Part shown: one piece after another, positions 1-64,000 of the stretch | How the letters are laid out: each line of letters opens with the position of its first letter | How positions within the stretch are numbered: position 1 is the first letter of the stretch | Origin: Xanthomonas sp. F10 | Lineage (GTDB): Bacteria > Pseudomonadota > Gammaproteobacteria > Xanthomonadales > Xanthomonadaceae | DNA length: 64,000 nucleotides | NCBI RefSeq assembly: GCF_014206815.1 | Contig: NZ_JACHNP010000004.1 | Coordinates: 62,001 to 126,000 of the forward strand | Reading direction: 5' to 3' | Program-made: the position numbers and the translations under genes | The notes under the pieces: model-generated | What the model was told of the DNA's origin: nothing | The model's input: only the letters and a program-made list of their open reading frames with translations | The model's database searches: none

Positions 1-773
1 AGCAGCAGCGCCGCGCCCAGCACGATGCGGTACACCGCGAAGGCGGTGAAGCGGTGCGACTTGATGTAGCCCAGCAGCCACTTCACCACCACGAAGCCGG
101 TGACCATCGAGGCGACGAAGGCCAGCGCCACGTCGCCCCAGTTCTCGCTGCCCAGGCCGCCGTCCTTGTACAGCTCCAGGAACGAGTAGGCGCTGGCCGC
201 GAACATGGTCGGGATGCCGACCAGGAAGGCGAACTCGGCCGCGGCCGAGCGCTTGCTCAGGCCCAGCAGCATCGCCAGGAAGATCGTCGCCGCCGACCGC
301 GAGGTGCCGGGGAACACGCCCGCCACCACCTGCGCCAGGCCGACCGCGATGGCCACCGTCCAGGTCACCGTCTCGCGTTCGGGCAGGCGCGCGGCGAAGT
401 ATTCGGCCACCAGCATCCACACGCCGCCGATCACCAGCGCCCAGGCCACCGGCTGCACGCTGTCGGGCAACTGCCAGCCGGCCTTGCGCACCACCAGGCC
501 GACCACCGCGGTCACCAGGAAGGCGGCGCCCAGCTTGAACGCATAGTCGCGGTTGGCGCGGTCGCCCAGGCCGGTGGCCAGGTCCCACAGGCGCTGCCGG
601 AACACCAGGGTGGTGGCCAGGATCGCGCCGGCCTGGATCACGATGTTGAAGAAGTCCGAACGGTGGCCGAGCCAGCGCTCGGCGATCAACAGGTGCCCGG
701 TGCTGGAGATGGGCAGGAATTCGGTCAGGCCTTCGATGATGCCCAGCAGCAGGGCCGACAACAGATCGCTCAT
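1..773 (-). CDS. uppP: Undecaprenyl-diphosphatase UppP (partial, C-terminus outside window)
   Basis: Integral membrane phosphatase that recycles undecaprenyl pyrophosphate to the monophosphate lipid carrier used for peptidoglycan and other surface polymers. About 257 residues are visible, nearly the usual 265. The N-terminus reads [20 protein letters not shown] and continues into the family motif with PISSTGH; a second conserved motif, PGTSRSAA, lies near residue 157. The rest is a series of hydrophobic helices. The ATG is at 771-773, with a purine-rich stretch upstream (CTCTCCTC on the plus strand). It is divergent from glnA, with 226 bases between the starts. The stop codon lies before base 1. 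The family call is secure. Confidence 0.95.
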
Positions 774-864
774 GGAGGAGAGGGTCGCGTTTTGGGGGAG
801 GGGGAAGCTGGGCAAGGATAGAGCATCCGCCTTGCGCACAAATTTGGTGCGTTCATCTGCAAAT

Positions 865-881
865 GCACCACTTAAGTGCAG
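865..881. promoter_or_regulatory. NtrC-type enhancer site upstream of glnA
   Basis: The 17-base sequence TGCACCACTTAAGTGCA has the TGCAC...GTGCA dyad and the length of NtrC (NRI) binding sites. Its centre is about 97 bases upstream of the transcription start predicted from the sigma-54 promoter, a normal enhancer distance. Further TGCA half sites lie just downstream (878-895). Binding by the NtrC encoded at 5909-7339 is inferred. Confidence 0.65.
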
Positions 882-942
882 TGCATTTGCATCGTTCGCG
901 TGCACGCTTCAGCAGAATCAAGGGCTTGTGAGTGCCACACGC

Positions 943-959
943 TTGGCATGGCGATTGCT
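943..959 (+). promoter_or_regulatory. Sigma-54 (-24/-12) promoter of glnA
   Basis: TTGGCATGGCGATTGCT matches the sigma-54 consensus TGGCAC-N5-TTGC. The invariant GG (945-946) and GC (957-958) are separated by exactly 10 bases. It ends about 40 bases before the glnA ATG and lies downstream of an NtrC-type site, as expected for a nitrogen-controlled glutamine synthetase. Confidence 0.75.
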
Positions 960-999
960 GATACTCGCCCACGCCCTTCACAACCCGAGGTTGCATCGA

Positions 1000-3073
<2,074 letters not shown>

Positions 3074-3092
3074 CCCCACCTTGGAGCCCTTC

Positions 3093-4532
3093 ATGAAGAC
3101 AGGTCTGTTCGCCGGGTGGAAGGCCCGGTTCTACGCGGTATGCATGCTGATGCTGGTCAGCGCGATGGCGGTCGGCGTGCCCGGCAACGCCTTCGCCCAG
3201 GCCGAAACCACTCCCGCGCCGACGCCGGACGTGGTCACCGAACAACTGACGCCGCCGCCCGCACCGGCGGCCGCGCCGGCCGCGGCCACGCCCGCGCCGG
3301 TGGTGGACAAGGGCGACGTCGCCTGGATGCTCACCTCCACGCTGCTGGTGCTGCTGATGGTGGTGCCCGGCCTGGCGCTGTTCTACGGCGGCATGGTCCG
3401 CGCCAAGAACGTGCTGTCGGTGCTGATCCAGGTCGGCGTGGTGTTCTCGCTGATCGCGGTGCTGTGGGTGGTGTACGGCTACAGCCTGGCGTTCGCCGAC
3501 GGCGGCCCGTTCATCGGCACGCTGCACAAGGCGCTGTTGGCCGGGGTCGACACCACCACGCTGGCCGACACCTTCTCCAAGGGCTTCAAGCTGCCGGAGT
3601 ACGTGTTCGTCGCCTTCCAGCTGACCTTCGCCGGCATCACCGGCGCGCTGATCGTCGGCGCCTTCGCCGAGCGGGTGAAGTTCGCCGCGGTGCTGCTGTT
3701 CGTGGTCATCTGGTTCACCTTCGGCTACCTGCCGCTGGCGCACATGGTGTGGTCGGCCCCGGGCTTCCTGTTCGGCAAGGGCGCGCTGGACTTCGCCGGC
3801 GGCACCGTGGTCCACATCAACGCCGGCGTGGCCGGCCTGGTCGGTTCCTACTTCGTCGGCAAGCGCCTGGGCTTCGGCCACACCGCGCTGAAGCCGCACA
3901 ACGTGACCCTGACCTTCGTCGGCGCCTCGCTGCTGTGGGTGGGCTGGTTCGGCTTCAACGCCGGCTCGGCGCTGGAAGCCAATGCCACCGCGGCGCTGGC
4001 CTTCCTCAACACCCTGCTGGCCACCGCCGCGGCGGTGCTGGCCTGGTCGCTGACCGAGAAGGTGGTCAAGGGCAAGTCCTCGGCGCTGGGCGTGGCCTCG
4101 GGCATGGTCGCCGGCCTGGTCGGTATCACCCCGGCTGCCGGTACCGTCGGGCCGTTCGGCGCCATCGCGATCGGCGTGGCCGCCGGCGTGATCTGCGTGT
4201 GGGGCGTGACCGGGCTGAAGAAGCTGCTCAATGCCGACGACACCCTCGACGTGTTCGGCGTGCACGGCGTCGGCGGCATCGTCGGTGCGATCCTCACCGG
4301 CGTGTTCACCGACAAGGCGCTGGGCGGCATGGGCTACGCCGAGGGCGTGACCATGGGCCACCAGGTGCTGGTGCAGGCCGAAGGCGTGCTGATCACCGTC
4401 GGCTGGATCGGCGTGGTCTCGGTGGTCGGCTTCCTGATCGCCAAGCTGGTGGTCGGCCTGCGCGTGCCGGAAGACGCCGAGCGCGAGGGTCTGGACATCA
4501 CCTCGCATGGCGAATCCGCCTACGAGTCCTGA
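3093..4532 (+). CDS. amtB: Ammonium transporter AmtB
   Basis: Trimeric inner-membrane ammonium channel. The protein has 479 residues: an N-terminal signal-like segment ending near NAFAQA, a Pro/Ala-rich linker to about residue 70, then eleven predicted membrane helices. Family signatures include ALFYGGMVRAKNVLS, the region with HMVW and GFLFG, DFAGGTVVHINAG (pore histidine) and DVFGVHGVGGIVGA (second pore histidine). The ATG at 3093 has TTGGAG 6 bases upstream; an earlier in-frame ATG at 3063 lies inside the P-II gene and lacks a ribosome site. It follows P-II directly and is probably gated by it. The long Pro/Ala linker between signal and first core helix is common in proteobacterial Amt proteins. 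Confidence 0.95.
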   Translation: MKTGLFAGWKARFYAVCMLMLVSAMAVGVPGNAFAQAETTPAPTPDVVTEQLTPPPAPAAAPAAATPAPVVDKGDVAWMLTSTLLVLLMVVPGLALFYGGMVRAKNVLSVLIQVGVVFSLIAVLWVVYGYSLAFADGGPFIGTLHKALLAGVDTTTLADTFSKGFKLPEYVFVAFQLTFAGITGALIVGAFAERVKFAAVLLFVVIWFTFGYLPLAHMVWSAPGFLFGKGALDFAGGTVVHINAGVAGLVGSYFVGKRLGFGHTALKPHNVTLTFVGASLLWVGWFGFNAGSALEANATAALAFLNTLLATAAAVLAWSLTEKVVKGKSSALGVASGMVAGLVGITPAAGTVGPFGAIAIGVAAGVICVWGVTGLKKLLNADDTLDVFGVHGVGGIVGAILTGVFTDKALGGMGYAEGVTMGHQVLVQAEGVLITVGWIGVVSVVGFLIAKLVVGLRVPEDAEREGLDITSHGESAYES

Positions 4533-4843
4533 GGTTCGCCGGCCCGCGGCGGCGGTCGCGGGCCTTGTCGCAGCGCGTGTGACCGGTGCTGGTGGCCGGC
4601 CCTCGCGACCGCGGCCTTCGCCGGCGCTTCCTGGGGGGAAGCGCCGGCCATTCTCAAAAGATCGAGGTATTCCGCGTGGCCATTCGCCTCGCCACACCCC
4701 CGGCTTTCCGCAAGAGTCCTGGCTGCGTCGTGATGCAAGGCCGGGGAGCAGTGCCCACCGGTCCGCAGGCGGCCGCCCGCCGCGCCGCCGGCAAGGGCAG
4801 GGGCCGCGCCATGCGCCGCATGCTCGTGTCGCCTGCCTGGCTT
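4533..4843. other. amtB to ntrB intergenic region with two hairpins
   Basis: No gene is seen. Two perfect GC stem-loops are present: GGCCCGCG/CGCGGGCC (4541-4564) just after the amtB stop, and CCGGCGCTTC/GAAGCGCCGG (4621-4647). Neither is followed by a good T tract. They may end or attenuate the amtB message before the separately controlled ntrBC pair. Confidence 0.45.
4541..4564 (+). terminator. Possible terminator after amtB
   Basis: Eight-base perfect stem (GGCCCGCG with CGCGGGCC) around an 8-base loop, starting 8 bases after the amtB stop. The T tract is poor (TTGTCG), so factor-independent termination is uncertain. Confidence 0.35.
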
Positions 4844-4860
4844 TGCACTACATTGGTGCA
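4844..4860. promoter_or_regulatory. NtrC-type site touching the ntrB start codon
   Basis: TGCACTACATTGGTGCA is a near-ideal NtrC site (consensus TGCACYAAAATGGTGCA). Its last base is immediately followed by the ATG at 4861. NtrC bound here would block transcription or initiation of ntrBC, a negative autoregulation comparable to the glnL operator of enteric bacteria. The match is seen; the regulatory effect is inferred. Confidence 0.75.
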
Positions 4861-5898
4861 ATGGCCATGAACACCACGCCGCCCCCACTTTCCGCACTCG
4901 GTACCCCGGTGGTCTGGGCCGATGCCGACGGCCGCCTGCGTGGCGCCAACCCCGCCTTCGCGCGCTGGCTCGGGGTCAGCGTGCGGCGCCTGCTCGACCA
5001 GCCGCTGGCCTCGCTGGAAGTGCAGGGCGATGCGCTGGCGCGGTTCCTGCGCAACGACGAGCGCGACGTGCTGCGCCTGCACCGCATGGCCCTGGCCGTG
5101 CCCGGCGAGCCCCCGCGCTTCGCCGAGGGCTGGCTGTCGCGGCTGGACGACGGCGGCTGGCTGCTGGAAGCGCATCCGGTCGACGAATTCCCCACGCTGG
5201 ACCCGGCGCAGGCCCTGCCGAACGCGCTCAGCGCGGCGCTGAAGGGCCTGGCCCATGAGTTGCGCAATCCGCTGGCCGGGCTCAAGGGCGCGGCCCAGCT
5301 GCTGGCGCGCCGCGCCCAGCACCGCGACGAGGACGAGCGCGAACTGATCGAACTGATCGGCGCCGAGATCGAGCGCCTCAACAGCTTGCTCGACCAGTTG
5401 CTGTCGCCGGCGCCGGCGCGCCCGCACGCCATGCTCAACATCCACGCGGTGCTGGAGCGGGTGCTGCGCCTGGCCGAGAACGAAGGCGGCTGGTCGGTGC
5501 GCCTGCAGCGCGACTACGACCCCAGCATCCCCGAATTCCTCGGCGATGCCGACCGCCTCACCCAGGCGGTGTGGAACCTGGTGCGCAACGCGATCCAGGC
5601 CGGCGCCGCGCAGGTGACCCTGCGCACCCGCGTCGAGCACGGCCAGCGCATCGGCGACCGCGTGCATGCGCGCGGCCTGCGCCTGGAGATCGTCGACGAC
5701 GGCCGTGGCGTGCCCGAGGAACTGGCCGAGCACCTGTTCCTGCCGCTGGTCAGCGGTCGCGCCGAGGGCAGCGGCCTGGGCCTGGCGCTGGCCCAGCAGG
5801 TGGCGCGCGAGCATGCCGGCTCGCTGACCTACCGCTCCCGCCCCGGCCACACCGTGTTCACCCTGCTGCTGCCGCAGCGCGCAGCGGACACCGATTAG
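4861..5898 (+). CDS. ntrB: Nitrogen regulation sensor histidine kinase NtrB (GlnL)
   Basis: Cytoplasmic kinase/phosphatase that controls NtrC in response to P-II. The 345 residues comprise an N-terminal PAS domain (about 10-110), a dimerisation/phosphoacceptor helix with HELRNPL (His132), and a GHKL ATPase domain with an N box around WNLVRNAIQAG, DDGRGVP and GSGLGLALAQQ. No membrane segment is present, as expected for NtrB. The ATG at 4861 is followed by a second ATG at 4867; both lie right behind an NtrC-like operator and neither has a good ribosome site, so the true start may be either. It is followed by ntrC after 10 bases. Confidence 0.94.
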   Translation: MAMNTTPPPLSALGTPVVWADADGRLRGANPAFARWLGVSVRRLLDQPLASLEVQGDALARFLRNDERDVLRLHRMALAVPGEPPRFAEGWLSRLDDGGWLLEAHPVDEFPTLDPAQALPNALSAALKGLAHELRNPLAGLKGAAQLLARRAQHRDEDERELIELIGAEIERLNSLLDQLLSPAPARPHAMLNIHAVLERVLRLAENEGGWSVRLQRDYDPSIPEFLGDADRLTQAVWNLVRNAIQAGAAQVTLRTRVEHGQRIGDRVHARGLRLEIVDDGRGVPEELAEHLFLPLVSGRAEGSGLGLALAQQVAREHAGSLTYRSRPGHTVFTLLLPQRAADTD

Positions 5899-5908
5899 GA
5901 GCACTGCG

Positions 5909-7339
<1,431 letters not shown>

Positions 7340-7349
7340 GAAGGGAGCC

Positions 7350-7374
7350 GGGACCCGGGACCCGGGCCCGGGAC
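7350..7374. repeat. GGGACCC-type repeats after ntrC
   Basis: About three overlapping copies of a 7-base GC unit (CCGGGAC), starting 10 bases after the ntrC stop. They are complementary to the array at 7519-7560, so a transcript could fold the two together around a roughly 145-base loop. Confidence 0.8.
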
Positions 7375-7518
7375 AGCGCGGACTCGGGAGCGGACAGATG
7401 TGCGACATGCGCTTGCTGGACTTGGGACGGCAATTTCCGGTTCGCGCTCGTTTACAGGCCAGGGAATTCGATCTGGCATTGCCTCATGCGCCGCTGCGCT
7501 GACGCGTCGCTACGCTTT

Positions 7519-7560
7519 CCGGGTCCCGGGTCCCGGGTCCCGGGTCCCGGGTCCCGGATC
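7519..7560. repeat. Tandem 7-base repeat CCGGGTC, five copies plus a variant
   Basis: Five perfect head-to-tail copies of CCGGGTC (7519-7553) and a sixth with one change (CCGGATC). Each unit overlaps the palindrome GGGACCC/GGGTCCC. Such short arrays expand and shrink by slippage; no coding role is seen. Confidence 0.9.
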
Positions 7561-7677
7561 CCGACCGCCACCGCACACCAAGCCCCGCCTCCGGCCAGCT
7601 AGACTGCGCGCCGTGCGCCTTCATGAGGTCTGCACGGCTGCCCCTCTAGTTTCGCCCTGCCACAGGAGTCGATGTCG

Positions 7678-8253
7678 ATGCGTTATGGATTGCCCCTCGC
7701 CGCGAGCGCCTTGTTGATGCTGGCCGCGTGCAGCAGCGCGCCGCCCAAGGCCCCGCCGCCGCCGCCCAAGGCCCCGCCGTTGCCGAGCGCCGGCACCGTG
7801 CAGCAGGCGCAGGCCGTATTGGCACCGGCCTCCGGCAGCCTGGTCAGCGGCAAGCTGTCGCTGGTCGCCGCGCCCGGCGGCGTGCGCATCACCGGCACGC
7901 TCGGCGGCCTGCAGCCCAACCGCAGCTTCGCCTTCCATGTACACGAGCGCGGCGACTGCAGCGCGGCCGACGCCAGCAGCGCCGGCGGCCACTTCAATCC
8001 ACTCGGCGCCCCGCACGGCCGCGCCGGCAACGGCCCGCACCACGCCGGCGACATGGACAACCTCAACGCCAACGCCGACGGCACCGCGCAGATCGACGTG
8101 CTGCTGCACGGCGTGGTGCTGGGCGGCGGCGCGGCCAACGATATCGTCGGCCGCGCGCTGGTGGCGCATGCCGACCCGGACGACTACCGCAGCCAACCGG
8201 CCGGCAATGCCGGCGCGCGCGTGGCCTGCGGCGTGATCCGCCCGCTGCGCTGA
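7678..8253 (+). CDS. sodC: Superoxide dismutase, Cu/Zn type, lipoprotein (copy 1)
   Basis: Periplasmic enzyme that converts superoxide to hydrogen peroxide and oxygen. 191 residues: a lipoprotein signal with lipobox LAAC at about residue 18, a Pro/Lys-rich linker (PPKAPPPPPKAPPLP), then the SodC fold. Copper and zinc ligands are visible in FHVHERGDCS, GGHFNP, the HG and HH histidines before AGDMDN, and VAHADPDDY, with the disulfide Cys near the end (ARVACGVI). I chose the ATG at 7678 because AGGAG (7664-7668) is then 9 bases away; an ATG at 7672 would be only 3 bases away. A paralogue follows after 78 bases. Confidence 0.92.
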   Translation: MRYGLPLAASALLMLAACSSAPPKAPPPPPKAPPLPSAGTVQQAQAVLAPASGSLVSGKLSLVAAPGGVRITGTLGGLQPNRSFAFHVHERGDCSAADASSAGGHFNPLGAPHGRAGNGPHHAGDMDNLNANADGTAQIDVLLHGVVLGGGAANDIVGRALVAHADPDDYRSQPAGNAGARVACGVIRPLR

Positions 8254-8331
8254 CCTCGCATCGCTACTTCCGCCCGGGTCCGCCTGGGAGGTCCGTCCGC
8301 ATTCCGCGGCTCTGCAACGAAGGAGAACCCC

Positions 8332-8970
8332 ATGCGTCGTACCCTTCCCAGTCTGCTGTTCCTGGCCACCACCCTGGCGCTGAGCGCCTGCAAGCGCGAG
8401 GAACCGGCGGCCACGCCGGCGCCGACCCCGGAACCTGCCGCCGCTCCCGCGGCCAGCGCGCCGCCGGCCGCCGCCAATGCCACCGGCAGCGCCAGCGCCT
8501 CGCTCAGCCCGACCCAGGGCAACGAAGTGGCCGGCGAGGTCAAGTTCACCACCGTCAACGGCGCCGTGCACGTCACCGGCACCATCACCGGGCTCAAGCC
8601 CAACAGCGAGCACGGCTTCCACATCCATGAGTTCGGCGACTGCAGCGCGCCCGACGGCAGCAGCGCCGGCGGCCACTTCAACCCGGCCAAGACCGAGCAC
8701 GGCCAGGTCGGCAGCGATCCGCACCACGGCGGCGACATGCCCAACCTCAAGGCCGATGCCGAGGGCAAGGCGACCATCGACGCGGCGGTGTCCAACAACG
8801 TCAACATCGGCAAGGGCGATGGCTTCGACATCCTCAACCACGCGGTGATCGTCCACGCCGACCCGGACGACTACAAGAGCCAGCCCACCGGCAACGCCGG
8901 CGGCCGCCTGGCCTGCGGCGTGATCAAGGGCGACGCGGCGGCCGCGCCGGCTGCGGCCGGTAGCCACTAA
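8332..8970 (+). CDS. sodC: Superoxide dismutase, Cu/Zn type, lipoprotein (copy 2)
   Basis: Second periplasmic Cu/Zn superoxide dismutase, 212 residues, with a lipobox LSAC near residue 18 and an Ala/Pro-rich linker to about residue 55. The catalytic segments FHIHEFGDCS, GGHFNPAKTEHG, HHGGDMPNL and IVHADPDDY are complete. Compared with copy 1 it keeps the whole active site but has a longer linker and a C-terminal Ala-rich tail. The ATG at 8332 is preceded by AAGGAG. Tandem placement suggests duplication, followed by divergence mainly outside the active site. Substrate differences cannot be read from the sequence. Confidence 0.93.
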   Translation: MRRTLPSLLFLATTLALSACKREEPAATPAPTPEPAAAPAASAPPAAANATGSASASLSPTQGNEVAGEVKFTTVNGAVHVTGTITGLKPNSEHGFHIHEFGDCSAPDGSSAGGHFNPAKTEHGQVGSDPHHGGDMPNLKADAEGKATIDAAVSNNVNIGKGDGFDILNHAVIVHADPDDYKSQPTGNAGGRLACGVIKGDAAAAPAAAGSH

Positions 8971-8984
8971 GCCAGCGCTCCCGG

Positions 8985-9016
8985 CACCGGCGGCGTCAGG
9001 CATACCGCCGCCGGTG
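8985..9016 (+). terminator. Hairpin after the sodC pair
   Basis: Stem CACCGGCGGCG with CGCCGCCGGTG around a loop of about 10 bases, 15 bases after the stop of copy 2 and in a convergent gap. There is no T tract, so it may be a processing or factor-dependent end. Confidence 0.4.
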
Positions 9017-9139
9017 TCGCGTCCTGTCGTGCTCAGGACGCAGCGGCACGCTGCCAATGCAGTTGTGTTCCCAGGATCGGGATTGTTCCTAGCGATGACG
9101 CACGGCGACTGTGCGCCGATGCGTCAGGCGCATTGCGGC

Positions 9140-10027
9140 TCAGGCCGCCAGCAACGCCTGCTTCGCGTCCTGCCCGCTCTCGCAATGCACGTACAGCACC
9201 GGCAGGCCGTGGGCCTCCAGCACCGCGGCCAGTTGCCGTTGCCGTGCCAGGTACTGCTCGTAGACCCGCTGCAGGCGCTCGCAGTCCTGGCGGTCGTAGG
9301 CGTAGTGCGCGCACCAGCTGGCCGGGTCGAACAGGGCCATGCGCACTTCGCCGCCGCGGTAGCGCAGCAACGGCTCCGGCGGGGCCTGCAGCCACTCTTC
9401 CTGGTCCGGTGCCAGCAGCGCGGTCTCGATCAGCGGCCACAGCGGCGCCAGGCCCTGGTTGTCGTACTGCATCGACATCATCGCCGCCAGGTCGTTGCCG
9501 GTCAGATAGCGGGCGTGCTCGATCTGCGCGCCGAAGCCCTGCTGCGCCAGCAACGCGGTATCGGCCTGGGCCATGCCCTGCGCCAGCAGCACCTCCTCCA
9601 GGGCCTCGGCCACCGCCTGCACTGTGTCGGCCGGGCCGCTGAGCAGGAACGGCACCACCCGCAACGCGCCGCCGCGCAGGCCGCTATCGGCCTGGAACGG
9701 CAGCGGCACGCTGCCGTCGGCATCGGTGCCGAAGGCCAGCAGCCGCGGGCCGTCATCGCGGCCGGGCGCGCGGGCCGCGAGTTCCTCCAGGCGCCGGTGC
9801 AGCGGCCAGCCCGGGCGCAGCGCTTCGGCCGGGTCGAAATGTGCGCCGGCCAGGCTCAGCTCCAGCTCGCGCACCGTCGGTACCAGCTGCGCCAGGTCGC
9901 GGCCGACCTTCTCGGCCAGCTCGGCGGCCTGCGTGTGCGGCAGCGCCGGATGCGTCGGTTCGCGCCCGGAGGACAGTTCCAGGGCGATCACCCCGCGGGC
10001 GTGGCTGTTGGCGAAGGCTTCGGTCAT
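9140..10027 (-). CDS. Conserved hypothetical protein, 295 aa
   Basis: Not recognised. The protein has 295 residues, is acidic, soluble and rich in Leu and Ala, with no signal peptide or membrane segment. It starts MTEAFANSHARGVIALEL. No catalytic motif stood out; the C-terminal third is rich in Tyr, Arg and Gln (YAYDRQDCERLQRVYEQYLARQ in part), which suggests a helical region. High-GC third positions in this frame support real coding. It is divergent from the thiolase gene, with 105 bases between the starts, and converges on the sodC pair. A lineage-specific protein of Xanthomonadaceae is likely. Confidence 0.75.
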   Translation of the reverse strand: MTEAFANSHARGVIALELSSGREPTHPALPHTQAAELAEKVGRDLAQLVPTVRELELSLAGAHFDPAEALRPGWPLHRRLEELAARAPGRDDGPRLLAFGTDADGSVPLPFQADSGLRGGALRVVPFLLSGPADTVQAVAEALEEVLLAQGMAQADTALLAQQGFGAQIEHARYLTGNDLAAMMSMQYDNQGLAPLWPLIETALLAPDQEEWLQAPPEPLLRYRGGEVRMALFDPASWCAHYAYDRQDCERLQRVYEQYLARQRQLAAVLEAHGLPVLYVHCESGQDAKQALLAA

Positions 10028-10132
10028 GGGATTGGCGGTTGGCCCGTCGCGGGCGCATAGCTACACTCGCTTCATTATGCCTGCGCTAACGTGCAGGCCA
10101 TGTCCCCGACTCCCCTCGCGCGAGGTAATCCC

Positions 10133-11413
10133 ATGCCAGCAGCCCGTCCCGTCGCCATTCTCGGCGGCGTCCGCATTCCGTTTTGCCGGCAGAACACGGC
10201 GTACGCGGATGTCGGGAACCTCGGCATGTCGGTGCGCACGCTGGGCGCGCTGGTCGAGCGCTACGGACTGCACGGGCAGCAGCTGGGCGAAGTGGCGATG
10301 GGCGCGGTGATCAAGCATTCCAGCGACTGGAACCTGGGTCGCGAGGCGGCGCTGTCCTCCGGGCTGTCGCCGTTGACCCCGGGCATCACCCTGCAGCGCG
10401 CCTGCGGCACCAGCCTGGACAGCATCATCACCGTGGCCAACAAGATCGCGCTGGGGCAGATCGAGTCCGGCATCGGCGGCGGCTCGGACACCACCTCCGA
10501 GGTGCCGATCGTCTACGGCAAGAAGCTGCGCGCGCGGCTGCTGGCGGCCAACCGCGCCAAGAGCGCCGGCGACAAGCTGCGCGCGCTGACCCGCGGCTTC
10601 AAGTTCGCCGAGCTCAAGCCCGAGTTCCCCGGCGTGGCCGAGCCGCGCACCGGCAAGAGCATGGGCGATCACTGCGAGGACATGGCCAAGCAGTGGAACA
10701 TCTCGCGCGATTCGCAGGACGCCTGGGCGGTGTCCTCGCACAAGAAGCTGGCCGCCGCCTACGAGCGCGGCTTCTTCGCCGACCTGATCGCGCCGTTCCG
10801 CGGCGTGGAGCGCGACAACATCCTGCGCGCGGACACCTCGCTGGAGAAACTGGCCACGCTGAAGCCGGCGTTCGACAAGGTCAGCGGCCGCGGCACCCTG
10901 ACCGCGGCCAACTCGACCCCGCTGACCGATGGCGCCGCCGCGGTGCTGCTGGCCTCGGAAGACTGGGCGCAGGCGCACGGCCACGTGCCGATGGCCTATC
11001 TGCGCGATGCGCAGGTGTCGGCGGTGGATTTCGTGCACGGCGAAGGCCTGCTGATGGCGCCGACCATCGCGGTGCCGGAGATGCTCAAGCGTCACGGCCT
11101 GCGCCTGCAGGACTTCGACATCTACGAAATCCACGAGGCTTTCGCCGCGCAGGTGCTGTGCACCCTGCGGGCCTGGGAGAGCGAGGACTACTGCCGCACC
11201 CGGCTGGGCCTGGACGCGCCGCTGGGGCAGATCGACCCGGCCAAGATCAACCCGCTGGGCTCGTCGCTGGCCACCGGCCACCCGTTCGCCGCGACCGGCG
11301 CGCGCATCGTCGCCACCGTCGCCAAGCAACTGGTCGAACGCGGCGGTGGCCGCGCGCTGATCTCGATCTGCACCGCCGGCGGCATGGGCGTGGTGGCGAT
11401 CGTCGAACGCTAA
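10133..11413 (+). CDS. fadI: Acetyl-CoA C-acyltransferase (thiolase, FadI-like)
   Basis: Thiolase that cleaves 3-ketoacyl-CoA with CoA (beta-oxidation) or condenses acetyl-CoA. 426 residues. The nucleophile Cys lies in QRACGTS, the second catalytic set in YEIHEAFAAQ, GHPFAATGARI and the final Cys in ISICTAGGMG. Similarity runs along the FadI subgroup (MGDHCEDMAKQW, TAANSTPLTDGAAA). I chose the ATG at 10133 because GAGGT sits 6-7 bases upstream; the frame is open back to a GTG at 10091. No fadJ partner is adjacent, so the physiological pathway is uncertain: fatty-acid degradation or acetoacetyl-CoA supply. Confidence 0.88.
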   Translation: MPAARPVAILGGVRIPFCRQNTAYADVGNLGMSVRTLGALVERYGLHGQQLGEVAMGAVIKHSSDWNLGREAALSSGLSPLTPGITLQRACGTSLDSIITVANKIALGQIESGIGGGSDTTSEVPIVYGKKLRARLLAANRAKSAGDKLRALTRGFKFAELKPEFPGVAEPRTGKSMGDHCEDMAKQWNISRDSQDAWAVSSHKKLAAAYERGFFADLIAPFRGVERDNILRADTSLEKLATLKPAFDKVSGRGTLTAANSTPLTDGAAAVLLASEDWAQAHGHVPMAYLRDAQVSAVDFVHGEGLLMAPTIAVPEMLKRHGLRLQDFDIYEIHEAFAAQVLCTLRAWESEDYCRTRLGLDAPLGQIDPAKINPLGSSLATGHPFAATGARIVATVAKQLVERGGGRALISICTAGGMGVVAIVER

Positions 11414-11588
11414 GCCTGGCCGCGCGCGTGCACGCACGCGTGCGACCGGCCCCGCTGGGGATGCGCCCTGCTGGCGCGACCACCGGGCCTTGCGCCGCCG
11501 GCGCTGACCGCCCTGCACGCGCCGCGCTACCATGCCGGCCGATTCGCCTGCGCCATGCGGGCGACACCGCGCGCAGGGGGCGCAGGCC

Positions 11589-12158
11589 ATGACCGAGCAG
11601 GGCAGTTTCAATCCGTACCAGGCACCCAGCGTCGCCACCGCGTCCAGCCTGCCGCCGCCCCTGCCGGGCGAGACGCTCTGGCGCGACGGCAACGAGGTGC
11701 TGTGTCTGCGCGATACGCCGTTCCCGCCGCATTGCGTGAAGTGCGGAGTGGCGCTCCGCAACGACGAGCTGAAGAAGCGCACCTTCTATTGGCATGCGCC
11801 GGGCTGGTATGCGCTGATCCTGGTGAGCGTGGTGATCTACCTGATCGCGGCGCTGGTCGCGCGCAAGCGCAGCAGCCATGTGCTCGGGATGTGTGCCGAG
11901 CATCGGCGCCGGCGCAACCGCTTCGTGCTGTTGAGCGTGGGCGCCTTCCTCGCCGGTCCGCTGCTGGGATTTGCCGCTGGCGACGACCTCGGATGGGTGG
12001 TGGGGCCGCTGGTGTTCCTGGTGATGCTGATCTGGGGCATGCTCGGTGCGCGCATCCTGGTGCCGCGGCGCATGGACGAGCGCTACGCGCGCTACAAGGG
12101 CTTGGCGCCTGCCTTCCTGTCGCGCCTGCCGGCGTTGCCGCCGGCCTTGCGGCGCTGA
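11589..12158 (+). CDS. Hypothetical membrane protein with CxxC
   Basis: 189 residues with a cytoplasmic-type N-terminus (MTEQGSFNPYQAP). It has a CVKCG pair at about residue 56 and a further Cys near residue 102 (MCAEH), followed by paired hydrophobic helices: one near residues 77-95, and two between about 112 and 160. The Cys pair and CAEH could form a small metal or redox site. The Pro-rich start resembles proteins annotated only as hypothetical in Xanthomonas. It lies 175 bases after the thiolase and converges on hemY across a REP palindrome. Function unknown. Confidence 0.75.
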   Translation: MTEQGSFNPYQAPSVATASSLPPPLPGETLWRDGNEVLCLRDTPFPPHCVKCGVALRNDELKKRTFYWHAPGWYALILVSVVIYLIAALVARKRSSHVLGMCAEHRRRRNRFVLLSVGAFLAGPLLGFAAGDDLGWVVGPLVFLVMLIWGMLGARILVPRRMDERYARYKGLAPAFLSRLPALPPALRR

Positions 12159-12615
12159 GCGGGCGGGTCAGTGCACCGTTGGATGGGGTGAGCGCCGCGC
12201 GGCGGGCGTGGCCACATGGCGAGAATCGCTGAATCCCGCCGGGCTTCCGGGATCTCGCCGGCCGCGCAGCGGTCCCGGGGGCGATGCGCGTGTGCTCTCG
12301 CGTCGGTAACGCCTATGACGCGCTTCGCCGCGGATCAGCGCCATGCAGCCTTGTCTCGTAGGCAGGCCTTGAGCGCCTCTCCGACAACGAGGGGAAGCAT
12401 CCTGTAGGAGCGGCTTCAGCCGCGACCGGGGGTTCCTGGGAATGCCCGGTCGCGGCTGAAGCCGCTCCTACGGGGCAAACGGCATTCGGCGCAACGTGGC
12501 AAAAGCCGGCGATCGGCGCTGCCGGTTAGCCACGTTGGGCAGTCGAGATCGCGCGTCGCGGCCGAGCCCAAACAGGGACCACTAAGCCGCGCCTACTCCC
12601 GCGTTCGTCCCGGAC
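12159..12615. other. Convergent gap with one REP palindrome
   Basis: 457 bases between the membrane-protein gene (+) and hemY (-). Apart from the REP palindrome at 12404-12471 nothing is recognised. Confidence 0.6.
12404..12471. repeat. REP palindrome (GTAG type)
   Basis: Two perfect 27-base arms beginning GTAGGAGCGGCTTCAGCCGC and ending in CTCCTAC, separated by 14 bases. Each arm itself contains the palindrome GCGGCTTCAGCCGC. The same unit recurs at 31856, 39784, 41660-42234, 54185 and 58166. It resembles GTAG-type REP elements known in Stenotrophomonas and Xanthomonas, mobilised by RAYT transposases; no RAYT gene is in this window. Confidence 0.92.
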
Positions 12616-13884
12616 TCAGCCCTCGAGCCTCGGAAACCCATGCGCGTCGCGGCGCTCGGTACCATCCGGATCCGGTGCGATCGGGGCGACCGGAGCGACC
12701 GGTTCGGGCAGCGGCTGCGCCGGTTCGCCACGCCGCACGCGCAGCGCATTGGCGTAGCAACGCTGCGCCGCGAGCATGTCGCCGGCGTCGGCATAGCCGT
12801 CGCCGAACACTTCCCAGGCCTCGGCACCGGCGCCGAGCGCCAGCGCACGATGCAGGAATTCCTCGGCCTGCGGCCATTGCTGCTGGTGCCGGGCCAGGCG
12901 CGCCAGGGTCAGCAGCAGCGCCGGGCTGTCCGGGTGCGCCTGCAGCCAGCGTTGCGCACTGGCACGGCGCGAATCGTACTTCTCCACCGGCAGGCGTCCG
13001 TACAGCGCGGCCAGGCCTTCGTCCCAGCGCGTGTCCAGCGCCTGCTCCAGGCTGCGCAGCGCCGCATCGTCCCAGCGCAGCGCCGCCGCGCGCACCGCAT
13101 AGGCGGCGACCACCGCCGGCTCGCTGCGCAGCGACTTGGGCAGGCTTTCCCAGCGCTCGGCCAGGGCATTGGCATCGCCGGCCTGGTCCAGCGAGGCCGC
13201 GGCCAGGCGCGTTTCCAGCGTGGCGATCGCCTCCAGCGGCAAGGCCTGCTGCTGGCGGATCGCGCCGAGCTGACCGTAGGCCTCGCCGGCGCGGCCGATG
13301 CGGGCCAGCGCCTCGGTGCGCAGCAACAGCCCGCGCGGCGGCAGCGGCTGCGCCGCGGCCACGTCCAGCGCGTTGATCGCATCGACCGGGCGCTGCTGCT
13401 CCAGGTGCAGTTCGGCCTGCAGCAGCGCGTGCGCGGCGGCATCGCGTTCGGCCAGGCGCCGCAGGTGGCGTTCGGTCGCCTCGCGGTCGCCGCGCGCATC
13501 GGCCGCGCGCACCGCGGCGATCAAGGCGATGGCGCTGACCTCGGGATCCTCGGCGGCGGCGTTGAGCTGCTTCTCGGCCCGCGTCCACTGGCCGGCGTGG
13601 GCGGCGGCCAGGCCGTCGAGCAGGCGCGCACGCGACTGCTTGCGGCGGCGCCGGCCCCAGGCGCGGAACGGAAAACTGAGCACGTTCCACACCAGCCACA
13701 GCGCCAGGAACGCGATCACCAGCAGCAGCGAGGCCTGCGGCAGCGAGGCGATGTAGTCGGTACCGCCGACGCGCACGATCACCTCGCCCAGCTGGCGGAC
13801 CTGGTCCTGCCCCAGCCATTGCGCACCGATCACGCCCAGCGCGATGACGATCAACAGCACGATCAGGGAACGAAGCGATTTCAT
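12616..13884 (-). CDS. hemY: HemY, tetratricopeptide protein of the haem operon
   Basis: Inner-membrane protein encoded with haem synthesis genes. 422 residues: two membrane helices (about 7-24 and 40-62), then a cytosolic or periplasmic TPR region to about residue 385 and a Pro-rich tail. The HemY_N domain signature includes VRVGGTDYIASL and a following Trp-rich helix. The ATG at 13884 overlaps the stop of hemX by four bases (ATGA), showing translational coupling. The frame is open far upstream, but only this start gives the expected N-terminal helix. The biochemical role of HemY remains unclear in the family. Confidence 0.9.
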   Translation of the reverse strand: MKSLRSLIVLLIVIALGVIGAQWLGQDQVRQLGEVIVRVGGTDYIASLPQASLLLVIAFLALWLVWNVLSFPFRAWGRRRRKQSRARLLDGLAAAHAGQWTRAEKQLNAAAEDPEVSAIALIAAVRAADARGDREATERHLRRLAERDAAAHALLQAELHLEQQRPVDAINALDVAAAQPLPPRGLLLRTEALARIGRAGEAYGQLGAIRQQQALPLEAIATLETRLAAASLDQAGDANALAERWESLPKSLRSEPAVVAAYAVRAAALRWDDAALRSLEQALDTRWDEGLAALYGRLPVEKYDSRRASAQRWLQAHPDSPALLLTLARLARHQQQWPQAEEFLHRALALGAGAEAWEVFGDGYADAGDMLAAQRCYANALRVRRGEPAQPLPEPVAPVAPIAPDPDGTERRDAHGFPRLEG

Positions 13885-14861
13885 GACGGGCTCCTTGCGT
13901 CGCGCATCGCGCGCAACTGCTGCAGGGTGGTGCCAAGTTCGGGAATGGTCGGGCGCAGATCGGCGTTGGCCAGGGTGCGCAACGCGGCGCGGCGTTCGCG
14001 CAGCTGCGGCGATTCCGGCCACAGCCGCGACAGCCAGCGCCCGGCGCCGGCCAGTGCGCTGCGATAGCCGCGCGTGTCGCCGCGCTCCAGCGCCGCGCGC
14101 GCCAGGGTCAGGTCGAGCTGCAGCGCATCGTGGGCGGCGACGCGCTCCGATCCGGCGGCCAGTACGCCGCCCTGCGACGGGCGGATCTTCACCAGCGGCG
14201 CCAGCAGGCGCTGCCACAGCGGCGGCTGCGCGCTGTCCGGCACTTGCGTCGGCAACTTGTCCAGGCTGGCGGCGAAGGCATCCAGTTGCGCCGCCAGGCG
14301 CGCCTGCGGGCCGTCGCCCAGCGCATCCAGGGCGGTGCGTTCCTGCAGCAGCGCCTGGCGCAGGTTGAGGAACTGCGGATCGTCGATGCCGTCCAGCACG
14401 CCGCTGGCCAGGGCGTAGGCGCGGCGCGCACCAGCCGCGTCGCCGGCCAGCAGCAAGCGCTGCTGGCCCTGGTTGAGCAGCAGTTCGACCTCGTCCAGGC
14501 GCAGCGCCTGCGCGCCGTGGCGGTTGGAATCGGCGAGCTTGGCGACATTGGCTTCCAGCAGCGCGCTGCGCTGGCTCAGGCCGAGCATTTCATCGCGCAG
14601 CACGCGGTTGGTGCTGGCCGCATCCTGCAGCCGCTGCACAGTGGCGCGCTGGTCGCGGCGCAGGCTGTCCTGGGCCTGCTGCAACGCCTGCAGCTGCTGC
14701 TGCAGGTCCGATTGCTGGGCCAGCTCGCGCGCGCTGCGCGCCTGCCACCAGTCCCAGCCACGCCAGCCGGCAAACGCCAACGCGGCCAGCGTGGCGAGTA
14801 CCAGCAGCAACCAGATCCAGCGTGTGGAACGGCGAGGCGTGATCGGGATTTCGTCGGTCAT
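13881..14861 (-). CDS. hemX: HemX-like membrane protein
   Basis: 326 residues: a short cytoplasmic N-terminus (MTDEIPITPRRSTRW), one membrane helix at about 16-35, then a long helical, Gln-rich periplasmic part with coiled-coil character (QQSDLQQQLQALQQAQDSL region). This is the architecture of the HemX family encoded between hemD and hemY. The start at 14861 is chosen because it precedes the membrane helix directly. It lies 114 bases after hemD and overlaps hemY by four bases. Enzymatic activity of HemX (once proposed as a methyltransferase) is not supported by this sequence. Confidence 0.88.
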   Translation of the reverse strand: MTDEIPITPRRSTRWIWLLLVLATLAALAFAGWRGWDWWQARSARELAQQSDLQQQLQALQQAQDSLRRDQRATVQRLQDAASTNRVLRDEMLGLSQRSALLEANVAKLADSNRHGAQALRLDEVELLLNQGQQRLLLAGDAAGARRAYALASGVLDGIDDPQFLNLRQALLQERTALDALGDGPQARLAAQLDAFAASLDKLPTQVPDSAQPPLWQRLLAPLVKIRPSQGGVLAAGSERVAAHDALQLDLTLARAALERGDTRGYRSALAGAGRWLSRLWPESPQLRERRAALRTLANADLRPTIPELGTTLQQLRAMRDARSPS

Positions 14862-14975
14862 CGGCAGCGTCCTGGGGGGCCGACGCCCCGTCGCGAGCAA
14901 GGCGGCGGGTGGCGCGGCACCGCCGGAGCATGGCGTGAGCGGCACTGCGGCCGCAACCCGGGCGCTGGCCCGCGT

Positions 14976-15749
14976 TCAGCGAGGTGGCGAGCGCGTCACG
15001 ATTGCGACCGCGGCGGCCACCATCTGTTGCGGCATCGGTCCGGCGGCCTGCACCACCTCGGTAAATCCCAGGTCTCCTGCCAGCGCCGCCAGGCGCGCGC
15101 TGGCGACGACGACGGGGCGCATGCGCCAGGCCTGCGCCAATTCCTCGGGCAACTGCGCCAGCAACTGGTGCAGCGCCTCGCCGCTGCTCACGGCCAGCAC
15201 CCCGGGCGGCGCCGCACGCAGGCGCGCGAGGTCGGCCGGGCGTAACGGCACCGGTTCGCGGACATAGACGTCGGCGCGCAGCAGCGGGGTGCCGCGTGCC
15301 TGCAGGTGCGCGGTGATCAGGCCGCGGCCGCCGGGCGCGGTGACCAGGCCTACCGGCACGTCTGGCGCGGCCAGTTTCGGCAGCGCCAGCAGGCCGTCGC
15401 TGTCCATCCGCGCCGGCGTCGCCACCTCGGCGATGCCGTGCTGGCGCAACGCGCGCGCCGTGCCCGCGCCCACCGCCAGCCAGCACTGCCCAGGGCGTGC
15501 CGCCAGCGGCTGCAGCGCCGCCGCCGCGCGCACCGCCGCCGGGCTGCTGACGATGACCCGCGGTGCAGCCAATGCCGCGGCCAGGGCCGCACGGGTGGCG
15601 GGATCGGTGCGCGGCCGCAGCCGCCACGGCGACAGCGCCAGCACGCGCCCGCCGCAGCGCGCCGCGGCCCGCCGCAGCGGCGCGTGCTCGCCCTGCGGGC
15701 GCAGCGAGATCAGGGTCCAGGCCGGGGCGGCGGTTGCATGCGCGCTCAT
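14976..15749 (-). CDS. hemD: Uroporphyrinogen-III synthase
   Basis: Closes and inverts ring D of hydroxymethylbilane to form uroporphyrinogen III. 257 residues with the loose HemD pattern: SLRPQGE near the start, IVSSPAAVRAA, AVGAGTARALRQHG, and a C-terminal half with LAVSSGEALHQLL and PVVVASARLAALAGDLGF. It is first in a hemD-hemX-hemY operon and divergent from a thioesterase gene with only 42 bases between the starts. HemD proteins are poorly conserved, so the operon context adds weight. hemC is not in this window. Confidence 0.9.
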   Translation of the reverse strand: MSAHATAAPAWTLISLRPQGEHAPLRRAAARCGGRVLALSPWRLRPRTDPATRAALAAALAAPRVIVSSPAAVRAAAALQPLAARPGQCWLAVGAGTARALRQHGIAEVATPARMDSDGLLALPKLAAPDVPVGLVTAPGGRGLITAHLQARGTPLLRADVYVREPVPLRPADLARLRAAPPGVLAVSSGEALHQLLAQLPEELAQAWRMRPVVVASARLAALAGDLGFTEVVQAAGPMPQQMVAAAVAIVTRSPPR

Positions 15750-15791
15750 GCTAGGCATTATGCGAGCCCCCACCGGCAGCACAATCGCACC

Positions 15792-16262
15792 ATGGCAGCG
15801 GATCTTTCCTTCGAGGCGTTCCTGCAGCAGCTGCAACGCCAGTTCCAGGCCATGCCGCCGGTGGCGGCGCTCCAGGTCGCCGTGCACGCCTATGCCGACC
15901 GGCGTCTGCATGTGGTCGCGCCGCTGGCGGCCAACATCAACGACAAGGGCAACGCCTTCGGCGGCAGCCTGGGATCGGTGATGACCCTGGCCGGCTGGGG
16001 GCTGGTCAACTGCGAGCTGCACCGCGCCGGGCTGCAGGCCGACGTCTATGTCGCCGACAGCCAGGTGCGCTACCTGGCGCCGCTGTACGCCGATCTGCAC
16101 GCCCAGGCCAATGCCGACGCCGAGGGCGACTGGGACGTGTTCGTGCACACCTTCCGCCAGCGCGGCCGCGCCCGCATCGGCATCCAGGCCCAGGTCGGTG
16201 CGCCCGGCGCGGCGGCGGCGGCGACCCTGGGCGGTCGCTTCGTGGCCATCGCCAAAGGGTAG
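15792..16262 (+). CDS. YiiD_C-type thioesterase
   Basis: 156 residues with a single hot-dog fold of the putative thioesterase group: VAPLAANINDKGNAFGGSLGSVMTLAGWGLV in part, with the conserved N-x-x-x-x-FGGS motif, then VADSQVRYLAPL. Acyl-CoA or acyl-ACP hydrolysis is expected from the family; the substrate is unknown. It is divergent from hemD (42 bases) and precedes a small exported protein. No signal peptide. Confidence 0.82.
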   Translation: MAADLSFEAFLQQLQRQFQAMPPVAALQVAVHAYADRRLHVVAPLAANINDKGNAFGGSLGSVMTLAGWGLVNCELHRAGLQADVYVADSQVRYLAPLYADLHAQANADAEGDWDVFVHTFRQRGRARIGIQAQVGAPGAAAAATLGGRFVAIAKG

Positions 16263-16307
16263 GATGCGCGGATCGCGCGCGCCGCGCGCCGCCACCTGGA
16301 CGCCGCC

Positions 16308-16727
16308 ATGCCTTCGATGTTCCGCGCGCTCGCGCTGCTGTTGCTGCTGGGCTGGGCCGGCGCGGCCGTGGCCGGCACCCGTGCGCAACAGCGCAAGCTC
16401 GACGACCTGCAGACCGCCTACGCCGCCGCGGTGCGCTGGAGCGAGTTCGAAACCGCCTGGCAGGCGGTGGATCCGGCCTACCGCCAGGCGCACCCGCTGA
16501 CCGATCTGCAACTGGAGCGCTACCGGCAGATCCAGGTCTCCTCCTACAAGGTCGGCGGCGGCGCGGTGGGCGACGGCGAGGCGCTGCGCGAGATCGAGCT
16601 GGGCGTGATCAACCGCAATACCCAGGCCGAGCGTGTCGTCCGCTACCGCGAGCGCTGGCGCTGGGATCCCGAGGCCAAGACCTGGTGGCTGCAGGACGGC
16701 CTGCCGGACCTGTGGAACGGCCAGTAG
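16308..16727 (+). CDS. Small exported hypothetical protein, 139 aa
   Basis: 139 residues with a clean signal peptide (MPSMFRALALLLLLGWAGAA, cleavage after AVAG). The mature part is rich in Arg, Trp and Gln, with conserved-looking WRWDPEAKTWWLQDGLPDLW at the end (20 residues quoted). Likely periplasmic. Not recognised beyond similarity to hypothetical proteins of the group. It lies 45 bases after the thioesterase gene and 53 bases before the rhodanese, so a thioesterase-to-gpsA transcript is possible. Confidence 0.75.
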   Translation: MPSMFRALALLLLLGWAGAAVAGTRAQQRKLDDLQTAYAAAVRWSEFETAWQAVDPAYRQAHPLTDLQLERYRQIQVSSYKVGGGAVGDGEALREIELGVINRNTQAERVVRYRERWRWDPEAKTWWLQDGLPDLWNGQ

Positions 16728-16780
16728 CGCGGTCGCCGAGCTGTGCGACAATCGGCGCCCGCTTCCCGCCCCCGAGTCCC

Positions 16781-17215
16781 GTGAACTTCGAAGAACTGCT
16801 GGCCTTCGCCGGCCGCAACCCGATGCTGGCCCTGGCCCTGGTGGGCCTCACCATCGCCCTGATCGTCACCGAAGTGGCGCGCCTGTTCCGTGGCTACAAG
16901 AGCCTGCGGCCGGCCGAGTTGACCCGCCTGATCAACGCCGGCAACGCGGTGCTGGTCGACCTGTCGGCCTCGGCCGATTTCGAGAAGGGCCACATCGCCG
17001 GCAGCCGCAACGCCACCGCCAGCCAGTTCGGTCCCGAGCACAAGCTGGTGGCCAACGCCAAGGCGCAGCCGGTGGTGCTGGTCTGCCGTACCGGCACCAC
17101 TGCCGACGGCGCCGCCAAGCAGTTGAAGAAGGCCGGCTTCGAGCAGGTCTATGTGCTGGAGGGCGGCATCGCCGCCTGGCAGCAGGCCGAGCTGCCGCTG
17201 GTCAAGGGCCGCTGA
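16781..17215 (+). CDS. Rhodanese-like protein, membrane-anchored
   Basis: 144 residues: an N-terminal membrane helix (about 13-33, [18 protein letters not shown]) and a rhodanese domain with active-site Cys in [14 protein letters not shown] persulfide or sulfur-transfer role is expected; the location next to secB and gpsA is a conserved arrangement in many gammaproteobacteria (yibN). The start is a GTG at 16781 (GTGAACTTCGAAG), because no in-frame ATG gives the expected N-terminus. Substrate unknown. Confidence 0.88.
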
Positions 17216-17303
17216 GACACGCGCCCGGCCGGCCCTCCGAGGGTCGCGGCCGGCGTGTGATAATCCCGTTTCTTTCTGTTACCGAATCCACCGGAGTCAA
17301 GCA

Positions 17304-17822
17304 ATGTCCGACGTCACCAACAACGGCGCCGCGGCGCCGGCCGAAGCCGCGGCCGGCCCCGCTTTCACCATCGAGAAGATCTACGTCAAGGACGTGTCCT
17401 TCGAGTCCCCCAACGCGCCGTCGGTGTTCAACGACAACGCGCAGCCGGAACTGCAGCTCAACCTCAACCAGCGCGTGCAGCAGCTCAACGAGCAGGCCTT
17501 CGAAGTGGTGCTGGCCGTGACCCTGACCTGCACCGCCGGCGGCAAGACCGCGTACGTGGCCGAAGTGCAGCAGGCCGGCGTGTTCGGCCTGGTCGGCCTG
17601 GACCCGCAGGCGGTGGACGTGCTGCTCGGCACCCAGTGCCCGAGCATCCTGTTCCCGTACGTGCGTTCGCTGGTCAGCGACCTGATCCAGGCCGGCGGCT
17701 TCCCGCCGTTCTTCCTGCAGCCGATCAACTTCGAGGCCCTGTACGCCGAGACCCTGCGCCAGCGCGCGCAGCAGGGCGAGGGCCAGTCGCTGGCCGATTC
17801 GGAGCCGGCCGGCAACGCCTGA
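17304..17822 (+). CDS. secB: Protein-export chaperone SecB
   Basis: Cytosolic tetrameric chaperone that keeps preproteins unfolded and hands them to SecA. 172 residues, near the usual 155-170. Signatures: [17 protein letters not shown] near residue 28, LNLN...E.YEVVL-like strand, [14 protein letters not shown], and the C-terminal [16 protein letters not shown] followed by [13 protein letters not shown]. The Ala-rich N-terminal extension of about 20 residues is typical for Xanthomonas. It lies between rhodanese and gpsA, as in many relatives. Confidence 0.96.
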
Positions 17823-17840
17823 GCGCGTCCGCCGTTGCGC

Positions 17841-18866
17841 ATGCGCGATAACGCCAAGAAGAAGATCGCCGTCCTCGGCGCCGGCTCCTGGGGCACGGCG
17901 CTGGCGTCGCTGACCGCACGGCACGGGTATCCGACCGTGCTGTGGGGCCGCGATGCCGTGGTCGCCGAGGCCATCGGGCAGCACCACGAAAACCCGCGCT
18001 ACTTGCCGGGGATCGCGCTGCCGGAGGGCCTGCAGGCCACCACCGACCTGGCCGTGGCCATCGACGGCGCCGACTGGATCCTGGTGGTGGTGCCGTCGCA
18101 TGCGTTCACCGAGACCCTGCGCCAGCTGGCGCCGCTGCGCCCGGCGCAGGCCGGCGTGGCCTGGGCGACCAAGGGCTTCGAGCCCGGGTCGGGGCGTTTC
18201 CTGCACGAAGTGGCGCAGGAGATCCTGGGCGAGGACGTCCCGCTGGCGGTGGTGACCGGCCCGTCCTTCGCCAAGGAAGTGGCCCTGGACCTGCCCACCG
18301 CGGTGACCGTGCACGGCGATGCCGCGTTCGCGCAGCAGGTCGCCGACGCCATGCACGGCCCGACCTTCCGCGCCTACACCGGCGACGACATGGTCGGCGC
18401 CGAACTGGGCGGAGCGATGAAGAACGTGCTGGCGGTGGCCACCGGTGTGGCCGACGGCATGGAGCTGGGCCTCAATGCCCGCGCCGGCCTGATCACCCGC
18501 GGCCTCAACGAGATGCTGCGGCTGGCCGCGGCGATCGGCGCCAAGCCGGAAACCCTGATGGGCCTGGCCGGGCTCGGCGACCTGGTGCTGACCTGCACCG
18601 GCGACCTGTCGCGCAACCGCCGGCTAGGCCTGGCGTTGGGCCGCGGGCAGCCATTGCAGGAGGCGGTCCGCGCGATCGGCCAGGTGGTCGAGTCGGTGCA
18701 GACCGCCGACGAGGTGATGCGCCAGGCCGAGCGCCACGGCATCGACCTGCCGATCTCCAACGCGGTGCGCGCGGTCCTGCACGGCGAACTGACTCCGGCG
18801 GTGGGCCTGCAGCAGTTGCTGGCGCGCGAGCAGAAGCCCGAGTACCCGACCACCCTGTTCAGTTGA
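17841..18866 (+). CDS. gpsA: Glycerol-3-phosphate dehydrogenase (NAD(P)+)
   Basis: Reduces dihydroxyacetone phosphate to sn-glycerol 3-phosphate for phospholipid synthesis. 341 residues. Rossmann motif [10 protein letters not shown] near the start; [27 protein letters not shown] with the catalytic Lys; and [23 protein letters not shown]. The ATG at 17841 lies 18 bases after secB; a TTG six bases earlier is less likely. Two hairpin terminators follow, so this ends the transcript that begins before secB. Confidence 0.96.
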
Positions 18867-18890
18867 TCCGGCCAACTGCCGGAAACGCGA

Positions 18891-18914
18891 ACGCCCGGCC
18901 TGGCCGGGCGTTTT
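18891..18914 (+). terminator. Terminator after gpsA
   Basis: Stem ACGCCCGG/CCGGGCGT with a short CCTGG-type loop, followed by TTTT, 24 bases after the gpsA stop. A standard intrinsic terminator. Confidence 0.85.
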
Positions 18915-18961
18915 CGTGTCAGCGCGTCGGCGTGTCATCGACGACGGCCGGATCGACAGGC

Positions 18962-18993
18962 AAAAAAAAGCCCGGTCGTTGGACCGGGCTTTC
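18962..18993 (-). terminator. Terminator of ax21 (minus strand)
   Basis: Stem AGCCCGGTC/GACCGGGCT with loop GTTG. On the minus strand it is followed by eight U residues (the A run at 18962-18969), 52 bases beyond the ax21 stop. On the plus strand only TTT follows, so it acts mainly for ax21. Confidence 0.88.
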
Positions 18994-19045
18994 CGAACCG
19001 CGCGCGGCGGGAGAGAGAGACGACGCGCGCGGCGCTAGCGAACGC

Positions 19046-19618
19046 TTACCAGCTGAAGCGTGGGCCGACGAACCATTCCTTGTCGCCGTGGCGGTCCATC
19101 TTCAGGTCGGCGCTGAGGCCCCAGTTCTGGTTCAGCTTGGCCTGGGCGCCCAGGCGGCCGTAGAACTGGCCTTCCGGATTGATGCCGTCCTTCTTCGCGT
19201 AGTCCTCGTAGCCGCCCAGTGCATAGACTTCCAGGTACGGGTTGAACGCGGTGCGGATACCCGCTTCGGCGCTCCAGCCGTTGAACTTGGTGCCGTATTC
19301 CGGGTCGAAACGGTTGTAGGCCACGCGGGTCACCAGGTCGGTGCTGGTCGCGATCTCGTGGTTGTAGCCGGCGCCGATGCGCCACTGGTCAACGCGCACG
19401 TCGCCGAAGTCGGTCTTCTGGCGGTTGAAGTCGCCGAACACGCTGAAGTTCGGGTGGAACGCGTAGGAACCCTTGACAGCCCAGCCGTCGGCGTCGCCGC
19501 CGCTGGCGTCGGTCTTGACGTAGCCGCCCTCGACATAGTTGTAGGAAAGGCCTTCGGCAGCCGAAGCGGCGAACGGCAGGGTGGCCAGGAGGCCGAGAGC
19601 AAGCAGAGAGGTCTTCAT
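19046..19618 (-). CDS. ax21: Outer-membrane beta-barrel protein Ax21
   Basis: 190 residues: signal peptide MKTSLLALGLLATLPFAASA, then GLSYNYVEGGYVKTD and alternating beta strands, ending in the outer-membrane signature Trp (FVGPRFSW). This matches Ax21/Omp1X of Xanthomonas and its Stenotrophomonas homologues in length and sequence. Ax21 was once reported as a secreted signal and elicitor of rice XA21; that interpretation was withdrawn, and the protein is now regarded as an outer-membrane and vesicle protein. The ATG at 19618 has AAGG about 10 bases upstream. A strong intrinsic terminator follows. Confidence 0.9.
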   Translation of the reverse strand: MKTSLLALGLLATLPFAASAAEGLSYNYVEGGYVKTDASGGDADGWAVKGSYAFHPNFSVFGDFNRQKTDFGDVRVDQWRIGAGYNHEIATSTDLVTRVAYNRFDPEYGTKFNGWSAEAGIRTAFNPYLEVYALGGYEDYAKKDGINPEGQFYGRLGAQAKLNQNWGLSADLKMDRHGDKEWFVGPRFSW

Positions 19619-19991
19619 AATCGGGTACCTTCGTTATTGGTTTGTCGGCGCTGAGGCGTGGGGCCGTTCGCTGCCGATATGTAAATTATCCGTTAGTCAC
19701 CCGAACTCGCCCTGAATCCCGAACTGACTAGTACATAAATTAAACGCCTTGTTCAGGAACGGCGGCGCGCTGCAGGGATGCAGTTCACACCGCTCTGCGA
19801 GCGCTGCCGGCAGGCAGTGATGCTCCTCATCCAGAGCGTGCTTCTGCTCATGGCCGCCGTGCGCCGGATCAGCCGGGCGGGGGGGGCCGTCACCGCGGCA
19901 ACGCCGGTCGGTGGCTTGCAGGGCTCGGTGTCCTCAAGGCGGTGCTGCGCCTTGCCGGGGATGGCGCGGATATCCACGTCCCCGTCGTCGC
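19619..19991. other. Region upstream of ax21 with no gene
   Basis: 373 bases. An AT-rich patch at about 19678-19745 is the likely ax21 promoter area, although I could not fix a -35/-10 pair. The remainder up to the TetR stop is GC-rich and shows no convincing gene; the short open frames have no family resemblance. Confidence 0.5.
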
Positions 19992-20534
19992 CTACAACGC
20001 GGCGAGTTTCTCGATCGCATCGCGCACGCGCTGCCTGTCCATGGGCACGACCGAGCGATGGATCGTCGCGCCTTCGATGAAGGCGTCGATGGCGGCGGAC
20101 GCCGCCACGGAGAAATGCGTTTCCAGCGCCGCCCGGCTCCTGGCCATCCACTGCTGCATGATCGCGGTCATCTCCGGATGCCGGCGGGCGAAGGCGTACA
20201 GCTCGTAGCTCAGCAGCAGCACCCGCGGGGAGGCCGTGCCCTCGGCGAAGATGATGTTCACCACCGCGTCCAGAGCCTGCGTGTGGCTTTGCGCGGCGCG
20301 GATTTCGGCGGCGAAGTCGGTGGACACTTCCTGGGAAAACCGGGTGAACGCGGCCACCAGCAGCTCGTGCATCGAGCCGAAATAATAGGTGGTGGCGCTG
20401 AGCGGAACGCCGGCTTCCTCGGCGACCTTGCGGAAGGTGGTGCCGGCGACGCCGTGGTCCAGGATCACCCGCAGCGCGGCCTGCTCGATCGCGTCCTTCC
20501 GGTGCGGATCCTGCCGCCAGGTCCTGCCGCTCAT
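19992..20534 (-). CDS. TetR-family transcriptional regulator
   Basis: 180 residues with an N-terminal TetR helix-turn-helix (about 12-55: DAIEQAALRVILDHGVAGTTFRKVAEEAGVP region, then TYYFGSMHELL) and a divergent C-terminal ligand domain. It faces a DUF1349 gene with 148 bases between the starts. Within that space a 10-base inverted repeat covers a candidate promoter (20582-20614). The pair therefore looks like a classic repressor and its target. The ligand is unknown. The ATG at 20534 is chosen since it begins directly before the DNA-binding domain. Confidence 0.9.
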   Translation of the reverse strand: MSGRTWRQDPHRKDAIEQAALRVILDHGVAGTTFRKVAEEAGVPLSATTYYFGSMHELLVAAFTRFSQEVSTDFAAEIRAAQSHTQALDAVVNIIFAEGTASPRVLLLSYELYAFARRHPEMTAIMQQWMARSRAALETHFSVAASAAIDAFIEGATIHRSVVPMDRQRVRDAIEKLAAL

Positions 20535-20581
20535 GCCTGTCCAGCGCTGTTTCGACGAAGGCCGATGATCGCAGTTCGCGA

Positions 20582-20614
20582 TTGACACCTCAATTGGTAC
20601 GGATGTACAAATTG
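20582..20614 (+). promoter_or_regulatory. TetR operator overlapping a promoter for the DUF1349 gene
   Basis: Inverted repeat CAATTGGTAC-GGAT-GTACAAATTG (20591-20614) with one mismatch in ten. A TTGACA box (20582-20587) lies 18 bases before TACAAA (20606-20611), so the dyad covers the spacer and -10 region. Binding of the adjacent TetR protein here would block transcription. The dyad is seen; the regulator assignment is inferred. Confidence 0.65.
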
Positions 20615-20682
20615 GCCGATGAGGTCGACGAAGGCCATCGCCGCGATGGCGCCTCGAAAACAGCGACGCGAGGAGCAGGGCG

Positions 20683-21387
20683 ATGGCCAATACCGGGGAG
20701 CGGGACGTGGATATCGGCCGCCGGGCGACTCTGGGCGGGCTTGCCGCCGGTGGCGTCGTGCTGGCCACCGGGGCGCCTGCCGCCGGGGCGCGCGCTGCGC
20801 CGGCGTCCGGTTGGGAGGCCGGCACCTGGCTCAACGCGCCCAAGGTCCATCGGATCCTGCCCGGCGGCGTGCTCGAGGTCGTCACCGACAAGGGCAGCGA
20901 CTTCTGGCGCGAAACCCACTACGGATTCACCCGCGACAGCGGACATTTCCTCGGCATCGCCGCGCCCGCGCGCTTCACCTGCCAGCTGCGCATCCGTGGG
21001 AAGTTCGAACAGCTCTACGATCAGGCCGGCCTCATGGTCCGGATCGACGAGCGCCGTTGGGTCAAGGCCGGCATCGAATTGAGCGATGGGCGGCCGATGC
21101 TCAGTAGCGTGTTGACCGATGGCCGCTCGGACTGGGCCACCGGCCCGTACGAAGCCGACGCCTCGGATTTCTGGATGCGCGCGACCGTGGACAAGGGCGT
21201 GCTGCGCCTGCAGGTCTCGCGCGACGGCAAGTACTGGCCGCTGGTGCGGCTGTGCCCGTTCCCGGTGGCGTCCTCCTACCTCGTCGGCCCGATGACGTGC
21301 ACGCCCGAACGCGAGGGATTGAAGGTCCGCTTCTCCGACTGGAGCCTGGGGCCGGTGCTGGGCAAGGATCTGCACGATCTCTCCTGA
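20683..21387 (+). CDS. DUF1349 (concanavalin-like) exported protein
   Basis: 234 residues. The start has a Tat-like signal: RRATLGGLAAGGVVLATG near residues 13-30, followed by an Ala-rich cleavage region. The mature part matches DUF1349, a lectin/glucanase-like beta-sandwich (for example YesU): GSDFWRETHYGF, EQLYDQAGLMVRIDERRWVKAG and WPLVRLCPF. Sugar or glycan binding is possible but not shown. AGGAGC precedes the ATG at 20683. Probably repressed by the divergent TetR protein. It converges on the DUF2000 gene with 24 bases between the stops. Confidence 0.82.
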   Translation: MANTGERDVDIGRRATLGGLAAGGVVLATGAPAAGARAAPASGWEAGTWLNAPKVHRILPGGVLEVVTDKGSDFWRETHYGFTRDSGHFLGIAAPARFTCQLRIRGKFEQLYDQAGLMVRIDERRWVKAGIELSDGRPMLSSVLTDGRSDWATGPYEADASDFWMRATVDKGVLRLQVSRDGKYWPLVRLCPFPVASSYLVGPMTCTPEREGLKVRFSDWSLGPVLGKDLHDLS

Positions 21388-21411
21388 CGCTGCGCGTGTG
21401 CCTGCGCGCGC

Positions 21412-21819
21412 CTAACGATGCAGCGCCAGGCCCTTGGTGGCTTTTTCGATGGCCTTCTTCGGTCCGCGCAGGCCGAGTCCCACCAGGTTCAGATCGCCAG
21501 GATCTTCCGCCGCGAACGCCTGGCGATTGGCCGCATCGTGGCCGGTCGAGAACATGGCGAACACGTACGGCAGCACGGTGATCTCGCGTGCCAGCCCCAC
21601 GCGGTGCGCGGCCTGAAGCCCGCCGAGATCGGCTTCGAAGATCAGCATCGGCTGGCCGAGCAGGCGACCGTAGCGCTGGCCGCTGGCATCGACGTAAGGG
21701 TCACCGATCGCGTCGGGAGCGGCCGCGGCGATGCCCGTGGCCAGGAAGGCGGCGACGTTCAGGCGTTGCCAGATCGCCAGGTCGTTGCGGACGATCAGGG
21801 CTACTTTGGTGTCGAACAC
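21412..21819 (-). CDS. DUF2000 family protein
   Basis: 135 residues starting at a GTG (VFDTKVALIVRNDL), with CGGAG six bases upstream. The pattern VALIVRNDLAIWQRLNVAAFLATG is that of the DUF2000 family, which has a peptidyl-tRNA hydrolase-like fold and no assigned activity. Its gene lies downstream of an AraC regulator; the regulator's stop is 57 bases upstream of this start, so they are probably co-transcribed. Longer readings from upstream ATGs are less likely because they overlap the AraC gene and lack a ribosome site. Confidence 0.78.
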   Translation of the reverse strand: MFDTKVALIVRNDLAIWQRLNVAAFLATGIAAAAPDAIGDPYVDASGQRYGRLLGQPMLIFEADLGGLQAAHRVGLAREITVLPYVFAMFSTGHDAANRQAFAAEDPGDLNLVGLGLRGPKKAIEKATKGLALHR

Positions 21820-21875
21820 GGGAAACTCCGCGGTGGGGACGTTGCGGCCATGGTCCGCGGCGCCGTCGCTGCGTT

Positions 21876-22733
21876 CTAGAACGCCTGTGCAGCACCGCCG
21901 GCGCACTGCCGCCGGTACGCGGCCGGCGTGAGCCGATAGGCGCGCTTGAACCAGCGGCCCAGATGGCTCTGATCGGCGAATCCGACCTTGAGCGCCACCT
22001 CCGCCGGTTCCTGTCCATCCGCCAGCAGGGCACGGGCCGCGCGCAAGCGCAGTCGGACCAGGTAGGCATGCGGCGACAGGCCGAAGGTGCGCTGGAATTG
22101 CCGGGTGAGGCGGAACCGATCCAGGTCGGCGCAGTCGGCAAGCTCATCGAGGCCGACGTCGCGCTCCATCTGCGCGTGCAGAAAATCCCTGGCGCGCGCC
22201 ACCGCCGGCGTCGACGCGCAAGGGCGCTGCGCCTCGGCCGACAGTTGCGGGGACAGCAGGCGCATCATGCGGTCCAGGCTCTGGTCCCGCGCCAGCCGGC
22301 CTTCGTGCTGATGGATCGCCAGGAAGGCCTGGCGTATCGCCGCGCTCAGTGCGGCGTCGTCGGCCAGAGTCGTGCGGAACGCCGGATGCAGCGCGGAACC
22401 GTCCTGCTGGCCGAGGCGTTGCAGTGCCCCCGCCACCCAGCGCTGCGGCAGGTAGAGCATCGCGTAGGTGAAACCGTCCTCGGCGGGCGCATGCCCGTCG
22501 TGGACCGCGCCAGGTTCGATGAGCATGGCACGCCCGGGCGTGCTGGTGTGCAGCGAGCGATGGCAACGGAAGCGCTGCACGCCCTGCAGGGTCACGCCGA
22601 CCAGCATCTCATCGTGATCGTGCGGATCGTAGGCATGCCCGTGGAAGTGCGCATGCACGCTTTCTATGCCGGTCTCCCGGTCGCGGCGGATCCTGACCCA
22701 GTCACTGGCGTTGGGGTGGGTGTGCGGTGCCAT
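21876..22733 (-). CDS. AraC-family transcriptional regulator
   Basis: 285 residues with an N-terminal cupin sensor domain (HGHAYDPHDHDEMLVGVTLQG) and a C-terminal pair of helix-turn-helix motifs (VGLDELADCADLDRFRLTRQF and PAEVALKVGFADQSHLGRWFK). The ATG at 22733 is preferred; an upstream ATG at 22778 would add 15 unlikely residues. Amino-acid exporter regulators share this layout, but no exporter is adjacent; the only neighbour in the same direction is the DUF2000 gene. Ligand unknown. Confidence 0.9.
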   Translation of the reverse strand: MAPHTHPNASDWVRIRRDRETGIESVHAHFHGHAYDPHDHDEMLVGVTLQGVQRFRCHRSLHTSTPGRAMLIEPGAVHDGHAPAEDGFTYAMLYLPQRWVAGALQRLGQQDGSALHPAFRTTLADDAALSAAIRQAFLAIHQHEGRLARDQSLDRMMRLLSPQLSAEAQRPCASTPAVARARDFLHAQMERDVGLDELADCADLDRFRLTRQFQRTFGLSPHAYLVRLRLRAARALLADGQEPAEVALKVGFADQSHLGRWFKRAYRLTPAAYRRQCAGGAAQAF

Positions 22734-22921
22734 TGGCGGAGTCCAGTAGGAGCACGACAGGCGGCGTTCTCGCTGCATGCAGAGGTTGCGCCGCCGGGAC
22801 CCAGTGTAGAAGCGTCAGCGGGCTTCGAGCGAGGCGCGACGCGATTGCCAGGGGCAGGCTGCGGATCTGTTCGTCCACACGGATCAAAGCGCTTCGCTTG
22901 AGGGCGCTGCGTGCCCGGCGC

Positions 22922-23401
22922 TCACTCGGCGCCGGGAAAGCCCAGTTGTCGCCATGCCTCGAACACCACCACCGCCACCGCGTTGGACAGGTTGAGGCTG
23001 CGGTTGTGCGGCTGCATCGGCAGGCGCAGGCGCTGCGCGTCGGGCACCTGCTCCAGCACGGCGTCTGGCAGGCCGCGGGTTTCCGGGCCGAACAGGAAGG
23101 CGTCGCCGTCGGCGAAGGCGGGCGTGTCGTAGCGGGTGCTGCTGCGGGTGCTGAGGGCGAACAGGCGGCGCGGGGCGATGGCCTGCAGGGCCGCTTCCAG
23201 CGATGCGTGGACCTGCAGTCGGGCGTATTCGTGGTAGTCCAGGCCGGCGCGCTTGAGCTGGCGGTCGCCGAGGTCGAAGCCCAGCGGCTCGATCAGGTGC
23301 AATTGCGCGCCGGTATTGGCGCAGAGGCGGATGACGTTGCCCGTGTTGGGCGGAATCTCGGGCTGGTACAGCAGAACGTGCAGCGTTGGGGTGGCGATCA
23401 T
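22922..23401 (-). CDS. trmL: tRNA (cytidine(34)-2'-O)-methyltransferase
   Basis: SPOUT-class enzyme that methylates the wobble ribose in tRNA-Leu. 159 residues, the family length. The knot motifs are visible: LYQPEIPPNTGNVIRLCANTG at the start (20 of these residues form motif 1), FLFGPETRGLP (motif 2) and LRLPMQPHNRSLNLSNAVAVV (motif 3; quoted in part). Start ATG at 23401. Neighbours do not share the pathway. Confidence 0.93.
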   Translation of the reverse strand: MIATPTLHVLLYQPEIPPNTGNVIRLCANTGAQLHLIEPLGFDLGDRQLKRAGLDYHEYARLQVHASLEAALQAIAPRRLFALSTRSSTRYDTPAFADGDAFLFGPETRGLPDAVLEQVPDAQRLRLPMQPHNRSLNLSNAVAVVVFEAWRQLGFPGAE

Positions 23402-23441
23402 CGGCGCAGTGTACGCGCCGGCGCGGCGGGCTTGGGGCGGG

Positions 23442-23918
23442 TCAGCGCACCAGGCCGACCGCCAGGTCCTGGCCCAGCTTCTGCAGGCTCGGCTGCAGCT
23501 GCAGCATCGCGGTGTCCAGCGTCTCGCCGACCACATCGCCGATCGCCAGCATGCTGCCCATGTCCGCGTCCGGACGCACCTGCACGGTGGCCAGGGTCAC
23601 CACGTGCTGCCCGGCGGCCTGTTCCAGGTCGCGTTCGGCCAGCTGTTCGGCCGACGGGCGCACCTGCACCGCGGCCAGAGTGGCGATGTGGCTGGACAGT
23701 TCGGCCTCGCGCTGGGCGATCTGCTCGGCGGAGGGACGCACCTGCACGGCGGGGAGGGTGGCGATGCCGCTGGTCTGCTCGACGTTGCGCTGGGCGATCT
23801 GTTCGGCCGACGGACGCACCTGCAGGGTGTCCAGGGTGGCGATCTGCGTGGCGGCGAAGGACGGGGCGGCGAACAGGGCGGCGATGGCGGCGGTCAGGAG
23901 CAGGGTGGTGGTTTTCAT
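23442..23918 (-). CDS. Exported protein with four tandem VQVRP repeats
   Basis: 158 residues with a signal peptide (MKTTTLLLTAAIAALFAAPS, cleavage after FAA). The mature part holds four tandem units of about 25 residues: IATLDTLQVRPSAEQIAQR, IATLPAVQVRPSAEQIAQR, IATLAAVQVRPSAEQLAER and a last, divergent VVTLATVQVRPDADMGS, each followed by a variable Glu/Gln-rich helix. A C-terminal amphipathic segment (LDTAMLQLQPSLQKLGQDL) ends the protein. No family recognised. The ATG at 23918 is chosen for the signal peptide; the frame is open further upstream. A promoter with TTGCAG-N17-TACCTT lies just upstream. Confidence 0.78.
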   Translation of the reverse strand: MKTTTLLLTAAIAALFAAPSFAATQIATLDTLQVRPSAEQIAQRNVEQTSGIATLPAVQVRPSAEQIAQREAELSSHIATLAAVQVRPSAEQLAERDLEQAAGQHVVTLATVQVRPDADMGSMLAIGDVVGETLDTAMLQLQPSLQKLGQDLAVGLVR

Positions 23919-23958
23919 GGCGGGCCTCGTTGGTGTTGTTGAGCAGTGGTGTGGTAGT

Positions 23959-23987
23959 AAGGTAGTACACCTAATCAGGGGCTGCAA
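23959..23987 (-). promoter_or_regulatory. Candidate promoter of the repeat-protein gene
   Basis: On the minus strand TTGCAG (23987-23982) and TACCTT (23964-23959) are spaced by 17 bases, about 40 bases before the start codon. Two near-copies of TACTACC overlap the -10 region. Assigned by pattern only. Confidence 0.4.
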
Positions 23988-24333
23988 GAACTTTTTCGTG
24001 TTGTTTTGATTCGTTAAGCTTGCATTCACTGATGCGGTGTCGGCTTTTGCGTTCGAGGGTGTTCAAGCAGGCCGCGTGCCAACTCCAAGTGCCTGTATTT
24101 GAAGGATAATCAATCTCCCTGGGGTGTCCGCGGGCGGGCACCCGGGCGCTCGCGTACGCCGGACACGGACACCGCGGTGCCCGTGGTGGCGGCCGTCGAC
24201 CCGCTGGCGGTGCGGTCGCGATGCCGTCGAAGCAGGACCTCAGCGACAACGGCGGAATACGCGCCGTGCGGGACGCCCGGTACGATCGGCGTTCACCGGC
24301 TGTTTCATTGGCCCCCAAGGAAGAAGGATCCGC
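23988..24333. other. Spacer between the repeat-protein and M16 genes
   Basis: About 345 bases without a gene. The left end is AT-rich (GAACTTTTTCGTGTTGTTTT) and the right part GC-rich. No promoter for the peptidase gene could be fixed with confidence. Confidence 0.4.
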
Positions 24334-27210
24334 ATGACCGTCTCGACCCGCCCGCGTGGCACCCTGCTGGCCCTCGCCCTGTCCGCCGCGCTCGGCGCAC
24401 TGAGCTATGCGCCGCCTTCGGCGGCGGCCAGGCCTGCCGCCGCCACGTCGGTGGATATCGCCTACGAGCAATTCACCCTGCCCAACGGACTGCGGGTGGT
24501 GGTGCACACCGATCGCAAGGCGCCGATCGTGGCGGTCAACCTCTGGTACCACGTGGGCGCCAAGGACGAGCCGGCCGGGCGCACCGGGTTCGCGCATCTG
24601 TTCGAGCACCTGATGTTCCAGGGCAGCGAGAACCACCACGGCGAGTTCTTCGAGCCGTTCAAGCAGGTCGGCGTCACCGACCAGAACGGCACCACCAACA
24701 GCGACCGCACCAATTACTTCGAGAACGTGCCGACCACTGCGCTGGACATGGCGCTGTGGATGGAGTCGGACCGCATGGGCCACCTGCTCGGCGCCATCGA
24801 CCAGGCCGCGCTGGACGAACAGCGCGGGGTGGTCCAGAACGAGAAGCGCCAGGGCGAGAACCAGCCATACGGCCAGGCCTGGAGCCGGCTGAGCCGCGCG
24901 CTGTACCCGGCCGGCCACCCGTACCACCACACCGTCATCGGCTCGATGAACGACCTCAATGCGGCCTCGCTGGCCGACGTGAAGCAGTGGTTCCGCACCT
25001 GGTACGGGCCCAACAACGCGGTGCTGGTGCTGGCCGGCGACATCGACGTGGCCACGGCCAAGGAGAAGGTGGCGCGCTACTTCGGCGACATTCCCGCCGG
25101 CCCGACCATGGCCCAGCCCAAGGTCGACGTGGCCCAGCGCAGCCAGTCCACCCGCGAGACCATGACCGACAAGGTGCCGCAGACGCGGATCTACCGGGTC
25201 TGGAACGTGGCCCAGACCGGCACCGAGGATGTCGACCGCCTGCAGTTGCTGGCGCAGGTGCTGGGCGGCGCCAAGTCCTCGCGGCTGGATCGGCGCCTGG
25301 TCCACGAGGACAAGCTGGTCGACCAGATCAGCGCCTCGGTGTGGCCGTCGCAACTCGGCTCCGGCTTCGGCATCATCGCCATGGTCAAGCAGGGCGTGGC
25401 CCCGGCCAGGGTCGAGGCGGCGATCGACGAGGAAGTGCGCCGGCTGCTGGACAAGGGCCCGGACAAGGCGGAACTGGCGCGCGCCAAGACCGCGTTCCGC
25501 GCCGGCTTCATCCGCGGTGTGGAACGCATCGGCGGCTTCGGCGGCAAGGCTGACGTGCTGGCCGAGTGCGCGGTCTACACCGGCGACCCCGGCTGCTTCC
25601 GCACCTCGCTGGCGACCATCGCCTCCACCCGCCCGCGCGATCTCACCGCGGTCGGCCGCAAATGGCTGGGCAAGGGCGACTACACCTTGCTGATCCAGCC
25701 GGGCGAACGTGTGGCCCTGGCCGAGGAACCGACGGCGCAACCGGCGCCGCTGAACCCGCCGCCGGTCGATCCCCAATACCGCGTCCTGCCCAGCGTGGTC
25801 GATCGCAGCGCCGGCCCGCCCAAGACCACCCAGTTCCCGCAGCTGAAGTTCCCGGCGCTGCAGCGCGCCACGCTGAAGAACGGCAGCACGGTGATCCTGG
25901 CAGAGCGCCACGACGTGCCGGTGGTGCAGTTCAGCTACGAGTTCCGCGGCGGCTACAGCGCCGACCAGGGGCGCAAGCCGGGCACGGCCAGTTTTGCCAT
26001 GGGCATGCTCGACGAGGGCGCCGGCGAGCGCGATGCGCTGGCGTTCGCCGATGCGGCCGATGCCCTGGGCGCGTCGCTGTCCGCCGGCGCTTCGCTGGAC
26101 GGCAGCAATGCCTATCTGTCGGCGCTGAAGGAGAACCTGGCGCCGTCGCTGGCGCTGTATGCGGACATGCTGCGGCGGCCGCGCTTCGCGCCGAACGAGA
26201 TCGAGCGGATCCGCGCCAGCTGGATCGCCGGCATCCGCCAGGAGAAGGCGCAGCCCAACGGCGTGGCGATGCGGGTGCTGCCGCCGCTGCTGTACGGCGC
26301 CGGCCATCCGTACGCGATCCCGTTCAGCGGCACCGGCACCGAAGCGGCGATCGCGGTCCTGCAGCGCGAGGACCTGGTCGACTTCCACCGCGACTGGGTG
26401 CGTCCGGAGAACGCCACCCTGATCGTGGTCGGCGACACCACCCTGGGCGAGATCGTGCCGCTGCTGGACGCGCAGTTCGGCGACTGGAAGGGCGAGGGCC
26501 AGGCGCCGTCGGTGCCGGCCGCGGCCGGCGTGGCGCGGCCGGCCAAGCCGCGCGTGTACCTGATCGACCAGCCCGGCGCCGTGCAGGCCAACCTGTTCGC
26601 CTCGGAACTGGTGCCGCCGACCACCGATGCGGCGTCGGTCCGCTTCGACATGGCCAACGGCGTGATCGGCGGCGATTTCACCTCGCGCCTGAACATGAAC
26701 CTGCGCGAGAACAAGCATTGGTCCTACGGCGCGCGCAGCGGCGCGGCCAGCGCGCTCGGCCAGCGGCCGTGGACCGCCTCGGCGCCGGTGCAGATCGACA
26801 AGACCGCGCCGGCGCTGCAGGAAATGGCCAAGGAGATCAGCGCCTTCGCCAACGGCAAGGCGCCGCCGACGGCGGAGGAGGTGGCGCGCATCCGCAACAT
26901 CCAGACCCTGAGCCTGCCCGGTGCCTACGAGACCGCCAGTTCGGTGATGGGGGCGATCGGCGGCATCGTCCGCTATGGTCGTCCCGACGACTACGTGTTC
27001 AAGCGCAAGGCCGAGATCGAGGCGATGACCCCGGCGCAGGTGCGCGAGGCGGCGTCGATGCTCGACCCGAACAGCCTGACCTGGGTGGTGGTGGGTGACC
27101 TGAAGCAGATCGAGGCGCCGGTGCGCGCGCTGAAGCTGGGCGAGGTCACGGTGATCGATGCCGACGGGGTGCCGCAGGGCGGTGCGGCGGCGGCCCCGGC
27201 GCCGCGCTGA
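24334..27210 (+). CDS. M16 family zinc peptidase, two-domain, exported
   Basis: 958 residues with a signal peptide (cleavage near SAAARP, about residue 32). The first M16 unit has the inverted zinc motif HLFEH (His88, Glu91, His92) and a downstream Glu in QNEKRQGENQ. A second M16 unit starts near residue 510 (ATLKNGSTVILAERHD), and its equivalent of the zinc motif reads FAMGMLDEG, so it is inactive and structural. This is the pitrilysin/YmxG-type tandem layout, with one active and one inactive half forming a closed chamber for peptides. Probably periplasmic. The ATG at 24334 follows AAGAAGG. Confidence 0.9.
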   Translation: MTVSTRPRGTLLALALSAALGALSYAPPSAAARPAAATSVDIAYEQFTLPNGLRVVVHTDRKAPIVAVNLWYHVGAKDEPAGRTGFAHLFEHLMFQGSENHHGEFFEPFKQVGVTDQNGTTNSDRTNYFENVPTTALDMALWMESDRMGHLLGAIDQAALDEQRGVVQNEKRQGENQPYGQAWSRLSRALYPAGHPYHHTVIGSMNDLNAASLADVKQWFRTWYGPNNAVLVLAGDIDVATAKEKVARYFGDIPAGPTMAQPKVDVAQRSQSTRETMTDKVPQTRIYRVWNVAQTGTEDVDRLQLLAQVLGGAKSSRLDRRLVHEDKLVDQISASVWPSQLGSGFGIIAMVKQGVAPARVEAAIDEEVRRLLDKGPDKAELARAKTAFRAGFIRGVERIGGFGGKADVLAECAVYTGDPGCFRTSLATIASTRPRDLTAVGRKWLGKGDYTLLIQPGERVALAEEPTAQPAPLNPPPVDPQYRVLPSVVDRSAGPPKTTQFPQLKFPALQRATLKNGSTVILAERHDVPVVQFSYEFRGGYSADQGRKPGTASFAMGMLDEGAGERDALAFADAADALGASLSAGASLDGSNAYLSALKENLAPSLALYADMLRRPRFAPNEIERIRASWIAGIRQEKAQPNGVAMRVLPPLLYGAGHPYAIPFSGTGTEAAIAVLQREDLVDFHRDWVRPENATLIVVGDTTLGEIVPLLDAQFGDWKGEGQAPSVPAAAGVARPAKPRVYLIDQPGAVQANLFASELVPPTTDAASVRFDMANGVIGGDFTSRLNMNLRENKHWSYGARSGAASALGQRPWTASAPVQIDKTAPALQEMAKEISAFANGKAPPTAEEVARIRNIQTLSLPGAYETASSVMGAIGGIVRYGRPDDYVFKRKAEIEAMTPAQVREAASMLDPNSLTWVVVGDLKQIEAPVRALKLGEVTVIDADGVPQGGAAAAPAPR

Positions 27211-27333
27211 TCGGAGCAGGTGCACATCGACGATGGCCGGCGCGCCGCCTGCGGGTGGCGGCGCGCCGACGGTGTCATGGCCGATTCAGCGTTTTGCGGC
27301 ACAATCCGGATTCACCTGCCAATGGGCCCCTCC

Positions 27334-27651
27334 ATGCGTCTACCGATCGCCTTCGTCCTGCTTGCCATGCTCGCCGGCTGCACCTGGGTGCCGATGGCGC
27401 CGGAAGGCAAAGGGGTGCGGGTCCTGCCGCCCGGGCAGGCCGCCAGCGGTTGCGAGAAGCGCGGCGAGGTGGTGGTGTCGGTGAAGAGCAGCGTCGGCTT
27501 CTACCAACGCAACCCGCTGCGGGTGCGCGAGGAGCTGGAGACCCTGGCCCGCAACGAGGCGCCCGGCGTGGGCGCCAATACCGTGCAGGCGATGGGCGAC
27601 CCGGTCGACGGCGACCAGAGCTTCACCGCCTACCAGTGCGGCGGTCGCTGA
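27334..27651 (+). CDS. DUF4156 lipoprotein
   Basis: 105 residues with a lipoprotein signal, lipobox LAGC at about residue 16, followed by TWVPMAPEGKGVRVLP. The core (VGFYQRNPLRVREELETLARNEAPG..GANTVQAMG) matches DUF4156, small outer-membrane lipoproteins of unknown function. I use the ATG at 27334; one at 27322 would add MGPS. It lies 123 bases after the peptidase gene and before oleA, but is probably its own unit. Confidence 0.82.
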   Translation: MRLPIAFVLLAMLAGCTWVPMAPEGKGVRVLPPGQAASGCEKRGEVVVSVKSSVGFYQRNPLRVREELETLARNEAPGVGANTVQAMGDPVDGDQSFTAYQCGGR

Positions 27652-27753
27652 ACCGCTCAGACCATACGCTTTCCGGGGATTTGTTAAAGATGCGGTAAAA
27701 CGGTGTAACCGCTAGAATTGGCGCCCCCTCGCCTGACCCTGGCGTACACCTCG

Positions 27754-28770
27754 ATGCTCTTCACCAACGTCTCGATCGCGGGACTGGCGCATATCGACGC
27801 GCCGCACACGCTGACCTCCAAGCAGATCAACGCGCGCCTGCAGCCTACCTTGGACCGGCTGCGGATCCGTGCCGACGTGCTCGGCGACATCGCCGGCGTC
27901 CACGCGCGGCGCATGTGGGACCAGGACCTGCAGGCTTCCGACGTGGCGACGCTGGCGGCGCGCAAGGCGATGAGCGATGCGGGCATCGAGGCTGGGCAGG
28001 TCGGGCTGCTGGTCAACACCTCGGTCAGCCGCGATTACCTGGAGCCGTCCACCGCCAGCATCGTCGCCGGCAACCTGGGCGTGAGCGAGCAGTGCATGAC
28101 CTTCGACGTCGCCAATGCCTGCCTGGCCTTCATCAACGGCATGGACATCGCGGCGCGGATGATCGAGCGTGGCGAGATCGACTACGCGATGGTGGTCGAT
28201 GGCGAGACCGCCAACCTGGTGTACGAGAAGACCCTGGAGCGGATGGCCTCGCAGGACCTGACCGCTGACGCCTTCCGCGACGAGATGGCGACCCTGACCC
28301 TGGGTTGCGGTGCCGTGGCGATGGTGATGGCGCGTACCGACCTGGCACCGGATGCGCCGCGCTACCGCGGTGGCGTGACCCGCTCGGCCACGCAGTGGAA
28401 CACCCTGTGCCGGGGCAACATGGACCGCATGGTCACCGACACCCGCATGCTGCTGATCGAAGGCCTCAAGCTGGGCCAGAAGACCTTCGCCGCTGCCCGG
28501 CAGGCGCTGGGTTGGGCCGTGGACGAACTGGACCAGTTCGTCATCCACCAGGTCAGCCTTCCGCACACCAAGGCCTTCATGAAGAGCTTCGGGATCGACC
28601 AGAAGAAGGTCATGACCATCTTCGGCGAATACGGCAACATCGGCCCGGCCAGCGTGCCGATCGTGCTCAGCAAGCTGCGCGAGCTGGGCCGCCTGAAGAA
28701 GGGCGACCGGATCGCGCTGATGGGCATCGGCTCGGGCCTGAACTGCTCGATGGCCGAGGTGGTTTGGTAA
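27754..28770 (+). CDS. oleA: OleA, acyl-CoA head-to-head condensing thiolase
   Basis: Condenses two fatty acyl-CoAs to a 2-alkyl-3-ketoacid, the first step to long-chain cis-olefins. 338 residues; very close along its length to X. campestris OleA. The nucleophile Cys123 lies in ANACLAFINGM (Cys143 in the tagged crystal numbering); the conserved Glu of the SRDYLEPS loop, His of FVIHQVSLPH and Asn of YGNIGPASV are present. This is a KAS III-fold thiolase, and the neighbouring oleB, oleC and oleD confirm the pathway. Start ATG at 27754, matching the family N-terminus. Confidence 0.96.
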   Translation: MLFTNVSIAGLAHIDAPHTLTSKQINARLQPTLDRLRIRADVLGDIAGVHARRMWDQDLQASDVATLAARKAMSDAGIEAGQVGLLVNTSVSRDYLEPSTASIVAGNLGVSEQCMTFDVANACLAFINGMDIAARMIERGEIDYAMVVDGETANLVYEKTLERMASQDLTADAFRDEMATLTLGCGAVAMVMARTDLAPDAPRYRGGVTRSATQWNTLCRGNMDRMVTDTRMLLIEGLKLGQKTFAAARQALGWAVDELDQFVIHQVSLPHTKAFMKSFGIDQKKVMTIFGEYGNIGPASVPIVLSKLRELGRLKKGDRIALMGIGSGLNCSMAEVVW

Positions 28771-28829
28771 GCGACAGGGCGCAGGGCAGGCGCGCGGATT
28801 TTCCTTGCGCGCCTCAAGTTGGGTGTTTA

Positions 28830-28854
28830 GAAAGAAATTTGCTAGATTTCTTTC
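28830..28854. promoter_or_regulatory. 9-base inverted repeat upstream of the fic gene
   Basis: GAAAGAAAT-TTGCTAG-ATTTCTTTC, a perfect 9+9 dyad with a 7-base spacer, in an AT-rich island 36 bases before the fic start. It covers a possible TAGATT -10 box (28843-28848) with TTGGGT 18 bases upstream. It is probably an operator, and the Fic protein's own winged helix is the best candidate binder. It could also fold as an RNA stem, but there is no T-tract context. Confidence 0.65.
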
Positions 28855-28890
28855 CTAAGAGCCTTCCCCAGCCACGGCAAGGATTGCCCG

Positions 28891-30063
28891 ATGTCGCTTC
28901 GACGCTGTACCGGACACTACGTCCCCGGATCGCTGGCCGGCAGCCGTTATCAGGCGTTCGTTCCTGACCCGCTGCCGCCCGAGCCGCCGCTGCAGTTGGC
29001 GGCGCCGCCGTTGATCGCGCGCAAGGAACAGGCCGACCAGGCGTTGGGTCGCCTGGATGGCATCACCCTGATGCTGCCGGACCCGGAGCTGTTCCTCTAC
29101 CACTACGTGCGCAAGGAAGCGGTGCTGTCCTCGCAGATCGAGGGCACGCAGTCGTCGCTGTCCGACTTGCTGCTGTTCGAGCTGGACGAGGCGCCGGGTG
29201 TTCCCCTGGACGACGTGGAGGAGGTCTCCAATTACGTCGCCGCGTTGAACCACGGGTTGCGACGCTTGCGCCAGGACGACTTCCCACTGTCGCTGCGCCT
29301 GATCCGCGAGATGCACGCCCTGCTGCTGCAAGGTGGGCGTGGTGCCGGCAAACGTCCGGGCGAGTTCCGTTCGGGCCAGGTCTGGATCGGCGGTGCCTCG
29401 CCGGCGTTGGCGCATTTCGTGCCGCCGCCGCCGGAGGCGCTGGATGCGGCGCTGACTGCCTTCGAGCGTTTCCTGCACGCGCCGGACCGCGATGTCTCGC
29501 CGCTGGTCAAGGCGGCTCTGGCGCATGTGCAGTTCGAAACCATCCATCCCTTCAGCGACGGCAACGGCAGGTTGGGCCGGCTGCTGATCGCGTTGATCCT
29601 GTGCAACGAAGGTGTGCTGCGCGCACCCAGCCTGTATCTGAGCCTGTTCTTCAAGCGTCATCGCGCGCGCTATGACGAGCGCCTCAATGCGGTGCGCACC
29701 GAGGGCGACTGGGAAGGTTGGCTGGATTTTTTTCTCGAGGGCGTGGCGGACACGGCGCAACAGGCGGTCACCACCGCGCAGCGCCTGCTGGCGCTGCTGG
29801 CGGCCGACCGTGCCCGTATCGCCGGGTTGGGAACGCGCGCCGGCAACGTCGGCCTGGTGTTTGAGCAGTTCGCGCGTCGTGTGCTGCTCGGCGTGCCGCA
29901 GGTCCTGCCGCATTTGCCGCTCAGCGCACCGACGATCCGTGCCGCCATCCGCACCCTGCAGGATCTGGATATCGTCAACGAACTCACCGGACAGCAGCGG
30001 CACCGCGTGTTCGCCTATCAGGCCTATCTGGACATCCTCAGCGAGGGTGCGCAGCCACTATGA
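28891..30063 (+). CDS. Fic/Doc-family AMP transferase with C-terminal winged helix
   Basis: 390 residues. The N-terminal part has the inhibitory-helix motif SSQIEG (Ser80, Glu84), which places the protein in class II Fic enzymes, self-inhibited by an N-terminal helix. The Fic core is HPFSDGNGRLGR (His219), complete, so the protein should be able to transfer AMP from ATP to a target hydroxyl. The C-terminus (about 330-385: LPLSAPTIRAAIRTLQDLDIV) is a winged helix-turn-helix, as in Fic proteins thought to bind DNA. Its gene sits between oleA and oleB and has its own dyad promoter. Target unknown. Confidence 0.92.
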   Translation: MSLRRCTGHYVPGSLAGSRYQAFVPDPLPPEPPLQLAAPPLIARKEQADQALGRLDGITLMLPDPELFLYHYVRKEAVLSSQIEGTQSSLSDLLLFELDEAPGVPLDDVEEVSNYVAALNHGLRRLRQDDFPLSLRLIREMHALLLQGGRGAGKRPGEFRSGQVWIGGASPALAHFVPPPPEALDAALTAFERFLHAPDRDVSPLVKAALAHVQFETIHPFSDGNGRLGRLLIALILCNEGVLRAPSLYLSLFFKRHRARYDERLNAVRTEGDWEGWLDFFLEGVADTAQQAVTTAQRLLALLAADRARIAGLGTRAGNVGLVFEQFARRVLLGVPQVLPHLPLSAPTIRAAIRTLQDLDIVNELTGQQRHRVFAYQAYLDILSEGAQPL

Positions 30064-30151
30064 GCCCTCCGGTGCCGCACGCCGACGGCGATGCGCCACG
30101 CGCCGCGGCGCCGCCGTTCTCATCCCTCTCCACATCGCATCGGTCCCCCGC

Positions 30152-31057
30152 ATGAACTACCCCGGTTACCCCTTCATCCCGCAGCGCTTCCAGGTTCGCC
30201 CGGGGCTGCACATGTCCTATCTCGACGAGGGCCCGCGCGATGGCGAGGTGGTGGTGATGCTGCACGGCAATCCGTCGTGGAGCTATCTGTGGCGCACGCT
30301 GGTGAGCGGATTGTCGGATCGCTACCGCTGCATCGTGCCCGACCACATCGGCATGGGCCTGTCGGACAAGCCGGACGATGCGCCGGGCGCGCAGCCGGGT
30401 TACGAGTACACCCTGCAATCGCGCGTGGACGACCTCGACGCGCTGCTGCGGCATCTGCGCATCGACGGACCGGTGACGCTGGCGGTGCACGACTGGGGCG
30501 GCATGATCGGCTTCGGCTGGGCGCTGTCGCACCATGCGCAGGTGCGGCGCCTGGTCATCACCAATACCGCGGCGTTCCCGCTGCCGGCGGCCAAGCCGAT
30601 GCCGTGGCAGATCGCGATGGGCCGGCATTGGCGCATGGGCGAGTGGTTCATCCGCACCTTCAATGCGTTCTCCTCGGGCGCGTCGTGGCTGGGCGTGTCG
30701 CGGCGCATGCCCGCCGACGTGCGTCGCGCCTACGTGGCACCGTACGACAGCTGGGCCAATCGCATCTCCACCATCCGCTTCATGCAGGACATCCCGCTGT
30801 CGCCCGCGGACAAGGCCTGGTCGCTGCTGGCGCGGGCCGAGCAGGCGTTGCCGTCGTTCGCCGATCGACCGGCCTTCATCGGCTGGGGCCTGCGCGACAT
30901 CTGCTTCGACCATCATTTCCTGGAGGGCTTCCGCCGCGCGCTGCCGCAGGCCGAGGTGATGGCCTTCGAGGACGCCAACCACTACGTGCTGGAAGACAAG
31001 CACGAGGTGCTGGTGCCGGCGATCCGCCGCTTTCTGGACGCGCATCCGCTGGCGTGA
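30152..31057 (+). CDS. oleB: OleB, beta-lactone decarboxylase (alpha/beta hydrolase)
   Basis: Haloalkane-dehalogenase-like protein that decarboxylates the beta-lactone from OleC to a cis-olefin. 301 residues. The nucleophile Asp114 in VHDWGG matches X. campestris OleB; the oxyanion loop HGNPSW and the catalytic His in EDANHYV are present. It lies 88 bases after the fic gene. In many hosts oleB directly follows oleA or is fused to oleC; here a Fic gene intervenes. Confidence 0.93.
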   Translation: MNYPGYPFIPQRFQVRPGLHMSYLDEGPRDGEVVVMLHGNPSWSYLWRTLVSGLSDRYRCIVPDHIGMGLSDKPDDAPGAQPGYEYTLQSRVDDLDALLRHLRIDGPVTLAVHDWGGMIGFGWALSHHAQVRRLVITNTAAFPLPAAKPMPWQIAMGRHWRMGEWFIRTFNAFSSGASWLGVSRRMPADVRRAYVAPYDSWANRISTIRFMQDIPLSPADKAWSLLARAEQALPSFADRPAFIGWGLRDICFDHHFLEGFRRALPQAEVMAFEDANHYVLEDKHEVLVPAIRRFLDAHPLA

Positions 31058-31297
31058 GCGCGCTACGCGGCGGGTGCCGGCGTGCAGCCGTGCGCCGCAT
31101 TGGCGTGCAGCGATGCGGAGAGCATTGCCGCGACATGCGTCGCGATGACGGCGCCGCTGCGCCGTGCATCGTCTACACGGGCGCACGCAAACTGCTACCG
31201 ATTGCCGTGCTGCAACATGTGCGGCTGTGTACAGTCGCCGCCGACGTGCGCGTTGCGTCGAAGCGGACGATGCACGCAATCCGACCGGAGACCGAGA

Positions 31298-31786
31298 GTG
31301 AAAGCGATGGCAATGGCGATGCTGCTGATGGCGATGAGCGTGCCGGGCGTGCATGCGGAGGACCTGACGACGTCCGCGGACGGCAAGACGCTGGCGGTGG
31401 GATTCGGCCAGCCCACCTGGAAGCAGGTGCTGCACTACCGCAAGCTGTACGACAAGAAGCCGTTCCCCGATGCGGAGATCTATTACTACAGCAACGGCAT
31501 GTACAAGATCATCTCGCAGGGCGAGAACCACTACGGCGTGTACGTGCTGCAGGGCAGCTTCGACGAGCAGACCTATACGATCCGCTTCATCTCGTTGCCG
31601 TCCGAGGACTGGGGCAACAAGACCGCCTTCCACCAGTTGACCTTCATCCGCGGCGAGGACAAGAACGTCTTCATCCAGAATGCGATCGTCGACACCGGCG
31701 AGGCCATCGCCCAGCAGAACGGCACCTACACCCTGGAAAAGAACACGGTGACCAATCCGGTGCCGACTGCCTGGAAACATCGCTGA
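31298..31786 (+). CDS. Small secreted hypothetical protein inside the ole locus
   Basis: 162 residues with a Met-rich signal peptide (VKAMAMAMLLMAMSVPGVHA; GTG start at 31298, cleavage before EDL). The mature part is rich in Tyr, Asp and Lys (HYRKLYDKKPFPDAEIYYYS, ENHYGVYVLQGSFD) and looks like a small beta-sheet protein. Not recognised. The ATGs a few codons in are alternatives, but GTG is preceded by CGGAGACC and gives a positive N-terminus for export. Codon choice is slightly less GC-biased than that of oleB. Location is between oleB and oleC on the same strand. Confidence 0.7.
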   Translation: MKAMAMAMLLMAMSVPGVHAEDLTTSADGKTLAVGFGQPTWKQVLHYRKLYDKKPFPDAEIYYYSNGMYKIISQGENHYGVYVLQGSFDEQTYTIRFISLPSEDWGNKTAFHQLTFIRGEDKNVFIQNAIVDTGEAIAQQNGTYTLEKNTVTNPVPTAWKHR

Positions 31787-31855
31787 GCCGAGGCGGCGCG
31801 CGGGTGCCGCGTGCGTCGCGCCGCTCGCCGGATGCTGCCAGGGGCTCGTCGTCTC

Positions 31856-31940
31856 GTAGGAGCGGCTTCCGCCGCGACCTGGCTTTCCGGCAACGCCGCT
31901 CGCCGCTGGTCCCACAGACGGGAACAAGAGCCGCTCCTAC
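31856..31940. repeat. Diverged REP palindrome
   Basis: Ends in GTAGGAGCGGCTTCCGCCGC and GAGCCGCTCCTAC, but the right arm is shortened and the interior is longer than in the other copies. It fills the convergent gap between the small secreted protein and the cysteine-cluster protein. Confidence 0.8.
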
Positions 31941-31972
31941 GGCCTCCCCGCCCTCCTGGCGACCGCCGCCGC

Positions 31973-32347
31973 TCAGGCGTCCGGCAGATTGCGTTCGACC
32001 ACGCCGTCCCAGTCGGCCGGGGTCAGCAGCGGCAGGCCGTGCGCCAGCCGCGATTTGTCGCATTGCGCGCTGCGTTCGCCGAATTCCAGCGAGGCCGGCA
32101 CCGCCGCGCACACCGATGGCCGCCGCTCGTGGATGCTGCAGCGGCTGTAGCGGCCGATGTCCGCGTCCAGGGCGATGCAGCGCGGCTGCGCCTGCGAGGT
32201 GCCGCGCATCACCCGCTCATGGGTGCGCAACGGCTCGGTGAGCTCGAACGGGACCCTGCCGCCCAGCGCGGGATCGGCTTCGCTCCAGTGGAAACTGACG
32301 CGGAAGTAGGCGCAGCAGGCGCCGCAGGTGAGGCAGGGATGGGACAT
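31973..32347 (-). CDS. YkgJ-family cysteine-cluster protein
   Basis: 124 residues with the N-terminal motif CLTCGACCAYFRV (C-x2-C-x2-CC) and further Cys in RCSIHERRPSVCAAVP, the zinc or iron-sulfur cluster pattern of YkgJ/Fe-S-oxidoreductase-like proteins (UPF0153). The start MSHPCLTCGACC at 32347 is preferred; an ATG further upstream would add 25 low-complexity residues. It lies on the opposite strand inside the ole locus, divergent from oleC (146 bases). Function in the family is not established. Confidence 0.85.
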   Translation of the reverse strand: MSHPCLTCGACCAYFRVSFHWSEADPALGGRVPFELTEPLRTHERVMRGTSQAQPRCIALDADIGRYSRCSIHERRPSVCAAVPASLEFGERSAQCDKSRLAHGLPLLTPADWDGVVERNLPDA

Positions 32348-32493
32348 GGCAGCCGGGCCTTGCGCGGCGAACAGCGGTGGGGGGCGCGGCATTCTGACCG
32401 AACCGGCGCGCGCTGCAAGCACTGCGGCATTCAGCCGTGGCCGTCACGGGCGCGCTGTCGGCTGCGGCCCGGCGCATCGGCGATAATCGGCGC

Positions 32494-34155
32494 ATGACCA
32501 CGACCTGCAACATCGCGGCCACGCTGCCGCGGCTGGCGCGCGAGCGCCCGGACCAGATCGCCATGCGCTGCCCCGGCCGGCCCGGCCCCGGCGGCATGGC
32601 GGCCTACGACGTGACCCTGAGCTATGCGCAGCTGGATGCGCGCAGCGATGCCATCGCTGCCGGCCTGGGCGCTTACGGCATCGGCCGCGGCACCCGCACG
32701 GTGGTGATGGTGCGGCCGTCGCCCGAGTTCTTCCTGCTGATGTTCGCGCTGTTCAAGGCCGGCGCGGTGCCGGTGCTGGTGGACCCCGGCATCGACCGGC
32801 GCGCGCTCAAGCAATGCCTGGACGAGGCGCAGCCGGAGGCCTTCATCGGCATTCCGCTGGCGCAGCTGGCGCGATGCCTGCTCGGCTGGGCGCGCTCGGC
32901 GAAACGGATCGTCACCGTCGGCCGGCGCTGGGCCTGGGGCGGCACCACGCTGGCGCGGATCGAGCGCGCCGGCCAGGGCGCCGGCAGCCAACTGGCCGAT
33001 ACGGCCGCCGCCGACGTCGCCGCGATCCTGTTCACCAGCGGCTCCACCGGCGTGCCCAAGGGCGTGGTCTACCGGCACCGGCATTTCGTCGGCCAGATCG
33101 AGCTGATGCGCAATGCCTTCGACATGCAGCCGGGCGGCATCGACCTGCCGACCTTCCCGCCCTTCGCGCTGTTCGACCCGGCGCTGGGACTGACCTCGGT
33201 GATCCCGGACATGGACCCGACGCGTCCGGCCAAGGTCGATCCGCGCAAGCTGCACGATGCGATGCAGCGCTTCGGCGTGACCCAACTGTTCGGGTCGCCC
33301 GCGTTGATGCGGGTGCTGGCCGACTACGGCAAGCCGTTGACCAACGTGCGCTGCGCCACCTCGGCCGGCGCGCCGGTGCCGCCGGACGTGGTGGCGCGGA
33401 TCCGCAGCCTGCTGCCGGAGGATGGACGGTTCTGGACGCCCTACGGCGCCACCGAGTGCCTGCCGGTGGCGGTGATCGAGGGTCGCGAGCTGCAGGACAC
33501 GCGCGCGGCCACTGAGAACGGCGCCGGCACCTGCATCGGCACCGTGGTGCCGCCCAACGAGGTGCGCATCATCGCCATCGACGATGCCGCCATTCCCGAG
33601 TGGAGCGGCGTGCGCGAAGTTCCGGTGGGCACGGTCGGCGAGATCACCGTGGCCGGCCCGACTGCCACCGACACCTATTTCAACCGCGACGCGGCCACGC
33701 GCCTGGCCAAGATCCGTGAGCGCCTGGACGACGGCAGCGAGCGCATCGTGCACCGCATGGGCGACGTCGGCTATTTCGACGCGAAGGGCCGTCTGTGGTT
33801 CTGCGGGCGCAAGACCCAGCGCGTGGAAACCGCGCAGGGGCCGCTGTATACCGAACAGGTGGAGCCGATCTTCAACGCGCTGCCGGGCATCGGCCGCACC
33901 GCCCTGGTCGGCATCGGCGAGCCGGGCCGGCAGCGTCCGGTGCTGTGCTACGAGCTCGAAGTGAACGCCATGCTGTCGAGCGGCCCGGAACTGCAGGCGC
34001 TGCAGCAGCAACTGCGCGACACCGCCGCCGCGCATGCGCACACGGCCGGCATCGTCGACTTCCTGAGCCACCCGGGGTTCCCGGTGGACATCCGCCACAA
34101 CGCCAAGATCGGCCGCGAAAAGCTGGCGCTGTGGGCGGCGGAACAGCGTAAATGA
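32494..34155 (+). CDS. oleC: OleC, beta-lactone synthetase (AMP-dependent)
   Basis: ANL-family enzyme that converts the 2-alkyl-3-hydroxyacid from OleD into a beta-lactone. 553 residues. The AMP-forming motif is FTSGSTGVPKGVVYRH; then TPYGATECLPVA, the motif with GDVGYFDAKGRLWFCGR and a C-terminal lid with IRHNAKIGREKL (catalytic Lys). It shows the OleC trait of RHRHF after the P loop. oleD follows after 100 bases. Start ATG at 32494. High confidence from the sequence and the locus. Confidence 0.94.
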   Translation: MTTTCNIAATLPRLARERPDQIAMRCPGRPGPGGMAAYDVTLSYAQLDARSDAIAAGLGAYGIGRGTRTVVMVRPSPEFFLLMFALFKAGAVPVLVDPGIDRRALKQCLDEAQPEAFIGIPLAQLARCLLGWARSAKRIVTVGRRWAWGGTTLARIERAGQGAGSQLADTAAADVAAILFTSGSTGVPKGVVYRHRHFVGQIELMRNAFDMQPGGIDLPTFPPFALFDPALGLTSVIPDMDPTRPAKVDPRKLHDAMQRFGVTQLFGSPALMRVLADYGKPLTNVRCATSAGAPVPPDVVARIRSLLPEDGRFWTPYGATECLPVAVIEGRELQDTRAATENGAGTCIGTVVPPNEVRIIAIDDAAIPEWSGVREVPVGTVGEITVAGPTATDTYFNRDAATRLAKIRERLDDGSERIVHRMGDVGYFDAKGRLWFCGRKTQRVETAQGPLYTEQVEPIFNALPGIGRTALVGIGEPGRQRPVLCYELEVNAMLSSGPELQALQQQLRDTAAAHAHTAGIVDFLSHPGFPVDIRHNAKIGREKLALWAAEQRK

Positions 34156-34255
34156 GTGCACGCGGCAGCTGGTCTGGCGTGCCTGTGCTGCTGGGCGACG
34201 TTGGCGTGCAGCAAGGCCGGCCCCAGAATGGCCGCCCTGACAATGGAGTGTGGCG

Positions 34256-35266
34256 ATGAAGATCGTGGTGACCGGTGGCGGTGGATTCCTGGGCCAGGCG
34301 CTGTGCCGCGGGCTGGTCGCGCGCGGGCACCAGGTGGTCAGCTTCAACCGCGGCCACTACCCGGAACTGCAGGCATTGGGCGTGGCCCAGGTGCGTGGCG
34401 ACCTGGCCGACGCGCAGGCGCTGCAGCATGCGCTGGCCGGCGCCGATGCGGTGTTCCACAACGCCGCCAAGGCCGGCGCCTGGGGCAGCTACGACAGCTA
34501 CTACCAGCCCAACGTGGTCGGCACCGAGAACGTGCTGGCCGCCTGCCGCGCGCGTGGCGTGGGGCGCCTGGTCTACACCTCCACGCCGAGCGTGACCCAC
34601 CGCGCCACCCATCCGGTCGAAGGCCTGGGCGCGGACCAGGTGCCCTACGGCGAGGAGTTCCAGGCGCCGTACGCGGCGACCAAGGCGATCGCCGAGCGCA
34701 TGGTGCTGGCCGCCAACGACGCGCAACTGGCCGTGGTGGCGCTGCGTCCGCGGCTGATCTGGGGGCCGGGCGACAACCAGATCCTGCCCAAGCTGGTCGC
34801 ACGCGCGCGGGCGGGGCGCGTGCGCCTGGTCGGCGGCGGCGACAACAAGGTCGATTCCACCTACATCGACAACGCCGCGCAGGCGCATTTCGACGCCTTC
34901 GAGCACCTGGCGGTGGGGGCGCCCTGCGCCGGCAAGGCCTACTTCATTTCCAACGGCGAGCCATTGCCGATGCGCGAACTGCTCAACAAGCTGCTCGCCG
35001 CGGTCGGTGCACCGACCGTGACCAAGACGCTGTCGTTCAAGGCCGCCTACCGCATCGGCGCCACGTGCGAGACCCTGTGGCCGCTGCTGCGCCTGCGCGG
35101 CGAGCCGCCGCTGACGCGCTTTCTGGCCGAGCAGTTGTGCACCCCGCACTGGTACAGCATGGAACCGGCGCGACGCGACTTCGGCTACGTGCCGCAGGTG
35201 ACGATCGAGCAGGGCCTGCAGCGGTTGGCGTCCTCATGGCGCCACGACACGTCCGTCACCCGCTGA
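34256..35266 (+). CDS. oleD: OleD, 2-alkyl-3-ketoacid reductase
   Basis: NADPH-dependent extended short-chain dehydrogenase that reduces the OleA product. 336 residues. N-terminal Rossmann motif [13 protein letters not shown]; catalytic Ser/Thr in YTSTPSVTH and the Y-x3-K pair in YAATKAIAE; substrate side [10 protein letters not shown]. The ATG at 34256 is supported by GGAG seven bases upstream; a GTG at 34250 is the alternative. It completes the oleABCD set. Confidence 0.94.
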
Positions 35267-35328
35267 CGACCGCTATTTGCCGAAGATGATGCCGCGCCGA
35301 TTCGGCACGACAACTTCTGGATATTGCC

Positions 35329-35487
35329 ATGCTGCATTACGCCATCATCTTCTTCGTGATCGCCATCATCGCCGCCGTGCTCGGCTTCAGCGGCATCGCC
35401 GGTGCGGCGACCAACATCGCCTGGATCCTGTTCGTGGTGTTCCTGATCCTGGCGGTGATCTCGATGTTCCGCCGCGGCAAGGTGTAG
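35329..35487 (+). CDS. Small DUF1328 membrane protein
   Basis: 52 residues: [20 protein letters not shown], then [20 protein letters not shown] and a basic tail (FRRGKV). Two membrane helices with the conserved GFSGIAG turn are the YtjA/DUF1328 pattern; these small proteins are common and often stress-induced. It lies 62 bases after oleD and is followed by a hairpin terminator. The ribosome site is weak. Confidence 0.85.
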
Positions 35488-35515
35488 TCCTTCCGCGACG
35501 ATCGAACGTCGATTT

Positions 35516-35546
35516 CTTGCCCGCGGTGCCCTGCGCCGCGGGCAAG
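35516..35546 (+). terminator. Hairpin after the DUF1328 gene
   Basis: Perfect 11-base stem CTTGCCCGCGG/CCGCGGGCAAG with a 9-base loop, followed by TCGTTTCT. The probable transcript end for oleD and the small membrane protein. Confidence 0.65.
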
Positions 35547-35757
35547 TCGTTTCTGGAGGGCGTGCTGCGGCGTGCCGGCCCCACCGACGTGGCCGCCGAT
35601 AGAGCGCATCGGCGCGCCAGCTAAACGCAGTTGCTGGCCTTCCTGAGCAGGCACCTGGGCGGTGCGCAGGCGCAGTAGCGGCGAGCGGTGGCACGGGTGC
35701 AGCATCTGTCTCGCCCTGCGCACGGCCTTGCGACGTGTCTGCCGCTAGAATGCGGGC
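35547..35757. other. Spacer before ubiJ with possible gene remnant
   Basis: About 210 bases. Translation of 35550-35679 gives short, plausible C-terminus-like pieces (FLEGVLRRAGP; LLAFLSRHLGGAQAQ and a stop) broken by an in-frame stop, which suggests the tail of a decayed gene. No family can be named. Confidence 0.25.
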
Positions 35758-36399
35758 ATGTCTGGATCCCCCTTCGATGCTCTCAAGCCCCTGGCCGGCC
35801 GCGCGCTGGAAGCGGCGCTCAATCGCGCGCTGGCGCTGGACCCGGAAACCGGCGATGCCCTGCGCGACCTCGATGGCCAGCGCGTGGCGCTGACCCTGGA
35901 GGCGCCCGCGCTGGCCCTGCAGATCCGCGTCGACGGCACGCAGCTGCGGGTCGGACCGGTGGATCCGGCGCAGGAGCCGGAACTGGCGGTGCGCAGCACG
36001 CTCGGCGGCCTGCTCGCGCAATTGCCGTTCCTGGCGCAGGCGCGGCGCACCGGCGGCCCCGGTGGGCGGGTGCGGGTCTCCGGCGACGCCGAACTGGCGC
36101 GGCGCCTGCAGCACCTGGCCACGCGCTTCGATCCGGACTGGCAGCGGCCGTTCGTGCAGGTGTTCGGCGAGGTGCTCGGCGTGCAGGTGGCCAACACCGC
36201 GCGTTCGGCCCTGCAGCAGGCCCGGCGCAGTGCGCAGGATCTGGCGCAGAGCGCGGCCGAGTACGTCACCGAGGAGTCGCGCGACGTGGTCGCGCGCGCC
36301 GAGCTGGAGGCCTTCTACGACGACGTCGACGTGCTGCGCGACGATATCGAACGCTTGGCTGCGCGGGTGGCGCGGCTGCAGCCGGAGCGCGGCGCATGA
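35758..36399 (+). CDS. ubiJ: UbiJ, ubiquinone biosynthesis accessory factor
   Basis: 213 residues with an SCP2-type lipid-binding domain (about 10-110: [26 protein letters not shown], then [24 protein letters not shown]) and a helical C-terminus ([17 protein letters not shown]). UbiJ helps the aerobic ubiquinone-synthesis complex together with UbiB. It overlaps the ubiB start by four bases (ATGA), so the two are translationally coupled. Start ATG at 35758. Confidence 0.9.
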
Positions 36400-38054
36400 A
36401 GGCGATGTTCCGTGCCAGCCGGATCGGCCGGGTGATCCTGCGTTATCGCCTGGACGACCTGCTCGACGGCACCCCGGCCGAACGCTGGTTGCGCCTGGCC
36501 AAGCCGTTCGTGCCGCGCGCCAGCCCCGACATCGCCGCGCAGTCGCGCGGGGCGCGCCTGCGCCTGGCGCTGCAGGACCTGGGGCCGATCTTCGTCAAGT
36601 TCGGGCAGATCCTGTCCACCCGCCGCGACCTGATGCCGCCGGACGTGGCCGAGGAGCTGACCCTGCTGCAGGACCGGGTGCGCCCGTTCGACGGCGAGGC
36701 CGCGCGGCGCATCGTCGAGCAGGCGCTGGGGCAGCCGATCGGCGTCGCCTTCGCCAGTTTCGACACCACGCCGCTGGCCTCGGCTTCGATCGCGCAGGTG
36801 CATGCGGCCACGCTGCACGACGGCCGCGAAGTGGTGGTCAAGGTGCTGCGCCCGGACATCGAACGGCAGATCGACGCCGACATCGCCTTGCTGAAATCGG
36901 CCGCCGCGCTGGTCGAGCGCACCCATCCGCGCGCCGACAAGATCCGCCCGCGCGAGGTGGTGGCCGAGATCGAGACCACCCTGGCCGCGGAGCTGGACCT
37001 GCAGCGCGAGGGCGCCAACGCCAGCGTGCTGCGCCGCTTCTGGCTGCATTCGGACGATCTGTACGTGCCGGAGGTGATCTGGACCCACACCGCCGAGCGT
37101 GCACTGACCCTGGAGCGGGTGCGCGGCATTCCCTCCGACGACATCGCTTCGCTGGACGCTGCCGGCATCGACCGCCGCGCGCTGGCGGCCAAGGGCGTGC
37201 GGGTGTTCTACACCCAGGTGTTCCGCGACAACTTCTTCCATGCCGATGCGCACGCCGGCAACATCTGGGTCGACAGCGACCCGGCGCGCCGCGACAACCC
37301 GCGCTTCATCGCGCTGGACTTCGGCATCATGGGCCAACTCTCGCAGGAAGATCAGTACTACCTGGCCGAGAACTTCATGGCCATCTTCAACAAGGACTAC
37401 CGGCGCATGGCCGAGCTGCACGTGGAGGCCGGCTGGATGCCGGCGAGCGTGCGCATCGACGAACTGGAGGCCGCGGCGCGCTCGGTGTGCGAGCCGTACT
37501 TCACCCGGCCGCTGTCGCAGATCTCGCTGGCCGAGGTGCTGATCAAGCTGTTCCGCGTGGCCCAGCGCTACCAGCTGACCCTGCAGCCGCAGCTGATCCT
37601 GCTGCAGAAGACCCTGCTCAACATCGAAGGCGTCGGCCGCCAGCTCGACCCGGAGCTGGACATCTGGGCGGTGGCGCGGCCGGTGCTCGAACGCATCCTG
37701 ATCGAGCGCTACAGCCCGCAGCGGGCGCTGCACGAACTGCGCAAGCGCCTGCCGGAGATCATGACCCACGCGCCGGACATGCCACGGCTGATCCACGGCT
37801 GGCTGCGCCAGCAGGTCGAGGGCCGGCATGAGCTGTCGATGCGCTCGCGCGACCTGTTCGAACTCAACCTGCTGGTGCGGCGCATGCAGCGGCGGGTGGT
37901 CGCGGCGATCGCCGGCGTCGGCCTGCTCACGGTGGCCACGCTGCTGTACGCGCTCGACGCCGGCGGCCCGCAACTGGGCGGGGTGTCGCTGTGGGCGTGG
38001 ATCAGCGGCGGTGCCGGCGTGGCGGCCTTGCTGTCGGCATGGTGGCGGCGTTGA
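36396..38054 (+). CDS. ubiB: UbiB, atypical kinase/ATPase of ubiquinone synthesis
   Basis: 552 residues of the ABC1/ADCK/UbiB family. Signatures: [20 protein letters not shown] (KxGQ loop), [13 protein letters not shown] (Ala-rich nucleotide loop), [10 protein letters not shown], the catalytic [11 protein letters not shown] and ALDFGIMG. Two C-terminal membrane helices (about 500-550) end the protein. Coupled to ubiJ by a four-base overlap. The following methyltransferase gene overlaps its end by 16 bases, so the three form an operon. Confidence 0.95.
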
Positions 38055-38656
38055 CCGCGGCCACGCTCGACCGCACGCAACTGCAGGCGGTGCGGACCGA
38101 ACTCGGCGCCGAGGGGCCGCGCCACGACGCCGGCGAGTCCGAGCGCGCGCAGCGCCTGCTCAACATCACTCCGGAAACCGGCGAACTGCTGGCGGTGCTG
38201 GTGCGCGCCACGGGGGCGCGGCGGGTGCTGGAGATCGGCACCTCCAACGGCTATTCCACCCTGTGGCTGGCCGAGGCTGCGGCGGCGCTTGGCGGCGGGG
38301 TGGTCACGCTCGAGTACGCCGCGCACAAGATCGCGCTGGCGCAGCGCAGTTTCGCCCGTGCCGGCGTGGAGGGCTGCGTCGAACTGGTCCACGCCGATGC
38401 CGGCGCATGGCTGGCCGACGCGGCGTCGGCCGCGTTCGACCTGGTGTTCCTGGACGCCGAGCGCACGCTGTACTGCGACTGGTGGCCGCAACTGCGCCGG
38501 GTGCTGCGGCCAGGCGGGTTGCTGGTGGTGGACAACGCGCTGTCGCACGCGGCGGAGATGGCGCCGTTCGCGGCGCTGCTGCAGGCCGATGCGGCCTTCA
38601 CCTGCACCACGCTGCCGGTCGGCAACGGCGAACTGCTGGCGGTCAAAGACGCGTAG
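38039..38656 (+). CDS. SAM-dependent O-methyltransferase
   Basis: 205 residues with a class I methyltransferase fold of the MdmC/COMT type: [20 protein letters not shown] (motif I), [29 protein letters not shown] and [12 protein letters not shown]. Substrate unknown; the position behind ubiJ-ubiB could link it to quinones, but the family is broad. The start ATG at 38039 lies inside ubiB; a GTG at 38042 is an alternative. Confidence 0.85.
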
Positions 38657-38863
38657 GTATCGGCGCCGTGAGGCGCGGTTTCCGGTGCGCAGGGGCGACC
38701 GCCGCCGCGGCGCAGCGGCACGCCGCGCAGGCGCGGGATCGCGATCTAGCATCCGCCGCCATGCGGGCGTGTCCGCGTCGTCGCGCGCCGACGCGTCGCG
38801 CGCCTGGACTCCAGGCACGCCACGCGCATTGTGGCGCGCCGGTGCGGCACGGATAATCCGCAG

Positions 38864-39595
38864 GTGAATACCGCCGAACCTCCTTTGCAGATCCTGTACC
38901 AGGACGCGCTGCTGGCCGTGGTCGACAAGCCCGCCGGGCTGATGGTCCACGACAGCAAGCTCGCCCGCGGCGAGGACGATTTCCTCGCCGACCGCCTGCG
39001 TGCGCAGCTGGGTCGGCCGATCTTCCTGGTGCACCGGCTGGACCGCGCCACCAGCGGTTGCCTGCTGCTGGCCTTCGACCGCGACACCGCCAGTGCGCTG
39101 GGCAAGGCGCTGATGGGCGGCGAAGTGGACAAGGATTATCTGGCGATCTGCCGCGGCTGGCCGGCCGAGGAGCGCTTCGACGTCGACCACGATCTCGACG
39201 GCGGCCCCGGCAAGCCGCTGAAGAAACCGGCGCAGACCCGCTTCGCGCGCCTGGCCTGCGGCGAACTGCCGGTGCCGTCGGGCGAGTTCGCGACGTCGCG
39301 CTATGCGCTGCTGCGCTGCAGCCCGGTGACCGGGCGCTTCCGGCAGATCCGCCGCCACCTCAAGCATCTTTCGCATCACCTGATCGGCGACACCAGCCAT
39401 GGCGACGGCCGCCACAACCGCATCTTCCGCATGCAAGGCGTGCACCGCATGTTGCTGCACGCCGAGCGCCTGGCGTTTCCGCACCCGGACGGGCATCGGA
39501 TCGCGGTGACGGCGCCGCTGGATGCGGCGTTCGTGCGGGCGTTCGGGTTGTTCGGCTGGGATCCTGCGCCGTGGCAGGTGGATGCGGGAGGATAG
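38864..39595 (+). CDS. truC: RNA pseudouridine synthase, TruC/RluA type
   Basis: 243 residues. The catalytic motif HRLDRATSGCLLLA contains the essential Asp; other RluA-family parts are VVDKPAGLMVH, the segment ..GRFRQIRRHLKHLSHHLIGDTSHGD and HAERLAFPHP. Length and the SRYALLRCSP region fit TruC, which modifies U65 of tRNA. The start is a GTG at 38864, since the first ATG upstream belongs to a low-quality extension. The exact target RNA is inferred from the subgroup only. Confidence 0.82.
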   Translation: MNTAEPPLQILYQDALLAVVDKPAGLMVHDSKLARGEDDFLADRLRAQLGRPIFLVHRLDRATSGCLLLAFDRDTASALGKALMGGEVDKDYLAICRGWPAEERFDVDHDLDGGPGKPLKKPAQTRFARLACGELPVPSGEFATSRYALLRCSPVTGRFRQIRRHLKHLSHHLIGDTSHGDGRHNRIFRMQGVHRMLLHAERLAFPHPDGHRIAVTAPLDAAFVRAFGLFGWDPAPWQVDAGG

Positions 39596-39783
39596 CGGCT
39601 GCCTGATGCTGCGCGTGGGGTGTGCGAGCGACGTCGGTAAGCGCGTTTTTACCGGCCACTGTCACGATCGACGTCGCTCACCCGGAAGTGATCGCGCTTC
39701 CACGTCGGAACTGGCACAGCATCGAGAGGGTGATGCATCCGGATGCGATGTCAGCAGGGAACGCCGCAAGCCTGACGGCTGTC

Positions 39784-39851
39784 GTGGGGGCGGCTTCAGC
39801 CGCGACCGGGCTTCCTCGATAACGCCCGGTCGCGGCTGAAGCCGCTCCTAC
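39784..39851. repeat. REP palindrome
   Basis: GTGGGGGCGGCTTCAGCCGC and its inverse (GCGGCTGAAGCCGCTCCTAC), 27-base arms with a few mismatches and a 14-base centre, in the convergent gap between truC and the DUF2059 gene. Confidence 0.9.
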
Positions 39852-39871
39852 GACGGCAAGATCGGTTTTAG

Positions 39872-40396
39872 TTATTTCGCCGGCGGCGTGTTGACCGTCT
39901 GTTCCAGGTCCTTCTGCAGGTCGGCGAACAGCGGGGTCATCTTCTGCTGGATTGCGCCCATCAGGTTCTGCATCAGCTGCGGGGTCTTGTCGAGCAGGCT
40001 CTGGCCGGCCGGGCTCTCGTAGAACTCGGCCATCGCCAGCACGTCCTGCTTGGAGAAGGTCTGCTTGTACAGGTTGACGTAGAGCGGGCGCATCTCCTGC
40101 CAGGACAGCGCCTTGCGCACGGTGGCCTGGGTGCGCTCCTGGATCTGCTGCAGCTTCTGTTGCTGGGCGGCGTCGAGCGGGTGCTGCGCGGTGAGCTGGG
40201 CAAACTGCTGGCGTTGCATCGCCTCGATCTGCGGCAGCATGGTGTCGAGCATGTTCTGCGCGCGCGAGGCCGACAGCAGGCGGTTGACGTCGGCATCGGT
40301 GGGCGGTTCGGCCAGCGCCGGGACGGCGGCCAGGGCCAGCAGCAGGACCAGCAGCAGGCGCTGCGGCCAACGGAAGAAACGCGGAGTCGGGGACAT
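39872..40396 (-). CDS. DUF2059 exported protein
   Basis: 174 residues with a signal peptide (MSPTPRFFRWPQRLLLVLLL..; cleavage after ALA) and a helical, Gln-rich mature part. The pattern around PLYVNLYKQTFSKQDVLAMAEFYESPAGQ (motif partly quoted) and LLDKTPQLMQ is diagnostic for DUF2059, a periplasmic family of unknown function. It is divergent from arfB by 162 bases. Start ATG at 40396. Confidence 0.88.
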   Translation of the reverse strand: MSPTPRFFRWPQRLLLVLLLALAAVPALAEPPTDADVNRLLSASRAQNMLDTMLPQIEAMQRQQFAQLTAQHPLDAAQQQKLQQIQERTQATVRKALSWQEMRPLYVNLYKQTFSKQDVLAMAEFYESPAGQSLLDKTPQLMQNLMGAIQQKMTPLFADLQKDLEQTVNTPPAK

Positions 40397-40558
40397 GGAG
40401 CATCCTGCAGGACGATGACCGGCGGCCAGAATACGGCAATCGCCGCGGCCCTGCCGTCGCCCGACGGGGCGCCGCGGGCCGGCGACCGCCGGCTGCGCCG
40501 TTCAGTCTTCCCCGGCCCGGAAATCAGGCGGTCCGGCGGATGCCCTACAATCCGCGCC

Positions 40559-40990
40559 ATGGGTAATGGGGCCATCCACATCTCGAGCAGCCTGACGATT
40601 CCGGAGGACGAAATCGTCGAGCGCTTCGTGCGCGCCAGCGGCGCCGGCGGGCAGAACGTCAATAAGGTCGCCACCGCGGTCGAGTTGCGCTTCGACCTGG
40701 CCGGCTCGCCGTCGTTGCCGGAGCCGCTGCGCGCGCGGCTGCTGGCGCGGCGCGATCGGCGCATCACCGCCGAGGGCGTGCTGGTGATCGATGCGCAGCG
40801 CTTCCGTACCCAGGACCGCAACCGCGACGATGCGCGCCAGCGCCTGGCCGAGTTCATCGCCGCCGGGCTGTCGGTGCCGAAGCGGCGCATCGCCACCAAA
40901 CCCTCGCACGGCGCCAAGTTGCGACGCCTGGACGCCAAGCGCGAGCGCAGCCAGATCAAACGCGGCCGGTCGCCCGGCCGCTGGGAGTGA
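40559..40990 (+). CDS. arfB: ArfB, ribosome-rescue peptidyl-tRNA hydrolase
   Basis: 143 residues. The GGQ motif lies in RASGAGGQNVNKVATAV near residue 28, and the basic C-terminal tail (RLDAKRERSQIKRGRSPGRW) is the part that enters the empty mRNA channel of stalled ribosomes. This matches ArfB/YaeJ in length and domain order and is too short for a release factor. Start ATG at 40559. The acyltransferase gene follows after three bases. Confidence 0.93.
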   Translation: MGNGAIHISSSLTIPEDEIVERFVRASGAGGQNVNKVATAVELRFDLAGSPSLPEPLRARLLARRDRRITAEGVLVIDAQRFRTQDRNRDDARQRLAEFIAAGLSVPKRRIATKPSHGAKLRRLDAKRERSQIKRGRSPGRWE

Positions 40991-40993
40991 CTT

Positions 40994-41596
40994 TTGACCG
41001 AACGCGATTACCGCCTGCCCGCAGCGCCGCCGAACATGCCGATGGTCAAGCCCAGCCGCTTCATGCGCTGGCTCGGCCGCACCGCCCTGCGGGTGACCGG
41101 TTGGCGGGTCGTGGGCGAGTTCCCCAACGTGCCGAAGCTGGTGATGATCGTGGCGCCGCATTCGTCCAACTGGGACGGGTTCCTGGGCTTCGCGGTCAAG
41201 TTCGCGGTCGGCTTCGAGGTGCGCGTGCTGGGCAAGACCCAGCTGTTCTGGTGGCCGCTGGGGCCGCTGCTGCGCAAGCTCGGCGGCATTCCGCTGGACC
41301 GCACCTCGCCGCGCGGGGTGGTGGAACAGGCGGTGGCGTTGATCCGCGGCGCCGAGCGCATGTGGTACGTGATCACCCCCGAGGGCACGCGCAAGCGCGT
41401 GGAGAAGTGGAAGACCGGCTTCTGGAAGATCGCCCACGGCGCGCAGGTCCCGATTTTTCCGGTGTACTTCGACTATCCCAGCCGTACCGTCGGCCTCGGC
41501 GAGCCGGTGTACACCAGCGAGGACATGCAGGCCGACATCGCCGCAATCCGCACCTGGTACCGGCCATGGCGCGGCAAGCATCGCGACACGTTGTGA
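40994..41596 (+). CDS. PlsC-like 1-acylglycerol-3-phosphate acyltransferase
   Basis: 200 residues. Acyltransferase motifs: HSSNWD (the H-x4-D pair), LGGIPLDRTS, TPEGTRKRVEKWKTGF and FPVYFDYP. The start is a TTG at 40994, chosen because GGGAG is 6-7 bases upstream and overlaps the end of arfB; the first ATG (MPMVKPSRFM) lies 14 codons in. An outlying PlsC family member; it probably acts on lipid at the membrane. Substrate not certain. Confidence 0.85.
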   Translation: MTERDYRLPAAPPNMPMVKPSRFMRWLGRTALRVTGWRVVGEFPNVPKLVMIVAPHSSNWDGFLGFAVKFAVGFEVRVLGKTQLFWWPLGPLLRKLGGIPLDRTSPRGVVEQAVALIRGAERMWYVITPEGTRKRVEKWKTGFWKIAHGAQVPIFPVYFDYPSRTVGLGEPVYTSEDMQADIAAIRTWYRPWRGKHRDTL

Positions 41597-42256
41597 GCGG
41601 CAGCGGCGGCTGACGGCGACGCCCATCCGCCGCCTTGACCAACGGTACCAACCGATGTCGTAGGAGCGGCTTCAGCCGCGACCGGGACATCGGGAACGGC
41701 CCGGTCGCGGCTGAAGCCGCTCCTACGGGGGGAATGGTCGGGCGCCCTTGTGGGAGGGACTTCAGTCCCGAAGCATGAAGGTGGTCAGTTAGCTTTGGGC
41801 TTTACCCGTCGCGGCTGAAGCCGCTCCTACAGGTGCGGCGCCAGCAGAGGGCGCGCTTGTGGGAGGGACTTCAGTCCCGACGCGCATCTGTCGTTTTACT
41901 CAACAGCACCAACCGATGTCGTAGGAGCGGCTTCAGCCGCGACCGGGACATCGGGAACGCTCCGGTCGCGGCTGAAGCCGCTCCTACGGGGGTATTGATC
42001 GGGCGTCCTTGTGGGAGGGACTTCAGTCCCGACGACTGACGGGGTCAGCCCGCTTCGGTTCCATGCGTCGCGACTGAAGTCGCTCCCACATGCGCCCTGC
42101 AGTGCATCGGTGCCGCGTCGGTGCCAATGCGCTGGACCTTGCGCCTGCACGCACAGGCCGAGTGTCTGTTGTAGGAGCGGCTGCAGCCGCGACAGGCCTT
42201 CGGTAACGCCTGTTGCGGCTGCAGCCGCTCCTACATCATCGCTTGGACGCCCCGCG
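41597..42256. other. REP-packed convergent gap
   Basis: 660 bases between the acyltransferase (+) and the TonB receptor (-). It contains no gene. About half of it is made of REP units of two related families, listed separately, with a short unique stretch at 42090-42170. Confidence 0.9.
41660..42234. repeat. Cluster of REP units of two types
   Basis: Type A (GTAGGAGCGGCTTCAGCCGC arms): paired palindromes at 41660-41726, 41921-41987 and a variant with CTGCAG core at 42171-42234; a single arm at 41805-41830. Type B (GTGGGAGGGACTTCAGTCCCGA): single units at 41750-41771, 41859-41880 and 42011-42032, and an inverted hybrid single unit at 42066-42089. The block 41650-41780 is nearly repeated at 41911-42040, suggesting a segmental duplication of about 260 bases offset. 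Spacing is irregular and orientation alternates. Confidence 0.92.
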
Positions 42257-45200
42257 CTACAACGCGCTGCCGCCGAACTTCTGCGTGTACTGCAGGTACA
42301 CGCTGCGGCCCACGGTGTCGAACCAGGACACGTCGTAGTACGGATACGCCGTGTAGGTGCGGTCGTGCGGCGGCATCGTGTCGAACAGGTTGGTCACCGT
42401 CAGCGACAGCTGCGCGTGGTCGGTGAAGCGGTACTGCAGCGAGGCGTTGTAGCGGTAGGTGGCACCGATCCACGGACTGTCGCCGCTCTCCGGGTCGTAG
42501 ACCTGATCGTAGGAATCGGAACTCGGCAGCCGGCCCAGGCGTTCGCCGTGCAGCGTCGCGGTCCAGGCGTTGCGCTCCCACGACACGCTGGCGCTGGCCT
42601 TGGTGCGCGGGATGTCGTAGCCGCTGTTGACCGCGAACTCGTCCACCATCGCTTCGCCGGCATACACCTGGATGTCGTGGCGGCGCACCCAGGTGTAGTT
42701 GCCGCTCAGGCGGAAGGTGCCGATGCCGGTGTCGAGACGGTACTGCGCGCTCAGGTCGACGCCGTTGGTGCGTTCGCGGGCGATGTTGATCGGGTTGACG
42801 TAGACCCCGTACAGGCGGCCGTCGGCGCTGCGGGTCACCCGCGCCAGCGCCTGCTGGCAGGTGGTGGAGGCCGCCTGCAGCACGCCAAGGCGGCAATCGG
42901 CCTCGTCGCGCAGCACCTGGTCCACGCGCAGGTCCTGCACCTGGTCGCGCATGTCGATGTCGAAGTAGTCCAGCGACAGGTCCAGGTCGGCCATCGGCGA
43001 CCACACCAGGCCGGCGGTCCACGAGGTGCTGTTCTCCGGGTCCAGCGCGCGGTTGCCGCTGCGGCCGCGGATCACCGCTTCCTCGTTGTAGCTGCAGTCC
43101 TGGATCGCCACGCCCGGCTCCTCGCTGGCGCAGCGGTAGTAGTCCACGCCGGTGGTCTCGTCGTTGCCGGGGCCGGCGTACACGTAGTGCAGGTCGGGCG
43201 CGCGGAACGCGGTGCCATAGGAGCCGCGCACCAGCAGCGACTGCACCGGCCGCCACTCCAGCCCGCCGCTGTAGGTGAACTTGCCTAGCGAGCGCCCGGC
43301 GAAGCGGTACTGGTCGTAGCGCCCGGCCAGGCTCAGCGACACCGTCGACAGCACCGGCAGGCGCAGCTCGCTGGCCAGTGCCCAGCGGTTGCGGCTGCCG
43401 TGGCCGTCGGAGTCCTTCCAACTGTAGTAGTAGTACTGCGTGGCCAGCGGATCCGGGCGCAGGGTGTAGGCCTGGTTGCCGAATTCGGCGGTCGCGGCCA
43501 TGCCGGCATCGCCGCCGGGCAGCGAGAACAGCGCGGTGTTGGTGGCGGTGAAGGCGAGGGTGTCGGTGCGCGAGCGCGGCTGGTACACCGTGCGCCGGGC
43601 GATGCTGTCGTACTCGGCACGGCTCAGCGGCGTGTACAGGCGCTGCGGGTCGGCGTCGAAGATCGGCAGCCCCGAATCCTCGTCCACGCCCAGTTGCGGG
43701 CCGAGGAACAGCGCGTTGGCGCGCGCGGCGACGATCTGCGGCCAGCTGATCGTGGCCTGGTACTGCGAGTGGCTGAGGCTGGCTTCGTAGTCCCAGTCCG
43801 CGCCCAGGCGGCCCTTGAACCCGGTGGTGACGCTGAAGGTCTTTTGCCGTGTGCGGATGGTGCCGGCATCGAGGCCGCCCATTTCCTCCGGGCTGAACTG
43901 GCGGCCCCAGGCTTCCACCTGGCCGGTGGCCTGGTTGTAGAAATAGCCCTGCTCGTTGCCGTCCGGGGCCATGTAGCCCCACTGGGTCACGTCGCGGAAC
44001 AGCGACAGCTCGTGGTAGCCCACCTGCACGTCGGCGAACCACTCGCTGCCGTTGTCGAAGGCGTAGCGCAGCGAGGCGTAGCCGTTGAGGCCGCGGCGCT
44101 TGTTGGTGATGGTGCCGTACCCGATCGAGGCGCTGCTGCCGCAGAACGCGCCATAGCCCGGGCGGGTGGCGTAGCCGGTGCTGCCGCCGTTGAGCGCGGA
44201 CACCGCCGCGCAGGTGTCCGCGCCCGGATCGAGATAGTTGTCGTCGTAATCGGTGCGCAGGAAGGTGCGCCGCGGCACCTGCGCGCGTGCGGTGGGGCCG
44301 TCCAGGGTGCTGTCCTGGCGGCCGCGCTGATAGGCCCACAGCGGCGTCTGCGACACCAGTTCGGCGCCGAACACCGCGTCGAAGTTGCCGCGCGACCAGC
44401 CGCTGCTGAGGCTGAGGTTGAAGCTCTCGCCGCCGCCGCGGGTGGTGTCGCCGAAACGGTAGTCCAGCGTGGTGCCGTCGGCGTGCTTCTTGAGGATGAA
44501 GTTGACCACGCCGGAGATCGCGTCCGAGCCGTAGATCGCCGAGGCGCTGCCGGTCAGGATCTCGATGCGGTCGATCATGCCCAGCGGGATGTTGGAGATG
44601 TCGGTGAAGTTGCTGCGGCCCTTGAACGGCATCGGGAAGTCGGCGATGCGGCGGCCGTTGACCAGCACCAGCGTGTGGTTGGGGCCGAGTCCGCGCAGGT
44701 CCACCTGCTGCGCGCCGGGTGAGAAGTCGGCGCCGCTGGCCGACTGCGGGCTCTGCGTTTCGCCGCCGTTCTGGGTCATCGCGCGCAGCACGTCCGGCAC
44801 CGAGGTGAAGCCGTTGGCCTTGATCTGCTCGGCGCTGATCACGCTGATCGGCGCCGGGCCTTCCACCTGCGTGCGCGGAATGCGCGAGCCGGTGACGCGC
44901 AGGGTGTCCAGTTGCGCCACCGGGGCGTCAGGTACAGCTGCAGGCGTCGGCGTGGCGACACGGGCCGCTGGCGTGCGCGCCGGAGCCGGCGCCTGACGCC
45001 GCACCAGCCACGCGCCGGAGGCGTCGCGCTCGGCGACGAAACCGCTGCCGCGCAGTACCTGCTGCAGCGCCTGCGCGGTATCCAGGCGGCCGTGCGCACC
45101 GCCACTGCGTGCTTCGCCCAGTTGGTCGGCCCGATAGAGCAATTGCACGCCGGATTGCCGCGCCAAGGCGTCCAGCGCCGCACGCAGCGGGCCGGCGGGG

Positions 45201-45304
45201 ACGTCCACCGTGCCGGTGGCGGCCACGGCAGCGGGTTGCGCCTGCGCCGCGCAGGCGCTCGCACAGGCCATGCTCAGCAGCAGGGCACGCATCGGATACC
45301 GCAT
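42257..45304 (-). CDS. TonB-dependent receptor with STN signalling domain
   Basis: 1015 residues: signal peptide (MRYPMRALLLSMACASACAA), STN domain (about 28-100), linker, plug from about residue 135 (LDTLRVTGSRIPRTQVEGPA, then PISVISAEQIKANGFTSVPD), and a 22-strand barrel ending in YLQYTQKF. The STN domain signals to an anti-sigma factor, and a FecR and sigma factor follow in the same operon. The receptor shows a Ser/Gly-rich plug typical of the large Xanthomonas receptors. Ligand unknown. The start at 45304 follows a GGGGGAG ribosome site. Confidence 0.94.
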   Translation of the reverse strand: MRYPMRALLLSMACASACAAQAQPAAVAATGTVDVPAGPLRAALDALARQSGVQLLYRADQLGEARSGGAHGRLDTAQALQQVLRGSGFVAERDASGAWLVRRQAPAPARTPAARVATPTPAAVPDAPVAQLDTLRVTGSRIPRTQVEGPAPISVISAEQIKANGFTSVPDVLRAMTQNGGETQSPQSASGADFSPGAQQVDLRGLGPNHTLVLVNGRRIADFPMPFKGRSNFTDISNIPLGMIDRIEILTGSASAIYGSDAISGVVNFILKKHADGTTLDYRFGDTTRGGGESFNLSLSSGWSRGNFDAVFGAELVSQTPLWAYQRGRQDSTLDGPTARAQVPRRTFLRTDYDDNYLDPGADTCAAVSALNGGSTGYATRPGYGAFCGSSASIGYGTITNKRRGLNGYASLRYAFDNGSEWFADVQVGYHELSLFRDVTQWGYMAPDGNEQGYFYNQATGQVEAWGRQFSPEEMGGLDAGTIRTRQKTFSVTTGFKGRLGADWDYEASLSHSQYQATISWPQIVAARANALFLGPQLGVDEDSGLPIFDADPQRLYTPLSRAEYDSIARRTVYQPRSRTDTLAFTATNTALFSLPGGDAGMAATAEFGNQAYTLRPDPLATQYYYYSWKDSDGHGSRNRWALASELRLPVLSTVSLSLAGRYDQYRFAGRSLGKFTYSGGLEWRPVQSLLVRGSYGTAFRAPDLHYVYAGPGNDETTGVDYYRCASEEPGVAIQDCSYNEEAVIRGRSGNRALDPENSTSWTAGLVWSPMADLDLSLDYFDIDMRDQVQDLRVDQVLRDEADCRLGVLQAASTTCQQALARVTRSADGRLYGVYVNPINIARERTNGVDLSAQYRLDTGIGTFRLSGNYTWVRRHDIQVYAGEAMVDEFAVNSGYDIPRTKASASVSWERNAWTATLHGERLGRLPSSDSYDQVYDPESGDSPWIGATYRYNASLQYRFTDHAQLSLTVTNLFDTMPPHDRTYTAYPYYDVSWFDTVGRSVYLQYTQKFGGSAL

Positions 45305-45405
45305 CGAGTTTTCTCCCCCAAACGGGCGCGGAGCGCGCCTTCGTAGCTCCAGGACGAACGAGACCGGCAAATCCCCCCGCCATCGCGCACGCCGGCGCGG
45401 GCGGC

Positions 45406-46461
45406 TTACCGGCTGTGCAACAGCACCGTGTCGCCGCGGCGCTCGGCGCGGATCGGGAAGCCCTGTTCGAGCAGGCGCACGAAGGCGTCGACGTTGGACC
45501 AGCGCACGTTGCCGCCGACCCGCAGCGCCGCGGCGCCGGCATCGGCGACCTGCAGCTTGATCGTGTTGTAGCGGTTGAACTCGGCCACCGCCGCCTGTAG
45601 CGGGGTGTCGTCGAAACTCAGGTAGCCGCTGCGCCAGTCCAGCGCGCGCTCGGCCTCGGCCAGCGCCACCCGGCGCACCAGCACCCCGTGCGGGCCGGCC
45701 TGGGCGATGCTGCCGGCAGGCAGCAGCAACGGTGGCGCGTGCGGTGCATCGGCCGACTCCAGCCGCACCGTGCCTTCGGTCACCACCACGCGCAGCGCGT
45801 CGGCGTCGCGGCGCACCGCGAAGCGCGTGCCCACCGCCACCACCTGGCGCGCGCCGCTGGCGACCACGAACGGCCGGCCCGGGTCCTTGCTCACCGCGAA
45901 GAACGCTTCGCCGCGCTGCAGGTCGATATGCCGCTGCGCGCGCGACAGCGCCACGGCGATGCGGCTGTCGCTGCTCAGCGTGGCCTGCGAGCCGTCGGCC
46001 AGGGCCACCGGCCGCAACTGCCCGGTGACGCTGGCGTAGGCGGTCGGCACCGGTTCGACGGCATGGCGCCAGACCAGGGACAACACCGCGGCACCGAGCA
46101 GCGTCGCCGCCAGCGCGGCCGGCCAGCGCCGTCGCGGGCGCGCGGGCGAACGCGGGGCGAAGCGCAGGTCGCGCAGATCCGGTGCGGCCGCCGCCGCGGC
46201 GGGCGGCGCCGCCGCGCTACGGCCGCCCAGGCCCTGCCAGCGGCCGCGTTCGGGCACCTGCCCGTCGCGTTGGCCTGCGCCCAGCGCCTGCAGGCGCCCG
46301 CTTTCCTGCCAGGCCGCCTGCAGGCGCAGGAACGCCACCCGGTGCGCGGTGGCCGCGGCCAGCCACGCGTCCAGGCGCGCCTGCCGTGCGTCGGTCCAGT
46401 CGCCGCGGTCGCGCCGCGCCAGCCAGGCCGCCGCACGCGCCTCAATCCACTTGCTGTCCAT
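45406..46461 (-). CDS. FecR-family anti-sigma/signal transducer
   Basis: 351 residues. DUF4880 N-terminal region (about 1-60: EARAAAWLARRDRGDWTDARQARLDAWLAAATAHRVAF in part), an Ala-rich linker, one membrane helix (about 112-130) and the FecR domain (ASVTGQLRPVALADGSQATLSSDS, FVVASGARQVVAVGTRFAVRR). The C-terminal part contacts the receptor STN domain. It overlaps the sigma factor by 20 bases and precedes the receptor gene by 101 bases: a complete cell-surface signalling set. Confidence 0.93.
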   Translation of the reverse strand: MDSKWIEARAAAWLARRDRGDWTDARQARLDAWLAAATAHRVAFLRLQAAWQESGRLQALGAGQRDGQVPERGRWQGLGGRSAAAPPAAAAAAPDLRDLRFAPRSPARPRRRWPAALAATLLGAAVLSLVWRHAVEPVPTAYASVTGQLRPVALADGSQATLSSDSRIAVALSRAQRHIDLQRGEAFFAVSKDPGRPFVVASGARQVVAVGTRFAVRRDADALRVVVTEGTVRLESADAPHAPPLLLPAGSIAQAGPHGVLVRRVALAEAERALDWRSGYLSFDDTPLQAAVAEFNRYNTIKLQVADAGAAALRVGGNVRWSNVDAFVRLLEQGFPIRAERRGDTVLLHSR

Positions 46462-47014
46462 CGCGTGCGCGCGCCTGCAACGGCGCCGCCGGCGCCGTCG
46501 CGCCCTCGTCGCCATGGAAATGATCGGCCAGCAAGCGCATGCCCCGGGCCACCTGCTTCTCCACGCTCTTCTCGCTGATCCCCAGGCGCACGGCCACCTC
46601 CTTCTGTGGCAGTTCCTCGACCCGCCGCAACCAGACCACGCTGCGACAGCGGTCCGGCAAGCGGTCGAAGGCCGCGGCCAGCCGGCCCAGCACCTGGCGT
46701 CCGCCGCACCAGCGTTCCGGCGACAGCTCATCTACCAGGACGTGCATCGACTCCAGATCCCCCACCGCCTCGATCGACACCACCCGATTGCGGCGCAGGC
46801 GGTCGGTCATCAGGTGCCGCGCGGTGGCGAACAGGAACGACTTGGGCAGGCTCGGCCGGGACTTGCCCGCAGCCTCGTAGACGCGCACATAGATCTCCTG
46901 GCGCAGGTCGTGCCATTCCTCGCGATGCGGCCAGCAGCGCCGCAGGTAGCCGCTGAGCGCCTGCTCGTGGACCAGGATTTCTTGGACGAACCAATCGTCG
47001 AGGGAAGCGGACAT
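46442..47014 (-). CDS. ECF sigma factor, FecI-like
   Basis: 190 residues with sigma region 2 (EWHDLRQEIYVRVYEAA, SFLFATARHLMTDRLRR) and region 4 (LPDRCRSVVWLRRVEELPQKEVAVRLGIS, partly quoted). The C-terminal tail is Ala-rich. Start ATG at 47014 (MSASLDDWFV). It probably drives the receptor operon and perhaps the divergent cyanophycinase fusion gene, whose start is 157 bases away. It is the first gene of the sigma-FecR-receptor unit. Confidence 0.92.
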   Translation of the reverse strand: MSASLDDWFVQEILVHEQALSGYLRRCWPHREEWHDLRQEIYVRVYEAAGKSRPSLPKSFLFATARHLMTDRLRRNRVVSIEAVGDLESMHVLVDELSPERWCGGRQVLGRLAAAFDRLPDRCRSVVWLRRVEELPQKEVAVRLGISEKSVEKQVARGMRLLADHFHGDEGATAPAAPLQARARDGQQVD

Positions 47015-47171
47015 GGATCCCACATTAGCCGATCGCCGGCAGCTGCGGGCAAGTGCCGCGCAGGCGAACGTGGGAGGGTGGCGGTGGCGGGGGGAAACCG
47101 TGCCGCCGTTCGTCCCCTCTCAGCAGCGAGCCGCACGCTCGCCTGCCCGTCCCGTTCCCGAGGAGATCCGC

Positions 47172-49118
47172 ATGACCCGTTCCGTCGGCCTGTTCCGGCC
47201 CTGGCTCTCCCTGCTGCTGGGCCTGTGTCTGGCCACGCCCGCCGTCGCGCGCGAGTACCGCCAGTACCTGGTCGGCGACCCGGCCGCGCCCACGCCCGGT
47301 CCGGTGTCGCCCGGCCTGCTGCTGATGGGCGGCGGCGACCGCAACTATGACGCGCTGCGCTGGTTCCTGGCCAAGGCCGGGCACGGCCACGTGGTGGTGC
47401 TGCGCGCCTCGCAGGCGGGCGAGGTAGGCGAGGAGTTCTACCGCAAGGTCGGCGGCGTGGCTTCGGTGGAGACCTTCGTGTTCAGCGGCCGCGGCGCCTC
47501 CAGCGATCCGGCGCTGCTGCGCGCGCTGGCGCGCGCCGATGGCATCTTCATCGCCGGCGGCGACCAGTCGCGCTACGTGCGTTACTGGAAGAACACCCCG
47601 GTGGCCGATGCGCTGGACGCGCACGTGCGCGCCGGCAAGCCTCTGGGCGGCACCAGCGCCGGCCTGGCGATGCTCGGCGAGTACCTGTACGGCGCGATGG
47701 ACGGCGGCAGCCTCACCAGCCCGGCGGCATTGGCCGATCCGCTGGGGCCGGCGGTCACCCTCGAGACCGACTTCCTGCACCTGGACCTGCTCAAGCGGGT
47801 CATCACCGACACCCACTTCCGCGAGCGCGACCGCCTCGGCCGCCTGTTCGCGTTCCGCGCCAAGGCCGCCACATTGGCGCCGAAGGGGGAGCCGCTGATC
47901 GGTCTCGGCGTGGACGAGAGCGCCGCAGTGGCGGTGGAGGGCGACGGCACCGCGCGCGTCTATGCCACCGATCCGCAGGCCGTGGCCACCGTGGTCGCCG
48001 GGCCGCTGACGCCGCCGACCCCGGCCGGGCAGCCGCTGCAGGCCGCGCGCATCGAGACGGTTGGCGTCGGCCCCGGCTCCACCCTGCACCTGCCCGACGG
48101 CCGCGTCGAGGCGCCAGTGTTCCACCGCTACTACGCGGTGCAGGACGGGCGCATGCGCGAGATTCCCGCCACCACGCTGGTGATCCATGGCGGTGCCGGC
48201 GTCGAGCGCGCCAGCAGCAGCGCCGCCGACCTGGCCGAGGCGCGTGCGGCGATGGAGCAGGCGTTGCGCACCGGGCAGGCGCTGCTGGCGCAGGGCAAGC
48301 CGGCCGTGGATGCGGTGGCCGCGGCGATCGCCGAGCTGGAGGACTCGCCGCAGTTCAACGCGGGCAAGGGCGCGGTGTTCACCCACGACGGCCGCAACGA
48401 ACTGGACGCGGCGATCATGGACGGCCGCACCGGCAAGGCCGGCGCGGTGGCCGGCGTGCACCGGGTCAGGAACCCGATCGCACTGGCGCGCGCGGTGATG
48501 GAGCAGTCCGACCACGTGATGCTGGTCGGCGATGGCGCCGAGGTCTTCGCAAAGCAGCACGGCATCGCCCTGGTCGACCCGTCCTACTTCCGCACCGAGA
48601 AGCGCTGGCAGCAACTGCAGCAGGCGCTGAAGGAAGAGGCCAACAAGCAGGCGCACGCCGATCTGGAAACCGCCAAGCACTTCGGCACGGTCGGCGCGCT
48701 GGCGCTGGACCTGCAGGGCAACCTGGCCGCCGGCACCTCCACCGGCGGCATGACCAACAAGCGCTACGGCCGCGTCGGCGACTCGCCGATCATCGGCGCC
48801 GGCACCTTCGCCGACAGCCGCTGCGCGGTGTCCGGCACCGGCTGGGGCGAGTTCTACATCCGCGCGGTGGCCGCCTACGACATCTGTGCGCGGGTGAAGT
48901 ACGCCGGGCAGAGCCTGGCCGAGGCCGCCGATGCGGTGATCGACCAGCAGATCCCCAAGGCCGGCGGCGACGGCGGCGCCATCGCGCTGGGCGCCGACGG
49001 CAGCGTGGCCTTCCCGTTCAACACCGAGGGCATGTACCGCGGCTGGATCGGCGCCGACGGCGTGCCGCACGTGGCCATCTTCAAGGACGAGGCGCTGCCG
49101 CTGCCCGGCGGGCAGTAA
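47172..49118 (+). CDS. Exported cyanophycinase-isoaspartyl peptidase fusion
   Basis: 648 residues with a signal peptide (cleavage after ATPAVA). Residues about 30-330 form a peptidase S51 cyanophycinase: FIAGGDQSRYVRYW, nucleophile Ser162 in GGTSAGLAM, then DTHFRERDRLGRL and GLGVDESAA. Residues about 334-648 are an Ntn-hydrolase of the isoaspartyl peptidase/asparaginase type: LVIHGGAG, nucleophile Thr506 in HFGTVGALALD, TSTGGMTNKRYGRVGDSP, PFNTEGMYRGW. Together the halves could cut cyanophycin to beta-Asp-Arg and then to Asp and Arg in the periplasm. Both active sites look complete. Start ATG at 47172 after GAGGAGATC. It is divergent from a sigma/receptor operon. Confidence 0.9.
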   Translation: MTRSVGLFRPWLSLLLGLCLATPAVAREYRQYLVGDPAAPTPGPVSPGLLLMGGGDRNYDALRWFLAKAGHGHVVVLRASQAGEVGEEFYRKVGGVASVETFVFSGRGASSDPALLRALARADGIFIAGGDQSRYVRYWKNTPVADALDAHVRAGKPLGGTSAGLAMLGEYLYGAMDGGSLTSPAALADPLGPAVTLETDFLHLDLLKRVITDTHFRERDRLGRLFAFRAKAATLAPKGEPLIGLGVDESAAVAVEGDGTARVYATDPQAVATVVAGPLTPPTPAGQPLQAARIETVGVGPGSTLHLPDGRVEAPVFHRYYAVQDGRMREIPATTLVIHGGAGVERASSSAADLAEARAAMEQALRTGQALLAQGKPAVDAVAAAIAELEDSPQFNAGKGAVFTHDGRNELDAAIMDGRTGKAGAVAGVHRVRNPIALARAVMEQSDHVMLVGDGAEVFAKQHGIALVDPSYFRTEKRWQQLQQALKEEANKQAHADLETAKHFGTVGALALDLQGNLAAGTSTGGMTNKRYGRVGDSPIIGAGTFADSRCAVSGTGWGEFYIRAVAAYDICARVKYAGQSLAEAADAVIDQQIPKAGGDGGAIALGADGSVAFPFNTEGMYRGWIGADGVPHVAIFKDEALPLPGGQ

Positions 49119-49129
49119 GGAGTGCTCAC

Positions 49130-49151
49130 GGGCCGGCGGTGCCGCCGGCCC
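49130..49151 (+). terminator. GC hairpin after the fusion gene
   Basis: GGGCCGGCGG/CCGCCGGCCC stem with a TG centre, 12 bases after the stop. No T tract; an uncertain terminator. Confidence 0.4.
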
Positions 49152-49354
49152 GGGCGCGTGCGTGATCCATCCGGCCCGGTGCGTCCCACCGCGGCCAGCC
49201 CGCCGATGCAGCGGCGCGCGCGTGCCCGCGCCCGGCGATCTGTACGCCGGCTGGCTGCCGCGCCGGGCCGAGCCAATGGCACATGCCGCTGCCATCCAAA
49301 CCCGGTAACGTGCACGGCTGTCTTGGCCCCAGGTCCTCCCAGGAGTTCCACCTC

Positions 49355-51514
49355 ATGTCGCGTAACGTCGTTCTGGCCGCTGCCATCAGCTTGGCGCTGG
49401 CCGCCTGTTCCGGTAAGGAGTCCACCCCCGTGCCCGCCGCCCCCGCTGCTCCGGCCGCCGCGCAGCCCGCCGCCGCCGCCAACCCGCTGCTGACCCCCAG
49501 CACGCTGCCGTTCCAGGCGCCGCCGTTCGACAAGATCAAGGACAGCGACTACCTGCCGGCGTTCGAAGAAGGCATGAAGCAGCACCTGGCCGAGATCCGC
49601 AAGATCGCCGACAACCCGGAACCGGCCACCTTCGCCAACACCCTCGAAGCGATGGAGCGCAGCGGCGAGACCCTGACCCGCGTGTCGCGCATCTTCTTCG
49701 GCCTGGTGCAGGCCGACACCAACGATGCCCGCCAGAAGATCCAGGAAGAGATCGCGCCCAAGCTGGCCGCGCACCAGGACGAGATCAGCCTGGATCCCAA
49801 GCTGTTCGCGCGCATCAAGAGCCTGTACGACCAGCGCGACACGCTGAACCTGGACCCGGAGCAGAAGCGCCTGGTCGAGTACGAATACCAGGAGTTCGTG
49901 CGCGCCGGCGCGCAGCTGTCCGATGCCGACAAGGCCACCCTGCGCAAGCTCAACGTCGAAGAGACCACCCTGGCCACGCAGTTCCACACCAAGCTGGTCG
50001 CGGCCACCGCCGCCGGCGCGGTGGTGGTGGACGACAAGGCCAAGCTCGACGGCCTGTCCGACGGCGACATCGCCTCGGCCGCGCAGGACGCCACCGCGCG
50101 CAAGCTCGACGGCAAGTACCTGCTGGCCCTGCAGAACACCACCCAGCAGCCGGTGCTGGCCTCGCTGAAGGACCGCGACCTGCGCCAGCAGGTGATGGCC
50201 GCCTCGCAGTCGCGCGCCGAGAAGGGCGATGCCAACGACACCCGCCAGACCGTGCAGCGCCTGGCGCAGCTGCGCGCGCAGAAGGCCAAGCTGCTCGGCT
50301 TCGACAGCTACGCCGCCTACAGCCTCAGCGACCAGATGGCCAAGACCCCGGCCGCGGCGCTGAAGCTGCTCACCGACACCGTGCCCGCCGCCACCGCCAA
50401 GGCGCGCAGCGAAGCCGCGGAGATGCAGAAGGTGATCGACGCGCAGAAGGGCGGTTTCAAGCTCACCGCCGCCGACTGGGACTTCTACGCCGAGCAGGTG
50501 CGCAAGGCCAAGTACGACCTCGACGAAGCGCAGATCAAGCCGTACTTCGAACTGGACAACGTGCTGCAGAACGGCGTCTTCTACGCCGCCAACCAGCTGT
50601 ACGGCCTCACCTTCAAGGAACGCGCCGACATCCCCACCTACCACGACGGGATGAAGGTCTATGAAGTGTTCGACAAGGACGGCAAGTCGCTGGCGCTGTT
50701 CTACACCGACTACTTCAAGCGCGACAGCAAGTCCGGCGGCGCCTGGATGGACGAGTTCGTCGGCCAGAACGGCCTGACCGGCACCAAGCCGGTGGTCTAC
50801 AACGTCTGCAACTTCACCAAGCCCGCCCCGGGCCAGCCGGCGCTGCTGAGCTTCGACGACGTCACCACCATGTTCCACGAGTTCGGCCATGCGCTGCACG
50901 GCATGTTCTCCAACGTGAAGTACCCGACCCTGGCCGGCACCGCCACCTCGCGCGACTTCGTCGAGTTCCCCTCGCAGTTCAACGAGCACTGGGCGTCGGA
51001 TCCGAAGGTGTTCGCGCACTACGCCAAGCACTACCAGACCGGCGAGGCGATGCCGGCCGACCTGGTGGAGAAGATCAAGAAGTCGCGCACCTTCAACCAG
51101 GGCTACGCCACCACCGAATACCTGTCGGCGGCGCTGCTCGACCTGTCCTGGCACACCCTGCCGGCCGACGCGCCGCTGCAGGACGTGGACAAGTACGAGG
51201 CCGACTCGCTGAAGAAGTACAAGGTGGACCTGGCGGAAGTGCCGCCGCGCTACCGCACCACCTATTTCGACCACATCTGGGGCGGCGGCTACTCGTCCGG
51301 CTACTACGCCTACTTCTGGTCGGAAGTGCTCGACGACGACGCGTTCCAGTGGTTCAAGGAGCACGGCGGCCTGACCCGCGCCAACGGCGACATCTTCCGC
51401 GACAAGATCCTCTCGCGCGGCAACACCGTCGACCTGGCCACGCTGTACCGCGACTTCCGCGGCAAGGATCCCAGCGTCGAGCCGCTGCTGGAAAACCGCG
51501 GTTTGAAGAACTGA
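49355..51514 (+). CDS. dcp: M3 family peptidase (Dcp-like), lipoprotein
   Basis: 719 residues. Lipoprotein signal with lipobox LAAC at about residue 17, an Ala/Pro linker, then the thimet oligopeptidase/Dcp fold. Zinc motif HEFGH (His508, Glu509, His512) within TMFHEFGHALHGMFS, and a downstream Glu in SRDFVEFPSQFNEHW. The Tyr-rich GGGYSSGYYAYFWSEVLDDDAF is a conserved C-terminal feature. It releases C-terminal dipeptides or cuts short peptides in the periplasm. AGGAG precedes the ATG at 49355 by 9 bases. It follows the cyanophycinase fusion and ends in a strong terminator. Confidence 0.92.
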   Translation: MSRNVVLAAAISLALAACSGKESTPVPAAPAAPAAAQPAAAANPLLTPSTLPFQAPPFDKIKDSDYLPAFEEGMKQHLAEIRKIADNPEPATFANTLEAMERSGETLTRVSRIFFGLVQADTNDARQKIQEEIAPKLAAHQDEISLDPKLFARIKSLYDQRDTLNLDPEQKRLVEYEYQEFVRAGAQLSDADKATLRKLNVEETTLATQFHTKLVAATAAGAVVVDDKAKLDGLSDGDIASAAQDATARKLDGKYLLALQNTTQQPVLASLKDRDLRQQVMAASQSRAEKGDANDTRQTVQRLAQLRAQKAKLLGFDSYAAYSLSDQMAKTPAAALKLLTDTVPAATAKARSEAAEMQKVIDAQKGGFKLTAADWDFYAEQVRKAKYDLDEAQIKPYFELDNVLQNGVFYAANQLYGLTFKERADIPTYHDGMKVYEVFDKDGKSLALFYTDYFKRDSKSGGAWMDEFVGQNGLTGTKPVVYNVCNFTKPAPGQPALLSFDDVTTMFHEFGHALHGMFSNVKYPTLAGTATSRDFVEFPSQFNEHWASDPKVFAHYAKHYQTGEAMPADLVEKIKKSRTFNQGYATTEYLSAALLDLSWHTLPADAPLQDVDKYEADSLKKYKVDLAEVPPRYRTTYFDHIWGGGYSSGYYAYFWSEVLDDDAFQWFKEHGGLTRANGDIFRDKILSRGNTVDLATLYRDFRGKDPSVEPLLENRGLKN

Positions 51515-51544
51515 TCGGCGCTGCGCCGGTCGGGTGTGTCGAGA

Positions 51545-51575
51545 ACGGGATGGCCTTGCGGCCATCCCGTTTTTT
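51545..51575 (+). terminator. Intrinsic terminator of the M3 peptidase gene
   Basis: Perfect 11-base stem ACGGGATGGCC/GGCCATCCCGT, loop TTGC, followed by TTTTTG, 30 bases after the stop. Confidence 0.92.
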
Positions 51576-52020
51576 GTTGGGGGTTGATTTGGACATGCCT
51601 TGCGTCGCTGGTACGACTCACTTCAAGGTAGCAAGGGATGCGGATGCCATCGCCATGGCGGTGCGCTGGCTAGCCGAAACTCGACAATCCATTCGGCTGA
51701 GGGGGCAGTAGCGGATATACGTCGTCCTCTTTCCGTACATGTCCGCGTCCCACCGTGGAGGGCGCGATCCTCAATGCAGGCGGACCGCTCAGCCGTGCCA
51801 CTAGAGACGACGGAAATGTTTGTCTACGAGCATGGACGGTTCGAAATGAATTTTTATCGATCCAAACTCCGTCAGATCCTAGGCGTCAAATCTCTCATGG
51901 TGCAGCAGGATCCGCATTGATGGGTTCAAAGGCCTGCGTAAGAGTTGCAGCGACGGATCGCCTATGTACCATCAGGGCGTGGTTCGAAGATTCAACCAAA
52001 TCCACCACGAGGAGAGGACG
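51576..52020. other. Lower-GC spacer before the M35-like protease
   Basis: About 445 bases with visibly lower GC (25 of 60 bases at 51841-51900, against 40 of 60 at 50941-51000). Short open frames are present but none shows a ribosome site, signal or family motif. It marks the left edge of a probable acquired segment. Confidence 0.5.
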
Positions 52021-53208
52021 ATGAAAGGAAACTGGATTGTGGGCATCGCGATGCTGTGCGCTTGCTTTGCGGCGTCTGCCGCAGGACAGCTAGACATTCG
52101 ACTGGAGCATGCGCAGGTTGCCAGAGCCAGCTCTGGCGGAGCGGTCATTACGATGACTTTGACTAATGCGGGGAATCAGCCTATCGCGGTGCCTGATGCT
52201 TATGTTCCCGCGGTGAGCCGCGATGGAGTAATGCAAGCGAATCTGTTCCGGGTGTTGCAGGAAGACGGAAGCCCGGTGGACTACCGCGGCATTTACGTAA
52301 GCAAACTGCCGGGTTCGACGCCTGACGTCATCCTGCGCCCGGGTGAGTCGAGATCCGCGACGGTGGATCTGTCCCTGAGCTACCAGATCATGCCTGGCCG
52401 CCACTACTCTGTGACCGTGCAGCCTCTTCTGCGGTACCGCGAACTTCCGACGGCCGCCGCCGCGAACGCTTCCGATCACCCGAACCAACTCAAGGCCGCC
52501 ACATCCAACCGTATTGAGATCACACCGCAGGCATCGGCCGAGCCTCAATCCGATGCTCGAAGCACTGAGGCCGCAGAGGCTGTTGCCTGTAGCGCCGAAC
52601 AGCAAAGCGCGATTCAGGAGGCGGTGCTCAACGCCGGCGACCTCGCCCTCGCAACCTCGAAGTACACACAGTCGCTCCTTCAATCCGACGGAAACGGAAA
52701 CCTTACGTTCAACCAGACTCCGCGTTACACGAAGTGGTACGGCCAGTACGGCGACCCGAACGACATGTCCAGCCCGAATGGCACGGTCAACGGAAAGATC
52801 GCGTGGAGGATCCACGTCAATGCAATCCGCCTCGGGAAGGAAGAGAATCAATTGCCTAACCCACCCACATTGTCCACGCAATGCAATTGCGAAAAGCAGG
52901 GAAAGGTTGATCCGGCGAATACGGTCGCGTGGGTGAACCCGTCCGAGCCCTACGCCATCAATATCTGTCCGCTGTTTTTCTCCCTTCCAGCCATCGGTAA
53001 CGCGCAGAACACATACTCCAAGGCGGGGACGATCCTGCACGAGATCTCGCACTTCAACGATGGGTACACGAAAGGTACGGACGATCTGGGTAACCCCAAC
53101 CAGCCGGTAGAAGACGCAAAGCTCTTAGCCCAATCTGCAAGAGATTTGGCGGCCGACGCTGCGAACAATATTGAGTTCTACAGCGTCAACCTGGAAGGTG
53201 ATCAGTAG
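52021..53208 (+). CDS. M35-like (deuterolysin-type) secreted metalloprotease
   Basis: 395 residues with a signal peptide (cleavage after SAAG), an N-terminal immunoglobulin-like prodomain (about 25-150, LTNAGNQPIAVPD, VILRPGESRSATVDLSLSY) and a C-terminal zinc domain. The zinc motif is HEISH (His340-His344), followed by FNDGYTKGTDD, where an Asp is the expected third ligand (aspzincin); the usual YG after it is missing. Similar enzymes in Aeromonas and others cut at Lys. GAGGAGAGG precedes the ATG at 52021. GC is lower than in the neighbours, so it is probably acquired. Confidence 0.82.
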   Translation: MKGNWIVGIAMLCACFAASAAGQLDIRLEHAQVARASSGGAVITMTLTNAGNQPIAVPDAYVPAVSRDGVMQANLFRVLQEDGSPVDYRGIYVSKLPGSTPDVILRPGESRSATVDLSLSYQIMPGRHYSVTVQPLLRYRELPTAAAANASDHPNQLKAATSNRIEITPQASAEPQSDARSTEAAEAVACSAEQQSAIQEAVLNAGDLALATSKYTQSLLQSDGNGNLTFNQTPRYTKWYGQYGDPNDMSSPNGTVNGKIAWRIHVNAIRLGKEENQLPNPPTLSTQCNCEKQGKVDPANTVAWVNPSEPYAINICPLFFSLPAIGNAQNTYSKAGTILHEISHFNDGYTKGTDDLGNPNQPVEDAKLLAQSARDLAADAANNIEFYSVNLEGDQ

Positions 53209-53571
53209 CATTGCAGGCCACGTGGCTTGTGAGGTGGTGTCATCCCGGCATAAGCGTAGATCTTCGAAGGCTCGCGCGAAGCCAAGCATCGCAGCGAATT
53301 AGATTTTCACGACGTAAGACTATTCATCTCCGAAGAGGCGCTCGTGCCCGCACGCCAATGTCGAGTTCAATGCAACTGCCTGCCTTCGCGGGCGGCACCA
53401 CCCACGGCAACGCATAGACCACACGCTCTTCGCGCACGCCATCAGACGTTGGGGCGCAGCCGCTGGCGCGCGATCTGCAGCAATAGTGTGCGTATTGCGT
53501 TGGCAGCATCGCAGAGCGTGTCTTCCATCGCTGGCACCTGCTGGTCGTCATGCTCGGCGCATCGCGGGCCG
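53209..53571. other. Spacer right of the protease gene, low GC
   Basis: 363 bases. No intact gene. The minus strand keeps a 40-residue open piece (ending QIARQRLRPNV) that may be the decayed tail of cas1 or of a neighbour. A weak hairpin CCTGCC..GGCGG is present. No CRISPR repeat was found. Confidence 0.4.
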
Positions 53572-54005
53572 TCAACATCCGAGCGCGGGCCGAGACGGGA
53601 ACGCCTTGGCTGCGCTGAGGCGCAGATCATCGTCGAACCAGAATCCGACCCATGCCTGCAGGTACTCCGTCGGGCGGTACTCGCTCTGCGGCGAGAACCA
53701 GGCGACCTCGACGTCCATTCGTTGGCAGAGAACAAGGGAGTGCCGCCACCGCCGCAGAACCCCACCAATACCCCGGCCTTGGCCAATTCACGCATCGCCG
53801 CCTGGGTGACCGATGTGCCGGTTCCCAACAACAGCGTCGTCGTGTTGGCGATGGGGATGTTCCAGTACAGCGAGCGCCTGCCGGCATTGGTGACGTACTC
53901 GACGCGGCCGCCATTCACCAGAACACGGCAATGCTGCAGGTAATAGAGATTGGCGCGTTTGGAATGCAGGATCGTTTTCAGATCCGAAGGCGAGAGATCG
54001 TCCAT
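53572..54005 (-). pseudogene. cas1: cas1 (type I-F) remnant, frameshifted and truncated
   Basis: The N-terminus MDDLSPSDLKTILHSKRANL continues YYLQHCRVLVNGGRVEYVTN, with TTTLLLGTGTSVTQAAMREL and GFCGGGGTPLFSANE, and is almost identical to type I-F Cas1 of Pseudomonas. At about 53717 one base is missing (a GTG codon has become TG), and the reading continues one frame over as DVEVAWFSPQSEYRPTEYL, QAWVGFWFDDDLRLSAAKAF, then a stop at 53572. Only about half of the 320-residue protein is covered; the C-terminal active-site half is gone. No cas2-cas3, csy genes or array lie in the window. Confidence 0.9.
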
Positions 54006-54184
54006 GTTGTCCGCTGCAGGTCCTGAAGCGGCTTGGGTATGTCCGACAAGCAGGCCCGTCCTCGCCACACTAGCGGCGAATGCAGGTGTTCCGTGCTGCT
54101 GCTTTGGCGGTGTTCTACCGACGCGGCGAGGGATTGGAGTGGACGCGTCTGTAAGGCACCGCTCGCAACGACGCGACGTGATCC

Positions 54185-54250
54185 GTAGGAGCGGCTTCAG
54201 CCGCGACGCGCGATCCCGGTAACGCCTGTCGCGGCTGAAGCCGCTCCTAC
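54185..54250. repeat. REP palindrome
   Basis: GTAGGAGCGGCTTCAGCCGC and its inverse, with a shortened centre (GACGCGCGATCCCGGTAACG). It lies between the cas1 remnant and the SDR gene. Confidence 0.9.
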
Positions 54251-54279
54251 GGAGGCAATGTGCTGGTGCCGCTGTGCAG

Positions 54280-55209
54280 TCAGAACGCCACGCCGGCCAG
54301 CGTGCACGCCACCTCCCACAACCGCGCGGCCACCTGCGGGTCGCGCGCCTGCCGGGCGATCCTGGCCGGGGCCGGGTCGCCTTTCAGCTCGAACGGGCCG
54401 TCGGGCCCGTAGTACCCGCCGGGCTGGGCGTTTGGCGAGGTGGCGACGTAGAGGGTGGGCAGGGCGCCGGCGGCGGCGGAATGGCTGATCCACGGTGCGA
54501 GCCACTGGGTCGCTGCGCCGATCGCGGTGCGGCGACCGTCGACCGCCGGGCCATTGGCGATCAGCGCGGTCTGCGCAATGCCGGGATGCGCGGCGAGCGC
54601 GCACACGCCCCAGCCCTGCGCGTCGCTGCGCCGCTGCAGTTCCAGCGAAAACATCAGCATCGCCAGCTTGGATTGCCCATAGGCCTTCCACGGCCGGTAG
54701 GGACGTTCGCACTGCAGGTCGTCGAAGTCGATGCGGCCTTGGCGATGCGCCAGGCTCGAGAGGTTCACCACGCGTGCTTCCGGCGCGGCGCGCAGCAGCG
54801 GCAACAGCTGTGCGGTCAGCGCGAAGTGGCCGAGGTAGTTGCTGCCGAACTGCAATTCCAGGCCGTCGGCGGTGGTCTGCCGCTGCGGCGGCGCCATCAC
54901 CCCGGCGTTGTTGATCAGCAGGTCCAGCCGCGGGGAGCGCGCCGCGATGCGCTCGGCGAAGGCGGCCACCGACGCGAGCTGCGCCAGGTCCAGGGCTTCC
55001 ACGCGTACGTCGGCCGCCGGATGTGCGGCCAGGATCGCCTGCCGCGCAGTCTCGGCCTTGTCCGGGTTACGGGCGGCCAGCACCACGGTGGCGCCCGCGC
55101 CGGCCAGGGCCAGCGCGGTCTCGTAGCCCAGTCCGCCGGGGCTGGCGCCGGTGACGATCGCGATCTTGTCGCGCTGCGACGGCAGGTCGGCCAGGGTCCA
55201 GCGGCTCAC
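54280..55209 (-). CDS. Short-chain dehydrogenase/reductase
   Basis: 309 residues. Rossmann motif VTGASPGGLGYETA (TGxxxGxG), NNAGVMAPP, catalytic Ser in NLSSLAHRQG and YGQSKLAML (Y-x3-K). It resembles WW-domain-type retinol-dehydrogenase-like SDRs. The start is a GTG at 55209 overlapping the stop of the metallo-hydrolase gene by four bases (GTGA), so translation is coupled. Substrate unknown. Probably under the TetR regulator divergent from the pair. Confidence 0.88.
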   Translation of the reverse strand: MSRWTLADLPSQRDKIAIVTGASPGGLGYETALALAGAGATVVLAARNPDKAETARQAILAAHPAADVRVEALDLAQLASVAAFAERIAARSPRLDLLINNAGVMAPPQRQTTADGLELQFGSNYLGHFALTAQLLPLLRAAPEARVVNLSSLAHRQGRIDFDDLQCERPYRPWKAYGQSKLAMLMFSLELQRRSDAQGWGVCALAAHPGIAQTALIANGPAVDGRRTAIGAATQWLAPWISHSAAAGALPTLYVATSPNAQPGGYYGPDGPFELKGDPAPARIARQARDPQVAARLWEVACTLAGVAF

Positions 55210-56258
55210 GTCGACACCGCCTGCGCCAGTGCGCGCCACCAGCGCTCGCCGCTTTCCGGCTGCGCCAGGTCGACGCGCTCGCCCATGCGCGGCGTGGCCA
55301 GCGCCACGCCAGCGGCATCGGCCAGCGCCGCGAGGCGTTCGAAGGGTTCGTGCCAGGCATGCATCGCCAGGTCGAAGGTGCCGTTGTGGATCGGCAGCAG
55401 CGTGCGTCCCCCGATGTCCAGGTGCGCCTGCAGGGTCTGCTCCGGCTGCATGTGCACGTGCGGCCAGTCCACGTCGTAGGCGCCGTTTTCGATCAGGCTC
55501 ACGTCGAAGGGCCCCAGCCGCTCGCCGATCGCCTTGAAGCCGTCGGAGTAGCCGCCGTCGCCGCTGAAGAACAGCTTCAGCTCGGGCGTCTCGATCGCCC
55601 ACGAGCACCACAGCCGGCGCCCGCGGTCGAACATGCCGCGGCCGGAGAAGTGCTGCGCCGGGGTGGCGGTCAGCGTGACTCCGTCCACCGTGGTCGATTG
55701 CCACCAGTCCAGTTGCCGGATCCTGTCCGCGGCCACGCCCCAGCGCTGCAGCAGGTCGCCCACGCCCAGCGGCGTCACGAAGGTCCCGACACGCTCGGCC
55801 AGGCGGCGGATGCTGGCGCGGTCCAGGTGGTCGTAGTGATCGTGCGAGAGGATCACCCCGGCGATCGGCGGCAACGCGTCCAGCGCGATCGGCGGGGCGT
55901 GGAAGCGGCGTGGGCCGGCGAACGGAAACGGCGAGGCGCGTTCGGAGAACACCGGGTCGGTCAGCCACAAGCGCTCGCGCAGCTTGAGCAGCACCGTGGA
56001 ATGGCCGAGCCGGTACAGGCTGCGGTCGGGCGCCGCCAGCAACTGCTCGGCGGTCAGCGGCAGCACCGGCAGCGGCTGCGCGGGCACCGCCTCGGGCGAC
56101 TTGCGGGTCAGCAGATGCCACAGGATCCGCAGGGTTCCGGCCAGGCCGGGCGCGCCGCTGGTGCCCGGGGTAGCGTTGCGAAAGCGGCCGTGGCGGTACT
56201 GCGGCGACTCCCGATACGAGGGCGGAACAGGGGACAGCGAGGAAGCGGACGCAGACAT
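55206..56258 (-). CDS. Metallo-beta-lactamase-fold hydrolase (NAPE-PLD/RomA type)
   Basis: 350 residues. The metal motif SHDHYDHLD (HxHxDH), a further GHSTVLLKL and PAQHFSGRGMFDRGRRLWCSWAI, and a C-terminal ENGAYDVDWPHVHMQPEQ; this is the UlaG/NAPE-PLD-like group often annotated as RomA. Phosphodiester or lactone hydrolysis is possible. The start ATG at 56258 is preferred over upstream ATGs because AAGGA lies at the right spacing. It is divergent from a TetR regulator with two operator-like dyads between them. Confidence 0.86.
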   Translation of the reverse strand: MSASASSLSPVPPSYRESPQYRHGRFRNATPGTSGAPGLAGTLRILWHLLTRKSPEAVPAQPLPVLPLTAEQLLAAPDRSLYRLGHSTVLLKLRERLWLTDPVFSERASPFPFAGPRRFHAPPIALDALPPIAGVILSHDHYDHLDRASIRRLAERVGTFVTPLGVGDLLQRWGVAADRIRQLDWWQSTTVDGVTLTATPAQHFSGRGMFDRGRRLWCSWAIETPELKLFFSGDGGYSDGFKAIGERLGPFDVSLIENGAYDVDWPHVHMQPEQTLQAHLDIGGRTLLPIHNGTFDLAMHAWHEPFERLAALADAAGVALATPRMGERVDLAQPESGERWWRALAQAVST

Positions 56259-56297
56259 GGCGGCAATCCTTGGAAGACAATCTGACACGAGAATTAC

Positions 56298-56312
56298 ACT
56301 ACACAGTGTAGT
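56298..56312. promoter_or_regulatory. TetR operator dyad (left)
   Basis: ACTACAC-A-GTGTAGT, a perfect 7+7 inverted repeat with a single central base, between the metallo-hydrolase and tetR starts. Binding by the divergent TetR protein is inferred. Confidence 0.65.
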
Positions 56313-56328
56313 TTCCTTTTCGTGAAAG

Positions 56329-56344
56329 TAAACTGCGCGGTGTA
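56329..56344. promoter_or_regulatory. TetR operator-like dyad (right)
   Basis: TAAACTGC/GCGGTGTA, imperfect (6 of 8 pairs), sharing the GTGTA half site with the dyad at 56298. It lies just upstream of the tetR start and may serve autoregulation. Confidence 0.45.
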
Positions 56345-56354
56345 ACATCCGCAT

Positions 56355-56987
56355 ATGGCTTCTCTTTCCACGCCCGCATCGGCACGGCTGACCGAGCGCA
56401 AGCGCCAGGCGATCCTGGAGGCGGCGATCGCCGAGTTCCGTGGCCATGGCTTCGAGGCCACCAGCATGGACCGCATCGCGGCCAGCGCCGGCGTGTCCAA
56501 GCGCACCGTCTACAACCATTTCCCCAGCAAGGACGCGCTGTTCGACGAGATCCTGGTGCAGCTCTGGCAGCGCAGCCTGGACACCGTCGGCGTGCCGTAC
56601 GACCCGCAGCAGCCGCTGCGCGCGCAGTTGCTGCAGTTGCTGGAGCAGAAGCTGCGGTTGTTCGACGATCCGGCCTTTCTCGACTTGTCGCGGATGGCGA
56701 TGGTCGAGGGCATGCGCGCCCCCGAGCGTGCGCGCGATCTGGTCGCGCGCCTAGGCAGCAAGGAGGAGGGCACCCTGGTGTGGCTGCGTGCGGCGCTGGC
56801 CGATGGCCGGCTCAGGTCCATGCAGCCGGAGTTCGCCGCGCAGCAACTGCAGGCGCTGATCAAGGGCCTGGCATTCTGGCCGCAGATGAGCATGGGCCAG
56901 CCGCCGCTCAGCCCTGAGCAGCAGGCCCAGGTCGCCGCGTCGGCGACGGACATGTTCCTGGGGCATTACGCGCGGGATCCGGACTAG
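56355..56987 (+). CDS. TetR/AcrR-family transcriptional regulator
   Basis: 210 residues. The N-terminal helix-turn-helix is RQAILEAAIAEFRGHGFEAT..MDRIAASAGVSKRTVYNHFPSKDALF (quoted in parts), followed by a TetR C-terminal domain with the AefR-like pattern. It is divergent from the metallo-hydrolase/SDR pair and probably represses both and itself through the two dyads. No good ribosome site precedes ATG 56355; the mRNA may be leaderless. It converges on a VOC gene (33 bases between stops). Confidence 0.93.
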   Translation: MASLSTPASARLTERKRQAILEAAIAEFRGHGFEATSMDRIAASAGVSKRTVYNHFPSKDALFDEILVQLWQRSLDTVGVPYDPQQPLRAQLLQLLEQKLRLFDDPAFLDLSRMAMVEGMRAPERARDLVARLGSKEEGTLVWLRAALADGRLRSMQPEFAAQQLQALIKGLAFWPQMSMGQPPLSPEQQAQVAASATDMFLGHYARDPD

Positions 56988-57020
56988 CGCGGCTGCGTCA
57001 CCGCGCGTGCGCCGCGGGTA

Positions 57021-57371
57021 TCAGCCCTCGCACCATACCGCCAGCTCGTAGCCGTCGCGGTCGGCGAAGTGGAAGCGGCGTCCGCCGGGGAAGGTGAACA
57101 CAGGGCGCACGATGCGGCCGCCAGCGGCCTCGATGCGCGCCTGGGTGGCGGCCAGGTCGTTGGAGGACAGCACCACCAGGGCGCCGCCGGGCTGTGGCGT
57201 GCCGTGGAAGAAACCGCCGCTCAGGCGGCCGTCGCGGAACTCGCAGTAGTCCGGGCCGTAGTCCTGGAAGGTCCAGTCGAAGGCCTGGCCGTAGAAGGCT
57301 TTGGCCGCGGCGATCGAGGCGACGGCGAATTCGAGATAGTCGATGCGGTGATGCTGCTCGGCGCGGGACAT
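57021..57371 (-). CDS. VOC (glyoxalase/bleomycin-resistance) family protein
   Basis: 116 residues forming one two-module VOC unit: IDYLEFAVASIAAAKAFYGQAF at the start, GGFFHGT.., LVVLSSNDLAATQARIEAAGG and FTFPGGRRFHFADRDGYELAVW at the end. It has metal-ligand candidates in the expected strands. These are often lactoylglutathione-lyase-like; the substrate is unknown. ATG at 57371. It converges on tetR. Confidence 0.88.
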   Translation of the reverse strand: MSRAEQHHRIDYLEFAVASIAAAKAFYGQAFDWTFQDYGPDYCEFRDGRLSGGFFHGTPQPGGALVVLSSNDLAATQARIEAAGGRIVRPVFTFPGGRRFHFADRDGYELAVWCEG

Positions 57372-57684
57372 GGGTGGCTCCTGTGGAAGAGCCGGCAGTG
57401 TCCTTCATCCGGGCGGCGCCGGCTTGGCGAAAACGGTCAGCGGGTTGGCCGTCGCGTTCGACGGTTCCGGGGTGGCGGTGCCCACGCGTCGGTTGTATGC
57501 CACGCTGATCTTCGGCCGTGCGGTTCTTGCGGCTTCCCGAAGATCATGGCCTGGGAAATCCGGTCGTTTCGGCGGCAGATCTCGACGCACGGGCCGATGG
57601 CGGCCTGATCGGTGCGGGGTTGAACAGGGTCGACGCTGCGCCGGCGGCGATCGCGGTCGATTTGCACGAAGACCTGTACCGCCT
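57372..57684. other. Spacer between the VOC and TfoX-like genes
   Basis: 313 bases with no convincing gene. It shows neither REP units nor a clear terminator. Codon bias is weak, so it may hold decayed coding sequence. Confidence 0.4.
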
Positions 57685-58014
57685 TCACTTCGCCGGCAGC
57701 GTGCGCACGAAGGCGATGGCCTCGCGCAACAGGCGCGCAGCGAGCGCGTCGTCGGCGAAGGTCTCCGGCGCGACCCGGACCCAGCCGGCCATCGCCCGGC
57801 CGCGCGACAGCATCGGCGCGATCCCGGGCAGCGCCAGCGCCCACGCGTCGTGACCCTTGCCGAGCCGCACCAGCACGCCGTCGTCGCGCGCGCCGCACAG
57901 CAGATGGCCGTGCAGCAGCCAGGCCCAGCCACCGAACATCGGTTTCTCGGTCAGCCCGCGCTGCGCGCCGAGTGTGTCGCGCAGCATGTGTTCCAAGCCT
58001 GCATCTCTGGCCAT
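57685..58014 (-). CDS. TfoX/Sxy N-terminal-domain protein
   Basis: 109 residues matching only the TfoX N-terminal domain: LTEKPMFGGWAWLLHGHLLCG, LVRLGKG..; it lacks the C-terminal domain of the competence regulator Sxy/TfoX. Such stand-alone proteins are common and have no established regulatory role; a link to competence should not be assumed. ATG at 58014. Confidence 0.82.
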   Translation of the reverse strand: MARDAGLEHMLRDTLGAQRGLTEKPMFGGWAWLLHGHLLCGARDDGVLVRLGKGHDAWALALPGIAPMLSRGRAMAGWVRVAPETFADDALAARLLREAIAFVRTLPAK

Positions 58015-58165
58015 GTGTCACCTGGGTCTTCGCACCTGGCGGCACGTTAGCAAACGGCGCCACACCACAGCCTGCACTCGATGCAGCGCGGCGTCGGCGT
58101 GCAGGCGAGCCGGCCCGTATCACGCGTTTTTGCCGCAATCCAAGCGGATGCAGGTGCAGCGCCCT

Positions 58166-58231
58166 GTAGGAGCGGCTTCAGCCGCGACAGGCGGTCACGA
58201 TAATGCCTGTCGCGGCTGAAGCCGCCCCTAC
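58166..58231. repeat. REP palindrome
   Basis: GTAGGAGCGGCTTCAGCCGC paired with GCGGCTGAAGCCGCCCCTAC (one mismatch in the right arm), between the TfoX-like and AraC genes. Confidence 0.9.
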
Positions 58232-58289
58232 AGCGGGCAACGCCGCGCCTTCCGTGGCTAGCAGCGGCGTACCGTTGTCGCAGACCCTG

Positions 58290-59012
58290 TCAGCGTGCGT
58301 GCCGCTGCACAAGTTCGCGCGGGCTCAGCCCGGTCAGTTGCCGGCTGTCGCGCACCAGATGCGGCGCGTCGCCATAGCCGGCCTCGAGCGCCGCCGCGGT
58401 CAGGCTGGGATGCCGGCCGGCCAGGCCCAGGAAGCGTTGCAGGCGCAGGATGCGCTCCAGGGTCTTGGCGCCGTAGCCGAACGCGTCATGGCTGCGCCGG
58501 CGCAGCGTGCGCTCGCTGACGCCCAGCGTGTTGGTCAGTGCAGCCAGTCGCGGTGGCGCGGTGCCGGCGAGCTGCGCGAACAGCCAGACCATTGCAGGAT
58601 CGGCCTGCAGCGGCCGGCTCGCGCAAAGCGCGTGCAAGGCCGCCAGCGGATCGGCGGCATCCTCCAGACGCGACTGCCAGTCGCGGCCGCGCACGCCCCA
58701 CAGCGCGTCCAGCGGCACGCGCTGGTCGGCGACGGCATGCAACGGCACGCCGAGCAGGCTGGTGCCGGCCCCGGCTGCCAGGCGTACGCCGGTGAGTACG
58801 CTGCCTGGCGCCAACATGGCCTCGGTGGCGCGCCGATCCGGTCCGGCCACGAACAGCGAGCGACCGTCCCAGATCAGGTCGACGCAGCCGTCGGGCAGCA
58901 CCTGCGTGGCGGCAGCGTCGGCGTCGCCCTGACGGAATCGCCAACTGCAGCGCAGGCGGTCGCGCAGCGCCGCTGGCGCATCGCATTCGGCATAGCGGGA
59001 GGGCAGGGACAT
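58290..59012 (-). CDS. AraC-family regulator with DUF6597-type N-terminus
   Basis: 240 residues. N-terminal domain with VLPDGCVDLIWDG (pattern of DUF6597) and GVRLAAGAGTSLLGVP; C-terminal AraC helix-turn-helix with LGVSERTLRRRSHDAFGYGAKTLERILRLQRFL (quoted in parts) and LTAAALEAGYGDAPHLVRDSR. The ATG at 59012 is chosen for the conserved start MSLPSRYAEC. It lies next to an alpha/beta hydrolase gene on the same strand (112 bases). Ligand unknown. Confidence 0.88.
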   Translation of the reverse strand: MSLPSRYAECDAPAALRDRLRCSWRFRQGDADAAATQVLPDGCVDLIWDGRSLFVAGPDRRATEAMLAPGSVLTGVRLAAGAGTSLLGVPLHAVADQRVPLDALWGVRGRDWQSRLEDAADPLAALHALCASRPLQADPAMVWLFAQLAGTAPPRLAALTNTLGVSERTLRRRSHDAFGYGAKTLERILRLQRFLGLAGRHPSLTAAALEAGYGDAPHLVRDSRQLTGLSPRELVQRHAR

Positions 59013-59124
59013 GCGGCGGCAAGGCGACGGGAGCAGCCGCCACGGTAGCAGGCCGCGTCGTCGCGCAGGCATGGCCGCGCCGGCGCGACGCGCGCTGCAC
59101 CAGCACCGCCGCCGCGCCGGCGGA

Positions 59125-60042
59125 TCAGACGCCGCTGCGTGGCGCCGGCGCCAGGTGCGCGACGAACCAGTCGCGTGCGGCGCCGCTGGAGACCTCGAAC
59201 TGTTCGACGTACGGCACGAAGTGGCCGCCGCGCAGCATCAGCAACTGCTTCGGTTCCAGCGCCTGCGCGTAGGCTTGCAGTTGGAAGTCGGTGCCGGAGA
59301 TGTAGTCGCGGTCGGCGACGATCATCAGCAACGGAGTCGGGCTGATCGCCGCGGCGAAGATCGCCGGCTCGTAGCCGCGGCTCCACTCCGCCGAGCGCAG
59401 GGTGGTCCAGTTGCGCCAGTTCGGTGCGATCGCACCGGCGCCCTCGAAGAAGGCGCGCGCGTCGTCGCTGGGAAAGAGCGCGTCCGCGGCACCGACCACG
59501 GCCTTGCGTGCGGGCTCGCCACCGCGCAACACCGACAGGCGATCCGCGGCGAACGCGGCCTGCAGGGCCTCGGCGCGCTCGTAGCTGCCGCGGCGCAGCC
59601 CGTTGCGATAGCCGGCCAGGCCGGGCACCTGCGCGACCACCGCCTTGACCCGCCGATCGGTGGCCGCGACCTGCATGGCGTGCGCGCCGCTGTAGCTGGT
59701 GCCCCACACGCCGAGGCGCATCGGGTCGATGCCGTCCAGGCTGCCGGCATAGGTGATGGCGTGGCGGCAATCCTCGATCTGGCGCCAGGGATCGATCTCC
59801 TGCCGTGGGGTGCCGTCGCTGTCGCCGAAGCCGCGGTGGTCGTACACCAGCACAGCCAGGCCGGCGGCGGCGAACACCTCGGCATAGCGATCCAGGTACG
59901 CCTCCTTGACCAGCGACCAGCCGTGCGCCATCACCACGATCGGCGCGGGCGTGGCGGTGGTTGGCGTGGGCCGGTACAGCCAGCCACGCAGGGTGACGCC
60001 GTCGGCGTCGAAGGCGATGTCGGCGCGGGAATGGGAATGCAT
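59125..60042 (-). CDS. Alpha/beta hydrolase (dienelactone-hydrolase-like)
   Basis: 305 residues with HGW at the oxyanion region (VVMAHGWSLVKE), YDHRGFGDSDG, nucleophile Ser in VWGTSYSGAHAM (GxSxG), Asp in MIVADRDYISG and His in RGGHFVPYVEQF. No signal peptide. Start ATG at 60042, divergent from a LysR regulator with 92 bases between the starts. A hydrolase of polyketide- or xenobiotic-like esters is possible; the LysR protein probably controls it. Confidence 0.9.
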   Translation of the reverse strand: MHSHSRADIAFDADGVTLRGWLYRPTPTTATPAPIVVMAHGWSLVKEAYLDRYAEVFAAAGLAVLVYDHRGFGDSDGTPRQEIDPWRQIEDCRHAITYAGSLDGIDPMRLGVWGTSYSGAHAMQVAATDRRVKAVVAQVPGLAGYRNGLRRGSYERAEALQAAFAADRLSVLRGGEPARKAVVGAADALFPSDDARAFFEGAGAIAPNWRNWTTLRSAEWSRGYEPAIFAAAISPTPLLMIVADRDYISGTDFQLQAYAQALEPKQLLMLRGGHFVPYVEQFEVSSGAARDWFVAHLAPAPRSGV

Positions 60043-60106
60043 CGGACAGGCTCCTGTGCAGGGCCGCGGTGCCGCGGCGGGGCACTCACCATGCACGCGC
60101 ACCGCT

Positions 60107-60132
60107 GCAATCCGGCATTGCGTAAACTGCAA
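60107..60132. promoter_or_regulatory. LysR-type binding dyads between hydrolase and lysR
   Basis: Two overlapping dyads: GCAAT-CCGGC-ATTGC (60107-60121, perfect) and TTGC-GTAAACT-GCAA (60118-60132), the second with a T-N11-A core. They end two bases before the lysR ATG, fitting autoregulation and control of the divergent hydrolase. Confidence 0.6.
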
Positions 60133-60134
60133 CG

Positions 60135-61052
60135 ATGCACGATTTCGAACGGATATTCGGCCAGTTGCAGGCGTTCCTAGACGTGGTCGAGGCGGGCAGC
60201 CTGTCCGCCGCGGCGCGTCATCGCGGCGTCGCCACGTCCTCGCTCAGTCGCAGCCTGGATGCGCTGGAAAAGGCGCTGGGCACGCAGCTGCTGATCCGTT
60301 CCAGCCGCAGCCTGAGCCTCACCGAGGCCGGACGCGTGCTGCAGGCGCGTGCCGCCGCGCTGCTCGGCGGCCTGGCCGAGACGCGCGCGGAACTGGCGCA
60401 GCTGCAGGGCGAGGTGGCAGGCACCTTGCGCCTGAGCTGCCTGCCGTCGTTCGGCCGCACGCAACTGATGCCGTTGCTGGCGGCGCTGTCGCGGCGGCAC
60501 CCGCAGTTGCACGTCGACCTGGACCTGGTGGAGCGGTTCGACATCCCGCTGCGCAGGCGCCTGGATGCGGTGATCCGGCTCGGCCCGGACCCGGCGCCGG
60601 CCGGCGCGCTGCGGCTGGCCCCGTTGCGGCGGGTGGTCTGCGCCAGTCCCGCCTATCTGCATGGCGCCGGGCCGGTCGACCGCTTGCCGGCGCTGGCCAC
60701 GCACGCGTTGCTGGACAAGCGCCACGACGACACGGTCATCAGTTGGCGGCATGTGCTCGGCGCGGACGTGGCGCTGCCGCCGCGACGGCTGCGCTGCGAC
60801 GATCTGGAAACCCTGCGCCTGGCCGCGCTGGATGGCCTGGGCGTGGCCTGCCTGCCGACCTGGCTGGTCGGCGAGGACCTGCGCCGGCATCGCCTGCGTG
60901 CGCTGTTCCACGAGGCGGCGTTGCCGTCCGGGCCGCAGCAATGGCTGTGGCTGGTGCCGAGCCAGACGCCGCTGCCGGCGCGGGTGGCGCGATTGGCGCA
61001 TGTGCTGCGGCAGGCGATCGGCCAGCCGCCGCACTGGGATCGCCCAGGCTGA
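60135..61052 (+). CDS. LysR-family transcriptional regulator
   Basis: 305 residues. N-terminal winged helix-turn-helix (FLDVVEAGSLSAAARHRGVATSSLSRSLDALEKALG, quoted in parts) and a substrate-binding domain from about residue 92. It is divergent from an alpha/beta hydrolase and has T-N11-A dyads just before its start; the regulator-neighbour pairing is the usual LysR layout. No strong ribosome site before ATG 60135. It converges on the next lysR gene (36 bases). Confidence 0.93.
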   Translation: MHDFERIFGQLQAFLDVVEAGSLSAAARHRGVATSSLSRSLDALEKALGTQLLIRSSRSLSLTEAGRVLQARAAALLGGLAETRAELAQLQGEVAGTLRLSCLPSFGRTQLMPLLAALSRRHPQLHVDLDLVERFDIPLRRRLDAVIRLGPDPAPAGALRLAPLRRVVCASPAYLHGAGPVDRLPALATHALLDKRHDDTVISWRHVLGADVALPPRRLRCDDLETLRLAALDGLGVACLPTWLVGEDLRRHRLRALFHEAALPSGPQQWLWLVPSQTPLPARVARLAHVLRQAIGQPPHWDRPG

Positions 61053-61088
61053 GTGGCGCGATGTCGGCGGCGGCGTGCGCCGCCGCGC

Positions 61089-62057
61089 TCAGCGCTCCGA
61101 CGGCCCGCTCTCGTCGTAGCCGCGCGGGGTGAACAGGTCCGGCTGGATCAGTTCGATGAAGGCGCGTGCCTGCGGCGACAGGTACTTGCCCTTGCGCACC
61201 ACCACGCCATAGCTGCGCGCCGGGAAGTAGTCGCCCAGCGCGCGGGTGGCCAGGCGCGCGCGGTCGGCGTCGGTGAGGCAGATCGAACTGACGATGGACA
61301 CGCCCATGCCCATCGCCACGTACTGCTTGATCACCTCCCAGCCGCCCACTTCCAGGGCGACGGTGTAGGGCACGCGCGCCTGCTGGAACACCAGGTCGAC
61401 CAGGCGGTAGGTGACCTGGCGCCGCGGCGGCAGGATCAGCGGGTAGGGCGACAGGTCTTCCAGCGCCAGCGTCGGCTTGCGGGCCAGCGGGTGGTCGTGC
61501 GGGGCGATCAGCAGCTGTTCGAAGCGGTACACCGGGGCGTAGCTGAGGTCGGCCGGCACGTCGAGCATGGAGCCGACCGCCAGGTCCACCGCGTCCTCGC
61601 GCAGCAGATCGGTGCCGTCGGCGCTGATCGCGTTGTGCAGGGTCAGCCGCACCTGTGGGTGGCGGGCACGGAAGGCTTCCACGATCTTCGGCAGCAGATA
61701 GAGGATGGTGGAACTGTTGGCGGCCACGTTGAGCTCGCCGGCGTCCAGCCCGCGCGCCTTCTCGCGGAAGTCCGCCTCCAGCCGGTCCAGGCTCTCCACC
61801 AGCGGCTGCGCCATCTCGTACAGCAACTGGCCCTCGCGGCTGGGCACCAGGCGGCGGCCGCTGCGCTCGAACAGCACCACTCCCAGCTCCCGTTCCAGCG
61901 CCTGCAACTGCAGGGTCACCGCCGGCTGGCTGACGAACAAGGCCTCCGCCGCCCGCGACACCGCCCCCAGGCGCACCGTCTGGCAGAACGCGCGCAGGGG
62001 TTTGAGCCGGTCGGATTTGTAAGGAAATCGAGGGGTTGCAGCGCTGCCCGTGGCCAT
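61089..62057 (-). CDS. LysR-family regulator divergent from aceB
   Basis: 322 residues. Helix-turn-helix near residues 20-75 (LRAFCQTVRLGAVSRAAEALFVSQPAVTLQLQALE, quoted in parts) and an effector domain with VAANSSTILYLLPKIVEAF. The protein resembles CysB/Cbl-type regulators in the long effector domain but is not the CysB of the sulfur pathway by context. It is divergent from aceB-aceA, with strong dyads in between (62068-62113). A role in glyoxylate-shunt control is likely but inferred. ATG at 62057. Confidence 0.92.
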   Translation of the reverse strand: MATGSAATPRFPYKSDRLKPLRAFCQTVRLGAVSRAAEALFVSQPAVTLQLQALERELGVVLFERSGRRLVPSREGQLLYEMAQPLVESLDRLEADFREKARGLDAGELNVAANSSTILYLLPKIVEAFRARHPQVRLTLHNAISADGTDLLREDAVDLAVGSMLDVPADLSYAPVYRFEQLLIAPHDHPLARKPTLALEDLSPYPLILPPRRQVTYRLVDLVFQQARVPYTVALEVGGWEVIKQYVAMGMGVSIVSSICLTDADRARLATRALGDYFPARSYGVVVRKGKYLSPQARAFIELIQPDLFTPRGYDESGPSER

Positions 62058-62067
62058 GACGTGACGG

Positions 62068-62113
62068 ATATAAGGCTGACTTATATAAAGCATTGACAAA
62101 ACTGCTTTGTCAA
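62068..62113. promoter_or_regulatory. LysR box and second dyad in the aceB/lysR promoter
   Basis: ATATAAG-GCTGA-CTTATAT (62068-62086) is a perfect 7+7 dyad with T-N11-A, the standard LysR recognition pattern. TTGACAAA-ACTGC-TTTGTCAA (62093-62113) is a perfect 8+8 dyad whose left arm is also a TTGACA -35 box, with TACATG 16 bases downstream. Two different regulators, or two sites of one, may act here. Confidence 0.7.
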
Positions 62114-62165
62114 ATACATGCGGTGGCAGCACGGTGGAGCCCCGGAAACATCGAGGAATCCCCAC

Positions 62166-63809
62166 ATGTCCGCCCCCGCTTTTGCTGCCGTTCCCGACAC
62201 GTCCACGCGCTCCACGCCGGGCATCGCGCTCACCGCCTCGCTGGCCGGCCAGGACGCCCTGCTGCCGCCGCCGCTGCTCGGCCTGCTGGTGTCGCTGCAC
62301 CGGGCGATCGAGCCGGAACGCCAGGCGCGGCTGGCGGCGCGGCGCGAGCGCCAGGCGTTCTTCGACGCGGGCGGCCTGCCGGACTTCCGCGACGACACCC
62401 GCGCGATCCGCGAGGGCGACTGGCAGGTGGCGCCGCTGCCCGAGGCGCTGCAGGACCGCCGGGTCGAGATCACCGGCCCGACCGATCCAAAGATGGTCAT
62501 CAACGCGCTGAACTCCGGCGCCAAGGTGTACATGGCCGACTTCGAGGACTCGACCGCGCCGACCTGGCGCAACCTGGTCGCCGGCCAGCGCGCGCTGGCC
62601 GAGGCGGTCGCCGGGACCCTGACCTTCACCGCGCCGGCTGCGCGCGACGGCACCCCGGGCAAGCGCTACGCGCTGCGCCCCTATGAGGAACAGGCGGTGC
62701 TGATCGTGCGCCCGCGCGGCTGGCACCTGGACGAGAAGCACGTGCTGGTCGACGGGCAGCCGCTGGCCGGCGGCCTGTTCGACGCGGCGCTGTTCGCCTT
62801 CCACAACGGCCGCGCGCTGCAGGCCAAGGACCGCGGCCCGTACCTGTACCTGCCCAAGCTGCAGTCGATGGAGGAAGCGGCGCTGTGGGAAACCGCGCTG
62901 GCCCACATCGAGGACATGCTCGGCCTGCCGCAGGGCCAGATCAAGGTCACCGTGCTGATCGAGACGCTGCCGGCGGTGTTCGAGATGGACGAGATCCTGC
63001 ACGCGCTGCGCGGGCGCATCGTCGGCCTGAACTGCGGCCGCTGGGACTACATCTTTTCCTACCTGAAGACCTTCCGCCGGCATCCGGACCGGGTGCTGCC
63101 CGAGCGCGGCCAGGTGACCATGACCCAGCCGTTCCTGAAGGCCTACTCGGAACTGCTGATCCGCACCTGCCACCGCCGCGGCGCGCACGCGATGGGCGGC
63201 ATGGCCGCGCAGATCCCGATCAGCCACGACGAGGCGGCCAACGAGCAGGCGATGGCGCGGGTGCGCGCGGACAAGCTGCGCGAAGTCACCGCCGGCCACG
63301 ACGGCACCTGGGTGGCGCACCCGGCGCTGATCCCGATCGCCCGCGCGGTGTTCGACGAGCACATGCGCACGCCCAACCAGCACGCGGTGCGCCGCGAGGA
63401 CGTGCAGGCCGACCGCGACACGCTGATCGCCCCGTCCGCCGGCACCATCACCCGCGCCGGCTTCGAGGGCAACATCGAAGTGTGCGTGCGCTACCTGGCG
63501 GCGTGGCTGGACGGCAACGGCTGCGTGCCGATCCACCACCTGATGGAGGACGCCGCCACCGCCGAGATCAGCCGCAGCCAGCTGTGGCAGTGGCTGCACG
63601 TGGGCGGCCTGCACCTGGACGACGGCACCGCCATCGACTTCGCCCTGTTCGACGCCTGCCTGCGGCAACTGCCGGCGCGGCTGGGCGAGCGCGCGCTGCT
63701 GCCGGGCGGGGCGCGCGTGGACGAGGCCATCGCGCTGCTCGACCGGCTGACCCGTGACGAAGAACTGGCCGACTTCCTGACCTTGCCGGCCTATCAGTTG
63801 ATTGATTGA
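62166..63809 (+). CDS. aceB: Malate synthase A
   Basis: Condenses glyoxylate and acetyl-CoA to malate in the glyoxylate shunt. 547 residues. Signatures: GPTDPKMVINALNSGA, MADFEDSTAPTW, LYLPKLQSMEEA, VLIETLPAVFEMDEIL and NCGRWDYIFSY with the catalytic Arg and Asp region; AMGGMAAQIP follows. The isoform A type is clear from length and motif order. Start ATG at 62166. aceA follows after 119 bases. Confidence 0.97.
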   Translation: MSAPAFAAVPDTSTRSTPGIALTASLAGQDALLPPPLLGLLVSLHRAIEPERQARLAARRERQAFFDAGGLPDFRDDTRAIREGDWQVAPLPEALQDRRVEITGPTDPKMVINALNSGAKVYMADFEDSTAPTWRNLVAGQRALAEAVAGTLTFTAPAARDGTPGKRYALRPYEEQAVLIVRPRGWHLDEKHVLVDGQPLAGGLFDAALFAFHNGRALQAKDRGPYLYLPKLQSMEEAALWETALAHIEDMLGLPQGQIKVTVLIETLPAVFEMDEILHALRGRIVGLNCGRWDYIFSYLKTFRRHPDRVLPERGQVTMTQPFLKAYSELLIRTCHRRGAHAMGGMAAQIPISHDEAANEQAMARVRADKLREVTAGHDGTWVAHPALIPIARAVFDEHMRTPNQHAVRREDVQADRDTLIAPSAGTITRAGFEGNIEVCVRYLAAWLDGNGCVPIHHLMEDAATAEISRSQLWQWLHVGGLHLDDGTAIDFALFDACLRQLPARLGERALLPGGARVDEAIALLDRLTRDEELADFLTLPAYQLID

Positions 63810-63814
63810 ACGCG

Positions 63815-63843
63815 GGGATTGGGGAGTCGGGATTGGGGATTCG
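63815..63843. repeat. Tandem GGGATTGGGGA(G/T)TC repeat
   Basis: Two head-to-tail copies of a 14-base unit between aceB and aceA. Similar GGGATTGGGGATTCG stretches are frequent between genes in xanthomonads. No function is visible. Confidence 0.8.
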
Positions 63844-63928
63844 CAAGCGCGGATTCCCGTCCTCCCCGAAGCCGACCGCGACACCCCCACCGTTTCATCG
63901 CTGCATCCATTTTCGAGGAGAACGCCAG

Positions 63929-64000
63929 ATGAGCACCACGCTGCAGACCGCCGAACAGATTCAGCGCGACTGGGACACCGATCCGCGCTGGGCCGGAATC
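63929..64000 (+). CDS. aceA: Isocitrate lyase (start only; cut by window end)
   Basis: 24 codons visible (MSTTLQTAEQIQRDWDTDPR, then WAGI), matching the start of isocitrate lyase in its AEQIQxDWxTxPRW pattern. GAGGAG precedes the ATG at 63929. Order aceB-aceA is the expected glyoxylate-shunt operon. Only the N-terminus can be judged. Confidence 0.85.
   Translation, partial: MSTTLQTAEQIQRDWDTDPRWAGI

Follow-up and report, generated by a model that had tools for sequence, protein, structure and literature searches.

Cyanophycin (multi-arginyl-poly-aspartate) serves many bacteria as a store of nitrogen. Where non-makers use it, published accounts mostly involve a cyanophycinase that is secreted, together with an isoaspartyl dipeptidase of one kind or another. 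The present locus of Xanthomonas sp. F10, in which both kinds of domain are fused in one exported protein beside a TonB-dependent receptor, an anti-sigma factor and a sigma factor, raises the question of whether these genes form a single system and which substrate it serves. Based on sequence comparisons, we propose that the locus probably serves the scavenging of cyanophycin with FecIRA-type cell-surface signalling, at a probability of about 0.72. The window, namely the whole stretch of 64,000 nt that was analysed (GCF_014206815.1, contig NZ_JACHNP010000004.1, positions 62,001 to 126,000), contains the following features.

42257..45304, minus strand: TonB-dependent receptor with an N-terminal STN signalling domain (Pfam STN/Plug/barrel)
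45353..45376, minus strand: ECF-type promoter element GGGGATTTGCCGGTCTCGTTCGTC, 48 bases upstream of the receptor ATG (genome element search)
45406..46461, minus strand: FecR-type anti-sigma factor/signal transducer, 351 aa (Pfam FecR, 66.4 bits)
46442..47014, minus strand: FecI-like ECF sigma factor (Pfam Sigma70_r2 and r4; NCBIfam sigma70-ECF above cut-off)
47091..47114, plus strand: ECF-type promoter element GGGGAAACCGTGCCGCCGTTCGTC, 57 bases upstream of the fusion ATG (genome element search)
47172..49118, plus strand: exported S51 cyanophycinase-IaaA isoaspartyl peptidase fusion, 648 aa
47172..47249, plus strand: Sec-type signal peptide of the fusion, residues 1-26, ending AVA with RE following (by eye)
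47307..47966, plus strand: S51 domain of the fusion, approximately residues 46-265 (alignment to 3en0 and 7uqw; conservation; fold)
48174..49091, plus strand: IaaA domain of the fusion, residues 335-640 (Foldseek, phmmer)
48687-48689, plus strand: codon of the nucleophile Thr506 of the fusion
49355..51514, plus strand: M3 peptidyl-dipeptidase Dcp, probable lipoprotein (NCBIfam Dcp equivalog)

The coordinates of the fusion, the sigma/FecR/receptor unit and the M3 gene agree with the original prediction. So does the gap of 157 bases between the divergent fusion and sigma genes, which follows from the gene starts, that of the sigma gene being at 47014 on the minus strand. The FecR gene overlaps the end of the sigma gene.

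Two predicted active sites in one exported protein

The fusion had been predicted to join an S51 cyanophycinase and a Thr-type isoaspartyl peptidase behind one signal peptide. Pfam found both domains, Peptidase_S51 at 40.0 bits (cut-off 23.9) and Asparaginase_2 (PF01112) at 374.9 bits (cut-off 27), and the signal peptide was recognized by eye. Because IaaA matches dominated the Foldseek results of the full-length model, the S51 half was modelled alone for fold comparison. Alignment to 3en0 and 7uqw assigned Gln132, Ser162, Asp213, Thr214, His215, Arg219, Arg221, Arg224 and Glu249 as the S51 residues of the fusion; the Ser-His-Glu catalytic set is present in the S51 fold, with Ser162 sitting in GTSAG. 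The pocket residues Gln101, Asp172, Arg178, Arg180 and Arg183 (CphB numbering), reported to be critical in CphB (PMC3235067), correspond to Gln132, Asp213, Arg219, Arg221 and Arg224, respectively. CphB position 173, which is Gln or Thr in cyanophycinases, corresponds to Thr214. The S51 half is of the CphE type. It resembles Pseudomonas CphE in being exported, in the Ser/His/Glu and Gln/Asp/Thr/Arg/Arg/Arg sets and in the Asp-to-Arg spacing (residues as given in PMC3235067); however, CphE is a single S51 enzyme, whereas the S51 domain of the present protein has IaaA as its fusion partner and is linked with the receptor and sigma genes. The eight catalytic and binding residues are unchanged in 56/56 S51 domains, and position 214 varies among them (Thr 43, Ser 7, Gln 4, Met 2).

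The IaaA half shares with the plant-type asparaginase EcAIII of E. coli 50% identity (Foldseek), the Thr nucleophile and the cleavage context, but differs in being exported and in having an S51 domain ahead of the alpha chain. In the EcAIII alignment, the Ntn nucleophile Thr506 directly follows Gly505 at the Gly-Thr cleavage site, and it is constant in 56/56 sequences. A phmmer search of this half gave an E-value of 3.5e-90; its score of 331.6 bits against the NCBIfam equivalog PRK10226 lies below the cut-off of 567. Both active sites thus align with their families as anticipated, the Ser162 set against 3en0/7uqw and Thr506 against EcAIII.

An improbable alternative keeps the same machinery and assigns it another substrate, namely other peptides with beta-aspartyl (isoaspartyl) bonds, such as those arising in damaged proteins or in some isopeptide polymer not yet known, the S51 domain having drifted away from cyanophycin. 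The S51 half indeed falls below the cut-off of the NCBIfam cyanophycinase equivalog TIGR02069 (91.0 versus 126.6 bits), which also counts against the main proposal. Moreover, the solved “pseudo-CphB” (7uqv) carries the same S51 residues and was reportedly found to have no activity, so these residues alone are no proof of activity. IaaA enzymes are also promiscuous, even within cyanophycin clusters (PMC10206079). Against such drift, Arg219, Arg221, Arg224, Asp213 and Gln132 are constant in all 56 domains, at identities down to 31%, and among the structure matches listed for the S51 half, the matched stretch of PepE-type chains stops before the Asp-His-Arg region.

A signalling unit and a promoter element shared with the fusion gene

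Pfam and NCBIfam searches revealed that an ECF sigma factor, a FecR domain and an STN receptor are encoded together, the composition of a FecIRA unit. The element GGGGAW-N10-CGTTCGTC lies upstream of both the receptor and the fusion gene; these two sites are among only three exact copies in the genome. In related loci, a relaxed match precedes the receptor in 21 of the 25 loci open to test and the S51 gene in 21/27 sigma-bearing loci, counting as sigma-bearing L047, whose FecR is off the contig. Counting against the proposal, the element was found at neither place in L034, L039 and L053 and is also missing in L135. It was not found in front of sigma-fecR. In the available part of its description (PMC9249621), the FecI-FecR-FecA system has the same order of sigma factor, FecR and STN receptor, and likewise an element before the receptor and not before sigma-fecR. 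The present locus differs from it in having a peptidase gene as a probable second target and in that no iron gene was seen.

Linkage of enzyme and receptor across genomes

Among 398 Pseudomonadota genomes sampled evenly, the S51 subfamily and the receptor subfamily occur in the identical 10 genomes, which span seven genera, and in all 10 they lie in one gene block (one across a contig break). The predicted linkage of the fusion to a TonB receptor is therefore conserved far beyond chance, with the receptor of the STN type in Xanthomonadales. That the arrangement recurs in loci assigned by name to Xanthomonadales, Sphingomonadales and Caulobacterales, and in an altered form with FecIR and SusC/SusD in Bacteroidota, also argues against chance. 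Relatives support the view that the S51 enzyme and the receptor unit form a functional unit. A mere coincidence, in which an iron-type FecIRA unit happens to adjoin an unrelated enzyme, might be suggested by the abundance of such receptors, with 72 predicted in X. campestris (PMC1790865) and 57 first-look candidates in this genome; yet it is scarcely credible given the identical set of 10 genomes and the promoter element common to receptor and fusion gene.

The STN domain was found by Pfam in 25/25 receptors adjoining sigma/FecR and in 0/17 receptors without them, counts that omit the S51-bearing L047, L069 and L105, cut by contig ends, and six Bacteroidota loci with another receptor type or unchecked (Pfam was run on L097 only); the receptor alignment A1 omits L036, L047 and L105, in which the receptor gene is truncated or lies beyond the contig end. 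The STN-less receptors of Sphingomonadales and Caulobacterales usually have an Lrp-type gene nearby. Some observations speak against the proposal: in the neighbourhood survey, no receptor was found near the S51 genes of L052, L054 and L073, and Xanthomonas sp. AmX2 retains an intact fusion with a receptor remnant only. The more distant S51 genes G033:C4 and G044:C31 (35-39% identity), not counted in the subfamily, have no receptor of the subfamily in their regions.

The M3 protein scores as an NCBIfam Dcp equivalog (989 bits, cut-off 944), as predicted from its gene; instead of the soluble periplasmic form envisaged, it is probably a lipoprotein, as its N-terminus bears a lipobox, LAAC (by eye). 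Its proposed partnership in the system did not hold. M3 genes are present in 5/55 S51-bearing loci versus 20/25 IaaA-only loci, which places M3 in the older IaaA neighbourhood; it is a neighbour and no conserved part of the system.

A profile search found no CphA match above cut-off anywhere in this genome, in line with the original prediction of an external substrate; of the 19 genomes that carry both enzymes, among them the present one, 18 lack CphA, and the substrate therefore probably comes from outside the cell. One genome, G037, has this S51 enzyme and receptor with CphA present and no adjacent IaaA, which counts against the proposal. A cyanophycinase and IaaA have been reported as clustered in 30/32 genomes without CphA (PMC10206079).

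A proposed scavenging system and its nearest relatives

For cyanophycin scavenging, we propose a scheme of five steps. First, cyanophycin or a fragment of it would bind the receptor, and its STN domain would signal via FecR to the ECF sigma factor, as suggested by the FecA paradigm and by the co-variation of STN and FecIR. Second, RNA polymerase directed by this sigma factor would start at the elements of receptor and fusion, a use to which their observed distribution points; sigma-fecR would stay outside this control, a division known from E. coli, in which fecA depends on FecI and fecIR on sigma70. Third, the receptor would import pieces of the polymer, which, given a genome without CphA, would come from other microbes; cyanophycin is poorly soluble, so uptake would need smaller pieces. 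Fourth, judging from the domains and residues observed, the S51 half of the exported fusion would cut the Asp backbone and the self-cleaving IaaA half would free Asp and Arg from beta-Asp-Arg. Fifth, ordinary transporters may then take up the amino acids.

A rather unlikely variant, overlapping this scheme and differing in the third and fourth steps only, places the enzyme, secreted in the manner of CphE, outside the cell or at its surface, with the receptor only sensing or taking up the dipeptide and no polymer imported. Free Asp and Arg would need no TonB receptor, and the receptor subfamily stays linked in 17 loci without an STN domain, which suggests that what has been conserved in it is transport and not sensing. 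The variant does fit Pedobacter L107, where by eye the two halves are encoded as individual proteins, S51 beginning like a lipoprotein and IaaA looking exported, as well as the characterised CphE enzymes, which are extracellular (PMC3235067).

Returning to cyanophycin scavenging, the gene content here (cyanophycinase, isoaspartyl peptidase and putative transporter, with no CphA above cut-off) recalls the cyanophycin utilization locus (Ben Hania et al. 2017, cited in PMC10206079), which, as far as that citing account goes, combines a cyanophycinase, an isoaspartyl dipeptidase and a scavenging transporter. It was described there with iadA, whereas in the present proteobacterial locus IaaA is fused to the cyanophycinase, the TonB receptor belongs to a subfamily of its own and control lies with FecIR. 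A TonB receptor adjoining a cyanophycinase was noted in 2012 in Citromicrobium sp. JLT1363, a single locus for which the accessible part of the report gives no fusion, co-occurrence or regulation (PMC3400609). We infer that this pairing is a member of the alphaproteobacterial form.

Recovery of a lasso-peptide-like isopeptide natural product is very unlikely, since the enzyme here is an S51 plus Ntn hydrolase, a type unrelated to lasso-peptide isopeptidases, and the receptor subfamily tracks S51. The likeness lies in the neighbours: published lasso-peptide isopeptidase clusters likewise place genes for a TonB receptor, a sigma factor and an anti-sigma factor next to that of an enzyme that cleaves isopeptides (PMC9266682).

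A fuller form of the scavenging proposal, with a dedicated TonB importer and sensor of cyanophycin pieces, all digestion in one exported two-active-site protein and a control module exchanged between lineages, stands at roughly even odds in our judgement. The locus would then do in Proteobacteria for a polypeptide polymer what a polysaccharide utilization locus does for polysaccharides. With a conserved receptor, a fused two-step enzyme and a defined promoter element at hand, direct tests of whether the polymer is sensed and taken up become possible, and a single protein able to release free Arg and Asp from cyanophycin would be of practical use. If the proposal is true, a polypeptide polymer would join the ligands of FecIRA-type signalling.

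Gene organization of the fusion locus

The genome holding the window comprises 4.78 Mb in six contigs, and the closest named loci, among the best 80 of 574 confirmed loci chosen by similarity to the fusion, belong to Xanthomonas species (identity up to 96%).

Features of the fusion locus (window coordinates; residues of the fusion)
47172-49118, + strand: S51-IaaA fusion, 648 residues
N-terminus of the fusion, + strand: Sec-type signal peptide, assigned by eye
About residues 46-265, + strand: S51 (cyanophycinase) domain, from domain search
Residues 335-640, + strand: Asparaginase_2/IaaA (isoaspartyl peptidase) domain, from domain search
Start 47014, - strand: ECF sigma factor, divergent from the fusion
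Start 46461, - strand: FecR, whose beginning overlaps the sigma gene's end
Start 45304, - strand: TonB receptor with STN, plug and barrel, divergent from the fusion
Start 49355, following the fusion: Dcp-type M3 peptidase, N-terminus lipobox-like

As the original prediction had it, one protein contains both an S51 domain and a complete Thr-type isoaspartyl half, the latter sharing 50% identity with E. coli EcAIII (Foldseek). Thr506, the first residue of the beta chain, is invariant in 56/56 sequences, as are Thr524, Gly526, Thr556 and Gly557. The gene starts and domains also agree with the predicted divergent sigma-FecR-TonB receptor unit. Beyond the M3 gene lies a predicted M35-type (deuterolysin/aspzincin) metallopeptidase (51964-53205, + strand).

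Distribution of the fusion and linkage to the receptor

The fusion, sought across genomes, recurs widely: among the best 80 of 574 loci, 47 are fused, eight encode S51 and IaaA side by side, and 25 possess IaaA but no S51, with organism names from Xanthomonadales, Sphingomonadales, Caulobacterales and Bacteroidota. In single FastTree runs, fused and separate states are intermingled on both the S51 and the IaaA tree. The IaaA halves of the fused Xanthomonadales proteins cluster with other Xanthomonadales IaaA and not with fused alphaproteobacterial IaaA, whereas their S51 halves, except that of locus L053, cluster with alphaproteobacterial fusions. These groupings suggest repeated joining events or an exchange of halves.

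Linkage to the receptor was checked in relatives. In 42 of the 55 S51-bearing loci (from the best 80 of 574), including L036 with its receptor cut at a contig end, a receptor of this subfamily is encoded on the other strand of the same block. L032 retains a receptor remnant alone, three loci are cut by contig ends, L052, L054 and L073 have no receptor of this subfamily, and six Bacteroidota loci have no match to it; no adjacent receptor of this kind is seen in any of the 25 IaaA-only loci. In L032 (Xanthomonas sp. AmX2, 7694-10196), the fusion is intact, the receptor is a fragment and sigma/FecR are gone, and the fusion gene is followed by a short additional stretch that matches the C-terminus of IaaA.

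As these 80 loci were picked by likeness to the fusion, a second, independent test used 398 evenly drawn Pseudomonadota genomes (S51 E <=1e-30, receptor E <=1e-190). The S51 subfamily and the receptor each occur in 10/398, in the identical ten genomes, and form one block in 10/10 (in G033 read across a contig break, where FecR ends one contig and sigma begins the other), with IaaA fused in three and next door in seven. The naive hypergeometric p is 4e-20, but the ten genomes represent seven genera and cannot count as ten independent events. In a set of 60 relatives, the receptor is present in 19 of the 20 with this S51 (identity at least 49%; the sole exception is G008) and in 0/40 others. Receptors called present score above 780 bits with 46% identity or more; the best remaining matches in other places stay below 540 bits. 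The fusion-receptor observation thus holds, on firmer ground than the sequence by itself could give.

Control modules and the predicted promoter element

The STN domain is found in 25/25 receptors with FecIR and in 0/17 without, the latter including that of Xanthomonadales locus L044. Of 19 alphaproteobacteria-type loci scanned for an Lrp/AsnC-type gene, 18 have one in the vicinity (17 from the best 80 of 574, one being the query's own locus, plus L142), and L143 does not. Bacteroidota locus L097 carries sigma, FecR, a SusC-type receptor with STN, SusD and the fusion on a single strand.

An element shared by the divergent intergenic regions and pointing at the fusion gene was spotted by eye and then counted with a relaxed pattern in loci from the best 80 of 574. 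It precedes the fusion gene in 21/27 sigma-bearing loci, a count that is therefore not independent of its discovery. The receptor side, which played no part in finding it, carries the element in 21/25 testable loci; both places carry it in 19/25, and it faces sigma in 0/27 sigma-bearing loci. The background rate elsewhere in the same loci is about 0.005 per 200 bases. With this pattern, L034, L039 and L053 have the element at neither place; of two further FecIR-bearing genomes, G046 (L135) lacks it altogether, and in G033 it precedes the receptor but not the fusion gene. Loci without sigma/FecR show a match near the fusion in 3/22: a clear one in L032, where the receptor unit has been lost, and weak ones in L044 and L054.

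The window holds two exact copies of GGGGAW-N10-CGTTCGTC, and nothing more matches even at two mismatches. Since shuffled sequence gives a mean of 1.18 matches at two mismatches, exactness and position stand out rather than number. Genome-wide there are three exact copies, the third lying antisense within a predicted ORF. This layout, with the element before the receptor and not before sigma-fecR, matches the E. coli fec system, where, in the accessible part of PMC9249621, fecA is driven by FecI and fecIR by sigma70.

Locus L131 (G000:C1:1566000-1585000) holds a second sigma-FecR-receptor unit, its receptor being of the same subfamily and 58% identical.

Second unit at L131 (locus coordinates)
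6464-7036: sigma
7017-8078: FecR
8185-11193: receptor

L131 has no S51 gene of its own, the genome's one S51 match being the fusion, and a divergent gene for an exported-looking protein of 150 aa with no Pfam match has a promoter-like element, bearing two mismatches, directed towards it.

History of the site and predicted role

In 22/25 IaaA-only loci (best 80 of 574), the same acyltransferase that the window carries at 40994-41596 is found upstream of IaaA, no more than about 800 bases away, which marks the same chromosomal site, with receptor, FecR, sigma and S51 missing together. On the IaaA tree, 22 IaaA-only genes (21 in the acyltransferase set) form a clade whose sister group consists of four fused genes from Xanthomonas (support 0.996), and this pair is nested in a larger clade with other fusions (0.982). 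This pattern fits one joint loss of receptor, FecR, sigma and S51, so the IaaA-only loci do not count as independent evidence. The M3 peptidase, originally predicted as a partner of the system, follows IaaA in 20/25 IaaA-only loci (L101, cut by a contig end in this region, not being in the 20) but in only 5/55 S51-bearing loci of the same sample; it is therefore a component of the older site and no part of the receptor system. Xanthomonas loci L082, L087 and L092 have two or three copies of the M3 gene.

The lack of a cyanophycin synthetase (CphA) noted for the window extends to the whole genome, where none passes the cut-off. Across 60 genomes, CphA occurs in 1/19 (G030) with this S51 fused or next to IaaA, the present genome being one of the 19, compared to 18/41 of the rest (Fisher p 0.003, ignoring kinship). 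The 18 include G037, where this S51 and the receptor occur with no IaaA beside them. Genomes with CphA often have an S51 of low identity next to it (for example G032, G036, G047 and G030 itself); the exported fusion is thus a gene distinct from these. Among 40 loci scanned, a set covering a minority of the Xanthomonadales loci, L059, L067, L070 and L107 (the query's source) have close by a gene for an SDF-type symporter, of a family that includes aspartate carriers. In Pedobacter L107, a second, separate S51 gene (9980-10822) follows IaaA and precedes the symporter gene.

According to the accessible part of PMC10206079, cyanophycinase and IaaA are clustered in 30/32 genomes having both but lacking CphA; it cites the 'cyanophycin utilization locus' of Ben Hania 2017 and makes no mention there of a fused, bifunctional or single-polypeptide enzyme. 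A TonB receptor beside cyanophycinase appears for Citromicrobium in the accessible part of PMC3400609. Among the titles listed in literature searches on cyanophycinase, mostly covering papers outside subscription journals, none deals with a natural fusion or with FecIR control. Altogether, the locus likely serves a predicted surface-sensed scavenging of cyanophycin, with putative substrate, import and activity.
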